Below are positions 1-41,396 of a DNA stretch of 41,396 bases, piece by piece. The translations under genes and the position numbers were made by a program. The stretch lies in the IMG/VR virus record IMGVR_UViG_3300025872_002429, positions 1-41,396 of that record. The stretch is one strand, 5' to 3'. This DNA comes from a virus. How positions within the stretch are numbered: the stretch's first letter is position 1; every line of letters starts with the position of its first letter. The notes beneath the pieces were generated by a model. The model had not been told where the DNA came from. It did no database searches and was given only the letters and a program-made list of their open reading frames with translations.

Positions 1-1
1 A

Positions 2-349
2 ATTAAACATTATGAAAACCCACAAGCGGTGACGAAAGAAGATTTTGAAAAAGATTTAAATCATTTTAAATATATTAAAAGATTGTTAAAAAGATATAAA
101 AGAGAGGGTGAATTAAAAACTCATCTTCTCTTAAATCATTTTATTATTCTTTATAATATTTTTGGTGAAGCGACAACTCCTATGTTATTTTTCAAAATTG
201 AAAAAGATTTGTGGTCTTATTTAAAAAGTTTTATAATATTTCTTGGACGATTCCCAGAATATCCAAAAACAAGAATACACGATATTCCAGTTGATATAAA
301 CTGTTTATCGGAATTGCAAAAGATCTATCATGGAAAAGAAGAAGATTGA
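2..349 (+). CDS. Conserved phage hypothetical protein, 5' truncated by window edge
   Basis: The reading frame is open from base 2 with no stop, so the true start probably lies to the left; the internal GTG at 29 is an alternative start. The visible 115 residues begin IKHYENPQAV, are rich in Lys and aromatic residues and contain a hydrophobic stretch (LLLNHFIILYNIFG). I associate this with a small conserved protein of T4-like cyanophages, from memory only. Its 3' end overlaps the next gene by 20 bases, so the two are probably cotranscribed. No catalytic motif is visible. Confidence 0.75.
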   Translation: MKHYENPQAVTKEDFEKDLNHFKYIKRLLKRYKREGELKTHLLLNHFIILYNIFGEATTPMLFFKIEKDLWSYLKSFIIFLGRFPEYPKTRIHDIPVDINCLSELQKIYHGKEED

Positions 350-551
350 TAAAGTTATTGAAGCATTTCGTCATTATATAAATTTGAAAGAAGAGGGAAT
401 TGTTGGTGGACCAACTAATAATGTTGGTGGAGGTCAAATAGCAGGAACTCCTGAAGCAGATCCAGGAAATCCGCCAGTATTTAAGAAGAAAAAGAAAAAT
501 ATTTATCTTGGAATTGGTTCTCGTAAAAGGTGGATGAGACCAAAAAAATAA
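330..551 (+). CDS. Small conserved cyanophage hypothetical protein
   Basis: A 73-residue protein overlapping the upstream gene. The N-terminus is a charged helix (MEKKKIDKVIEAF), followed by a Gly/Asn/Pro-rich linker (GGPTNNVGGGQIAGTPEADP) and a very basic tail (KKKKKN, RKRW). This layout looks like a short protein of T4-like cyanophages of unknown role. There is no enzymatic motif. The basic tail could bind nucleic acid, which is inference only. Confidence 0.75.
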   Translation: MEKKKIDKVIEAFRHYINLKEEGIVGGPTNNVGGGQIAGTPEADPGNPPVFKKKKKNIYLGIGSRKRWMRPKK

Positions 552-669
552 ATAATTAAGTGTTGGCATAGGATGCCAATGAAAACTAAAAACCAAGCAA
601 CACTTTATTCCCTTCAAAGAATTACAAATTCGGTCGTAAAATGGACGGGACTTATGACCGCTTTGTGTC

Positions 670-697
670 TTGACAAGACAAGGTAATCTGGTAGAAT
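670..697 (+). promoter_or_regulatory. Sigma70-type promoter for primase
   Basis: TTGACA (670-675) and TAGAAT (692-697) are separated by 16 bp, with the primase ATG 25 bases downstream. The 170-bp gap 552-721 otherwise holds only a perfect 7-bp hairpin with a 3-nt loop (563-579) that has no U-tract. Confidence 0.6.
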
Positions 698-721
698 AGA
701 TGGACGCTTCAGTGTATCGTT

Positions 722-1690
722 ATGGATTTTGTTGATGTTAAATACCTCAATTTGATTTCTTCTAGATTTCAAAAGTTTAAAAAGGTTAAGCATAACCTCT
801 ATAATTTTCGTTGTCCAATTTGTGGAGATTCGCAAAAAAATAAAAATAAAGCAAGAGGATATTTGTATCAAGTAAAAAATAATACAAACTTTAAGTGTCA
901 TAATTGTGGACTCAATATATCCTTCAATAACTTTTTAAAGCAGATTGATACTACAATTCACAAACAGTATATTTTTGAGAAATTTAAAGAGGGACATTCT
1001 GGTAAAAACTTTACTGTAGAGAAACCAGAATTTAAATTTGAAACTCCAAATTTCAATCCTAAACTAGATTTGCCAAAAGCATCAGAAAATCTAAACGCAA
1101 AGAAATATCTTGAAAGTAGAAAATTAAACTCAAATAACTATTATTACACTGAAAAATTTAAGGAGTGGACTAACTCTCTTCAACAAACATTCGACAGTGT
1201 GGATAAAGATGAACCAAGGATTATTATTCCTTTGTTCTATCAAAATAAGTTAGTCGGATTTCAGGGAAGATCACTTGGTCCCAGCAAAGTAAAGTATATT
1301 ACTATAATGCTTGATGATGACGCACCAAAAATCTACGGTCTTGATAAAATACAAAAAGACAAAACTGTTTATATCACAGAAGGTCCATTTGACTCCTACT
1401 TTGTTCGCAACGCGATTGCTTTGTGTGGAGCTGATGGTGATGTTAGTCAGTTCGGTATTAGTGATTTTGTTTGGATTTATGATAACGAACCACGTAATTC
1501 AGAAATCCACAATAGAATTTCAAAAGTCATTGATCGTGGAGAAAAAGTAGTTATCTGGCCAAATACAATAAAAGAAAAAGACATTAATGAAATGATATTA
1601 TCTGGACTAAATGTACAGTCCGTGATAGAATCTAATACTTATTCTGGATTAGAAGCAAAACTTAAGTTTACTACTTGGAAGAAAATATGA
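722..1690 (+). CDS. DNA primase (T4 gp61-like)
   Basis: A 322-residue phage primase that should make RNA primers for lagging-strand synthesis together with the replicative helicase (T4 gp41). An N-terminal zinc-binding module is visible as CPIC (31-34) and CHNC (59-62). The C-terminal half carries a TOPRIM-like core: VYITEGPFDS with Glu220, then WIYDNE (251-256) as the acidic DxD-like motif. Length and domain order fit T4-like gp61. The stop codon overlaps the nrdA start (ATGA at 1687), implying translational coupling of replication and nucleotide supply genes. Confidence 0.85.
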   Translation: MDFVDVKYLNLISSRFQKFKKVKHNLYNFRCPICGDSQKNKNKARGYLYQVKNNTNFKCHNCGLNISFNNFLKQIDTTIHKQYIFEKFKEGHSGKNFTVEKPEFKFETPNFNPKLDLPKASENLNAKKYLESRKLNSNNYYYTEKFKEWTNSLQQTFDSVDKDEPRIIIPLFYQNKLVGFQGRSLGPSKVKYITIMLDDDAPKIYGLDKIQKDKTVYITEGPFDSYFVRNAIALCGADGDVSQFGISDFVWIYDNEPRNSEIHNRISKVIDRGEKVVIWPNTIKEKDINEMILSGLNVQSVIESNTYSGLEAKLKFTTWKKI

Positions 1691-3387
1691 GCAACGGAAC
1701 AAAAGTCATTAAAAGAAACGGTCGTATTGAATCACTTGACCTTGAAAAGATGCATATAATGGTTGAAGAAGCATGTAGAAGTCTTGCAGGGGTTTCCGCA
1801 AGTCAAGTTGAAATGACTTCTGGCATTCAATTTTATGATGGAATTACAACCGCAGAAATTCAAGAAATCCTAATTCGCTCTGCTTCAGATTTGATTGATT
1901 TGGATCATCCAAACTATCAATATGTTGCAGCCCGCCTACTTCTTTTTGCAGTTCGTAAGCAACTTTATGGAAAGATGAAGGAACTTCCTCATCTTGAGCA
2001 GCATATTTACACTTGCGTAAATGCTGAAGTGTATGATAACGATATTTACAACAAATATTCAAAAGAAGAAATTGATAAAGCCAATTCATATATTGATCAT
2101 GACCGCGACTATTTGTTCACTTATGCGGGCTTACGTCAGGTCGTTGACAAGTACCTTGTGCAGGACAGAAGTTCTGGTGGGGTATATGAAACTCCTCAGT
2201 TCATGTATATGATGATTGCTCTGACAATCTTCGCAGAGTATCCAAAAGAAACAAGAATGTCATATGTAAAGAGGTATTATGACGCAATCTCCAAACACAA
2301 AATCAACATCCCAACTCCCATCATGGCAGGAGTGCGAACGCCACTTAGACAATTTGCTAGTTGTGTTCTTGTTGATGTTGATGACACCCTCGATTCTATC
2401 TTTAGCAGTGATATGGCTATTGGTAGATACGTTGCACAGAGGGCGGGAATCGGCATCAACGCTGGTAGAATCCGTGGCATCAACAGTAAAATCAGAGGGG
2501 GAGAAGTTCAACATACGGGTGTTGTACCATTTCTCAAGAAGTTTGAAGCAACTGTCAGATGTTGCACGCAAAATGGCATACGAGGTGGATCCGCGACAGT
2601 CCACTTCCCAATTTGGCACCAAGAAATAGAAGACATTTTAGTTCTTAAGAATAACAAGGGAACGGAAGATAATCGTGTCCGTAAACTTGATTATTCTATC
2701 CAAATCAGTAAGTTGTTCTATGAAAGATTTATTCAAGACGGTGAGATCACGCTTTTCTCCCCACATGATGTACCTGGACTTTATGATTCTTTCGGACTCT
2801 CTACTTTTGATGATCTCTACTGTTCATATGAGAAAGATCCGTCCATTCCGAAAAAGACTCTTAAGGCACAAGAACTTATTCTTAACCTTCTCAAAGAACG
2901 TGCAGAAACGGGTCGTATCTACCTTATGAATATCGACCACTGCAATTCTCACTCTTCTTTTAAAGATAAAGTGAATATGAGTAATCTATGTGTTGCTGGT
3001 GATACAAAAATTTTTGTTGAGGTTGATTTGGGAAAACCTGATGTTTTTGACTTATGCGAATCAATTGCTACTGATTATGTTTCATTAATGTCTAATGTAT
3101 CTTTTACTATTAAAATTGAAGATTTGCAAAAATTGATTGATAATGGAGTTAAAATTGAAAATATAAAAGTTGCTTCTTATAGTTTTGAGGATAATTTCTT
3201 TTCTATACAACCAATTACTGCTTTTGCACAAACTTCACCAAAAGCAAAGGTAATGAAAATTACTGACGAAGAAAGCGGTAAAAGTATTGTGGTAACACCA
3301 GATCATAAAATATTCACAAAAAATCGTGGATATGTAATGGCAAAAGATCTAACTGAAACTGACGAATTAATGATACTTGACATATAA
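1687..3387 (+). CDS. nrdA: Ribonucleotide reductase alpha, N-terminal part fused to split-intein N-half
   Basis: Residues 1-434 are the N-extein of class Ia ribonucleotide reductase large subunit: an ATP-cone (KVIKRNGR at the start), then the reductase barrel with the redox Cys in RQFASCVLV. The frame then runs into an intein N-domain of 132 residues starting at Cys435 (base 2989; CVAGDTKIF). It carries a block-B type TPDHKIFT and ends in ETDELMILDI with a stop. The fusion point lies after SNL, so the catalytic SNLC-E motif is split. The start at 1687 (MSNGTK) is preferred over an in-frame ATG at 1675 because it gives an ATGA overlap with the primase stop. The partner half begins at 4136; trans-splicing should give a 766-residue enzyme, close to E. 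coli NrdA (761). Confidence 0.92.
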   Translation: MSNGTKVIKRNGRIESLDLEKMHIMVEEACRSLAGVSASQVEMTSGIQFYDGITTAEIQEILIRSASDLIDLDHPNYQYVAARLLLFAVRKQLYGKMKELPHLEQHIYTCVNAEVYDNDIYNKYSKEEIDKANSYIDHDRDYLFTYAGLRQVVDKYLVQDRSSGGVYETPQFMYMMIALTIFAEYPKETRMSYVKRYYDAISKHKINIPTPIMAGVRTPLRQFASCVLVDVDDTLDSIFSSDMAIGRYVAQRAGIGINAGRIRGINSKIRGGEVQHTGVVPFLKKFEATVRCCTQNGIRGGSATVHFPIWHQEIEDILVLKNNKGTEDNRVRKLDYSIQISKLFYERFIQDGEITLFSPHDVPGLYDSFGLSTFDDLYCSYEKDPSIPKKTLKAQELILNLLKERAETGRIYLMNIDHCNSHSSFKDKVNMSNLCVAGDTKIFVEVDLGKPDVFDLCESIATDYVSLMSNVSFTIKIEDLQKLIDNGVKIENIKVASYSFEDNFFSIQPITAFAQTSPKAKVMKITDEESGKSIVVTPDHKIFTKNRGYVMAKDLTETDELMILDI

Positions 3388-3392
3388 AATAG

Positions 3393-3446
3393 ATAGGAAG
3401 TGTAATGTCTGTATTTTATAAATAGTTATGAGATTACACTTCCTAT
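3393..3446 (+). promoter_or_regulatory. Late promoter enclosed in a 14-bp perfect hairpin before the first GIY-YIG gene
   Basis: ATAGGAAGTGTAAT (3393-3406) and ATTACACTTCCTAT (3433-3446) are perfect inverted repeats. The 26-nt loop contains TATAAATA (3417-3424), the exact T4 late promoter element. Late transcription should start near 3430, after the 5' arm. Read-through RNA from nrdA would contain the full stem, ending 1 nt before the ATG at 3448. This predicts translation of the endonuclease only from late RNA, as known for T4 I-TevI. Confidence 0.75.
3430..3443 (+). repeat. 14-bp copy of the nrdA C-extein junction sequence
   Basis: GAGATTACACTTCC occurs here and again at 4241-4254, where it encodes the EITLP of the C-extein just after the intein splice site. 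An 11-bp inverted copy lies at 3396-3406. The repeats flank the GIY-YIG gene and could be an insertion scar or an endonuclease target remnant. Confidence 0.7.
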
Positions 3447-3447
3447 A

Positions 3448-4143
3448 ATGAAAACATATATTGTTTATAAAATTACCAATAAAAAAAACGGAAAACCTTA
3501 CATAGGAAAAACAGAATACTCTTTGGAGCATCGTTGGTCTCGTCATTTATCTTCGGCAAGAAATGGTTCTAAATTTAGATTTCATTCTGCAATTAGAAAA
3601 TATGGAGAAGATTGTTGGGACTTATCTGTGATTGAAACTTACCAAACTGAAGATGAAAACTTTATTAATGAAAAAGAAACTCACTTTATCAAACTCTTTG
3701 AAAGTGATAGTAAAGGTTATAATGCCACTTCAGGAGGAACTGGTGGTTGGATGCTTCCAAGATGCTCACAGGAGGTTCAGGAAGAGTGGAGAAATGGTAT
3801 TTCCATAAGAACTACTGGTTATAATAATCCAAACCATTCTGGTTATAGTGATGAACAATTAATTGATTTTGGAATGAAGTTTATCAACAAATATAAATTT
3901 ATTCCTGGATTAAAAAGATTAATTAAATTCTGCCAAAAGGAATTGAATGTAGAGTTTCCTAAAAGTTTTTCTAAAAATAGATTTGGAGGAAAAAGAACAA
4001 ATTATACTAAAATTCTTGAAGAAAGAAGTGGTTTAAAATTTAATCCAAATCATAGGACTTTAGAAGAAAGAAAAAATCTTGCCGAAAAGGCATCTGTAAA
4101 TTCAACTATTATGTGGCAAAACAGGAGAAACAAAAATGCTTAA
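3448..4143 (+). CDS. GIY-YIG homing endonuclease inside the fractured nrdA
   Basis: A 231-residue protein with a complete N-terminal GIY-YIG nuclease core: YIVYKIT (4-10), YIGKT (18-22), the conserved Arg in HRW (Arg29), Glu in INEKET (75-77) and YNATSGG (91-97). The C-terminal part is basic and presumably binds DNA. It sits between the two halves of the split-intein nrdA and overlaps the IntC start by 8 bases. This matches the published fractured-gene arrangement, in which a free-standing homing endonuclease lies between split-intein halves. Expression is probably late, controlled by the hairpin/late promoter just upstream. Confidence 0.88.
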   Translation: MKTYIVYKITNKKNGKPYIGKTEYSLEHRWSRHLSSARNGSKFRFHSAIRKYGEDCWDLSVIETYQTEDENFINEKETHFIKLFESDSKGYNATSGGTGGWMLPRCSQEVQEEWRNGISIRTTGYNNPNHSGYSDEQLIDFGMKFINKYKFIPGLKRLIKFCQKELNVEFPKSFSKNRFGGKRTNYTKILEERSGLKFNPNHRTLEERKNLAEKASVNSTIMWQNRRNKNA

Positions 4144-5233
4144 GATTGAATACTTAGAAGAAGAAATTCCAGTTTATGATATTACAGTAGAGGATACTCA
4201 TAATTTCTTTGCAAATGATATTTTAGTTCATAATTGCCAAGAGATTACACTTCCGACCGATCCTATTCAACATATCGATGACAATATTGGAGAGATTGCT
4301 CTTTGTATTCTTTCTGCTATTAATGTTGGGAAAGTAAAGTCGGATGAAGAACTAGAAGATCTTTGTGATCTTTCTGTTCGTGGACTTGAAGAACTCATTG
4401 ATTATCAGAAGTATCCTGTAAAGGCAGCAGAGATTGCCACAAAGGCACGTAGATCTCTTGGAGTAGGTTTTATTGGTCTTGCTCATTATCTTGCTAAACT
4501 TGGATTCAATTACGACTCTCAGGAGGCATGGGATGCCGTAAATGGACTGTCTGAATCATTCCAGTATTATCTTCTGAAAGCATCCAATCAACTTGCTAAG
4601 GAAAAAGGACATTGTGAATACTTTGGTCGTACTAAGTATTCTGATGGTATTCTTCCAATTGATACTTATAAAACTGACGTAGACGAAATTTCTTCAATTC
4701 CATTACAACATGATTGGGAAAATCTTAGAGCATCCATCCTGGCTCACGGTCTCAGGCACTCAACACTGTCCGCACAAATGCCTTCAGAGAGCAGTTCCGT
4801 TGTGTCAAATGCAACCAATGGAATCGAACCTCCAAGGGATTACTTGTCCGTTAAAAAATCGAAGAAAGGTCCACTTAAGCAGATTGTCCCTCAATATGGA
4901 AGCCTTAAAAACCATTACACTCTTCTCTGGGAAATGGATTCCAATCGTGGTTATATTAATGTTGTTGCTATGATGCAAAAATATTTTGACCAAGCAATTT
5001 CTGGAAATTGGTCATACAATCCAGAAAATTATGCCAATAATGAAGTTCCTGTCTCAGTAATGGCACGGGATTTATTATCCACATATCGTTATGGTTGGAA
5101 AACAAGTTATTATCAAAACACATATGATATTAAAACTGATGAGGTAGTAGAAGAACCAAAACAAGACCTTCAATCACTTCTTCAAGAACTTTCTGGTGCC
5201 GAAGAGGAAGATTGCGAAAGTTGTAAAATTTGA
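4136..5233 (+). CDS. nrdA: Split-intein C-half fused to ribonucleotide reductase alpha C-terminal part
   Basis: Residues 1-33 are an intein C-domain (blocks F/G: VYDITVEDTHNFFANDILV then HN) ending at Asn33. The C-extein starts at Cys34 (base 4235), which is the catalytic Cys of the class I reductase motif SNLC-E, equivalent to E. coli Cys439. The 332-residue extein continues with GEIALC (second redox Cys), LPIDTYK, SNATNGIEPPR, YYQNT, and the C-terminal redox tail CESC near the end. Trans-splicing with the 1687-3387 product is needed for an active enzyme. Start is the first ATG, overlapping the endonuclease gene. Confidence 0.92.
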   Translation: MLKIEYLEEEIPVYDITVEDTHNFFANDILVHNCQEITLPTDPIQHIDDNIGEIALCILSAINVGKVKSDEELEDLCDLSVRGLEELIDYQKYPVKAAEIATKARRSLGVGFIGLAHYLAKLGFNYDSQEAWDAVNGLSESFQYYLLKASNQLAKEKGHCEYFGRTKYSDGILPIDTYKTDVDEISSIPLQHDWENLRASILAHGLRHSTLSAQMPSESSSVVSNATNGIEPPRDYLSVKKSKKGPLKQIVPQYGSLKNHYTLLWEMDSNRGYINVVAMMQKYFDQAISGNWSYNPENYANNEVPVSVMARDLLSTYRYGWKTSYYQNTYDIKTDEVVEEPKQDLQSLLQELSGAEEEDCESCKI

Positions 5234-5242
5234 CGAAAGTGT

Positions 5243-5276
5243 AAAGACCTGTTATTATAAATAGTAATAGGTCTTT
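5243..5276 (+). promoter_or_regulatory. Late promoter within a hairpin before the second GIY-YIG gene
   Basis: AAAGACCT (5243-5250) pairs with AGGTCTTT (5269-5276), and the intervening bases extend the stem with A-U and G-U pairs. TATAAATA (5256-5263) lies at the apex. The predicted late start near 5269 is exactly the first base of the 3' arm, so late RNA lacks the 5' arm. The next ATG is at 5287. Confidence 0.75.
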
Positions 5277-5286
5277 ATTTTATCTT

Positions 5287-5964
5287 ATGGAAGGTCGCAT
5301 TTATAAAATAACTAATCAAGTTAATGGTAAGTTTTATGTTGGTATGACCAGAAAGAAATTGAAATACAGATTTAATAATCATTGTTATGATGCATTAATT
5401 AGAAACTCAAATTCTTATTTCCATAAAGCAATAAGAAAATATGGTAAAGAAAATTTTATCATTGAAGAAGTTGAGGTATGTGAAAAAAATTTACCAGATA
5501 GAGAAGTATTTTGGATTTCTAAATTAAAACCAGATTACAACCAAACTATTGGTGGAGATAATGGAATTCTTGGATTTAGGCATACTGAAGAAACTAAAAA
5601 CTTTCTTTCTGAAAAAAGAAAGGGAAAATATACTGGAGAAAAAAATCCTTTTTATGGGCAGCATCATACACAAAAAACTAAAGACAAACTAAGTAGAATG
5701 AGAAAAGGGCAACCATCTCCTTGTGGATTTGCTGGAAAATCACATAAAGAAGAAAGTAAATCTAAAACTTCTCAAACTCTTAGAAATAATCCAAATATAA
5801 AAAGAACCAAAGTATTTCAGTATGATATTGAAGGAAACTTTTTAAGAGAGTTTCAATCTATTAGTGATGCTGCTAAATTTGTAGGAACAACTCCTTCTAA
5901 TATCAAATATACTTGTGAAGGAAAATTTAAACACTGCAAAGGATACAAGTGGAGTTATGAATAA
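5287..5964 (+). CDS. GIY-YIG homing endonuclease with NUMOD DNA-binding repeats
   Basis: A 225-residue protein. The nuclease core has RIYKITN (4-10), FYVGMT (16-21), Arg in KYRFN (Arg29), a Glu near 73 and YNQTIGG (84-90). It is followed by NUMOD3-like segments (HTEETKNFLSEKRKGK and KNPFYGQHHTQKTK) and a C-terminal NUMOD1-like helix-turn-helix (FQYDIEGNFLREF, SISDAAKF, GYKW). This order is typical of phage group-I-intron or free-standing homing enzymes. It directly follows the nrdA end and overlaps the next endonuclease gene. The likely target is nrdA/nrdB of related phages, by inference from position. Confidence 0.88.
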   Translation: MEGRIYKITNQVNGKFYVGMTRKKLKYRFNNHCYDALIRNSNSYFHKAIRKYGKENFIIEEVEVCEKNLPDREVFWISKLKPDYNQTIGGDNGILGFRHTEETKNFLSEKRKGKYTGEKNPFYGQHHTQKTKDKLSRMRKGQPSPCGFAGKSHKEESKSKTSQTLRNNPNIKRTKVFQYDIEGNFLREFQSISDAAKFVGTTPSNIKYTCEGKFKHCKGYKWSYE

Positions 5965-7054
5965 TTTTTATGTTTATTCTTATCTTCGTGAAGATAAGAG
6001 TCCATATTATATTGGAAAAGGTAGAGATAATAGATGCTTTGTAAAGGGGAAAAAGGAAAGTGTTAGTCCTCCAAGAGATAAAAACAGAATTAAAATAATT
6101 AAAAAAAATCTAACAGAACAAGAAGCATTTGAATTAGAAAAACTTTATATCCTAATGTTTGGTAGAAAAGATTTGGGGACGGGTATTCTTCGCAATCTTA
6201 CTAATGGTGGTGATGGTGTAAGTGGATATATTGTTAGTGAAGGTGTTAGAGAAGCAAGAAGAAGGAATGGAAAAGTAATTGGAAACAAGAATGCACAATT
6301 AAAAAGAGGAGTTTGTTCTCTCACAAAAGAACAACGAGTAAAAAATGGAAATTATGTAAAAGAAAATGGACTTGGGATATTTTCACAAACCCCAGAACAA
6401 AAAAAAGAAAATGGTAAAAAAGCAGGACAAAAAGCAAAAGAACTTGGTCTTGGAATATTTGCTATGACTGCTGATGAAAGAAGTGCTGCTGGAAAAATAG
6501 GTGGTGCTAAAAACAGAGATAATAAAACTGGGATTTGTGGATTATCTTATGAGGAAAGGAGTGATTGGGGAAAAAAATGTAAAAAAGAAGGTATTGGAAT
6601 ATTCTCACAAGAATACTTAAAAGTTCGTAGTCAAATTTTAAGTGAACAAAATTCTGGTGAAAACAATCCTATGTATGGTAAAACCCATTCACCAGAAACA
6701 AGAGAAAAAATTAGAAAAAAAGCACTAGAGAGAAAAGATAAAAAAATATACAAATTGAAAAATCCAAATGGAGAAATAATTATCTTTGAAAACTTTAAAG
6801 AATTTTGTGATAAAAATGATTTAAATTCAGGAGGAGTTGGTAATGTTTTGCGTGGAAAATATATTCAACATAAGGGATGGACTTTACCAGAAACAATTCT
6901 AGAGAAAAAAATTTACACGATTAAAAGTCCAGATGGAAAAATTTATACCTTTGATAGTATAAAACAATTTTCAAAAGAACATAATATTAAATGTGGTCTT
7001 GATGCAGTTTTGCGTGGTGTAAGAAAATCTTGTTATGGGTGGACAAAACCATAA
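5957..7054 (+). CDS. Large GIY-YIG-type homing endonuclease with repeated DNA-binding modules
   Basis: About 365 residues from the ATG at 5957 (preceded by GGAG); an in-frame upstream ATG at 5915 lies inside the previous gene and is less likely. The N-terminus FYVYSYL then YYIGKG is a divergent GIY-YIG core. The middle has at least three imperfect repeats with the pattern GLGIFSQTPEQKKENGKKAG, GLGIFAMTADERSAAGKIGG and GICGLSYEERSDWGKK. A NUMOD3-like KNPMYGKTHSPETREKIR-type element (here NNPMYGKTHSPETREK) and two similar C-terminal helix-turn-helix units (each ending in GW) follow. It overlaps the preceding endonuclease by 8 bases and is probably translated from the same late RNA. Confidence 0.82.
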   Translation: MNNFYVYSYLREDKSPYYIGKGRDNRCFVKGKKESVSPPRDKNRIKIIKKNLTEQEAFELEKLYILMFGRKDLGTGILRNLTNGGDGVSGYIVSEGVREARRRNGKVIGNKNAQLKRGVCSLTKEQRVKNGNYVKENGLGIFSQTPEQKKENGKKAGQKAKELGLGIFAMTADERSAAGKIGGAKNRDNKTGICGLSYEERSDWGKKCKKEGIGIFSQEYLKVRSQILSEQNSGENNPMYGKTHSPETREKIRKKALERKDKKIYKLKNPNGEIIIFENFKEFCDKNDLNSGGVGNVLRGKYIQHKGWTLPETILEKKIYTIKSPDGKIYTFDSIKQFSKEHNIKCGLDAVLRGVRKSCYGWTKP

Positions 7055-7063
7055 ACTTGGAGT

Positions 7064-7153
7064 ATGATAAAAACCAAATATTTTGGAGAGTTAAATAGAA
7101 TGTGTGAGTTAAGTTCAGTAGAGGAGGGAGAGTGTGAATCCTGCGCAGTTTGA
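7064..7153 (+). CDS. 29-residue ORF resembling the NrdA redox tail (remnant or micro-protein)
   Basis: An ATG at 7064 preceded by GGAG opens a 29-codon frame ending CELSSVEEGECESCAV and a stop. The last 15 residues match the true NrdA C-terminus (ELSGAEEEDCESCKI) at 9 positions including the CESC redox pair. It lies between the endonuclease genes and nrdB, where the ancestral nrdA 3' end would be expected. It is either the displaced original nrdA tail left after endonuclease-driven recombination or a small expressed peptide. It overlaps the GTG proposed for nrdB and its codons supply the AGGAGG ribosome site. Confidence 0.5.
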   Translation: MIKTKYFGELNRMCELSSVEEGECESCAV

Positions 7154-8330
7154 TTTTAAAGTTTCTTCTATGGAAGACCAACAAACAAATATTAAAGGAA
7201 TGACGGTTTTTAATACTGAAAGAGTTGATACTAAAAAATCTCCAATGTTCTTTGGCCAACCTCTTGGAATTCAAAGATATGATTCATACAAATATCCCAT
7301 TTTTGATAAACTGACTACTCAACAACTTGGATACTTCTGGAGACCCGAAGAGGTATCTCTCCAGAAGGATCGTGGAGATTATCAAACTCTTCGTCCTGAG
7401 CAGAAGCACATCTATACTTCCAATCTGAAGTATCAAATTATGCTTGATTCTGTTCAGGGTCGTGGTCCTGGTATGGCATTTATTCCTTATTGCTCCCTTC
7501 CCGAATTGGAAGCATGTATGGAAGTATGGGGATTCATGGAAATGATTCACTCACGTTCGTACACTTATATCATTAAGAACGTCTATTCAGACCCCTCTGA
7601 GGTGTTTGATACTATCATTGGTGATGAACGCATTCTGGAGCGTGCTAAGAGCGTTACAGAGTCTTATGATGACTTTATTCAATCAGCACAATTTTATGGA
7701 ACTTCCGATCAATGGAAGCATCAACTTGAAGGAGTCACATACGCAAAGGAATCACTTAATGACGTTAAACGAAAACTCTATAGAGCAGTCGCAAACGTTA
7801 ATATTCTTGAAGGTATTCGCTTCTACGTTAGTTTTGCTTGTAGTTTCGCCTTTGGTGAACTTAAGCTTATGGAAGGATCCGCTAAAATCATCTCTCTCAT
7901 CGCAAGAGACGAAAACCAACACTTAGCACTTACTCAGAACATTCTGAATAAGTGGAGAGAAGGTGACGATCCTGAAATGAAACAGATTGCAAAAGAAGAG
8001 GAGGAATGGGTTTATAAGATGTTTGATCGTGCGGTAAATGAAGAAAAGAAATGGGCAGATTATCTGTTCAAAGATGGCAGCATGATTGGACTGAATGATA
8101 AACTTCTCCAACAATACGTAGAATGGATTGCAAATAGAAGACTTAAAGCAATCGGTCTCAAACCACAATATGATATTTCAGCAAACAATAATCCACTTCC
8201 TTGGACTCAGCATTGGATTTCTTCCAAAGGTCTCCAAGTAGCCCCACAAGAAACAGAAGTAGAGTCCTATGTAGTAGGAGGCATTAAACAAGATGTTACC
8301 AAAAATACTTTCGCAGGATTCAAACTATGA
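7134..8330 (+). CDS. nrdB: Ribonucleotide reductase beta subunit (class Ia, di-iron tyrosyl radical)
   Basis: Small subunit generating the tyrosyl radical used by NrdA. All expected landmarks are present: MFFGQPL, the Asp ligand in KYQIMLDS, the Glu, His and radical Tyr in FMEMIHSRSYT, the Glu in LEGIRFYVSFACS, ARDENQH (Glu and His ligands), and DGSMIGLN. The C-terminus DVTKNTFAGFKL provides the docking tail. The start is uncertain: GTG 7134 has an ideal AGGAGG six bases upstream but overlaps the NrdA-tail ORF. ATG 7170 or 7200 would align better with the E. coli N-terminus. Neighbours nrdA and small phage genes indicate a nucleotide-supply operon. Confidence 0.93.
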   Translation: MNPAQFDFKVSSMEDQQTNIKGMTVFNTERVDTKKSPMFFGQPLGIQRYDSYKYPIFDKLTTQQLGYFWRPEEVSLQKDRGDYQTLRPEQKHIYTSNLKYQIMLDSVQGRGPGMAFIPYCSLPELEACMEVWGFMEMIHSRSYTYIIKNVYSDPSEVFDTIIGDERILERAKSVTESYDDFIQSAQFYGTSDQWKHQLEGVTYAKESLNDVKRKLYRAVANVNILEGIRFYVSFACSFAFGELKLMEGSAKIISLIARDENQHLALTQNILNKWREGDDPEMKQIAKEEEEWVYKMFDRAVNEEKKWADYLFKDGSMIGLNDKLLQQYVEWIANRRLKAIGLKPQYDISANNNPLPWTQHWISSKGLQVAPQETEVESYVVGGIKQDVTKNTFAGFKL

Positions 8331-8454
8331 TGAGTGGTGTGAACAAGAAATTCTAAATGCTTATAAAGAAGCAGCAGAATGTGATGAGTTTATGTTTGGA
8401 GATTATGACTATTGTAAAGAATGGTTAGGTATAAATACCGATGATGTCGTATAG
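8293..8454 (+). CDS. Small acidic phage protein
   Basis: A 53-residue ORF starting inside the nrdB 3' end (MLPKILSQDSNYDEWCEQ) and continuing past its stop with acidic, aromatic-rich sequence (GDYDYCKEWLGINTDDVV). The composition and overlap with nrdB look like a genuine cyanophage gene. No function is recognised. It is closed by an intrinsic terminator a few bases after its stop. Confidence 0.6.
   Translation: MLPKILSQDSNYDEWCEQEILNAYKEAAECDEFMFGDYDYCKEWLGINTDDVV
8430..8437 (+). promoter_or_regulatory. Candidate T4-type late promoter
   Basis: TATAAATA is the exact late consensus and lies inside the end of the small gene at 8293-8454. Transcription would begin near 8443, before the terminator hairpin at 8459, and could serve the genes from 8482 onward if it reads through. 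Confidence 0.4.
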
Positions 8455-8458
8455 ATAG

Positions 8459-8481
8459 AGGAGGTTAATCCTCCTTTTTTT
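8459..8481 (+). terminator. Intrinsic terminator after nrdB operon
   Basis: AGGAGG (8459-8464) and CCTCCT (8470-8475) form a stem with a 5-nt loop, followed by a run of seven T. It closes the nrdB/small-gene unit, and the next ATG follows immediately at 8482. Confidence 0.8.
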
Positions 8482-8640
8482 ATGTCCAAAAATAATTTTA
8501 ATAAAGATGAATTTAGAGTTCGGGTGCTAAAGTTAAAAAACGAATTATATCACGATCCAAATTGGTACTCTAATCCAAAGAATCTAGCAGATAAATATCT
8601 GAACAAGGTTCTTGAAATTATTGATGAGTATAGATATTGA
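8482..8640 (+). CDS. Small conserved cyanophage hypothetical protein
   Basis: A 52-residue, mostly helical, charged protein (MSKNNFNKDEFRVRV, then DPNWYSNPKNLADKYLNKVL). The NWYSNP..LA.KYL pattern seems familiar from T4-like cyanophage genomes, from memory. It begins directly after the terminator T-run and overlaps the following endonuclease-like gene by 17 bases. Function unknown. Confidence 0.65.
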   Translation: MSKNNFNKDEFRVRVLKLKNELYHDPNWYSNPKNLADKYLNKVLEIIDEYRY

Positions 8641-9067
8641 CTATGAAAATCCTTGGATCTATAATGGAAATCCTTTTACCAGTGCTGACATTGGAGACCA
8701 TTATGGATTTGTTTATTTAATTGAAAATAAACTGAATGGTAGGAAGTACATAGGTAGAAAATACTTATGGCAATTCAGAACTCCAAAAGGTAAGAAACGA
8801 AAAGTAAAATCAGAATCTAATTGGAAGGATTACTATGGGTCTTGTCCGGAACTTAAAGAAGACATTGACAAATTGGGCAGAGAAAATTTTAGTCGAACTA
8901 TCTTATCATTACATAAAACAAAGGGCAAAACAAACTACGAAGAGACACGACAACTATTTGTCCATAATGTCCTCACAGAAGGACTTGACGACGGAACTCC
9001 AAGATGGTACAATTCACAAGTCCTCAACAGATATTTCCGAAAAGATTATTATGGAAACAACGACTGA
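8624..9067 (+). CDS. Putative GIY-YIG-family endonuclease
   Basis: About 147 residues from the ATG at 8624; an upstream in-frame TTG at 8612 is unlikely. After a short N-terminal segment (YENPWIYNGNPF) comes YGFVYLIENKLNGRKYIGRK, a GIY-YIG-like first and second motif, then WKDYYGS and a Glu-containing YEETRQLF. It lacks separate DNA-binding repeats, unlike the homing enzymes upstream, so it may be a resident T4-like phage endonuclease. A GATAAATA with a small palindrome (8588-8601) lies just upstream inside the previous gene. Confidence 0.7.
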   Translation: MSIDIDYENPWIYNGNPFTSADIGDHYGFVYLIENKLNGRKYIGRKYLWQFRTPKGKKRKVKSESNWKDYYGSCPELKEDIDKLGRENFSRTILSLHKTKGKTNYEETRQLFVHNVLTEGLDDGTPRWYNSQVLNRYFRKDYYGNND

Positions 9068-9224
9068 AGATATCGTCGCACATGTGAGGAGTTGGTCTCT
9101 TGACCGTGCTGCAGATATGAGTATTGATAAAGAGGATGCTCGTGCTATTCTTGCAGAGTTTTATGAGTGGATTGAACCAGAAGATGACGAACTGGAAATT
9201 GTTTCTCTGGAACCACAAGATTGA
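9051..9224 (+). CDS. Small acidic hypothetical protein
   Basis: A 57-residue acidic protein from the ATG at 9051 (METTTEDIVAHV, DAARAIL-like helix, tail EPEDDELEIVSLEPQD). A longer in-frame extension to 8835 lies wholly within the upstream gene in another frame and is rejected. It looks like a conserved short cyanophage protein of unknown function. A promoter begins inside its last codons. Confidence 0.65.
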   Translation: METTTEDIVAHVRSWSLDRAADMSIDKEDARAILAEFYEWIEPEDDELEIVSLEPQD

Positions 9225-9249
9225 CAAAAACTAAATAAAAACTTATAAT
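9220..9249 (+). promoter_or_regulatory. Sigma70-type promoter
   Basis: TTGACA (9220-9225) and a perfect TATAAT (9244-9249) with 18-bp spacing. RNA would start about 9257, immediately at the hairpin that follows, so this may be an attenuated promoter for the lysin gene. Confidence 0.6.
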
Positions 9250-9257
9250 GTTAAAAT

Positions 9258-9280
9258 CCCTGTTATGAGCAGGGTTTTTT
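9258..9280 (+). terminator. Intrinsic terminator/attenuator
   Basis: CCCTG (9258-9262) and CAGGG (9270-9274) form a stem with a 7-nt loop and six T follow. It probably ends transcription of the small genes upstream. Confidence 0.7.
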
Positions 9281-9309
9281 ATTATGAGACTTTGAGGATT
9301 GATTTAGAG

Positions 9310-9357
9310 CCGTGGGCGCTGCCCCTGAGAAGGGGAACCTCTCCTTTGCCTATACGG
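9310..9357 (+). ncRNA. Candidate structured leader upstream of lysin
   Basis: CCGT (9310-9313) can pair with ACGG (9354-9357), GGC (9315-9317) with GCC (9348-9350), and an inner CCCCT-GAGA-AGGGG hairpin (9322-9335) carries a GNRA tetraloop. This GC-rich element contrasts with the AT-rich surroundings and lies 22 bases before the lysin ATG. Family not identified. Confidence 0.35.
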
Positions 9358-9379
9358 ATGTAGAGTTCTATTAATTTTA

Positions 9380-10006
9380 ATGCAAAACTGCTTTACTGTA
9401 GCCCTCTTGCCTCTTCTGGCAACGGTTACAACCACAACGGCAACACTGCCATCATCTGCTATTGCTCCTTCTTATTCCATTATTAAGGAGTTTGAAACAG
9501 AGAAGACAGCAATCCGCGAGGTTGCTCCCGAAAAGCCAAAAGAGAAAAGGCTAATTTGTAAAGGGTGTAATGAACATGAGAATACAGCCCTGGCATATTT
9601 CCAGGATCTTGGTATTAAAGACAGAAACGCCCTTGCTACCATCATGGGTAACATTCGTCAGGAATCAACTTTTATTCCTAACATCTGTGAAGGTGGTAGC
9701 AGAACCAGTTGGAATAACTGCGGACGCGGTTATGGACTGATTCAATGGACATCTGCCGATCGTTATTATGGATTGGGTGATTTTGCTAGAAAGACTGGTG
9801 GTAATCCATCATCTATTCACACGCAACTTGGTTATCTAACAACTGAGGTTCAATGGCAACGTATCGCAGATAGAATGAAAGTTCCTGGTAAATCTATCGA
9901 TCGTTACATGGACTATGCGTATAGTTGGATTGGTTGGGGACATCATGGTGCCCGCACTTCGTATGCCTATGATTATGCTAACCGACTGATCACGGTAGAA
10001 GTTTGA
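9380..10006 (+). CDS. Secreted tail-lysin-like (lysozyme-fold) protein
   Basis: A 208-residue protein. The N-terminus MQNCFTVALLPLLATVTTTT with a following SSA resembles a signal peptide or membrane anchor. After a charged linker and a CKGC pair (60-63), residues 66-208 match the phage tail lysin type: LAYFQDLGIKDRNALATIMG, then NIRQEST with the likely catalytic Glu95, YGLIQWT (118-124) and R..GL..FA. It probably degrades peptidoglycan at entry or lysis. It follows a structured leader and precedes a terminator at 10039. The signal-like N-terminus argues for action in the periplasm, but a virion role cannot be excluded. Confidence 0.75.
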   Translation: MQNCFTVALLPLLATVTTTTATLPSSAIAPSYSIIKEFETEKTAIREVAPEKPKEKRLICKGCNEHENTALAYFQDLGIKDRNALATIMGNIRQESTFIPNICEGGSRTSWNNCGRGYGLIQWTSADRYYGLGDFARKTGGNPSSIHTQLGYLTTEVQWQRIADRMKVPGKSIDRYMDYAYSWIGWGHHGARTSYAYDYANRLITVEV

Positions 10007-10029
10007 TAAAATAGAATATACAATAAAAT

Positions 10030-10068
10030 AATAAATATAGGGGAGGTCTGCAGCACTCCCCTTTTTTA
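10030..10068 (+). promoter_or_regulatory. Late promoter overlapping an intrinsic terminator
   Basis: AATAAATA (10030-10037) is followed by a terminator hairpin AGGGGAG (10039-10045) / CTCCCCT (10056-10062) plus six T. The predicted late start (about 10043) lies inside the 5' arm. Upstream RNA would stop here, while late RNA cannot form the full stem and should read into the gene at 10074. Confidence 0.6.
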
Positions 10069-10073
10069 GTAGA

Positions 10074-11717
10074 ATGAAGACATTTAAACATTTCATATCA
10101 GAAGCATACCTTATTGTAGAAAAGCGTGGTGGAGAACCAAAGTATAGTGATGAACATGCAAATATAAATTTCTATAACCATTTGGTATCCTCTCCAGAAG
10201 TACGAGAGTTAATACGTAAGAAAGATTTTGATGGTGTTAATCAAGTGATTGCACAAGAATTGGAAAGTGCAAAAACTGATCCAGAGCACCCACTACATTT
10301 CAATAACGCATCAGACGAAGGATTTTCTGGTAAAAAGAAAACTGCAGGACATGAAAATGCCTATTATTCAGAAATAGAAAGAGCAGTTCCTGGATTTTTA
10401 AGTTTAGTTCAAAGTAAGAAAGGTGGAAATATTGCATCAAAGGGATGGGTTGGTAGAGTTTCTGGTGGAGAACATGAAGCATCCAAACCATCATGGAAAG
10501 GAAACGTAAAAGGTCAAGGAAGATTTGATTACGTATTTTCTGATCCAGAAGACCCTAAGAAACAGCACCGTGTAAGCGGAAAAGATTATCGTGGTTCTCA
10601 GGCAGGTTCTGCTCAAGCAGACCAGGCAACTGCAACCCTTGAGAGAGGAGTACAAGTTGCTGCACAGCAACAAGTTAAGAGTATCCTGGCAAATAAACCA
10701 AAGAAGAAGGCAGGAGAAACTGATCAAGAATATAAAGAAAGAGTAGCACAGTTAAAGGTAGATGCCAGAAAAAAAGGAAAAGAAATAATTTCAACAAGTC
10801 AAGAAACTCTTAATAGAATTAAAGAGTTGATGTCTTCTACCAAAGGAATGTCTCCCGAACAACAAAAGGATGTTTATACTCAAGTTCAAGCAGAGATTGA
10901 TGGGTTAGAGAAAAAAGTCCCTGGAGTTCAACGTGCTGCTGGACAAGAGATGGTAAAAGGCACAGGACAATTCACTAAGAGTAAAACTGCTCAATCTATG
11001 TGGACCACTGGTGGTAAAGGTGCTTCCTTTAGAGATCCTAGACAGCAATCTGTTGGATTGAGAGCAAGAGCTGGGAAAGGTAAGGGTAGAGAGATGGCAG
11101 TTGCTGGAGATATTCAAGCAGCAGCTAAAGAAAAGGCAGCACAGAAAACAAGACAATCATCCTTTGCTCTTTTCAATCGTCAAGCACAAGCAGCTCATGC
11201 AAAAACTGCAGCAGAACTAGAGCAACAAACGGTACAAACTGCAAATGATCTAGAAGCAGCAAAAGCATCTGCTGCTGATGCAACTAGAGTAACAAAACCA
11301 GATGGAACTCCAGTTCCTAGAAAGAATGCGTTCTTCCTTCAAAATAATCCTGTTGCGGCACAACAGCACGCAGATAAGCAAGCAGCAGCTGCACAAAACG
11401 TTCAGGCAGCTCAAGATGCTCATGATAATGCCGTAACAACGCACCAGACCCACCTGAGCACCCCTCCAACGCCCGTCACGCCAGAGAAACCAAAAGCAGC
11501 ACAACCAACTCAACCAGTGCCTGTTCCCGCCCCACAACCCACACAAGCACCTACAGCAGTACCACAACCCACACAAGCACCTACAGCATCAGCATCAGCA
11601 CCAACACAACCACAGCAAACGACACAACCAGCACCACAAGAAGATCCAAAAGAAAAGAGAAAAAGAGCATTGGAACAAAGGATGGCAGCGGCAGCACAAA
11701 GAAATAATTTAGAGTAA
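10074..11717 (+). CDS. Putative internal capsid protein with T4-type capsid-targeting N-terminus
   Basis: A 547-residue Lys/Gln/Ala-rich protein. The first residues MKTFKHFISEA closely resemble the capsid-targeting sequence of T4 internal proteins (MKTYQEFIAEA). IVE at 14-16 fits the gp21 prohead protease rule (Leu/Ile-X-Glu), so cleavage would leave KRGGEPKY at the mature N-terminus. Residues 20-190 may be a folded domain of unknown type; 200-460 is helical and highly charged; 460-530 is a Pro/Thr/Gln repeat tail. A late promoter directly precedes it. Inference: it is packaged and injected with DNA. No enzymatic motif is recognised. Confidence 0.7.
   Translation: MKTFKHFISEAYLIVEKRGGEPKYSDEHANINFYNHLVSSPEVRELIRKKDFDGVNQVIAQELESAKTDPEHPLHFNNASDEGFSGKKKTAGHENAYYSEIERAVPGFLSLVQSKKGGNIASKGWVGRVSGGEHEASKPSWKGNVKGQGRFDYVFSDPEDPKKQHRVSGKDYRGSQAGSAQADQATATLERGVQVAAQQQVKSILANKPKKKAGETDQEYKERVAQLKVDARKKGKEIISTSQETLNRIKELMSSTKGMSPEQQKDVYTQVQAEIDGLEKKVPGVQRAAGQEMVKGTGQFTKSKTAQSMWTTGGKGASFRDPRQQSVGLRARAGKGKGREMAVAGDIQAAAKEKAAQKTRQSSFALFNRQAQAAHAKTAAELEQQTVQTANDLEAAKASAADATRVTKPDGTPVPRKNAFFLQNNPVAAQQHADKQAAAAQNVQAAQDAHDNAVTTHQTHLSTPPTPVTPEKPKAAQPTQPVPVPAPQPTQAPTAVPQPTQAPTASASAPTQPQQTTQPAPQEDPKEKRKRALEQRMAAAAQRNNLE
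11532..11588 (+). repeat. Two 27-bp direct repeats, period 30 bp
   Basis: The same 27 bases occur at 11532-11558 and 11562-11588 and encode the repeated PQPTQAPTA units in the low-complexity tail of the putative internal capsid protein. Confidence 0.85.
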
Positions 11718-11720
11718 TGT

Positions 11721-11757
11721 AATAAATACAGAGGAGTGTCGCTACTCCTCTTTTTTT
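11721..11757 (+). promoter_or_regulatory. Late promoter overlapping an intrinsic terminator
   Basis: AATAAATA (11721-11728) precedes a strong terminator: AGAGGAGT (11730-11737) / ACTCCTCT (11744-11751) with a T-run to 11757. The predicted late start near 11734 is inside the 5' arm, as at 10030. The next gene begins right after the T-run at 11758. Confidence 0.6.
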
Positions 11758-12168
11758 ATGTTTAATTTTAACTTCGGAAAGAAGAGACCAGATCAGAAGC
11801 AAATAATCATTATAAGCGTCATACTTAGTGGTATTGTAGCGACACTCTCTCAATGCACTGGAGCGCCTCAGGAGCGCCTCTGGGACCTTCTAGATGAGGT
11901 TCAGAGGACTTTGTTCCCACAGACCATAATCAATGATGTTCTGCTTAAGGATCCAGGAATTGTTAAAAGAAGAGTTGAGCGTGACGTTGATAAAGCAATC
12001 AGAGATTATGAACGCTTGACAGGGGACTCTGGAACACCTAGAATACCTTTGCCCCGGTTGATAGAGAAGGAGCTCGATACTTCTAAGTGTTATACTGAAG
12101 AGTGTAAAAAACTTGGAGGAGAAATGAGACTTTGTTCACCATGGGTTGACACCTGTAAAGGTGAGTGA
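11758..12168 (+). CDS. Putative membrane or lipoprotein, cyanophage hypothetical
   Basis: A 136-residue protein with a basic N-terminus (GKKRPDQKQ) and one hydrophobic segment (IIIISVILSGIVATLSQC) ending in a Cys at a lipobox-like site. The rest is a charged helical domain (VKRRVERDVDKAIRDYERL) and a Cys-containing tail (CYTEECKKLGGEMRLCSPWVDTC, four Cys that could pair). The topology suggests anchorage in the inner membrane with a periplasmic domain. The specific function is unknown. Confidence 0.65.
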   Translation: MFNFNFGKKRPDQKQIIIISVILSGIVATLSQCTGAPQERLWDLLDEVQRTLFPQTIINDVLLKDPGIVKRRVERDVDKAIRDYERLTGDSGTPRIPLPRLIEKELDTSKCYTEECKKLGGEMRLCSPWVDTCKGE

Positions 12169-12174
12169 TAGATT
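12146..12174 (+). promoter_or_regulatory. Sigma70-type promoter for tRNA-Ser/tRNA-Ile
   Basis: TTGACA (12146-12151) and TAGATT (12169-12174), 17-bp spacing. RNA start near 12181, five bases before the tRNA. Confidence 0.6.
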
Positions 12175-12185
12175 AAGATTCTTGT

Positions 12186-12276
12186 GGAGGATTGGCAGAG
12201 TGGTTTAATGCAGGGGATTGCTAATCCCCCGATACATGATACAATGTATCCGTTGGTTCAAATCCAACATCCTCCG
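12186..12276 (+). tRNA. tRNA-Ser (GCT)
   Basis: The acceptor GGAGGAT pairs with ATCCTCC, the anticodon stem GGGGA/TCCCC holds loop TTGCTAA (anticodon GCT), there is a long class II variable arm, and the T-loop is TTCAAAT. CCA is not encoded. It would decode AGC/AGU. Confidence 0.92.
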
Positions 12277-12279
12277 TAT

Positions 12280-12351
12280 GGGAGATTAGCTCAGTGGTAG
12301 AGCAATGTGCTGATAACGCAGAGGTCGGTGGTTCAAATCCACCATTTCCCA
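12280..12351 (+). tRNA. tRNA-Ile (GAT)
   Basis: The acceptor GGGAGAT/ATTTCCC has one G-U pair, the D-arm is TAGCTCAGTGGTAGAGC, the anticodon loop is CTGATAA (GAT), and the T-arm is GTGG/CCAC with TTCAAAT. It is spaced three bases from tRNA-Ser and probably cotranscribed. Confidence 0.9.
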
Positions 12352-12352
12352 C

Positions 12353-12381
12353 TTGACAACCCATATCTAGTTTGATATGAT
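12353..12381 (+). promoter_or_regulatory. Sigma70-type promoter for tRNA-Arg
   Basis: TTGACA (12353-12358) and TATGAT (12376-12381) with 17-bp spacing, followed by TGTCTCAT. An almost identical cassette occurs at 13389 before tRNA-Gly. Confidence 0.7.
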
Positions 12382-12393
12382 TGTCTCATGAGC

Positions 12394-12461
12394 GGTGAGG
12401 GTCCAAACCTCATATAAGTCTCACCCCTCCCATGCCTCTCATAGAAGCACAAACAGGGAGG
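12394..12461 (+). ncRNA. Structured leader before tRNA-Arg
   Basis: GGTGAG (12394-12399) can pair with CTCACC (12420-12425) or alternatively TGAGG (12396-12400) with CCTCA (12408-12412). CCTCCC (12426-12431) pairs with GGGAGG (12456-12461). It lies between a promoter and a tRNA and may be a processing leader. Family unknown. Confidence 0.3.
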
Positions 12462-12467
12462 TCTCTT

Positions 12468-12540
12468 GGGGCAGCAGCATGACGGATCATGCACCATCCT
12501 TCTAAGATGTAAGATGGGGGTTCAAATCCCTCCTGCCCTG
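12468..12540 (+). tRNA. tRNA-Arg (TCT)
   Basis: The acceptor GGGGCAG pairs with CTGCCCT (terminal G-U), the anticodon loop CTTCTAA gives TCT, and the T-arm GGGTTCAAATCCC is intact. It would read AGA/AGG, useful for the AT-rich phage codons in this window. Confidence 0.88.
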
Positions 12541-12552
12541 TTTAATAGTTAA

Positions 12553-12571
12553 ATAATATAAATAATATTAT
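12553..12571 (+). promoter_or_regulatory. Late promoter in a small hairpin before the HNH gene
   Basis: ATAATAT (12553-12559) and ATATTAT (12565-12571) form a 7-bp stem, and TATAAATA (12557-12564) covers the stem and loop. A late start near 12570 would exclude the hairpin. The HNH ATG is at 12588. Confidence 0.55.
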
Positions 12572-12587
12572 ATTTCCTCTGGTCTAT

Positions 12588-13148
12588 ATGGATAAACAAA
12601 AGTTAATAGAATACATTGAAAGTGGAATGTCAACTACTCAAATATCCAAATTAGAAAATAAAGGAAAGACAACTATCAGGTATTGGTTGGATAAGTATGA
12701 ATTAAAAACTAAAAATAAATCCTTCAAAGAAGGATATGTAGAAAATCCAATATTAAGAATTGATGGAAAACCAATTCAAAGTTGTGCTAAGTGTGGAGTT
12801 TCATTAAATGAAGAAACTGGATATTGGAGAGAAAGCAAACAATTATGGCAAGCAAATTGTAAAAAATGCCAAAACAGATATTCAGTAGAGAGGTGGAAAA
12901 ATAATAAAAAGAGAGCAGTTGAATATAAGGGTGGTGAGTGTGAAAGATGTGGATACAATAAATGTATTGATGCATTGGAGTTTCATCATATTGACCCAAC
13001 TCAAAAAGATAAAAATTTTGGTAATATTAAAATAAGAAAATGGGAAGACCAGAAAAAAGAACTTGATAAATGTATATGTGTATGTGCCAATTGTCATAGG
13101 GAGATACACGCAGAACTTAGACTTGACACCATTCCAGAACTGGTGTAA
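12588..13148 (+). CDS. HNH homing endonuclease in the tRNA cluster
   Basis: A 186-residue protein. The N-terminal 40 residues look like a helix-turn-helix (STTQISKLENKGKTTIRYWL). Two Cys pairs follow (CAKC near 65, CKKC near 95), then the HNH core: CERCGYN, LEFHHIDP and CVCANCHREIH, giving a zinc-stabilised HNH nuclease. It is inserted between tRNA-Arg and tRNA-Leu and driven by its own late promoter. It is most likely a free-standing homing endonuclease; the target is unknown. Confidence 0.88.
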   Translation: MDKQKLIEYIESGMSTTQISKLENKGKTTIRYWLDKYELKTKNKSFKEGYVENPILRIDGKPIQSCAKCGVSLNEETGYWRESKQLWQANCKKCQNRYSVERWKNNKKRAVEYKGGECERCGYNKCIDALEFHHIDPTQKDKNFGNIKIRKWEDQKKELDKCICVCANCHREIHAELRLDTIPELV

Positions 13149-13167
13149 TATATAAAAACGATAGAGG

Positions 13168-13299
13168 GTAAGTCTCTGTTATATCCTTATGAGATATATC
13201 ACGCTTACTCCATCAAATCGTAGGAAGTGCAATCCCTCTCGCTGGTTATGCTGGATGATGGAAAAGGTGATTCTGTCCGCACATAGAGATCCCTCCTAC
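13168..13299 (+). ncRNA. Structured non-tRNA segment between HNH gene and tRNA-Leu
   Basis: Two domains can be drawn. First, GTAAG (13168-13172) / CTTAC (13204-13208) encloses TGTTATATC (13177-13185) / GATATATCA (13193-13201) with one mismatch. Second, GTAGG (13220-13224) / CCTAC (13295-13299) encloses GTGC (13227-13230) / GCAC (13279-13282). An ORF here overlaps tRNA-Leu and is not credible. Candidate ncRNA or tRNA precursor leader; unassigned family. Confidence 0.35.
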
Positions 13300-13305
13300 C
13301 ACCAA

Positions 13306-13387
13306 GTCGTTGTGGCGGAATTGGTAGACGCGCTGGGTTTAGGTTCCAGTAGATTAATCTGTGAAGGTTCAAGTCCTTTCAACGACA
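13306..13387 (+). tRNA. tRNA-Leu (TAG)
   Basis: The acceptor GTCGTTG pairs with CAACGAC, the D-arm is TGGCGGAATTGGTAGACGC, the anticodon stem CTGGG/TCCAG carries loop TTTAGGT (TAG), and there is a class II variable arm and a TTCAAGT T-loop. It would decode CUN codons. Confidence 0.92.
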
Positions 13388-13388
13388 C

Positions 13389-13417
13389 TTGACAATCAAA
13401 CTTAAATAGTTTATGAT
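13389..13417 (+). promoter_or_regulatory. Sigma70-type promoter for tRNA-Gly
   Basis: TTGACA (13389-13394), 17-bp spacer, TATGAT (13412-13417), then TGTCTCAT. It has the same layout as the promoter at 12353 and RNA would start a few bases before tRNA-Gly. Confidence 0.7.
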
Positions 13418-13426
13418 TGTCTCATT

Positions 13427-13498
13427 GCGAAAGTAACTCAACGGTAGAGTCCCTGCCTTCCAAGCAGGTTGTTGCGAGTTCGAATCTCGTCTTTCGCT
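13427..13498 (+). tRNA. tRNA-Gly (TCC)
   Basis: The acceptor GCGAAAG pairs with CTTTCGC, the anticodon stem CCTGC/GCAGG carries loop CTTCCAA (TCC), and the T-arm is GCGAGTTCGAATCTCGT. The discriminator is U. Confidence 0.92.
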
Positions 13499-13500
13499 CT

Positions 13501-13606
13501 TGGTAGTCCTTAGCGATTAACTAGGTAGACGCCAAAGGAAGTTAAGTCAAAGAATCGAGACAAGCAGACAATGCCCTTTGAACTGGTGTAAGTCCAGTAA
13601 CTTCCT
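13501..13606 (+). ncRNA. Three-way-junction structured RNA between tRNA-Gly and tRNA-Asn
   Basis: A perfect 9-bp outer stem AGGAAGTTA (13536-13544) / TAACTTCCT (13598-13606) encloses two perfect hairpins: TCAAAG (13547-13552) / CTTTGA (13576-13581) and ACTGG (13582-13586) / CCAGT (13594-13598). The preceding TTGG (13500-13503) can pair with CCAA (13532-13535). This is too regular for chance and is not a tRNA. Cyanophage manA-type RNAs are reported in tRNA clusters, but I cannot confirm a family match. Confidence 0.5.
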
Positions 13607-13611
13607 CATAA

Positions 13612-13684
13612 TGGGGTGTAGCTCAGCGGTAGTAGCGGGATGCTGTTAACATCTAGGTCGCAGGTTCGATCCCTGCCGCCCCAG
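13612..13684 (+). tRNA. tRNA-Asn (GTT)
   Basis: The acceptor TGGGGTG pairs with CGCCCCA (one G-U), the D-arm is GCTCAGCGGTAGTAGC, the anticodon loop is CTGTTAA (GTT), and the T-arm is GCAGGTTCGATCCCTGC. Confidence 0.9.
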
Positions 13685-13842
13685 TTGGAAGGACTGGAAA
13701 TGTCTGGGACTTCCTACTAAATCCTAGGGGATTCTTCTAGGTCGGGGGATTGATCACCCCTGCTCGTCTGCCCGATGACCCAGCAAGTGAAGGGACCTGA
13801 TTTACACTCAGACATCGACGGGAGCGTTACCTGTATCGGGCA
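13685..13842 (+). ncRNA. Large structured RNA with predicted pseudoknot
   Basis: The segment between tRNA-Asn and the Dps-like gene has no ORF but many perfect helices: GGAAG (13687-13691) / CTTCC (13710-13714), CCTAG (13723-13727) / CTAGG (13737-13741), GGGG (13745-13748) / CCCC (13757-13760), ATGTCTG (13700-13706) / CAGACAT (13809-13815), and TGCCCGAT (13769-13776) / ATCGGGCA (13835-13842). The last two interleave, giving a pseudoknot. It could be a riboswitch-like leader for the gene at 13879 or a free ncRNA. The wcaG and manA phage RNA families are candidates by context only. Confidence 0.55.
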
Positions 13843-13847
13843 TACTT

Positions 13848-13855
13848 AATAAATA
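13848..13855 (+). promoter_or_regulatory. Candidate late promoter for the Dps-like gene
   Basis: AATAAATA, with predicted start near 13861, lies 18 bases before the ATG at 13879 and directly after the structured RNA. Confidence 0.45.
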
Positions 13856-13878
13856 AAAATAAAATAAAAAAAAATACC

Positions 13879-14313
13879 ATGGAAAAACTATACAAAATTT
13901 TATCAGATACTCAAGCTGCTTTATTTGTTCTTTTCCAAAAAACTTGGGTATATCATTGGCATATTACTGGACCTGATTTTTATCAAGTTCATACTCTGTT
14001 TGGAGATCAATATACTGCTCTCTTTGAGGAGGTAGATAGAGTATCTGAGCATATTCGTTTTCTTGGCGCAAAACCAATCAGTGCTCTTTCTAGAGTTTCC
14101 GAAGTTTCAAGAATTTCAGAAGCAAAGAGTGGTCTTTCTGAAATGCAAATGATCAAAGATCTTCTTAGTGATCATGAGACAATTGTTAAGATGTTTGCTG
14201 AAGCTGCAGTAATTGCTGAAGAACTAAAATCAAGAGGAACTGTAAATATGCTTGATGATTTAAACGAAGCACACGGTAAGTATATTTGGTTCTTAAGATC
14301 ATTTACAGAATGA
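13879..14313 (+). CDS. Dps/ferritin-like protein
   Basis: A 144-residue helical protein of the Dps family, which oxidises and stores iron and can protect DNA. The ferroxidase ligands are in place: WHITGPDFYQVH supplies both His, and EEVDRVSEHIR supplies the Asp and Glu. The length is slightly short for Dps (about 160) because the flexible N-terminal DNA-binding tail is absent, so iron or peroxide detoxification is more likely than DNA condensation. It has a late-type promoter and follows a large structured RNA. Its presence suggests handling of oxidative or iron stress in the infected phototroph. Confidence 0.85.
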   Translation: MEKLYKILSDTQAALFVLFQKTWVYHWHITGPDFYQVHTLFGDQYTALFEEVDRVSEHIRFLGAKPISALSRVSEVSRISEAKSGLSEMQMIKDLLSDHETIVKMFAEAAVIAEELKSRGTVNMLDDLNEAHGKYIWFLRSFTE

Positions 14314-14325
14314 GGATGAATACCA

Positions 14326-14574
14326 ATGATTTCTATAAGATGCAAAGATTGCAATAAAGAATTAACAGGACATCCTACTAAAACTATAACTTGTGGATGT
14401 CCAAACATGTCAACAATACGTGGAGATAAGATTTCTGCTGTTGACTTATCTCGTATTGTTATGTTAAACTCCATGCAGAAGGAACAAAAAAATGTTCTGA
14501 CCTCTCAAGATATTGCTTGGCAGGAAGCACGTAGACAACGTAAAGTACGTCGTTTAGATTTTGAAGTCCGTTGA
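14326..14574 (+). CDS. Small zinc-ribbon-like phage protein
   Basis: An 82-residue protein with CKDC (6-9) and a CGC (23-25) that could form a small zinc site, then a basic C-terminal helix (WQEARRQRKVRRLDFEVR). It starts 12 bases after the Dps-like gene with GAGG upstream, so it is probably cotranscribed. I take it to be a conserved cyanophage protein of unknown role, perhaps nucleic-acid binding. Confidence 0.7.
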   Translation: MISIRCKDCNKELTGHPTKTITCGCPNMSTIRGDKISAVDLSRIVMLNSMQKEQKNVLTSQDIAWQEARRQRKVRRLDFEVR

Positions 14575-14583
14575 GGACTTATT

Positions 14584-14667
14584 GGAAAGGTGTCCGAGTG
14601 GTTTAAGGAAACGGTCTTGAAAACCGTCGTGTTAATAGCACCGTGGGTTCGAATCCCACCCTTTCCG
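14584..14667 (+). tRNA. tRNA-Ser (TGA)
   Basis: The acceptor GGAAAGG pairs with CCTTTCC, the anticodon stem ACGGT/ACCGT carries loop CTTGAAA (TGA), there is a class II variable arm and a TTCGAAT T-loop. It begins 9 bases after the preceding gene and would decode UCN. Confidence 0.92.
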
Positions 14668-14729
14668 TTTTAAGAAATACAACAAATTTAACAATCTCTT
14701 CAGCAGTGTTAAGATATCAACACAAAATG

Positions 14730-14762
14730 TTGACGATGAAAGTTCTCTGATTAGTATATAAT
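14730..14762 (+). promoter_or_regulatory. Probable sigma70-type promoter
   Basis: TTGACG (14730-14735) with TAGTAT (14752-14757, 16-bp spacing), partly overlapping a perfect TATAAT (14757-14762). It lies 20 bases upstream of the small gene at 14783. A small hairpin CAACA/TGTTG (14719-14733) overlaps the -35 box. Confidence 0.45.
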
Positions 14763-14782
14763 AGTACTATCATTCAAAATTT

Positions 14783-14932
14783 ATGGACCAACATACCTAT
14801 AATAATTGGGTGAAGATCAAGGAGACTTTTGAAACCTCTGGCAACACAGATAATATGTTTTACAAAAGAGCAGTTGAAATTGTAAAAACAAAAAGAGATC
14901 CTCTTGCTAAGTTTCTTGGAGATGAAAAGTGA
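14783..14932 (+). CDS. Small conserved phage protein
   Basis: A 49-residue helical protein (MDQHTYNNWVKIKETFETSG, C-terminus DPLAKFLGDEK). Its stop overlaps the next start (TGATG at 14930-14934). It is short but has a clear promoter upstream and tight coupling downstream, so it is likely real. Function unknown. Confidence 0.65.
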   Translation: MDQHTYNNWVKIKETFETSGNTDNMFYKRAVEIVKTKRDPLAKFLGDEK

Positions 14933-15132
14933 TGGATCCTCAAGACGAATTCATCACACGTTCTGAAGTTCAGGAGATGATTGATGCAGCAATACGACGA
15001 CACAACCGTAATGCTTCTATCATTAGTATGTGCGTCGGTTGGGTGGTTCTTGCTTTATTTGCTGAGGGACTTTTGAGATTGATTGGAGTTATTCCTCCTT
15101 TACTGCCATGGCTCAAAATTACTCTGAACTAA
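14932..15132 (+). CDS. Small single-pass membrane protein
   Basis: A 66-residue protein with a soluble acidic N-terminus (MDPQDEFITRSEVQEMIDAA), a basic stop-transfer-like RRHNR, and a hydrophobic segment (SMCVGWVVLALFAEGLLRLI). ATG 14932 is chosen over GTG 14929 because of the TGATG overlap. The gene begins a run of three tiny membrane proteins before talC. Confidence 0.7.
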   Translation: MDPQDEFITRSEVQEMIDAAIRRHNRNASIISMCVGWVVLALFAEGLLRLIGVIPPLLPWLKITLN

Positions 15133-15398
15133 TATTCTTAGTTCCTTGGTTTGTTCTTGTGGTGATTGGATTTACAATGTTTGTACAAGGATGGATGATT
15201 ATGAATGCTCATCATGGATATTCCAAAAGTCCAAAAATTAAACATCCAGAGTTAAATAATGTAAGAGCAGGAGATCCTTTACTCGTGGTAAGATTTTCGG
15301 AAGAAGATTTAGAAAAACTACAAGAAAGAATTCAAAAACAAAAAATGGAAGAATTGTTTGAGGAACCATCTACTTATGAGGATGAGGAAGATGAGTAA
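15108..15398 (+). CDS. Small membrane protein with acidic tail
   Basis: A 96-residue protein: one N-terminal transmembrane helix (LIFLVPWFVLVVIGFTMFV), then a soluble part with DPLLVVRFSEEDLEKLQERI and a strongly acidic end (EEPSTYEDEEDE). It overlaps both neighbours by 8-25 bases, indicating an operon. No known function. Confidence 0.7.
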   Translation: MAQNYSELIFLVPWFVLVVIGFTMFVQGWMIMNAHHGYSKSPKIKHPELNNVRAGDPLLVVRFSEEDLEKLQERIQKQKMEELFEEPSTYEDEEDE

Positions 15399-15480
15399 CA
15401 AAATATATACTGCATTGACAGTATTTGGAATTATTGGATTATTTGTTATATGGGGATTAAACCACGCATATCCACAATAG
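15391..15480 (+). CDS. 29-residue membrane micro-protein
   Basis: The ATG at 15391 overlaps the previous stop (ATGAGTAA). The product is almost all one hydrophobic helix (ALTVFGIIGLFVIWGL) with short polar ends. A GGAG site for talC follows. Tiny photosystem-like or membrane peptides are common in cyanophages; the role here is not recognisable. Confidence 0.6.
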   Translation: MSNKIYTALTVFGIIGLFVIWGLNHAYPQ

Positions 15481-15490
15481 GAGTTACTGC

Positions 15491-16150
15491 ATGAAGATTT
15501 TTTTAGATACAGCTGACGTTTCACTGATTAAATCAGCATACGAAACAGGATTATTGGATGGTGTCACTACAAATCCATCACTTATCCTTAAAAGCGGCAG
15601 ACAACTTCTAGAAGTTATAGAAGAGATTTCATCTAAGTTTAAAAACTTAGAAAGTATCTCTGCGGAAGTTGTTGCGGATACGTCTGAGGAAATGCTTTCT
15701 CAGGCAGAAAAGTATTATACAATTGCACCAAACGTTACGATTAAAGTTCCTTGTACAGTTGAGGGACTTAAGACTTGCAAGTTTCTTTCCGATAAAGGAA
15801 TTAAAACTAATGTAACTTTGGTATTCTCAGTCGCACAAGCAATTCTTGCATCCAAAGCAGGAGCAACATTTATCTCACCATTCGTTGGAAGATGGATGGA
15901 CAATTCAATTGATGGAATTGAATTGCTCAAGAATATTCGTAAAGCATTTGATTATTCCGGAACAAAAACGCAAATTCTTGCAGCATCTCTTCGTGATGTT
16001 AGACAAGTTGAACAATCTGCACTCATGGGAGCAGATGTGGTTACAATACCTCCAGTTGTTTTCTGGGCAATGTATAAGAATATTATGACTGAAAAGGGAC
16101 TGGAGTTATTCCAGAAAGATTGGGATGAAGTTCTTAAATCAAAAGAATGA
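15491..16150 (+). CDS. talC: Transaldolase, small TalC/FSA type
   Basis: A 219-residue aldolase-fold enzyme of the pentose phosphate pathway. The Schiff-base Lys is Lys85 in NVTIKVPCT, the same position as in fructose-6-phosphate aldolase. VTTNPSLI (25-32), the FISPFVGRW segment and the C-terminal TIPP motif complete the active site. TalC is a known auxiliary metabolic gene of T4-like cyanophages; with gnd just downstream it would push host carbon toward NADPH and ribose for phage nucleotide synthesis by the nrdAB reductase. The upstream GGAG at 15480 gives good initiation. Confidence 0.95.
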   Translation: MKIFLDTADVSLIKSAYETGLLDGVTTNPSLILKSGRQLLEVIEEISSKFKNLESISAEVVADTSEEMLSQAEKYYTIAPNVTIKVPCTVEGLKTCKFLSDKGIKTNVTLVFSVAQAILASKAGATFISPFVGRWMDNSIDGIELLKNIRKAFDYSGTKTQILAASLRDVRQVEQSALMGADVVTIPPVVFWAMYKNIMTEKGLELFQKDWDEVLKSKE

Positions 16151-16353
16151 AAAAGGAGCATCAGTGTTGGAATTTCATAATGTCTTCATTCACAAGATCA
16201 TATGGGGTAAATAGAGTGATGATTGAACAGAAATTTCACGAAATTGCTTTACAATGGTGCGATGATAATAATTATGTTTGCAATATTCATTTAGATGATT
16301 TGAATAAAGTTGATGCATATTTCAGAAATATTTACGACAACTGGGAGAACTAA
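16147..16353 (+). CDS. Small hypothetical protein between talC and gnd
   Basis: A 68-residue protein starting at an ATGA overlap with the talC stop and ending immediately before the gnd ATG. It has Trp and Cys (HQCWNF, LQWCDDNNYVC) and an acidic C-terminus. An internal Met at 16180 is an alternative start. Tight packing argues that it is translated. No recognised family. Confidence 0.6.
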   Translation: MKKEHQCWNFIMSSFTRSYGVNRVMIEQKFHEIALQWCDDNNYVCNIHLDDLNKVDAYFRNIYDNWEN

Positions 16354-17388
16354 ATGAAAGTAGGATTAATCGGTTTAGGACGAATGGGGGAAGGAATGTC
16401 CCGTCGTATGATGAAAGCAGATATCGAAGTGTGGGGATACCGCAGAAATTATGAAAAGGCAAATGAAGCATTTGAAAAAGGATATGTGAATGGAATTGCT
16501 ACAACTATTGAAACTTTAGTTAGAGTTGTAAAAACTAAAAATAATGGTGGCACTACCCCTGGTGTCTTTATGATGGTTGTGCCAGCAGAAACAGTAGAGG
16601 AAACGATTAATGAGTTACTACGATTTTGTGGTGAGGGAGATATTATTATTGATCATGGCAATAGCAATTTTAAAGACAGTCGGAAGAGAGCAGAACGTCT
16701 GGCAAAGATGGGTATCCAATATATTGATTGTGGCACTAGCGGCGGTGTTTATGGTTTGGATCGTGGATACTGTCTTATGGTTGGCGGTGGAGATACTGCA
16801 GTCGCCACTTGTAAAAGCATTTTTAATGCCCTCTCCCCAGATATTCACTCTGCCCCAAGGACTAACCCCTGCGACAACGTAACCTCTGGAGAGCACGGTT
16901 GGTTACATTGTGGTGGTCCAGGAGCAGGACATTTTGTGAAGATGGTGCATAATGGCATTGAATATGGTATGATGCAGGCGTATGCCGAAGGTTTCAATAT
17001 TCTAAAGAGTGCAAACAATGGAGCACAATACGTCAGAGAAGGAGATGCAGAGGTCGCACCTATGGCAGATCCAGAAAGTTACTGCTATGATATTGACGTT
17101 GCTGAAGTGGCTGAGTTATGGCGTCGCGGTAGTGTTGTTAGTAGCTGGTTACTTGACCTTACTGCTGATGTGCTGCGCGGCAGCCCAGAGCTTAAACAAT
17201 TCTCTGGTGGAGTATCCGATAGTGGTGAAGGTCGCTGGACTGTTACTGCCGCTGTGGATCTGGGGGTTCCCGCTCCTGTCATTACTACGGCATTATACGA
17301 AAGATTCAATTCAAGAAATCTCGGAACGTTTGCGGCAAAAATCCTGAATGGTATGAGGTATATGTTTGGAGGACATCACGTTAGGTAA
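16354..17388 (+). CDS. gnd: 6-phosphogluconate dehydrogenase (decarboxylating)
   Basis: A 344-residue NAD(P)-dependent oxidoreductase. The Rossmann motif GLIGLGRMG is at 4-12, followed by MMVVPAETVE, DHGNSNF and the substrate-binding/catalytic segment CGGPGAGHFVKMVHNGIEYG. The C-terminal helical domain includes ELWRRGSVVSSWLLDL and ALYERFNSR. It is shorter than the 470-residue enterobacterial enzyme, fitting the compact bacterial/cyanophage form. It produces ribulose-5-phosphate and NADPH. Partner gene talC is immediately upstream; both are known cyanophage auxiliary metabolic genes. Confidence 0.94.
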   Translation: MKVGLIGLGRMGEGMSRRMMKADIEVWGYRRNYEKANEAFEKGYVNGIATTIETLVRVVKTKNNGGTTPGVFMMVVPAETVEETINELLRFCGEGDIIIDHGNSNFKDSRKRAERLAKMGIQYIDCGTSGGVYGLDRGYCLMVGGGDTAVATCKSIFNALSPDIHSAPRTNPCDNVTSGEHGWLHCGGPGAGHFVKMVHNGIEYGMMQAYAEGFNILKSANNGAQYVREGDAEVAPMADPESYCYDIDVAEVAELWRRGSVVSSWLLDLTADVLRGSPELKQFSGGVSDSGEGRWTVTAAVDLGVPAPVITTALYERFNSRNLGTFAAKILNGMRYMFGGHHVR

Positions 17389-17392
17389 TCAA

Positions 17393-17515
17393 ATGCATAA
17401 TGTTTTTGGTTTTGTAGAATTTGTGCTAAATAACCCCATATCACTATTCATTATTGGTATGGGGTTGACAGTGGTTCCCTGGTTGGGTATAATGTATGTA
17501 CATAAAGACAAATAA
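17393..17515 (+). CDS. 40-residue membrane micro-protein
   Basis: It starts five bases after the gnd stop. It has a single hydrophobic stretch (NPISLFIIGMGLTVVPWLGI) with a short basic tail (YVHKDK). A near-perfect promoter is embedded in its coding sequence. Likely real by position and composition; function unknown. Confidence 0.55.
   Translation: MHNVFGFVEFVLNNPISLFIIGMGLTVVPWLGIMYVHKDK
17465..17493 (+). promoter_or_regulatory. Consensus sigma70-type promoter
   Basis: TTGACA (17465-17470), 17-bp spacer, TATAAT (17488-17493). RNA would begin near 17500 and carry the hairpin at 17529-17555 in front of the HNH gene and then tRNA-Pro. Confidence 0.7.
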
Positions 17516-17519
17516 CCAC

Positions 17520-17555
17520 CATAAATATTTTGGTAGAATAATTTTATCTACCAAA
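17520..17555 (+). promoter_or_regulatory. Late promoter and start-codon hairpin of the HNH gene
   Basis: CATAAATA (17520-17527) predicts a late start near 17533. TTTGGTAGA (17529-17537) pairs perfectly with TCTACCAAA (17547-17555), whose last base is the A of the HNH ATG. RNA from the upstream promoter holds the full hairpin over the start; late RNA lacks part of the 5' arm. Confidence 0.6.
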
Positions 17556-17911
17556 TGAAAACGCATAAATGTGGACATTGTGGTGAAACAGACCCAACAA
17601 AATTTTATGGACATAAAAAATCAGTTTGTGGTGCTTGTCACAATAAGTATACTTTAGAACTTGGTCAAACAAAGAGAAACTTTATCATTGAACAAATGGG
17701 CGGAAAATGTATCTCTTGTGGATATAATAAATATTCGTCAGCACTCCAAGTTCACCATTTAGACCCTTCCAAAAAAGACTCAAAATTTCATGGAATTCGT
17801 GGATGGGGGAAACAAAGAATACTTGACGAAATAAATGGGTGTGTGTTATTATGTGCTTGTTGTCATGCAGCAGTTCATAGCAATGAACTAAAATTACGGA
17901 GTATCGCCTAA
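17555..17911 (+). CDS. HNH homing endonuclease overlapping tRNA-Pro
   Basis: A 118-residue compact HNH nuclease: an N-terminal zinc ribbon (CGHCGET, CGACHNKY), then CISCGYN, LQVHHLDPSKK and LLCACCHAAVH forming the HNH core with its zinc site. It shares the CxxCGYN and HHxDP layout with the HNH enzyme at 12588 but lacks that protein's N-terminal helix-turn-helix. Its last five codons overlap the first 15 bases of tRNA-Pro, so endonuclease gene and tRNA are physically fused. Probably a homing enzyme exploiting the conserved tRNA site. Confidence 0.87.
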   Translation: MKTHKCGHCGETDPTKFYGHKKSVCGACHNKYTLELGQTKRNFIIEQMGGKCISCGYNKYSSALQVHHLDPSKKDSKFHGIRGWGKQRILDEINGCVLLCACCHAAVHSNELKLRSIA

Positions 17912-17972
17912 CTTGGTCATGGCACCTGCTTTGGGAGCAGGAATAATTTCGGTTCAAATCCGAATACTCCGA
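17897..17972 (+). tRNA. tRNA-Pro (TGG)
   Basis: The acceptor CGGAGTA pairs with TACTCCG, the anticodon stem CCTGC/GCAGG carries loop TTTGGGA (TGG), and the T-arm is TTCGGTTCAAATCCGAA. The 5' 15 bases are also the 3' coding end and stop of the HNH gene. Confidence 0.9.
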
Positions 17973-17989
17973 CTCATAAATCTCACTTT

Positions 17990-18220
17990 ATGAAAATGAA
18001 TCAAGAAATTAACGATCTTACAACGTTTACAATTGAAGAATTTCAGAATGACTTTGACAATCTTATGAATAGAGTTGAAGGTGGAGAATCATTTATCATA
18101 AAAAGTGAGCATGGGAACGCAGTAATAGTTCCATACAACGAAGTGGTTCAAGTATTTCAAGAATCTGGTATGAGTGATGAACTCATACGAATACACACGG
18201 ATCACGAAGAAGGTTCTTGA
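17990..18220 (+). CDS. Phd/YefM-like antitoxin-type protein
   Basis: A 76-residue protein whose central part (TIEEFQNDFDNLMNRVEGGE, then SFIIKSEHGNAVIVPYNEV) matches the Phd/YefM antitoxin fold: helix, short strand pair and a promoter-binding N-terminal region. No RelE/Doc-like toxin gene lies beside it; the next gene is a tRNA. It may neutralise host toxins during infection or act as a repressor. A second in-frame ATG (17996) is possible. Its last codons contain the -35 box of the downstream tRNA promoter. Confidence 0.7.
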   Translation: MKMNQEINDLTTFTIEEFQNDFDNLMNRVEGGESFIIKSEHGNAVIVPYNEVVQVFQESGMSDELIRIHTDHEEGS

Positions 18221-18245
18221 CAAAGGGTTCCAGGTACTCTACAAT
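18217..18245 (+). promoter_or_regulatory. Sigma70-type promoter for the tRNA pair
   Basis: TTGACA (18217-18222) and TACAAT (18240-18245), 17-bp spacing, 14 bases before the tRNA-like gene at 18259. Confidence 0.65.
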
Positions 18246-18258
18246 ATACCTGATTAAT

Positions 18259-18346
18259 GCGAGTGAGACTTGGTAGTCAGAGGAGTCTTATAAACTCTTT
18301 CCGCCAGATTAGCGGCTTTGAGGTGGTTCAAATCCACCCACTCGTA
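18259..18346 (+). tRNA. tRNA-like gene, anticodon TAT (Ile?), atypical shape
   Basis: The acceptor GCGAGTG/CACTCGT and the T-arm GGTGG/CCACC with TTCAAAT are good. The anticodon stem GGAGT/ACTCT holds loop CTTATAA, giving TAT (AUA, Ile). The D-arm is abnormally short (GACT-TGGT-AGTC) and the variable region has a class II-sized hairpin CCGC/GCGG. Class II tRNAs are normally Leu, Ser or Tyr, so identity is uncertain. It may be a chimeric or invaded tRNA or have unusual charging. Confidence 0.6.
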
Positions 18347-18350
18347 CCTT

Positions 18351-18424
18351 GCAGGTTTAGCAATCTGGTCGAATGCAGCGTTCTCATAAAGCGCCTTAGA
18401 AGGGTTCAATTCCCTTAACCTGCA
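18351..18424 (+). tRNA. tRNA-Met (CAT)
   Basis: The acceptor GCAGGTT pairs with AACCTGC, the anticodon stem GCGTT/AGCGC carries loop CTCATAA (CAT), and the T-arm is AGGGTTCAATTCCCT. A CAT anticodon could also be lysidine-modified tRNA-Ile2; the sequence alone does not decide this. It is spaced four bases from the previous tRNA. Confidence 0.88.
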
Positions 18425-18449
18425 CTGGACACTTACTAAAGCGTCCTAC

Positions 18450-18478
18450 TTGACTTTCAAACATCACTTCTCTATAAT
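18450..18478 (+). promoter_or_regulatory. Sigma70-type promoter
   Basis: TTGACT (18450-18455), 17-bp spacer, TATAAT (18473-18478), and the gene start 22 bases downstream at 18501. Confidence 0.7.
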
Positions 18479-18500
18479 ACTAAGGTCAACAATCAAAACA

Positions 18501-18716
18501 ATGACTCTCACTTCTAAATTCAAGAAAGACGTTCAAACCCTTCGTGGTGCAGCAAATGGCGAATTCTACCTTGATGTAAAGAATCCGAAACTTTATAAAA
18601 AAGTTCGCCGTTACTATGAAAATGAAGGTGTGGTATTTTCTGGTGATCCTCTGGATGATTATGAAATGCTTATGGAATACGTAGCTGCTGATCTTGAGTC
18701 TGTTGAGGTTGCATGA
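18501..18716 (+). CDS. Small conserved cyanophage protein
   Basis: A 71-residue charged protein (MTLTSKFKKDVQTLRGAANG, EFYLDVKNPKLYKKVRRYYE, acidic tail). The start at 18501 is placed by the promoter just upstream; the frame extension to 18450 overlaps the -35 box and is rejected. It ends in an ATGA overlap with the next gene. Function unknown. Confidence 0.72.
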   Translation: MTLTSKFKKDVQTLRGAANGEFYLDVKNPKLYKKVRRYYENEGVVFSGDPLDDYEMLMEYVAADLESVEVA

Positions 18717-18949
18717 AATCCAAAGTTCTTCTTGAACGAGAAGGATATCGCTTTGTAGAAGCAGGTATTCTTGAGATAAATGGTAAACCAGATTATCGTC
18801 TGCAAAAGCAGAATTACTATACAAAACGCTGGTATGACATTTATTTGTTTGATAATGTTTTACAATGTTCTACTGCTATGGAAGACATTGAGTATGCAAA
18901 ATGGTTAGATCCAGATCGTGTTCCTTGTTATGTAAAGGATGATGATTAA
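18713..18949 (+). CDS. Small conserved cyanophage protein
   Basis: A 78-residue protein with an ATGA overlap to the upstream gene. The sequence is strand-rich and aromatic (EGYRFVEAGILEINGKPDYR, YYTKRWYDIYLFDN) with an acidic end. The pair 18501/18713 appears to be one transcription unit. No known domain. Confidence 0.72.
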   Translation: MKSKVLLEREGYRFVEAGILEINGKPDYRLQKQNYYTKRWYDIYLFDNVLQCSTAMEDIEYAKWLDPDRVPCYVKDDD

Positions 18950-18996
18950 ATAGTCACGGAGAGACTTTAAAAGTACTGGTCGGGAGCAAACCCCTT

Positions 18997-19233
18997 ATGT
19001 CCAAGGCAAGCATTCTGCGTTATCTTGGAAATCTTCTTCTCATAATTGGTTATCAAACTATGTTGTGGGGAGATTTCAAATATGGTTTAATGTTAAACGT
19101 TGTTGGGGGATTACTCACAGTACCTTTTGCAATTAAACTAAAACTTTGGGATGTGCTATTCTTATGTGCATTCTTTGGTATTACCGAGATATCAAAGTTA
19201 ACCCAACTTTATTTTAGTCCTGGAATGACTTAA
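18997..19233 (+). CDS. Small multi-pass membrane protein
   Basis: A 78-residue protein with two to three hydrophobic segments (YLGNLLLIIGYQTMLW, GLMLNVVGGLLTVPFAIKL, VLFLCAFFGITEI). It resembles small cyanophage membrane proteins of unknown function. Between it and the preceding gene is a 47-base spacer with no clear SD. Confidence 0.7.
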   Translation: MSKASILRYLGNLLLIIGYQTMLWGDFKYGLMLNVVGGLLTVPFAIKLKLWDVLFLCAFFGITEISKLTQLYFSPGMT

Positions 19234-19267
19234 AACTTACACTGGTGGAGTCAAGTATGACCCTATT

Positions 19268-19366
19268 ATGAGTTTACGTCATCTCAAAAATGCCGTTGGT
19301 GCGGATGGGGAATTCTTTCTCCGCCTGGTTTCCAATTTCCAGTCAAAGAATTGGTGGCGAGCCTGA
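19268..19366 (+). CDS. Possible 32-residue micro-protein
   Basis: ORF MSLRHLKNAVGADGEFFLRL followed by a Trp-rich end (NWWRA). ADGEFFLRL resembles AANGEFYLDV in the protein at 18501, hinting at relationship to its N-terminal half. No SD is visible and the region also has hairpin potential (GCGGA/TCCGC), so coding status is uncertain. It precedes a terminator. Confidence 0.4.
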   Translation: MSLRHLKNAVGADGEFFLRLVSNFQSKNWWRA

Positions 19367-19374
19367 GTTACAGA

Positions 19375-19401
19375 GGTGGGTTGCATAAACCCACCTTTTT
19401 T
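19375..19401 (+). terminator. Intrinsic terminator before the surface-sugar cluster
   Basis: GGTGGGTT (19375-19382) and AACCCACC (19388-19395) with a 5-nt loop and six T. TTGCAT (19381-19386) and TATAAT (19404-19409) with 17-bp spacing overlap it and could be the promoter of the cluster starting at 19429. Confidence 0.8.
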
Positions 19402-19428
19402 AGTATAATAATAAAAAAATATATTCCT

Positions 19429-19926
19429 ATGAAAATCGGTTTTAATTGTAGTTGCTTTGATCTTTTCCATGCGGGGCACGTTACGATGCTTAAAATGGAA
19501 AAGGAATTGTGTGACTATTTGAAAGTCGCACTTCAAGTTGATCCAACAATAGATAGACCTGGATTAAAAAATAAACCAGTACAATCAATTTACGAAAGAT
19601 ACGCTCAAGTTCAAGCGTGTAAATATGTGGATGAGATTCTTGTATATGATACGGAAGCAGATCTTTTGAATCTGATTAAGACTCAAACTTTTCATATTAG
19701 ATTTTTAAGTGAAGAATATAGAGATGTTGAGGTTACGGGAAAACAATACTGTATTGATAATGGAATAGAAATTTATTATCATATGAGGAGGCATCAATAC
19801 TCAACTACGGAACTTAGAAATAGGGTTTATGATCTTGAAAGTGCAAAAAGAGAGGAGAAAAACGTTAAAGATATTCAACAGTATTCTCCCGAACTGTTGG
19901 AAAAATATTCATTAAAAAACGATTGA
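19429..19926 (+). CDS. Cytidylyltransferase-fold nucleotidyltransferase (TagD/HldE-C type)
   Basis: A 165-residue protein from the ATG at 19429; the upstream in-frame ATG at 19351 runs through the terminator and is rejected. The first motif CFDLFHAGH is the HxGH nucleotide-binding signature, and YSTTELRNRV near the C-terminus matches the ISTT motif of glycerol-phosphate and heptose-phosphate nucleotidyltransferases. It should activate a sugar or polyol phosphate with CTP or ATP. It shares the IRFLSEEY and STTEL elements with the C-domain of the protein at 36654, so the two are paralogues. First gene of the surface-polysaccharide cluster. Confidence 0.82.
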   Translation: MKIGFNCSCFDLFHAGHVTMLKMEKELCDYLKVALQVDPTIDRPGLKNKPVQSIYERYAQVQACKYVDEILVYDTEADLLNLIKTQTFHIRFLSEEYRDVEVTGKQYCIDNGIEIYYHMRRHQYSTTELRNRVYDLESAKREEKNVKDIQQYSPELLEKYSLKND

Positions 19927-19928
19927 TT

Positions 19929-20855
19929 ATGTCTATTTTGGTTACTGGTGGCGCTGGATTTATAGGAAGTAATTTTCTCCACCATCTTATTACTTGTATT
20001 TCGGAAGAAATTGTTTGTATTGATAATTTGACTTACGCAGCAAATTGCAATAATGTTCCGAACAAAATTAAATTTTACACTACGGATATTGCTGATAAGC
20101 ATAATTGTGAATACATTTTTAAAAAACACAAACCATCCACGGTGTTTCATTTTGCTGCAGAAAGTCATGTTGATAATTCAATTAAAGATTGCTCTCAATT
20201 TATTCACACAAATATAAATGGAACCGTAAATTTATTAAATCTTTCGATGAAATATGATGTTGAAAAGTTCATTCATATATCCACCGATGAAGTTTATGGA
20301 TCAATAGAAGGCGGATATTTTACTGAGCAATCTAATTATTCCCCAAGAAATCCTTATTCTGCATCAAAAGCAGCAAGTGATCATTTTGTGATGGCATATC
20401 ATAATACATATGGATTGCCAGTAGTTATTACAAATTGCTCAAATAATTATGGTCCTAGGCAATATTGTGAAAAAATGATACCAAAAGCAATTACCAATCT
20501 TCTAAATGGTAAAAGAGTTTCTGTTTATGGAGATGGAAAACAAGTTAGAGATTGGTTATATGTTCAGGATCATTGTGAAGCACTTATTAGTGTTTGGTTA
20601 AATGGAAGAAACGGACAAAAATATAATATTGGTGGTGAATGTGAAGTAAGAAATATTGATCTAGTTAGAATGATTCTTGATTATATGAATATGAAAGAAG
20701 ATATGATAGAGTATGTTGAAGATAGACCGGGGCATGATCAACGTTATTCTACTGATATTACAAAAATACGTCATGAATTAAAATGGTCACCTAAAGTTTC
20801 TTTGGAAAATGGTTTGGATAAAACTATTAATTGGTATAAAAATTTAAAATTTTGA
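19929..20855 (+). CDS. NDP-glucose 4,6-dehydratase, RmlB-like
   Basis: A 308-residue extended short-chain dehydrogenase. The NAD motif GGAGFIGSN is at 7-15; STDEVYG supplies the dehydratase Thr-Asp-Glu triad; YSASKAASD contains the catalytic Tyr and Lys; RPGHDQRYSTD is typical of dTDP-glucose dehydratases. ATG 19929 is preferred to TTG 19923. RmlA, RmlC and RmlD are not seen, so its 4-keto-6-deoxy product may feed the dehydrase at 29190 or host enzymes. Confidence 0.87.
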   Translation: MSILVTGGAGFIGSNFLHHLITCISEEIVCIDNLTYAANCNNVPNKIKFYTTDIADKHNCEYIFKKHKPSTVFHFAAESHVDNSIKDCSQFIHTNINGTVNLLNLSMKYDVEKFIHISTDEVYGSIEGGYFTEQSNYSPRNPYSASKAASDHFVMAYHNTYGLPVVITNCSNNYGPRQYCEKMIPKAITNLLNGKRVSVYGDGKQVRDWLYVQDHCEALISVWLNGRNGQKYNIGGECEVRNIDLVRMILDYMNMKEDMIEYVEDRPGHDQRYSTDITKIRHELKWSPKVSLENGLDKTINWYKNLKF

Positions 20856-20868
20856 TTGACGTAATATA

Positions 20869-21870
20869 ATGAAAGTTGCTTTAATTACTGGTATTACTGG
20901 ACAAGATGGTTCTTATCTTGCAGAATTTCTTTTGGAAAAAGGATATGAAGTTCATGGTGTAGTGAGGCGTTCTTCCATGATCAATACACATCGCATTGAT
21001 CATATATTTCAATTTGTTAAGTTACATTACGGAGATTTAACTGATTCTACCAATATAGTCAGAGTTATTCAGAAAGTTCAACCAAATGAAATTTATAATC
21101 TTGGTGCTCAGAGTCATGTCAAAGTATCCTTTGAAATGCCTGAATACACTGCTGATGTGGATGCTGTGGGAACTCTTCGTGTTCTTGAAGCAGTTCGTCT
21201 TTTGGGTATGGAAGAACGGGTTAAAATTTATCAAGCGTCTACAAGCGAACTTTATGGTCTTGTTCAAGAAATTCCTCAACGCGAAACTACTCCTTTTTAT
21301 CCCCGTTCTCCTTATGGTGTAGCAAAATTATATGCATATTGGATTACTAAAAATTACCGTGAGGCATATGGAATGTATGCTTGTACTGGAATTCTTTTTA
21401 ATCATGAATCTCCTCGCCGTGGTGAGACCTTTGTTACTCGTAAGATTACTAGAGGACTTAAGGCAATGTCTGAAGGTAAACAAAAGGTTCTTAAGTTGGG
21501 TAATCTAAATGCAAAGCGAGATTGGGGACATGCAAAGGATTATGTTGAGGCAATGTGGTTAATGCTTCAACAGGATAGTCCAGATGATTATGTTATTTCG
21601 ACTGAAGAACAATATTCTGTTCGAGAATTCATTGAAGAGGCTGCACCTCATTTTGGAATGAATATTGTATGGGAGGGCGAAGGGATTAGTGAAGTTGGTA
21701 TTGATAAAAATACTGGATTAGTTCGTGTTATAATTGATTCCACATATTTTCGTCCAGCAGAAGTTGAGACTTTATTGGGAGATTCTACAAAAGCAAAACA
21801 AAAACTAGGATGGAAACCAAAAATTTCTTTCAAACAATTAGTTGAGGACATGTGTAAAAATGAATTTTGA
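20869..21870 (+). CDS. gmd: GDP-mannose 4,6-dehydratase
   Basis: A 333-residue enzyme converting GDP-mannose to GDP-4-keto-6-deoxymannose. Characteristic sequence: [32 protein letters not shown] with the catalytic triad, [13 protein letters not shown] (Tyr and Lys), [15 protein letters not shown] and the [12 protein letters not shown] tail. All are diagnostic of Gmd. The next gene is GDP-fucose synthase, with the start inside the gmd end, so the pair makes GDP-L-fucose. Used presumably by the GT11 enzymes downstream. Confidence 0.95.
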
Positions 21871-22792
21871 TTCTAAAGTATTAGTTGCTGGTGCAAACGG
21901 AATGGTTGGTTCGGCAATTGTGAGAAACCTTGAGAGTAAAGGTTATACAAACATTATTAAAGGGACTCGTCATGTTGTAGATTTTACGGATCAAGAAGCA
22001 ACTGACGCTTTCTTTAGATTGAGTAAACCCGAGTACGTTTTTGTTGCTGCAGCCAAGGTCGGTGGTATTATGGCTAATAATAACTATAAAGCCGATGTTA
22101 TAACAGAAAACCTTCGTATTCAGGCAAATATTATTGAGTCTTCTAATCGTTGGAATGTTAAAAAACTTTTGTTTTTAGGTTCTTCCTGTATCTATCCTAA
22201 GTTTGCAACTCAACCCATTACAGAAGATCAGTTGATGACTGGTTTTTTAGAACCAACAAATAATGCTTATGCAATATCTAAGATTGCTGGCATCATGATG
22301 TGCCAGGCATATCGTCAACAACATGGGTTTAATGCTATCTCTTTAATGCCGTGTAATCTTTACGGTCCCAATGATAATTTTGATTTAGAAACTTCTCATG
22401 TTCTTCCAGCAATGATTGCAAAATTTCATGCTGCTCTTAATCACAGTAAGTATTGGGAAGTTAAACTTTGGGGAGATGGTTCTGCTATGCGTGAGTTCCT
22501 TCACGTCGATGATCTAGCTGAAGCATGTTATGTCTGTATGCTTCAATATGATGGAGAAGATCACATCAACGTAGGGACTGGTAAGGATGTAACAATTAAA
22601 GAGTTAGCAACAATAATTTCTGACATTGTTGGATATAATCGTGATATTAATTGGGATACAACAAAACCTAATGGAACCCCACGTAAAGTTTTAAATATAC
22701 AAAAAATTAAGTCACTTGGGTGGGAACCGAAAATTAAACTTAAAGATGGAATCACACAAACCTATGAGTGGTATAAGAAAAATTTGCTTTGA
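21860..22792 (+). CDS. fcl: GDP-L-fucose synthase
   Basis: A 310-residue epimerase/reductase (also called WcaG) making GDP-L-fucose from the Gmd product. Motifs: [13 protein letters not shown] nucleotide fold, the FLGSSCIYP signature, [10 protein letters not shown] with catalytic Tyr and Lys, [23 protein letters not shown]. The ATG at 21860 overlaps the gmd 3' end by 11 bases; the TTG at 21842 is less likely. Complete and apparently functional. Confidence 0.95.
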
Positions 22793-22794
22793 TG

Positions 22795-22803
22795 TGGTAT
22801 AAT
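22795..22803 (+). promoter_or_regulatory. Extended -10 promoter candidate within the cluster
   Basis: TGG followed by TATAAT (22798-22803), then AGGAG at 22811. No clear -35. It lies in one of the few gaps between genes of the cluster. Confidence 0.4.
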
Positions 22804-22830
22804 ATATACTAGGAGATTATTGACTTGTTT

Positions 22831-23904
22831 ATGATTCAATATACAAAAACAGCACTTGTTCTTGGTGCTGGTGGTTTCATTGGTAGCCACATGGTTAAGC
22901 ATCTAAAAAGTAAAGGATATTGGGTTCGTGGGGTTGATGTAAAATATCCAGAACACTCTAAAACCGAAGCAGATGAATTTGTTCTTGGCGATTTAACCGA
23001 TCAAATTCTTGCAGATAGGGTAGTACAATTTAAGGGTCCCTATAATAATTTTTATAATTTTGTTCCAAGCAAACACATTGATACTTTTGATGAAATTTAT
23101 CAGTTTGCTGCTGATATGGGAGGTGCTGGATATATTTTTACGGGAGATCATGATGCAGATGTTATGAATAATTCTGCATCAATTAATTTGAATATTCTAC
23201 GGTCTCTTAAAGATTTAAATGATTTGAAGGGAGTAAATAAAACAACTATTTTCTTCTCTTCCTCTGCTTGTATGTATCCAGAGCACATTCAATTAGATCC
23301 AAACAATCCAGGTCTTAAAGAAGATGATGCTTATCCCGCAGGACCAGATAGTGAATATGGATGGGAAAAATTGTTCTCAGAACGTCTCTACTTTGCTTAT
23401 CATCGGAATTACGGTATTCCTGTTCGTGTTGCTAGATACCATAATATTTTTGGACCAGAAGGAACTTGGCGAGGTGGTAAAGAAAAATCACCAGCAGCAA
23501 TCTGTCGTAAAGTAGCAGAACTTCCTGCTGATGGTGGTGAAATTGAGATTTGGGGAGATGGTGAACAAACACGTTCATTCCTTTATATTGATGAATGTGT
23601 AGAGGCAACTTATCGTCTTGTTCAATCAGATTTTATGGGACCTGTAAATATTGGTTCTGAAGAGATGGTAACAATCAATCAACTTGCAGATCTTGCTGCA
23701 AAGGCAGCAGGTAAGACAATTACCAAAAAACACATTGATGGTCCTCTTGGTGTCCGTGGTCGTAATTCAAACAACGATTTAATTCGTGAAAAACTTCAGT
23801 GGGATTATTCAATGTCTCTTGAAGAAGGTATTGCAAAAACGTATAATTGGATTAATTCACAATTAGAAAACCAAAATTATATTCCTTTCTATCATCCCGT
23901 TTAA
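22831..23904 (+). CDS. GDP-mannose 3,5-epimerase-like protein
   Basis: A 357-residue extended SDR. It differs from ordinary epimerases and resembles plant GDP-mannose 3,5-epimerase: AADMGGAGYIF, SSSACMYPE, YGWEKL (Tyr and Lys), RYHNIFGPEGTWRGG, EKSPAAICRK, GDGEQTRSFLYIDECVEA, VNIGSEEMV and GVRGRNSNNDLI. The predicted product is GDP-L-galactose or GDP-L-gulose from GDP-mannose. TTG 22825 has slightly better SD spacing than ATG 22831, so the start is uncertain by two codons. It shares its GDP-mannose substrate with gmd. Confidence 0.85.
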   Translation: MIQYTKTALVLGAGGFIGSHMVKHLKSKGYWVRGVDVKYPEHSKTEADEFVLGDLTDQILADRVVQFKGPYNNFYNFVPSKHIDTFDEIYQFAADMGGAGYIFTGDHDADVMNNSASINLNILRSLKDLNDLKGVNKTTIFFSSSACMYPEHIQLDPNNPGLKEDDAYPAGPDSEYGWEKLFSERLYFAYHRNYGIPVRVARYHNIFGPEGTWRGGKEKSPAAICRKVAELPADGGEIEIWGDGEQTRSFLYIDECVEATYRLVQSDFMGPVNIGSEEMVTINQLADLAAKAAGKTITKKHIDGPLGVRGRNSNNDLIREKLQWDYSMSLEEGIAKTYNWINSQLENQNYIPFYHPV

Positions 23905-23905
23905 T

Positions 23906-24763
23906 ATGAAAATTACAGTATTGGGTTCCAGTGGGCAAATAGGTGCTTATCTGACAGAGTATCTACGTAATAAAGGACATCAGGTTCATGAATTTGATTT
24001 GGTAAATACGCCAGATGAAGATATGACAACGATTCCTAATCCTCTTTTAGAAGAAAGAATTGCTGATTCTGATTTTGTATTCTTCCTTGCTTTTGATGTA
24101 GGTGGGTCACGATACTTGAAAAAGTATCAACACACATTCCAATTCATTAATAACAATTGCCGTCTGATGGCAAATGCATTTACCCTTCTGCAGAAATATA
24201 ATGTGAGATTTGTATTTGCATCATCTCAGATGAGCAATATGAGTTATTCTCCATATGGTGTTCTCAAAAATGTGGGAGAACTTTACACTAAGTCTCTTAA
24301 TGGTCTGATTGTCAAATTCTGGAATGTTTATGGCATTGAAAAAGATCATGAGAAAGCACACGTTATTACGGACTTTATTCGTAAAGGATTTGAGACGGGT
24401 GTGATTGATATGCTTACGGATGGTGAAGAGCAGCGTGATTTTCTTTATGCAGAAGACTGTTGTGAAGCACTCGAAACTGTAATGAATAATTTTACGGACT
24501 TTACTTCGGAAGATAACCTGCACATCACTAGTTTCCATTATACGAAAATTAGAGATGTTGCTAGTATGATTTGTGGTCAATTTGCTTTGAATGGTAAGTA
24601 TGACATTGTACTTCAACCATCAGAAGAAAAAGATTCAGTTCAATTAGATAAAAGAAATCTAGCAGATACCTTTATTACTAAGTGGTGGATGCCAAAAACA
24701 TCTATTCAAGAAGGAATTGCTAAAGTCTTTAATGCAATGAAGGAGGAATATGAAGGTAGTTGA
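23906..24763 (+). CDS. NAD-dependent sugar epimerase/dehydratase (SDR)
   Basis: A 285-residue atypical SDR: N-terminal GSSGQIGAYL nucleotide-binding motif, FASSQMSN in place of the usual S-Y region, SPYGVLKNVGE giving Tyr and Lys, FWNVYG and EQRDFLYAEDCCEA. The substrate cannot be assigned. It sits one base after the GDP-mannose epimerase stop and overlaps the following glycosyltransferase by 14 bases. Confidence 0.78.
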   Translation: MKITVLGSSGQIGAYLTEYLRNKGHQVHEFDLVNTPDEDMTTIPNPLLEERIADSDFVFFLAFDVGGSRYLKKYQHTFQFINNNCRLMANAFTLLQKYNVRFVFASSQMSNMSYSPYGVLKNVGELYTKSLNGLIVKFWNVYGIEKDHEKAHVITDFIRKGFETGVIDMLTDGEEQRDFLYAEDCCEALETVMNNFTDFTSEDNLHITSFHYTKIRDVASMICGQFALNGKYDIVLQPSEEKDSVQLDKRNLADTFITKWWMPKTSIQEGIAKVFNAMKEEYEGS

Positions 24764-25589
24764 TGTATTTCCTTTCTTTAATGAGTTGGATATATTAGAA
24801 ATTAGATTAAATGTTCTTGATCCATACGTTGATTTCTTTATTTTAAGTGAGGCAACAAAGACATTTTCTGGTCTTGATAAACCTCTCTTTTATAAAGAAA
24901 ACAAAGATAGGTTTGAAAAATTTAACCACAAGATTATCCATAATATTGTTGAAGATACTACATCTCCAGATCTTCATCCATATCAAAGGGATGTTTTTCA
25001 AAAGGACAATATTAAACAAGTTGTTCTCGAACATGTTTCTGATGATGATGTCATTATTTGGAGTGATGTTGATGAAGTCCCAAATCCAGAAGCAATTTCT
25101 GAATTAAATTCATATTTTGAGCAAGATGCAATTTTTCATTTTGCTCAAGAAAATTGTATGGGATACTTGAATCTTGTTGAAGTGGGTGGTATAATTCGTG
25201 CTATGACTACGGACTGGGACTATGGTGATAGACCTAGATGGTTGGGAACAAAAGTATTTGGAAAGTCAATTCTTAAAAAATATACTTTATCCGAACTGCG
25301 TAGTAAGCAAGAGAATGAAAAGAATTATAGAATTTTCCCTGGTGGATGGCACTGGAGTTATGTTGGAAGTGAAGGACTTTCTGTTGAGGAAAGAGTATTG
25401 AAAAAGATTGAGTGTGCTGCTCATTCTGAATTAAACAATGATCAAATCAAACAAAACGTTGCTAGGGTTAAAGATAACAAAGATCCACTGGGAAGAGACT
25501 ATGCAATTTATCAAACTGTTCCTGTAGATAATTCTTACCCACAATATATCCTTGATAATAAAGAAAAGTTTGCAAGTTTAATCAAATGA
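24750..25589 (+). CDS. Glycosyltransferase family 17-like
   Basis: A 279-residue protein with GT17 hallmarks: VVDVFPFFNELDILEIRL at the N-terminus, PYVDFFILSEATKTFSG, the acidic metal-binding WSDVDEVPNPEA and GWHWSYVG. GT17 members add N-acetylglucosamine in a beta-1,4 link in eukaryotes; bacterial and viral ones have undefined acceptors. Probably cytoplasmic, acting on a lipid-linked or LPS oligosaccharide. Confidence 0.82.
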   Translation: MKVVDVFPFFNELDILEIRLNVLDPYVDFFILSEATKTFSGLDKPLFYKENKDRFEKFNHKIIHNIVEDTTSPDLHPYQRDVFQKDNIKQVVLEHVSDDDVIIWSDVDEVPNPEAISELNSYFEQDAIFHFAQENCMGYLNLVEVGGIIRAMTTDWDYGDRPRWLGTKVFGKSILKKYTLSELRSKQENEKNYRIFPGGWHWSYVGSEGLSVEERVLKKIECAAHSELNNDQIKQNVARVKDNKDPLGRDYAIYQTVPVDNSYPQYILDNKEKFASLIK

Positions 25590-26557
25590 TTGTTTCTGAA
25601 ATTTATGATGGTTCTGGTATAGGGAATCAACTTTGGCATATTGTTGTGCCAAGAATTATTGCTGAGAGAATGGGATATGAGTGGGGTATCCAAAAGAAAC
25701 CTACTACACCATTTAAGGCATGTGCATTCATGACTAACTTTGATATGGGTAAACCAGTCATTGGTGGGCATGGACCTGAAGGTGGACCTCCGGTTGAATT
25801 GCCAGAAGGGATTACTAACTATTATCTTGAGCGCAGGCAAAGGTATCCTTCCTATATGGGAGGAGAAGAAATGAATATCTTTGATGAACACCTTTGGGGC
25901 GGACTGAAAGACAATACCAAAGTAGAGGGTTATTTTCAGAACATGTCCTATATCAATGATCGTAGGGATGATATTATTAAGTGGTTGGAATATGACAATA
26001 AAATCACTGATTATTCTTCTGATGATATTTGTGTGATTCAATTTCGTGGTGGTGATTATTTAACTGGTGCTTCTTGGGTTCCTCCAGAATATTATCAGAA
26101 TGCAGCAAAGCACATGTTACAGAAAAATCCTAACATGAAGTTTGTATGTGTAACTGATGACCCAGAACATGCAAGACAATTCATTCCTTTTGCGGAAGTT
26201 GTTGGTTCTGCAGTGATGGAAGAAAAAGATCCATACCAAGGTAGTATTGGATGGTATGCATATCCTGGTGGTCCTATTGGAGTTGATTATTCAATTCTCA
26301 ATACTGCTAAGAATGCAATTATTTCTTCTTCTACTTTTGCATTTTGGCCTGTTTGGACAAATAAAGATTGTGATGTAATTGCACCAAAGTATTGGTTTGA
26401 TTTTAAAACTTCTAATGGTTGGTGGAGACCTCACGAGTCTATTGTTGATGATTGGTATTGGTTGGATCGATATGGTGATTTGATGACGGGAACAGAGTGT
26501 AAAAAAGAATATGAAATGTATAAAGAAACAAAAGAATTCTACAGGAGCATCAAATGA
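25586..26557 (+). CDS. Fucosyltransferase-like glycosyltransferase (GT11-related)
   Basis: A 323-residue GT-B type protein: GSGIGNQLWH at the N-terminus, IQFRGGDYL as the GDP-binding HxRRGD-like motif, FVCVTDDPE and an ISSSTFAFWPVW motif near the C-terminus equivalent to NSSMSWWGAW of GT11. The likely donor is GDP-fucose or another GDP-6-deoxysugar made by genes upstream. ATGA overlap with the preceding gene. Confidence 0.72.
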   Translation: MIVSEIYDGSGIGNQLWHIVVPRIIAERMGYEWGIQKKPTTPFKACAFMTNFDMGKPVIGGHGPEGGPPVELPEGITNYYLERRQRYPSYMGGEEMNIFDEHLWGGLKDNTKVEGYFQNMSYINDRRDDIIKWLEYDNKITDYSSDDICVIQFRGGDYLTGASWVPPEYYQNAAKHMLQKNPNMKFVCVTDDPEHARQFIPFAEVVGSAVMEEKDPYQGSIGWYAYPGGPIGVDYSILNTAKNAIISSSTFAFWPVWTNKDCDVIAPKYWFDFKTSNGWWRPHESIVDDWYWLDRYGDLMTGTECKKEYEMYKETKEFYRSIK

Positions 26558-27354
26558 ATAGCACTCTTAATTGGGAAATTGATCAAGGAATAGCAAATGG
26601 ATATATTGAAGCGTGTGTTGAAGCCGCATCTGATGAATCTTTTTCAAATTTTAAAAAAGATTCAAGATACAGATATATTCTTGAAGGTGGTTCAAGAGAA
26701 ACATTTGATTACTTTTTGAATAAAATTCAAATGCTTCCGAATAAAAATTTATTTTTTGACAACTTGGAAGTGTTTCGTAAAAACGATTTGTATGGTAATC
26801 CTGATCTTTACCGAGATAGTGAGGTTGGAGAATTTTCTTTAACAACTTTAAAGTATGCTTATAATGCATTAGAAATTATTGATTTCTTGAAGGAACAATC
26901 TCCTAAAAAAATTGTTGAGATTGGTGGTGGGTATGGTGGTTTGTCTGTAATTTTGAGTGGTCTTCTTGATTTTGAATCCTACACCCTTATTGATTTGCCA
27001 GAAACTTGCAAATTGATTGATAGGTATATTTCTAACTATAAAAATTTAGACGAACGTATTAGTAGTTTATCTTGTTTTGAACTTGACAGTTTTAATTTTG
27101 AAGGAACTGATTTAACTATTGCTATTAATTCTTTAAGTGAATGTAACTTTGATTTTCAACTTAAGTATTTTAATTCGGTAATTTCCAAATCAAAATATTC
27201 TTATATAATCCGAAATCTTTATTCAGATAAGTGTGTTGAAGACCATAGGAAAACCATTGCATCTCTTCCTGATAATTTTTTATATGATGATAGTAATAGG
27301 GTTGAAGAAACTTACAGTCAAAATGTAATTGTTTATATTAAAAGGGAGGATTGA
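26554..27354 (+). CDS. Putative sugar O-methyltransferase
   Basis: A 266-residue protein with a class I SAM-binding motif KIVEIGGGYGGLSVIL followed by YTLIDLPET, as in the putative sugar O-methyltransferase family found in polysaccharide loci. The N-terminal half is helical and charged and may recognise the glycan. It would cap or decorate the phage-directed glycan. ATGA overlap with the preceding gene. Confidence 0.72.
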   Translation: MNSTLNWEIDQGIANGYIEACVEAASDESFSNFKKDSRYRYILEGGSRETFDYFLNKIQMLPNKNLFFDNLEVFRKNDLYGNPDLYRDSEVGEFSLTTLKYAYNALEIIDFLKEQSPKKIVEIGGGYGGLSVILSGLLDFESYTLIDLPETCKLIDRYISNYKNLDERISSLSCFELDSFNFEGTDLTIAINSLSECNFDFQLKYFNSVISKSKYSYIIRNLYSDKCVEDHRKTIASLPDNFLYDDSNRVEETYSQNVIVYIKRED

Positions 27355-27356
27355 AA

Positions 27357-28391
27357 ATGGCAAAGGTAAAAATATATACGTATTCTCATAATAGACCAGA
27401 TTTTATCTCTCTTCAGTACGAGAGTATTAAAAAACATGTTAAAGATGATTTTGAATATATTGTCTTTAACAATGAAAGACCTGGAGGGGATGGTGGATAC
27501 GATGAAAACAAAATTCAAATCATTTACGATGAATGTCAAAAAATTGGAGTTCAATGCATAAGAGTTGAACTAGATAAAGAACTTCAATACTTGAATAATA
27601 ATAAAATGTTTGAAGGAGAAAATTATGTAAATGGAAATACTGCTTGCGCTTATTCATTCACATGGGGATGGAAAAATTATATTTCAAAAAATGATTGTAT
27701 TTCTCTTTTGATTGACTCTGATATGTTCTTTATAAAGGATGTATCAATTATTGATATTATGAAAGGATATAACTTTGCGTTTGTTCCTTCTTACCGATAT
27801 GTTAGAAATGAATATAAAGACATTGCATTCAAGTATCCATGGAATGGATTAGTAATTGCCGATATCCCCAATATGCCAAATCCGCAAGAAATTAGTTGGG
27901 GAGATGGTTGGATAGATTCTTTATCAGTTGATGTTGGAGGGGAAGTTAGATACTATCTTGAAAAATATGAGAGTCAATTGAAAATTAATTATATTGATCA
28001 GTGGGGACTTTGTGAGGATTCGCAGATTCCTAATCAATTAGTTTTAAATGGATGTTCAGAATTCAAAATTAATTTTGATGAAGAAACTCTTGATATTACA
28101 CAATATCAACATTCGGATAACAAAACTTTCCCACATCAAATTGATAGAGAAGATTATTGGGATTATTTCTGCAGTAACTATGTCAAAATTAAAGACATCA
28201 CTGAAAAGTATAATTTCCCCAAACCAACATTTGTTGACTTTATGAAGTTGGAAAAAGATAATTCTATTGATGATGCCTTCATTTTCCATTACAAAAATGC
28301 AAGCAACACACTTCCCTGGATGAAAGGTGAAGTTGGTGAAATGTACAATAAAGAAAAAACCGAATGTCTCAAAAAGTTTTTATATGATTAG
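27357..28391 (+). CDS. Putative GT-A glycosyltransferase
   Basis: About 344 residues. VKIYTYSHNRPDFISLQYES at the start and LLIDSDMFFIKD with a DxD metal site suggest a nucleotide-sugar-binding GT-A fold. GWKNYI and DQWGLCED segments are not assignable. The start at 27357 is preferred because GGGAGGA lies six bases upstream; TTG 27351 is the alternative. No family is certain. Confidence 0.62.
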   Translation: MAKVKIYTYSHNRPDFISLQYESIKKHVKDDFEYIVFNNERPGGDGGYDENKIQIIYDECQKIGVQCIRVELDKELQYLNNNKMFEGENYVNGNTACAYSFTWGWKNYISKNDCISLLIDSDMFFIKDVSIIDIMKGYNFAFVPSYRYVRNEYKDIAFKYPWNGLVIADIPNMPNPQEISWGDGWIDSLSVDVGGEVRYYLEKYESQLKINYIDQWGLCEDSQIPNQLVLNGCSEFKINFDEETLDITQYQHSDNKTFPHQIDREDYWDYFCSNYVKIKDITEKYNFPKPTFVDFMKLEKDNSIDDAFIFHYKNASNTLPWMKGEVGEMYNKEKTECLKKFLYD

Positions 28392-29202
28392 TGTTTATGG
28401 TGCTTCTGGATTTGTGGGTAGTAGATTTTGCAATCTCTATCCACATTTTGTTGTGGAGCAAAAAAGAGATGAAAGAAAACCACAAACGAAAAATATTCTT
28501 TACTTAATTTCAACAGTAGATAATTATAACGTTCACACCAATATTACATTAGATGTTGAAACCAACCTCAAGGTTCTTTGTGAAGTTTTGGATTTTTGTA
28601 GAGATTCTGATATTATCTTCAATTTTATCAGTTCTTGGTTTGTTTACGGGGAAACTGAATTACCAGCAAAAGAAGAATATATCTGCAAACCAACCGGGTT
28701 TTATTCCATTACAAAAAAAGCAGCAGAAGATCTTTTAATTTCTTTTTGTAAAACTTACGACGTCAAGTATAGAATTATACGATTATGTAATGTATTGGGG
28801 GAAAGTGATAATAAAGCATCTCCCAAAAAGAATGCCTTGGTCCATATGATTAATCTTATTAAACAAGATGAGGATGTTTACCTATATGATGGTGGTACGC
28901 CAGTTCGTGATGTAATGCATATTGATGATGTGTGCAAAGCAATAAAACTTATCTGTGATAAAGGAAATATAAATGAAATTTATAATGTTGGGAGTGGACA
29001 ACCAACATCCATTGGTGATATAATTGGTAAAGCAAAGGAGTATCTGGGTTCTAGGTCAGTTATAAAATTTAAAGAAGCGCCTGAATTTCATCAAATTGTT
29101 CAAGCAAAAGACTTTTGGCTTGATACGACAAAATTACAGACACTTGGATTCACTCAATCAATTTCAACAGAAGAAATCATTAAACAACTATGTACGATCT
29201 AA
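28384..29202 (+). CDS. NAD-dependent epimerase/dehydratase (SDR)
   Basis: A 272-residue SDR from the ATG at 28384, overlapping the previous stop; the frame opens upstream at 28327 but that part lies within the previous gene. SVYGASGFVGSRFC is the NAD motif, FISSWFVYGE and FYSITKKAAEDLL supply Ser, Tyr and Lys, and RDVMHIDDV and YNVGSGQPTSI are typical. It may reduce or epimerise the 4-keto-3,6-dideoxysugar made by the dehydrase just downstream. Confidence 0.8.
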   Translation: MISVYGASGFVGSRFCNLYPHFVVEQKRDERKPQTKNILYLISTVDNYNVHTNITLDVETNLKVLCEVLDFCRDSDIIFNFISSWFVYGETELPAKEEYICKPTGFYSITKKAAEDLLISFCKTYDVKYRIIRLCNVLGESDNKASPKKNALVHMINLIKQDEDVYLYDGGTPVRDVMHIDDVCKAIKLICDKGNINEIYNVGSGQPTSIGDIIGKAKEYLGSRSVIKFKEAPEFHQIVQAKDFWLDTTKLQTLGFTQSISTEEIIKQLCTI

Positions 29203-30491
29203 TTGATAGTTTTATTCAATCTGCCAAAGAAGTGGATGGGGATGTATTTCCATATCTCGCAAATAAGAAAGAGTTTATTGGAGGTGAGGATAATGTCTAT
29301 TACTCTGGTCCCTACTGGGATGACCTAGAAGTTAGGGAAATTATTCATTCTACAATGAAAGGTAAGTGGCTCTCTTCTGGTGAGCAAGTCAATAAATTTG
29401 AACGTGAGTTTTCTAAGAAGTTTAACTTTAAGCATTCTGTGATGGTGAACTCAGGAAGTTCTGCCAATTTAGTAATGTTTGCTGCACTCAAAAAGTATTT
29501 TGGGTGGAAAGATGGGGATGAAATTATTGTATGTGCTTGTGGATTTGTTACTACAATTGCACCTATTGTGCAGTGTGGTCTGAAACCTGTTTTTGTTGAT
29601 ATTGATTGGGAAGACCTTAACTGGGATTTGGAGCAGGTTGAGAATAAGATCACTGAAAGAACTGTTGGTGCTATCTCATCACCCGTTCTTGGTAACCCAT
29701 ATAATATGAGTAAGTTTGTTGACCTTTGCCGTCGTAAGAGCATTGCTCTGATTGCAGACAATTGTGATAGTCTTGGAAGTAAGTGGCATGGTAATTATCT
29801 AACGGATTATGCAGTGGCTGCTTCATGTTCTTTCTATCCCGCACATCACATTTGCACGATGGAAGGTGGTATGGTTTCTTCAAATGAAAAGGGAATTATT
29901 GACCTTGCTCGTAGTTTTGCGTGGTGGGGCCGCGGATGTTATTGTGTTGGTCAACAGAACCTTCTTTCTAATGGTGTCTGCGGAAAGCGTTTTGATACTT
30001 GGTTGGAAAACTATGAGGATGTAGTTGACCATAAGTATGTCTTTTCAACTATGGGATACAATCTCAAACCTCTTGACATGCAAGGTGCTGTAGGACTTAT
30101 TCAACTTCAAAAGTTTGAAGAAATCCACCAACTTCGTAGAAGTAACAAAGAAAAAATTCAAAAGATTATTGAAAAAATTCCAGGAACTCGAGTTGTCAAT
30201 GAGCGTGAAGGTGCAGAGACAAGTTGGTTTGGTGTACCAATTATATGTGATGATAAAGATCTAAAGAGGTCTCTTGTTGCTCATCTTGAAAGTAATAAGA
30301 TTCAAACTCGCAACTACTTTGCAGGTAATGTTCTTCTTCACCCTGGATATAGTCATCTTGATGATGCAACTAAATATCCAAAAGCAAACCAAGTGCTGAA
30401 TAAAGTATTCTTCCTTGGATGCTCTCCAACAATTAATCAAAATATGATTGATTATATTGAAAAGGTTATTGACTCTTTTACCAATGCTTGA
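29190..30491 (+). CDS. rfbH: RfbH/E1-like 3-dehydrase (PMP and [2Fe-2S]) of the DegT family
   Basis: A 433-residue DegT/DnrJ/EryC1 fold protein. The usual PLP Lys is replaced by His in SFYPAHH (His220), as in CDP-4-keto-6-deoxyglucose 3-dehydrase. Cys192, Cys250 and Cys252 reproduce the C-X57-C-X-C spacing recorded for the E1 iron-sulfur cluster; the fourth, Cys264, comes after 11 rather than 7 residues. CGKRF, DHKYVFSTMGYNLKPLDMQ also match RfbH. It would remove the 3-hydroxyl to make a 3,6-dideoxyhexose. A separate ferredoxin-type reductase is not seen in the window. Confidence 0.85.
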   Translation: MYDLIDSFIQSAKEVDGDVFPYLANKKEFIGGEDNVYYSGPYWDDLEVREIIHSTMKGKWLSSGEQVNKFEREFSKKFNFKHSVMVNSGSSANLVMFAALKKYFGWKDGDEIIVCACGFVTTIAPIVQCGLKPVFVDIDWEDLNWDLEQVENKITERTVGAISSPVLGNPYNMSKFVDLCRRKSIALIADNCDSLGSKWHGNYLTDYAVAASCSFYPAHHICTMEGGMVSSNEKGIIDLARSFAWWGRGCYCVGQQNLLSNGVCGKRFDTWLENYEDVVDHKYVFSTMGYNLKPLDMQGAVGLIQLQKFEEIHQLRRSNKEKIQKIIEKIPGTRVVNEREGAETSWFGVPIICDDKDLKRSLVAHLESNKIQTRNYFAGNVLLHPGYSHLDDATKYPKANQVLNKVFFLGCSPTINQNMIDYIEKVIDSFTNA

Positions 30492-31188
30492 TTTATCCAG
30501 AGTAACATTAGTTGCTATAGACAATACATCCAGAGTGGGTGGAACTATTAAAGCAATTTATACTTGCATTGAGCAAGCAAATTTTGGTTCAGTAAAACTT
30601 ATCACAACAAAAGAAATCAAAGATCAATACCAAAATTCTTTATTAGAAGATGGTATTATAGTAGAAGAAATGGTTTTTCCAATCACTAATATTGATGAAT
30701 ACAGTAAGTATTGTCTGTATGAACTTTATAGGCATGTAGATAAAGATTATTGTTTGATGGTTCATGACCATGCTTTTATTGTCAATCCAGATGCATGGTC
30801 AGATGAGTTTTATGAATATGATTACATTGGTGCTCCTTGGACTTATCAAGAAAATTCTTATGTAACTCCATTTGGTGAGCACATCAGAGTTGGAAATGGT
30901 GGTTTTTCTTTGAGGAGTAAAAAACTTCTTGAGGTTCCCTTAAAACGAGAAATACCTTTTGATTGTACCACTGGAGATTTTTATAAACATTTTAATGCAA
31001 ATAACTTTGCGGAGGATGGAAATATCTGTGTACACAATAGACATATGTTTATTGAAGAAGGATGTAAGTTTCCTCCAGTTGAAGTTGCAGCACGGTTTTC
31101 ATATGAAACACCAGTTCCAGAAAATCAAGGATTAACTCCATTTGGTTTTCATTTTAATCTTCCCCCCACAATTGTAATAGAGGAGTAA
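30484..31188 (+). CDS. DUF5672-type putative glycosyltransferase
   Basis: 234 residues from ATG 30484, overlapping the dehydrase end. YCLMVHDHAFIVNPDAW, YDYIGAPW and RVGNGGFSLRSKKLLE are hallmarks of a family of uncharacterised glycosyltransferase-like proteins in polysaccharide loci. The position between the dideoxysugar gene and the fucosyltransferases suggests glycan assembly. The longer frame to 30448 lies in the previous gene. Confidence 0.75.
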   Translation: MLDLSRVTLVAIDNTSRVGGTIKAIYTCIEQANFGSVKLITTKEIKDQYQNSLLEDGIIVEEMVFPITNIDEYSKYCLYELYRHVDKDYCLMVHDHAFIVNPDAWSDEFYEYDYIGAPWTYQENSYVTPFGEHIRVGNGGFSLRSKKLLEVPLKREIPFDCTTGDFYKHFNANNFAEDGNICVHNRHMFIEEGCKFPPVEVAARFSYETPVPENQGLTPFGFHFNLPPTIVIEE

Positions 31189-31190
31189 TT

Positions 31191-32036
31191 ATGATCGGTT
31201 ATAACAGGCTCGGTTCTAACGGGCGTCTTGGAAATCAAATGTTCCAGTATGCTGCCCTTCGTGGCATTGCAGCACAACATGGATATGATTGGGTTGTTCC
31301 TTCACCTGAAGGTCCACATCAAACAAATTATGGTCTCTTTGATTGTTTTGAGATGACCAGTGTTGGTGAAAAGAATCTTGGATTTGTTCCTGCCGAATTC
31401 CCAACTTATAAAGCAAGTACTGGTGCTTTTGATGGAGAATTTTTCAATACCTGCCCAGACAACTGTAATCTTGAAGATTACTTTCAAACTGAAAAATATT
31501 TTTCTCATATCAAGGATGAAATCAAAAAAGATTTTACATTCAAATCAGAGCATCTTGAACTTTGTAAAAATTTTATTTCTGAAATTGGAGATGTTATTTT
31601 TCTACATGTGCGTAGAGGTGATTATGTAAATCTTCAATACTATCATCCTGTATGTGAACTTGAGTATTATGAGCGGGCATTAGAAAAGTTTGATAAGGAT
31701 ATTCCAGTTCTTGTGTTTTCTGATGATATTGCATGGTGCTCTAAGCAAGAAATCTTTAGTTCTGATAGATTCCTTCTTTCTGAAAATAATGAAAGATATG
31801 GGCATGTGCATCTTGATGCTGATGGACAAATGAGACATTCTCTTGTTCCTTATATTGACCTTTGCTTGATGTCTCTTTGTTCAGGTGGAATTATTGCCAA
31901 CAGTTCAATGAGTTGGTGGGGAGCATGGTTAATTGAAAATCCAACGCAACCGATTGTTGCACCTAAAGTATGGTATGGTTCTGCTGCAACAGTTGATGAT
32001 AGCGACCTTATTCCTGAAAGGTGGGAGAGAATTTGA
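31191..32036 (+). CDS. GT11 alpha-1,2-fucosyltransferase-like, copy 1
   Basis: A 281-residue GT11 enzyme: GRLGNQMFQYAALRGIA at the N-terminus, FLHVRRGDYV (GDP-fucose-binding HxRRGD), VFSDD, and NSSMSWWGAWLIENP near the C-terminus. All expected motifs are present and the length is normal. GAGG precedes the ATG. A paralogue with very similar ends lies at 33595. GDP-fucose would come from gmd and fcl in this cluster. Confidence 0.92.
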   Translation: MIGYNRLGSNGRLGNQMFQYAALRGIAAQHGYDWVVPSPEGPHQTNYGLFDCFEMTSVGEKNLGFVPAEFPTYKASTGAFDGEFFNTCPDNCNLEDYFQTEKYFSHIKDEIKKDFTFKSEHLELCKNFISEIGDVIFLHVRRGDYVNLQYYHPVCELEYYERALEKFDKDIPVLVFSDDIAWCSKQEIFSSDRFLLSENNERYGHVHLDADGQMRHSLVPYIDLCLMSLCSGGIIANSSMSWWGAWLIENPTQPIVAPKVWYGSAATVDDSDLIPERWERI

Positions 32037-32788
32037 TGCCTAAAATTTCCATTGCAATTCCAGCGTATGTAAAAAATGAAACTGATTTATCATACCTGAA
32101 AGAATCTTTTGATAGAATTGACCAACAATCTTTTAATGATTATGAGGTAGTTGTAGCGGATAATTCTTCAAATGATTTGGTTGAGAATCTTTGTGATGAA
32201 TATCAAGATAAATTTTCTTTGATTTATAAGAAAAATCTTGAGCATGTCGGAATGTCTGCCAACTCAAATGTTGTGATGGATTTGTGTAATGGTGAATATA
32301 TTAAAATCTTACATTGTGATGATTTCTTATTCTCATCAGATGCTTTGAGACTTATTGTTGATTCTCTTGATAATACTGATAGGTATTGGTTGGTGAATGG
32401 ATTTAACCATACTTATGATGCCGTTAATTTTTTTGATGAAAGAGTTCCAAAGTATCCAGACCATCTTTTAGTCGGAAATAATCTTTTGGGATGTCCTACA
32501 AATGTAACTATCAGAAATGAGGATGTTGAATATTTTGATACATCTGTTTTAACAAGTATGGATCATGAGTGGTATCATCGTCTTCGTATGAAATATGGTA
32601 TGCCACTCATTTTAAATGATGTCCTAACAACAAGTAGGCAGCATAATAATAATGCCACATCAAAACTTAATTTTGATATTGTTATTGAGGGAGATGGTGG
32701 TGCTTGGCAATTCATTCAAAGCGAGTTAGAATATCTACAAGAAAAACATGCAGATTTTTTTGAAAACTGGGAATATCCAAATGGTTGA
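32036..32788 (+). CDS. Family 2 glycosyltransferase
   Basis: About 250 residues from ATG 32036 (GGGAGAG upstream, overlap with previous stop). Start SIAIPAYVKNETDL, then VVVADNSSND and ILHCDDFLF (DD metal site), characteristic of the GT2 GT-A fold; SMDHEWYHRL supplies the acceptor-side ED-like region. Acceptor and donor unknown. Confidence 0.85.
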   Translation: MPKISIAIPAYVKNETDLSYLKESFDRIDQQSFNDYEVVVADNSSNDLVENLCDEYQDKFSLIYKKNLEHVGMSANSNVVMDLCNGEYIKILHCDDFLFSSDALRLIVDSLDNTDRYWLVNGFNHTYDAVNFFDERVPKYPDHLLVGNNLLGCPTNVTIRNEDVEYFDTSVLTSMDHEWYHRLRMKYGMPLILNDVLTTSRQHNNNATSKLNFDIVIEGDGGAWQFIQSELEYLQEKHADFFENWEYPNG

Positions 32789-33608
32789 TTTATCAAACGC
32801 TACTTTTATTATTCCTTTGAGAATAGAGTCCTCAGATAGGATGAGGAACATTATTACTCTTCTTTGTTTTTTGTTTGGAAACTTTAATACGAACGTAATT
32901 ATAAAGGAGGTTGATAGTGAACCAGTGTTTGTGGAAAGTGTTTTACCTCAAGTAAAAGAATTTTTGGGTAAAGACATTAATCTCACACATATCTTTGAGC
33001 AATCAGATGATCCAGTTTTCTATCGTATGCATATTCTAAATGAGATGCTTGCGATGAGTAAAACTGATGTCGTTATCAATTACGATTGCGATGTTCTAAT
33101 GCCAGTTCAAACATATGTAAGTGCATATCAATCAATTCTAGATGGTACATGTGATGTTGTTTATCCTTATGGAAACGGAACATATCAAAAACAAGTTCAT
33201 GTGACTGATGAGATTGTTTCTGATTTCTTGAATGAAGATTTTGATTTTGATATTTTAGATAGTAACTCTCAGGTGAGTACCTCAGATTTTGGGTGGGTAC
33301 AGTTTTTTAATCGTTCTTCCTATATTGGGGGTGGAATGGAAAATGAAAACTTTAGAGGTTCTTCTCCTGAAGATAAAGAAAGATTTTTTAGATTTACCAC
33401 TTTGGGTTATAATGTATGTAGAATTGATAATTGGATCTATCATTTGGAGCACAGCAGGGGACCAAACTCTTGGCCAGAGTCAGTAAGAGGAAATCCTTAT
33501 ATGAGTCAAAACTTTGAGTTGTGGAATTATCTACAAACTTTGAACAAAGAGCAACTAAAAGAGTATTATTCAACTCAAGAATATCTTAAAAAATATGTTA
33601 GCATTTAA
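32781..33608 (+). CDS. Glycosyltransferase with galactosyltransferase-like C-terminal region
   Basis: 275 residues from ATG 32781. N-terminal FIIPLRIESSDRMRNI and INYDCDVLMP (DxD) give the GT-A nucleotide-sugar fold. Residues with GGGMENENFRGSSPEDKERF match the family-7 galactosyltransferase C-domain (GW/GxxxEDxE-like). It overlaps both neighbours by 8-14 bases. Confidence 0.72.
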   Translation: MVDLSNATFIIPLRIESSDRMRNIITLLCFLFGNFNTNVIIKEVDSEPVFVESVLPQVKEFLGKDINLTHIFEQSDDPVFYRMHILNEMLAMSKTDVVINYDCDVLMPVQTYVSAYQSILDGTCDVVYPYGNGTYQKQVHVTDEIVSDFLNEDFDFDILDSNSQVSTSDFGWVQFFNRSSYIGGGMENENFRGSSPEDKERFFRFTTLGYNVCRIDNWIYHLEHSRGPNSWPESVRGNPYMSQNFELWNYLQTLNKEQLKEYYSTQEYLKKYVSI

Positions 33609-34452
33609 TCAAATCGGAAATTTGGGAAGACTTGGAAACCAGATGTTTGAGTACGCTGCTCTTCGTGGCATAGCATCTCATCATGGTTATGACTGGTCTA
33701 TTCCACCATTTCATCTTAAAGGAATAGAAAATTATAGTTTAAATGAATGTTTTAAACTAGAATCTGTAACTGATAAAAACATTGGCACATATGATAATTT
33801 TCAATACGTTGTTGAGAAGTTTTTTCATTTTGACGAAGAACTTTTTGAGAATTGTCCAGACAATGTAAGTCTTCATGGATTTTTTCAATCTGAAAAATAT
33901 TTCAAACATATTTCAGATGAAATTCGTAAAGATTTTACTTTTCTTGAAGATCACTATGAACCATGTAAAGAATTTATTGAGCAGTTTGATGGTCAAGAAC
34001 CCATCATGCTTCATGTTCGTCGTGGTGATCCTAATCTAATTGATCCTAGAGGATTTAAGTGGGCATATGTAAATTGCTCTGACCAACATCCAGTTCAATC
34101 TTTAGAATACTACGAAAAAGCACTGGAACATTTTGATGATAATCAACCAGTTATTGTATTCTCAGATTCTGCCGAATGGGTGAAAGAGCAGGACTTTTTC
34201 TCAAGTGATAGGTTTATGATTTCTGACCCACAGCAAAAATACTCTGATGGTTCATTTCTTCCTTATGTTGATTTGTGTTTGATGTCTCTGTGTTCTCATG
34301 CTATTATTGCTAACAGCAGCATGAGCTGGTGGGGTGCATGGTTACAATCAAATCCAAACAAGAAAGTTATTGCACCTAAAATGTGGTTTGGTCCTGCCTA
34401 TGCTGATAAAGATACAAAAGACCTTTATGTAGATAACTGGATTGTTCTTTAA
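33595..34452 (+). CDS. GT11 alpha-1,2-fucosyltransferase-like, copy 2
   Basis: A 285-residue paralogue of the 31191 protein: GRLGNQMFEYAALRGIASHH against GRLGNQMFQYAALRGIAAQH, MLHVRRGDPN, IVFSDS, and NSSMSWWGAWLQSNP. The two copies are separated by a GT2-like and a galactosyltransferase-like gene. Differences in the middle may give distinct acceptor specificity. All motifs intact. Confidence 0.92.
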   Translation: MLAFNQIGNLGRLGNQMFEYAALRGIASHHGYDWSIPPFHLKGIENYSLNECFKLESVTDKNIGTYDNFQYVVEKFFHFDEELFENCPDNVSLHGFFQSEKYFKHISDEIRKDFTFLEDHYEPCKEFIEQFDGQEPIMLHVRRGDPNLIDPRGFKWAYVNCSDQHPVQSLEYYEKALEHFDDNQPVIVFSDSAEWVKEQDFFSSDRFMISDPQQKYSDGSFLPYVDLCLMSLCSHAIIANSSMSWWGAWLQSNPNKKVIAPKMWFGPAYADKDTKDLYVDNWIVL

Positions 34453-35399
34453 TGTACGTTTCTTCTTGCCCTCTCAGGGTTTCTTTATTTGGTGGATCTA
34501 GTGATAATCCATACTTTGTTGAGAAGTATGGATATGGAGCTGTGATTAGTTTTACTTGTGATCTCAAAACTTATATAACCTTACATGAGGATAAGTTTGG
34601 ATATAATATGCAGGGGCACAAATATATTGTAAATTATTCTAAGAGGGAAGAAACTGAATTTATTGCTGATATTAATAATGATCTGGTTAGAGTTGTTTTA
34701 AATTATTTTGGATGTGCTCCATTAACAGTAAGTATGACAAGTGATGCATACTCCCAAGGTAGTGGTCTTGCATCATCCTCTTCTTATCTGATTAATTTAA
34801 TTAAGTGTGTTTCAATGTTTAAAGGTCTTAGTATGACCGATATTGAAATATGTTCTCTCGCTTATGATTTAGAGAGAGAGTTTAATCCTTATTGTGGTTA
34901 TCAGGATCCGTATGGATGTGGTATTGGTGGATTTAAAAGAATTGAGTTTCAGCGTGGTGGAATTGTAAAGTATGATTTTCAATCAACTGAATTGTTTGAA
35001 AACTATGATGCACATTTGGTGTTTACTGGTGTTACTAGAAATTCAAAAAATGTTTTGAAGGATGTAAGTGATAATCTTGATAAAATACCACCATTACTTG
35101 ATACGCTTGAGCAGGCATATGACTCTTTACTTCAAAAAAATTATGATGAGTTTTTGTATCATCTAAATCAAAGTTGGATTCAGAAGAAACAAACTAGTTC
35201 TTCAATAAATGAAAATTCAATGATAAAATCTATTGATGATTACTTACTAAATAGTCCACTTGTCATCGCTCATAAGTTATGTGGTGCTGGTAATGGGGGT
35301 TTCTTTTTAACTTTTTCGGAAAAAGATAAATTGACATTACCATATTCTTCAGTTAAAATTAATGTATCCTCTGATGGAGTAAAAGGTAAAAAGTTATGA
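34452..35399 (+). CDS. GHMP sugar kinase, HddA-like (heptose-7-phosphate kinase)
   Basis: A 315-residue GHMP kinase: CPLRVSLFGGSSD at the N-terminus, GSGLASSSSY as the ATP-binding motif, YDLEREFNPYCGYQDPYGCG and KLCGAGNGGFFLTF as the C-terminal motif. These match D-glycero-D-manno-heptose 7-phosphate kinases. A GmhA-like isomerase and a phosphatase/nucleotidyltransferase two to three genes downstream support a heptose route. The ATG overlaps the previous stop. Confidence 0.85.
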   Translation: MYVSSCPLRVSLFGGSSDNPYFVEKYGYGAVISFTCDLKTYITLHEDKFGYNMQGHKYIVNYSKREETEFIADINNDLVRVVLNYFGCAPLTVSMTSDAYSQGSGLASSSSYLINLIKCVSMFKGLSMTDIEICSLAYDLEREFNPYCGYQDPYGCGIGGFKRIEFQRGGIVKYDFQSTELFENYDAHLVFTGVTRNSKNVLKDVSDNLDKIPPLLDTLEQAYDSLLQKNYDEFLYHLNQSWIQKKQTSSSINENSMIKSIDDYLLNSPLVIAHKLCGAGNGGFFLTFSEKDKLTLPYSSVKINVSSDGVKGKKL

Positions 35400-36157
35400 T
35401 TAGACTAGAAACAGAACATCCCGTAGCAATTGAATCTCCCGATCACATTGCACCTGTGGGAACTGTAGATGATAATACAACTGATATTGATTATATTAAT
35501 GCTGTAAAACAGCACTTTAATAACAAGCAAATTCGTGTCCTTGATCTTGGGTGTGCTGGGGGACAACTAATTGCAGACTTTATCTCCAGAGGAGATATTG
35601 GGGTAGGTCTCGAAGGTTCTACAAATGCTCGCGAGCGTGGTGCTGGTAAGCATAATTGGGATCAGCATGGTGATAAGAATTTGTTTACGGTTGATCTTTC
35701 TAAACCATATCAACTGTATGAAGGTGATGAAAAAATGCAGTTCGATTTCATCACAACTTGGGAAGTGGTAGAGCACATTGCTGAAGAAGATTTAAAGACT
35801 TTCTTTGAGCAAATTCGCAATCATCTCAAAGATGATGGTGTATTTTGTTGTTCTATTTCTGTTGTTCCAGACGATGTTGGTTGGGTAGATGGTAAATTCC
35901 TTCGTAGGCACCAATCTGTTTTCAACTCTGTAAAGTGGATTAATCTTCTCTTTGATTGTGGATTTGAACTTGCATATGACCCATCTTGGCCACCCACTCC
36001 CGTAGGAATTCAGTATCCTCATCATCCTGGAATCCCTCAAGGTGTTGCTGCTCGCCCTCAAGGTCTTTTCTTTGGATACCTATTTGGTGATGCAATGTTT
36101 AGAATGCACACTACTTATGGCAATAGTATTTTCTTCTGTCTTAAAAAGAAACTATGA
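35396..36157 (+). CDS. Class I SAM-dependent methyltransferase
   Basis: A 253-residue protein with VLDLGCAGGQLIADF (SAM motif I), GVGLEGSTNARERG, FDFITTWEVVEHI (motif IV region) and a His/Pro-rich C-terminus (YPHHPGIPQG). It overlaps neighbours by four bases (ATGA) and probably methylates a heptose or other sugar of the glycan. Substrate not determined. Confidence 0.82.
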   Translation: MIRLETEHPVAIESPDHIAPVGTVDDNTTDIDYINAVKQHFNNKQIRVLDLGCAGGQLIADFISRGDIGVGLEGSTNARERGAGKHNWDQHGDKNLFTVDLSKPYQLYEGDEKMQFDFITTWEVVEHIAEEDLKTFFEQIRNHLKDDGVFCCSISVVPDDVGWVDGKFLRRHQSVFNSVKWINLLFDCGFELAYDPSWPPTPVGIQYPHHPGIPQGVAARPQGLFFGYLFGDAMFRMHTTYGNSIFFCLKKKL

Positions 36158-36657
36158 ATCCATTTTCAGAATATATTGAGTCTTTGCAAGGGGCTCATAT
36201 AGAAGAACAATTTCAAAAGTTTAAAAGTGCTTTTGATAATCATAATAATATTATTATTCTTGGTAATGGGGGTAGCAATTCTGTTGCCTCCCATATTTCA
36301 CAAGACTATGTGAAATTTCATAATAAAAATTCAATGGTGTTTTCTGACCCATCAATGTTGACATGTTTCATCAATGATTTTGGGATGGAAAATGCATATT
36401 CTCGTTTTCTTCAATATTATGCAAAACCAGATACTCTTTGTATTTTGATAAGTTCTGGTGGGGAATCAAAAAATATTATTAATTGCATCAAGTATTGTGA
36501 AAATAATACTCTACCGTATGGGATTTTGACAGGATTTAATCCAGCAAATAAAGCAAGAAGTATTGCTAAAAGTGCATTATGGAATTATCATATTAATAGT
36601 AAAGATTATGGTATCGTTGAGTGTATTCATCAGATTTTTCTTCATGGGGTAGTATGA
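36154..36657 (+). CDS. gmhA: SIS-domain phosphoheptose isomerase-like (GmhA type)
   Basis: A 167-residue SIS protein: ILGNGGSNSVASHISQDYVK matches the GmhA phosphate-binding loop, ISSGGESKN the second Ser-rich loop, and VECIHQIFLH the C-terminal His. GmhA converts sedoheptulose-7-phosphate to manno-heptose-7-phosphate. The conserved HxxxE is HISQD here, a possible shift in metal ligand. Sedoheptulose-7-phosphate is an intermediate handled by the phage's own TalC, an intriguing link. Confidence 0.83.
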   Translation: MNPFSEYIESLQGAHIEEQFQKFKSAFDNHNNIIILGNGGSNSVASHISQDYVKFHNKNSMVFSDPSMLTCFINDFGMENAYSRFLQYYAKPDTLCILISSGGESKNIINCIKYCENNTLPYGILTGFNPANKARSIAKSALWNYHINSKDYGIVECIHQIFLHGVV

Positions 36658-37361
36658 TTTATTGTTTTGATCTTGATGGCACTATTTGTACAAGTGTTGA
36701 AAAAAGTCAATATGAAAAAGCACTGCCAGACAAAGCTGTAATCAATGAAATCAATCGTCTTTATGATAGTGGTGATACTATTAAAATTATGACTGCTAGG
36801 GGATGTGTAAGTGGAATTGATCATACCATTATTACAAAGAAGCAATTGAAAGAATGGGGAGTGAAGTATCATGAATTGATCATGAATACAAAACCTCATG
36901 CCCATTGGTTTATTGATGACAAAGGAATTAATGTTTGGGAATGGAAGAAAAAAATACCACAAGTCAAGGGGATCATTGCGGGAGCATTTGATGTTATTCA
37001 TCCTGGATACATTAGAATGTTTGAAGAGTGTAAAAGAAATTGTACTCATTTAACAGTTGCTCTCCATGAAGATCCGTCTCTTGAAAGACCAAACAAACTT
37101 AAACCAGTTCAGACGGTTGACGAAAGAAAAGAAATTTTAGAGTCAATCAAGTACATTGATGATGTTGTTATGTATCGAACAGAAGATACTTTTCTGAAAT
37201 ATCTTGAATCTGGGAAATACAATATCAGATTTTTGGGTGAAGATTATAATGATGGATCATATACTGGTAAAGATATTGATATAGATATTATTTTTATTGA
37301 TAGGAGTCATGACTATTCAACAACAGAATTAAAAAGAAAAATTGCAAAGTCCTTTAGATAA
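36654..37361 (+). CDS. HAD phosphatase - nucleotidyltransferase fusion
   Basis: 235 residues from ATG 36654. Residues 1-95 are a HAD domain (CFDLDGT with Asp6 and Asp8, MTARG, Lys80, IDDK). Residues 104-235 are a cytidylyltransferase-like domain (GIIAGAFDVIHPGY then HDYSTTELKRKI). The canonical HxGH is HPGY here, so the second His is replaced by Tyr119. The C-domain is paralogous to the protein at 19429. With the GmhA- and HddA-like genes it could dephosphorylate and activate a heptose. The fusion order is unusual. Confidence 0.8.
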   Translation: MIYCFDLDGTICTSVEKSQYEKALPDKAVINEINRLYDSGDTIKIMTARGCVSGIDHTIITKKQLKEWGVKYHELIMNTKPHAHWFIDDKGINVWEWKKKIPQVKGIIAGAFDVIHPGYIRMFEECKRNCTHLTVALHEDPSLERPNKLKPVQTVDERKEILESIKYIDDVVMYRTEDTFLKYLESGKYNIRFLGEDYNDGSYTGKDIDIDIIFIDRSHDYSTTELKRKIAKSFR

Positions 37362-37362
37362 A

Positions 37363-38259
37363 ATGAAAGCATTAGTGACTGGTGGAGCAGGATTTATTGG
37401 ATCAAATCTTGTTGATAAGTTAATTATCATGAACTGGGAAGTTGTCGTAATTGACAATGAAAGTGCTGAATGTAATGAAAAGTTTTATTGGAATACTAAG
37501 GCAGATAATCACAAGTTAGATATTTGTGATTATGAATTTACTAGGAATTTGTATAATAATGTAGATTATGTGTTTCATCTTGCAGCAGAGTCTAGACTTC
37601 AACCAGCTATTAAAAATCCAATTAATGCTGTTACTAAAAATGCTGTCGGAACATGTACTGTTCTTCAGTGTGCTAGAGAGGCAGGAGTTAAAAAAGTTAT
37701 TTACTCATCAACATCATCTGCATATGGTTTAAATAAATTTCCAAATTATGAAACTGATCCCAACGATTGTTTAAATCCTTATTCTGTATCTAAGGTTTCT
37801 GGAGAAGAACTTTGTAAATTGTACACTAGTCTTTATGGACTTAAGACAATTATCTTCAGATACTTTAATGTATATGGAGAACGTTCACCAACCACCGGTC
37901 AGTACGCTCCCGTAATTGGTATTTTTTTACGTCAAAAAAATTCTGGTGAACCTCTTACTATTGTTGGTGATGGTGAGCAACGTAGAGATTTTGTTCATGT
38001 TCAGGATGTTGCAAATGCAAATCTGATGGTTGCACTTGCAAATCTAGATGACGAATGTTATGGGCAGGTGTATAATATTGGTAGTGGTGAAAATATTTCT
38101 ATTCTTGAAATTGCCCAGATGATTTCTAAAGATTATATTCATATTCCACCAAGAGATGGTGAAGCGAGAACAACTCTTGCTTGTATTGATAAAGCAAGAA
38201 ATACGTTTGGATGGGAACCTAAATTAAAAGTTAAAATGTGGATTGAAGAAAACAAATGA
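37363..38259 (+). CDS. NDP-sugar 4-epimerase-like SDR
   Basis: 298 residues from ATG 37363 (TTG at 37342 rejected as overlapping). VTGGAGFIGSNLVDKL, FHLAAESRLQPAI, SSTSSAYG, NPYSVSKVSGEEL (Tyr and Lys), FRYFNVYGERSP and RRDFVHVQDVA make it a GalE/WbpP-like UDP-sugar epimerase. The exact sugar is not predictable. ATGA overlap with the next gene. Confidence 0.85.
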   Translation: MKALVTGGAGFIGSNLVDKLIIMNWEVVVIDNESAECNEKFYWNTKADNHKLDICDYEFTRNLYNNVDYVFHLAAESRLQPAIKNPINAVTKNAVGTCTVLQCAREAGVKKVIYSSTSSAYGLNKFPNYETDPNDCLNPYSVSKVSGEELCKLYTSLYGLKTIIFRYFNVYGERSPTTGQYAPVIGIFLRQKNSGEPLTIVGDGEQRRDFVHVQDVANANLMVALANLDDECYGQVYNIGSGENISILEIAQMISKDYIHIPPRDGEARTTLACIDKARNTFGWEPKLKVKMWIEENK

Positions 38260-39053
38260 GTACATTCGTAGTGTTAAGAACTGCTGCACTAGGCAATAGG
38301 ATTAAGTCATATGCCTCTCATATGGCAAGATATGATGATGTGATGGTTGAGAAACCAACGGATGTTCATTTGTTTGAAAACTTTGAGTTGGCAACTCCAG
38401 AGGATATTCAAAAATATCCTCATACTGGATCAGTTTGGCGCATACTTGTTGATGAAGATGAGGAACATTATATTGATGGGTTGAAGACAATTGACTTTCT
38501 TTATGAAAAAGTTCCGCAATACTTTATTGATAAGTATGTTCCAGTGTTTCAAAGGTTTAAAATAAAACCAGATCTACAAGAGATTGTAGATGATATTACA
38601 AAAGACTGGGACAGAGAAAATATGGTGGGTATTAATATCAGAAGTTGGTTGCCACCTATTGATGATGGAAGCAGAAGTGTGTGGGTTGATTTTGAAGGAT
38701 TTGAACAAGAAGTTCAAAAGTTAGAACCAACTCAAAAGTTTTTCTTTTCTTCGGATAACTTAAATATTAATAACTATTATAAAGAAAGATATCCAAATCA
38801 AATTATTACGCTTCCTCGCTCAGTAAGCGTAATTGGAAATGATGGGTGGAGTGATGATGTTCAGCAAACTAAAGAAGCATTTCTTGAAATGTACTTGTTG
38901 TCACTATGCCAAAAGAAAATAGTTTGTTCTTTTGGTAGTACGTTTAGTGAGGCTGCTTGGTGGTTGGGTGGATGTAAAGCAGAAGTTGTAACACCTACTT
39001 TTTGGGATAAAGTTCCCCAAAGTTTTTACGATGATGTATTTCAGAAAAAATGA
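38256..39053 (+). CDS. Putative fucosyltransferase-like GT-B protein
   Basis: 265 residues. LRTAALGNRIKSYASHM at the start, VGINIRSWLPP in the position of the HxRRGD sugar-nucleotide motif, FFFSSDN and FGSTFSEAAWWLGG resemble the NodZ/GT23-GT11 superfamily of fucosyltransferases. It is divergent, so donor and acceptor are uncertain. Tightly coupled with both neighbours. Confidence 0.65.
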   Translation: MSTFVVLRTAALGNRIKSYASHMARYDDVMVEKPTDVHLFENFELATPEDIQKYPHTGSVWRILVDEDEEHYIDGLKTIDFLYEKVPQYFIDKYVPVFQRFKIKPDLQEIVDDITKDWDRENMVGINIRSWLPPIDDGSRSVWVDFEGFEQEVQKLEPTQKFFFSSDNLNINNYYKERYPNQIITLPRSVSVIGNDGWSDDVQQTKEAFLEMYLLSLCQKKIVCSFGSTFSEAAWWLGGCKAEVVTPTFWDKVPQSFYDDVFQKK

Positions 39054-39868
39054 TGGATTTACTAGATAAAAATAAATCAACATATAAGTTGAAAGGTATT
39101 GGACCAATTTATTACTTAAATCTTGATGGGCAACCAGAAAGATGTGAGTCTATGGAAAAACAATTTAAGTATTGGGAGATTGAAAATTACACACGTATCT
39201 CTGCATATGATGGTAGAGAAGATGATTTAAGTGATATCATTACTGGACGTTATCCTGAGATGATGACATCTGGTGAAATTGGTTGTATTACTTCTCACTT
39301 GAAAGCAATCAAACACTGGTATGAAACTTCTGATAGTCCCTATGCAATCATTATGGAAGATGATTGTAGTCTAGAACTAGTTGCGTATTGGAACTTTACC
39401 TGGCAAGATTTTTATGCTCATATTCCTTATGATTGGGATATAGTTCAAATTGCTATCATTTGTACGGGTGATATTCATGTAAAACTTCATAAGAGATTTG
39501 TGAATGATTTTTCAACAGCTTGTTATTTGATCAATCGTCATCATGCAGAAAAACTTTTAAGACATCATGTAAGGGGTGACAAATATAAACTGGATAATGG
39601 TGTTAAACCTCGTCCTGTTGCTGATGATTTAATCTATAATTCGGGAAATACGTATTCTATTCCTTTACTTCTTTACAGAATTGAACTTGGATCTTCTATT
39701 CATCCAGAACACATTGATGCTTTCCATAAGGGAAATCATGATGCTCAACTAAACTTTTGGCAACAAAACGGAGCAAATATTGATATTAGAGAATACATGG
39801 ACTATGACCCTTATCTTGGACGCATAACTGAAAATTCTTCAGCACAACAGTCATCACAGAACTCTTGA
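39050..39868 (+). CDS. Family 25 (LPS) glycosyltransferase
   Basis: A 272-residue GT25-type protein: IYYLNLDGQPERCESMEKQF, TSGEIGCITSHLKAI and AIIMEDDCSLE (metal-binding EDD) are diagnostic of the LPS-biosynthesis glycosyltransferase family. Last gene of the cluster. The promoter of the porin starts inside its final codons, and no terminator is seen. Confidence 0.88.
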   Translation: MMDLLDKNKSTYKLKGIGPIYYLNLDGQPERCESMEKQFKYWEIENYTRISAYDGREDDLSDIITGRYPEMMTSGEIGCITSHLKAIKHWYETSDSPYAIIMEDDCSLELVAYWNFTWQDFYAHIPYDWDIVQIAIICTGDIHVKLHKRFVNDFSTACYLINRHHAEKLLRHHVRGDKYKLDNGVKPRPVADDLIYNSGNTYSIPLLLYRIELGSSIHPEHIDAFHKGNHDAQLNFWQQNGANIDIREYMDYDPYLGRITENSSAQQSSQNS

Positions 39869-39898
39869 CATCCCTTAAAGACAATGTTAGGATAAATA
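39865..39898 (+). promoter_or_regulatory. Overlapping early-type and late-type promoters for the porin
   Basis: TTGACA (39865-39870) and TAGGAT (39888-39893) with 17-bp spacing, and GATAAATA (39891-39898), a cyanophage late-type element, overlap at the -10. Confidence 0.6.
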
Positions 39899-39901
39899 GA
39901 C

Positions 39902-39990
39902 CAAGTGATGAACGCCTCAACTACTTGCCGTAGTCACTTGAATCAACGGAGTCATGTCGAGACTCCTTACATCCGCAGGAAAACTCTGCG
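39902..39990 (+). ncRNA. Structured 5' leader of the porin gene
   Basis: Three consecutive perfect hairpins: CAAGTGA (39902-39908) / TCACTTG (39934-39940), GGAGTC (39948-39953) / GACTCC (39961-39966) and CGCAG (39974-39978) / CTGCG (39986-39990). They end 19 bases before the ATG. It may regulate porin translation or be inherited from the host gene. Confidence 0.5.
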
Positions 39991-40009
39991 AGAAAATATA
40001 GAGGTACTT

Positions 40010-41396
40010 ATGTTTAAATCCGCTTTCGCAGCAACCCTTGCTGCAACTCCACTGGTCGCTGGTGCTGCGTTCGCAGAACCCTATGGACCTTATGTAGATA
40101 TGCCTCAAGTAACGAGCATCACGCAATTCTCCGATGTTCGTCCTACTGATTGGGCATATGGCGCACTTAGCAAACTTGTTGAGCAGTATGGTTGCGTTGC
40201 TGGTTATCCTAACGGCACCTTTGCTGGTGGTCAGGCAATGACCCGTTATGAGGCAGCAGCACTGTTGAATGCTTGCCTGGATCGTGTAACCGAAGTTACC
40301 GATGAACTGAAGCGTCTTCAGGCAGAATTTGCTTCTGAACTTGCTGTTCTTCGTGGTCGTGTTGATGCTGCTGAGGCACGCATCGGTCAACTGGAAGCAA
40401 CTCAGTTCTCCACGACCACTAAACTGCGTGGTGAAGCAACTTTCGTTCTGGGTGGGGTTCCTGGTTATGATACTAAGACCGATCTCAGCACTCGTACTGC
40501 TTTCAACTACGATGTTCGTCTGAACTTTGATACTTCGTTCACTGGTAAGGATCTGCTCCGTACCCGTCTGCGTTCTTCTAACTTCAGTGCTGATCCTTTT
40601 GGTTCTTCCTCTTCCCTGTTCAAACTGGACAAGGCAGATAACACCCAATCGGATATCGGTGATAATGTAGTCATTGACCGTCTGTACTATCAGTTCCCTG
40701 CATTTAATAACCGTGCAACTCTGACTGCTGGACCTAAGGTTCGTAACACCGAAATGGCGTGGGTTCCTTCTGCCTATAAGTCTGATATTCTTGACTTCTT
40801 CCAAGTTGCTGGTGCTCCTGGTGTCTATAACAAGGCAACTGGTGCTGGTTTCGGTGCTCTCTGGAGTCAAGGTAAGACTGGTCTTGTTGCTGGTGTGAAC
40901 TATGTTGCTCAGAATGGTGATGATAGTGAAACTGGCGTATTTGATGAAACCAGTGGTCTGAATACTCTGGCACAAATCGGTTATCGTGGTACTAACTGGG
41001 GTGCTGCTTTTGGTTATCGTTATGGTACTGAAGGCACCCGTGTTCGCACCTACAACGGTCTGAACGGTGCTTCTGGCACTCTGGTTCCTGGTCAAACCTC
41101 TAACGGTTATGCCATCAACGCATACTGGCAACCCACTCAGTCGGGTTGGGTTCCTTCGATCTCTGCTTCTTACGGTTGGAATACTGTAAGTGGCACTGAG
41201 AGTGCTGCTACCGATAGTCAATCTTGGTTCGCTGGTCTGCAGTGGTCTGATGTGTTTGCTAAGGGCAACTCTGCTGGTATTGCTGTGGGTCAGGCACCTA
41301 CGGGCGAAGACCTTGAGGATGCAACGATGCTTGAAATCTTCTACAAGTATCAAGTGTCTGATAACATCAGCATCACTCCTGCAATCTTCTATGCAA
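40010..41396 (+). CDS. Cyanobacterial-type SLH porin (Som/OprB-like), 3' end beyond window
   Basis: The frame is open from ATG 40010 (GAGG at 40001-40004) to the window edge: 462 residues with no stop. Residues 1-22 are a signal peptide ending AFA before EPYG. Residues 38-91 are an S-layer homology domain (FSDVRPTDWAYGAL, GYPNGTFAGG, TRYEAAALLNACL). Residues 92-131 are a coiled coil (LKRLQAEFASELAVL). From about 134 it is a beta-barrel of the carbohydrate/OprB porin type. This is the standard cyanobacterial outer-membrane porin. By eye it is about half G+C, well above the neighbouring genes, indicating recent transfer from a host. Confidence 0.9.
   Translation, partial: MFKSAFAATLAATPLVAGAAFAEPYGPYVDMPQVTSITQFSDVRPTDWAYGALSKLVEQYGCVAGYPNGTFAGGQAMTRYEAAALLNACLDRVTEVTDELKRLQAEFASELAVLRGRVDAAEARIGQLEATQFSTTTKLRGEATFVLGGVPGYDTKTDLSTRTAFNYDVRLNFDTSFTGKDLLRTRLRSSNFSADPFGSSSSLFKLDKADNTQSDIGDNVVIDRLYYQFPAFNNRATLTAGPKVRNTEMAWVPSAYKSDILDFFQVAGAPGVYNKATGAGFGALWSQGKTGLVAGVNYVAQNGDDSETGVFDETSGLNTLAQIGYRGTNWGAAFGYRYGTEGTRVRTYNGLNGASGTLVPGQTSNGYAINAYWQPTQSGWVPSISASYGWNTVSGTESAATDSQSWFAGLQWSDVFAKGNSAGIAVGQAPTGEDLEDATMLEIFYKYQVSDNISITPAIFYA

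What the first reader, a model, noticed from the sequence alone, without database searches (positions are those of the whole stretch)
3393..3446. Hairpin/late-promoter switch in front of the intein-associated endonuclease
A perfect 14-bp inverted repeat encloses an exact TATAAATA. Read-through RNA from nrdA would fold the whole stem next to the start codon, whereas late RNA should start at about 3430, past the 5' arm. This is the logic shown for T4 I-TevI but here attached to a fractured split-intein gene.
Basis: partly seen in the sequence, partly recalled or inferred. Interest (0 to 1): 0.8.

Follow-up and report, generated by a model that had tools for sequence, protein, structure and literature searches.

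The report
Self-regulating promoter hairpin of homing endonuclease
A selfish DNA-cutting gene lodged inside a virus's split intein carries its own switch: a late promoter inside a hairpin whose two arms copy the DNA site the enzyme probably recognises, so the hairpin may keep the gene silent early and let the enzyme shut itself off later.

Summary
A perfect 14-bp inverted repeat (3393-3406/3433-3446) encloses TATAAATA (3417-3424) and ends one base before the ATG of a GIY-YIG endonuclease gene (HEG) between the halves of a split NrdA intein. Shuffled windows almost never contain such a repeat. Read-through RNA folds it; RNA starting at 3430 cannot.

The element precedes this HEG in every relative whose upstream DNA is held: 93% identical while adjoining intein DNA is 67%. 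Its promoter varies only as NATAAATA, the cyanophage late motif, except beside one broken HEG. The I-TevI-like reading is supported as anatomy, with one correction: the HEG has no Shine-Dalgarno (0 of 78), so the stem would mask the start codon.

They are the two best 20-base matches (16/20 each) to that site in the window, and top-3 in about three quarters of 46 loci. They lack the CNNNG that most empty nrdA sites carry. This is the pattern of the I-TevI operator (15/20), doubled into the stem.

Best reading: one element for late timing, early silence and autorepression. No transcript or binding data exist.

The parts
1687..3387 (+). nrdA N-terminal part plus N-terminal intein half (IntN starts at 2989)
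   Evidence: Pfam Ribonuc_red_lgN/lgC, ATP-cone and a weak Intein_splicing match; stop codon 3385-3387, 5 nt before the hairpin
3393..3406 (+). 5' arm of the inverted repeat; its reverse complement (with flanks) is a 16/20 match to the nrdA site +5..+24
   Evidence: conserved in relatives
3417..3424 (+). predicted T4/cyanophage-type late promoter TATAAATA (NATAAATA in relatives), predicted +1 about 3430
   Evidence: NATAAATA motif PMC2984593; spacing PMC2988020
3430..3446 (+). 3' arm with its inner flank and predicted late leader; 3430-3443 is an exact copy of 4241-4254; proposed operator
3448..4143 (+). GIY-YIG homing endonuclease gene (231 aa), catalytic domain closest to I-TevI, no Shine-Dalgarno
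   Evidence: Pfam GIY-YIG 1.3e-12; PDB 1mk0/1ln0 by sequence and by fold; no SD
4124..4138 (+). Shine-Dalgarno (AGGAG) and start codon of the downstream half-gene, lying inside the 3' end of the HEG
   Evidence: SD found in 78 of 78 loci
4136..5233 (+). C-terminal intein half (to 4234) plus nrdA C-terminal part
   Evidence: Pfam Intein_splicing (weak) and Ribonuc_red_lgC
4235..4258 (+). nrdA C-extein next to the intein insertion point; half of the proposed homing site (copied at 3430-3443 and, inverted, at 3396-3409)
5243..5276 (+). second hairpin with TATAAATA (5256-5263), in front of another GIY-YIG gene (5287-5964); same design, no homing-site copy found

Best explanation
The element is the self-contained 5' control region of a mobile GIY-YIG endonuclease cassette sitting in a split NrdA intein. 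(1) Early and middle read-through RNA from nrdA folds a 14-17 bp stem that ends one base before the SD-less HEG start codon, so the HEG is hardly translated, while the downstream NrdA half is translated from its own SD inside the end of the HEG. (2) Late in infection the gp55-type promoter in the loop starts RNA at about 3430, leaving out the 5' arm and freeing the start codon. (3) As DNA, the two arms are inverted copies of the nrdA sequence beside the intein insertion point, without the I-TevI-type cleavage motif; the endonuclease binds them without cutting and represses its own late promoter. Shown: anatomy, conservation, predicted fold, likeness to the nrdA site, SD distribution. Inferred: promoter use, translational block, protein binding, autorepression.
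For: Repeat far above chance; stem folds only when the 5' arm is present. The same element stands in front of the HEG in all loci whose upstream DNA is held, 93% identical on average versus 81% for the HEG and 67% for the adjoining IntN. In 27 distinct elements 96.3% of pair cells are paired and 3 pairs changed on both sides. The promoter varies as T/G/C-ATAAATA, fitting NATAAATA; it is lost (TATAACTA) in L090/L121, where the HEG frame is broken. The arms are the two best 20-mers in the window against the nrdA site, 16/20 each, when the site itself is excluded; median rank 1.5 (3' arm) and 2 (5' arm) of 9,000-17,000 in 46 distinct loci. CNNNG is absent from 30 of 31 elements, while 60 of 70 distinct empty nrdA sites have it across the insertion point. 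I-TevI precedent: operator with 15/20 identity over its late promoter, little cleavage for want of CXXXG, plus a read-through hairpin.
Against: No transcript, binding or cleavage data; no isolate in the phage collection carries a close relative of this HEG. The HEG's actual cleavage and binding site is inferred from the intein insertion point and from the arms themselves. In loci with divergent nrdA sites (L004, L005, L010, L013, L014) the arms do not match well. Absence of CNNNG in one element is not rare by chance (about 41%) and the elements are related. The paired changes are few and could come from quasi-palindrome correction. IntN ribosomes stop 3-5 nt before the 5' arm in most relatives and could partly melt the stem.
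Confidence: 0.6

Rival explanations
1. Only the T4-type late-promoter/RNA-hairpin switch is functional; the likeness of the arms to nrdA is a relic of how the cassette arose or a chance match.
For: A second HEG in the same contig (5287-5964) has its own conserved TATAAATA hairpin whose arms match nothing else in the window. The distance between the arms varies by up to 3 nt, which suits an RNA loop better than a phased pair of protein sites. Some arm changes leave G-U pairs.
Against: A 14-nt exact copy of the insertion-site sequence is the longest match of any 20-mer in the window (none of 41,169 others exceeds 12), and both arms rank first or second in most loci. Arm sequence, not only pairing, is conserved.
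Confidence: 0.25
2. Only the DNA operator is functional: the palindrome is a two-site operator around the late promoter and the RNA stem is a by-product of having two inverted sites.
For: Both arms keep the same sequence, and L012, L013 and L090 changed both arms together. There is no Shine-Dalgarno for a hairpin to hide.
Against: The stem ends exactly one base before the start codon and extends beyond the nrdA-like part (TAT/ATA pairs). The second HEG has a hairpin without a homing-site copy. I-TevI has both an operator and a hairpin.
Confidence: 0.1
3. The hairpin is a transcription terminator or RNA-processing signal for the nrdA N-half message.
For: It starts 3-5 nt after the IntN stop codon in most relatives.
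Against: No U tract follows (AATGAAAAC), and the C-half of the gene lies downstream on the same strand, so termination would cut off NrdA-C from early messages.
Confidence: 0.05

Closest known systems
T4 I-TevI control region in the td intron (late promoter, read-through hairpin, operator)
   Same: GIY-YIG endonuclease with an I-TevI-like catalytic domain inside a nucleotide-metabolism gene; late promoter just upstream; stem formed only by read-through RNA; homing-site-like sequence at the promoter without the cleavage motif (PMC2988022)
   Different: Host is a split intein, not a group I intron; no Shine-Dalgarno for the HEG; the homing-site copy is present twice, inverted, and forms the stem itself; binding and repression not tested here
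Aeh1 mobE, T4 segB, I-TevII and I-TevIII late-promoter hairpins
   Same: Homing endonuclease start region folded in long early RNA and freed in late RNA (PMC2988022)
   Different: The reviewed cases hide an RBS; mobE and segB are free-standing genes
Fractured genes with split inteins and an endonuclease gene between the halves (Dassa et al. 2009; cited in PMC3653736 and PMC10448857, original not readable here)
   Same: nrdA broken between intein halves with an endonuclease gene in the gap
   Different: The endonuclease here is GIY-YIG; the title of that work announces a new endonuclease family, and whether it described this GIY-YIG type or its control region could not be checked

Membership tests
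I-TevI-type late-promoter/hairpin-regulated homing endonuclease | GIY-YIG endonuclease related to I-TevI | tested here: met
   Pfam GIY-YIG 1.3e-12; PDB 1mk0 E 2.5e-6 by profile; best fold match 1mk0, prob 1.00, E 3.8e-3
I-TevI-type late-promoter/hairpin-regulated homing endonuclease | late promoter placed so that late RNA lacks the 5' arm | tested here: met
   TATAAATA 3417-3424, predicted +1 3430, 5' arm 3393-3409; sequence only, no RNA ends mapped
I-TevI-type late-promoter/hairpin-regulated homing endonuclease | stable stem only in read-through RNA | tested here: met
   predicted -24.7 versus -2.1 kcal/mol
I-TevI-type late-promoter/hairpin-regulated homing endonuclease | hairpin hides a consensus Shine-Dalgarno of the endonuclease | tested here: not met
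   no SD before the HEG in 78 of 78 loci; the stem reaches the start codon instead
I-TevI-type autorepressed endonuclease | operator resembling the homing site at the late promoter, lacking the cleavage motif | tested here: inconclusive
   16/20 on each arm, no CNNNG in the element; the true homing site and protein binding are not known
I-TevI-type autorepressed endonuclease | protein binds the operator and represses the promoter | not testable with these tools
   needs EMSA and reporter assays
Fractured split-intein gene with endonuclease | host gene broken between IntN and IntC with an endonuclease ORF in between | tested here: met
   contiguous HEG-less inteins in NrdA exist (L407, L395, L370, L399)
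Fractured split-intein gene with endonuclease | trans-splicing of the halves | not testable with these tools
   intein ends C...HN|C present in sequence; activity untested

The most novel reading that the evidence does not exclude
One 54-nt sequence serves three roles: a doubled operator copied from the enzyme's own homing site, a late promoter between the copies, and an RNA stem made of the same copies that silences early translation. Together with the SD for the next half-gene at its 3' end, this makes the HEG a portable cassette that can break an intein gene in two without losing NrdA.
Probability: 0.5. Interest if true: 0.72.

Novelty: new variant of a known kind. Interest (0 to 1): 0.6.

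Why it matters
If true, the three control layers found piecemeal for T4 I-TevI recur in uncultured cyanophage-like viruses and in an intein rather than an intron, and the operator and the hairpin are built from the same copied target sequence. It suggests how a homing endonuclease can split an intein gene in two without penalty: silent early, expressed late, self-limiting, and supplying the ribosome site for the broken host gene. It also gives a testable guess of the enzyme's recognition sequence (GARATTACACTTCC near a CTNTG cut site) from regulatory DNA alone.

Tried and rejected
Intrinsic terminator: no U tract after the stem. Upstream mini-ORFs (ATG 3406 and ATG 3428): not conserved in all relatives. 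Chance likeness of the arms to nrdA: rejected by whole-window and 46-locus ranking, though not for loci with divergent nrdA sites. Homing-site copy for the second HEG hairpin (5243-5276): none of the arm fragments searched recurs elsewhere in the window. RNA-only covariation proof: too few double changes, and G-U-compatible changes are not clearly in excess. Scan of bacterial and archaeal genome contigs: no relative. Dassa 2009 full text: not held. The pairwise 20-nt arm comparison printed was misaligned by one or two bases and was not used; the full scan in the same call was. AlphaFold model: only moderate (pLDDT 72); the C-terminal, presumably DNA-binding, domain has no clear solved match.

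Full report
Setting. The window is the whole of a 41,396-base virus record. It carries T4-like, cyanophage-like genes: nrdA exons match Synechococcus phages at about 73-80%. nrdA is split: N part plus IntN (1687-3387), a GIY-YIG endonuclease (3448-4143), and IntC plus C part (4136-5233). The endonuclease's nearest solved relative, by sequence and by fold, is the I-TevI catalytic domain; its C-terminal domain has no clear solved match.

Observation. The perfect 14-bp repeat and the TATAAATA are exactly as described. No other inverted repeat of that size with a short gap exists in the window, and shuffles give 0.017 per window. Predicted folding: -24.7 kcal/mol with the 5' arm, -2.1 without. The T4 spacing puts +1 at about 3430.

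Relatives. A scan of IMG/VR found 103 relatives of the endonuclease and kept 80. Those examined with flanking sequence lie in nrdA between intein halves, and those whose upstream DNA is held carry the element. Pattern scans found the element, in recognisable form, only in front of this gene. Mean identity to the window is 93% for the element, 81% for the HEG and 67% for the 300 bases of IntN before it, so the element belongs to the HEG. IntN ends 3-5 nt before the 5' arm in most relatives. The promoter reads T, G or C followed by ATAAATA, matching the NATAAATA late motif described for cyanomyoviruses (PMC2984593). In L090/L121 the HEG frame is broken and the promoter has become TATAACTA, while both arms changed together from GG/CC to TT/AA. 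Across 27 distinct elements 96.3% of pair cells are paired; three pairs show double changes. That supports a kept symmetry but does not separate RNA from DNA function.

The arms copy the nrdA site. GAGATTACACTTCC in and beside the 3' arm equals nrdA sequence starting 6 nt after the intein insertion point. Scanning both strands of the window with the 20-nt nrdA site (+5..+24), the two best hits other than the site itself are the two arms, 16/20 each; the next is 15/20 at 13219. In 46 distinct site/element combinations the arms have median ranks 1.5 and 2 among 9,000-17,000 positions, with top-3 ranks in 36 (3' arm) and 34 (5' arm); the clearest failures have divergent nrdA sites. GAGATTACACTTCC is itself a common natural allele in uninterrupted nrdA (7 of 80). 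Empty sites carry CTNTG, a CNNNG motif, across the insertion point in 60 of 70 distinct sequences, whereas 30 of 31 elements have no CNNNG; the exception is L090. This is what the review of T4 endonucleases describes for I-TevI: an operator 15/20 identical to the homing site over the late promoter, bound equally but cut about 100-fold less for want of CXXXG (PMC2988022).

Translation layout. In 78 of 78 loci the HEG lacks a Shine-Dalgarno, while the downstream IntC-NrdA gene has one (AGGAG or GGAG) inside the last codons of the HEG. Early read-through RNA could therefore make both NrdA halves while the stem blocks the HEG. This departs from I-TevI, where the stem hides an RBS.

Cassette history. 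Contiguous HEG-less inteins occur in NrdA (L407, L395, L370, L399), and L424 is a split intein without the HEG that retains a 5'-arm remnant next to the IntC SD. This fits a cassette of element, ORF and SD that entered a contiguous intein and can be lost again (inference).

A second case. The HEG between nrdA and nrdB (5287-5964) has its own TATAAATA hairpin, conserved with paired changes in about 60 loci examined, folding at z -5.1, but with no homing-site copy found. So the late-promoter hairpin recurs, and the site copies are special to the intein HEG.

Verdict. Hairpin plus late promoter: well supported as anatomy, function inferred from the T4 precedent. Operator: strong sequence support, untested biochemically. 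The combination is a new variant of the I-TevI scheme.

Noticed in passing
window 5243-5276 and 5287-5964; L154-L231: A second GIY-YIG HEG between nrdA and nrdB has its own conserved TATAAATA-containing hairpin with paired arm changes (GACC/GGTC to AACC/GGTT).
   Followed up: partly
window 4124-4138; 78 loci: The last HEG codons (often Arg-Arg, AGGAGA) are the Shine-Dalgarno of the downstream IntC-NrdA gene, tying host gene expression to the HEG's 3' end.
   Followed up: partly
L424:2818-3178: Split intein that lacks the HEG but keeps a 5'-arm remnant (ATAGGAAGTGTAATTTCTA) joined to the IntC SD.
   Followed up: partly
L407, L395, L370, L399, L412, L425: NrdA inteins without the HEG, contiguous in frame where translated: the apparent pre-insertion state.
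   Followed up: partly
L090:4265-4308 and L121: HEG with a broken frame, degenerate late promoter (TATAACTA) and co-changed, still perfectly paired arms.
   Followed up: partly
window 12426-12462: Rfam abiF RNA match (44.8 bits, gathering 37) inside the tRNA cluster, about 95 bases before a TATAAATA at 12557.
   Followed up: no
window 19268-19368: Rfam wcaG RNA match (90 bits).
   Followed up: no
window 5960-7054 and 8612-9067: Two more endonuclease-like genes: one with NUMOD3 and I-HmuI-like motifs, one SegE-type GIY-YIG.
   Followed up: no
window 13219 (- strand): Third-best match (15/20) to the nrdA insertion-site sequence, within the tRNA region.
   Followed up: no
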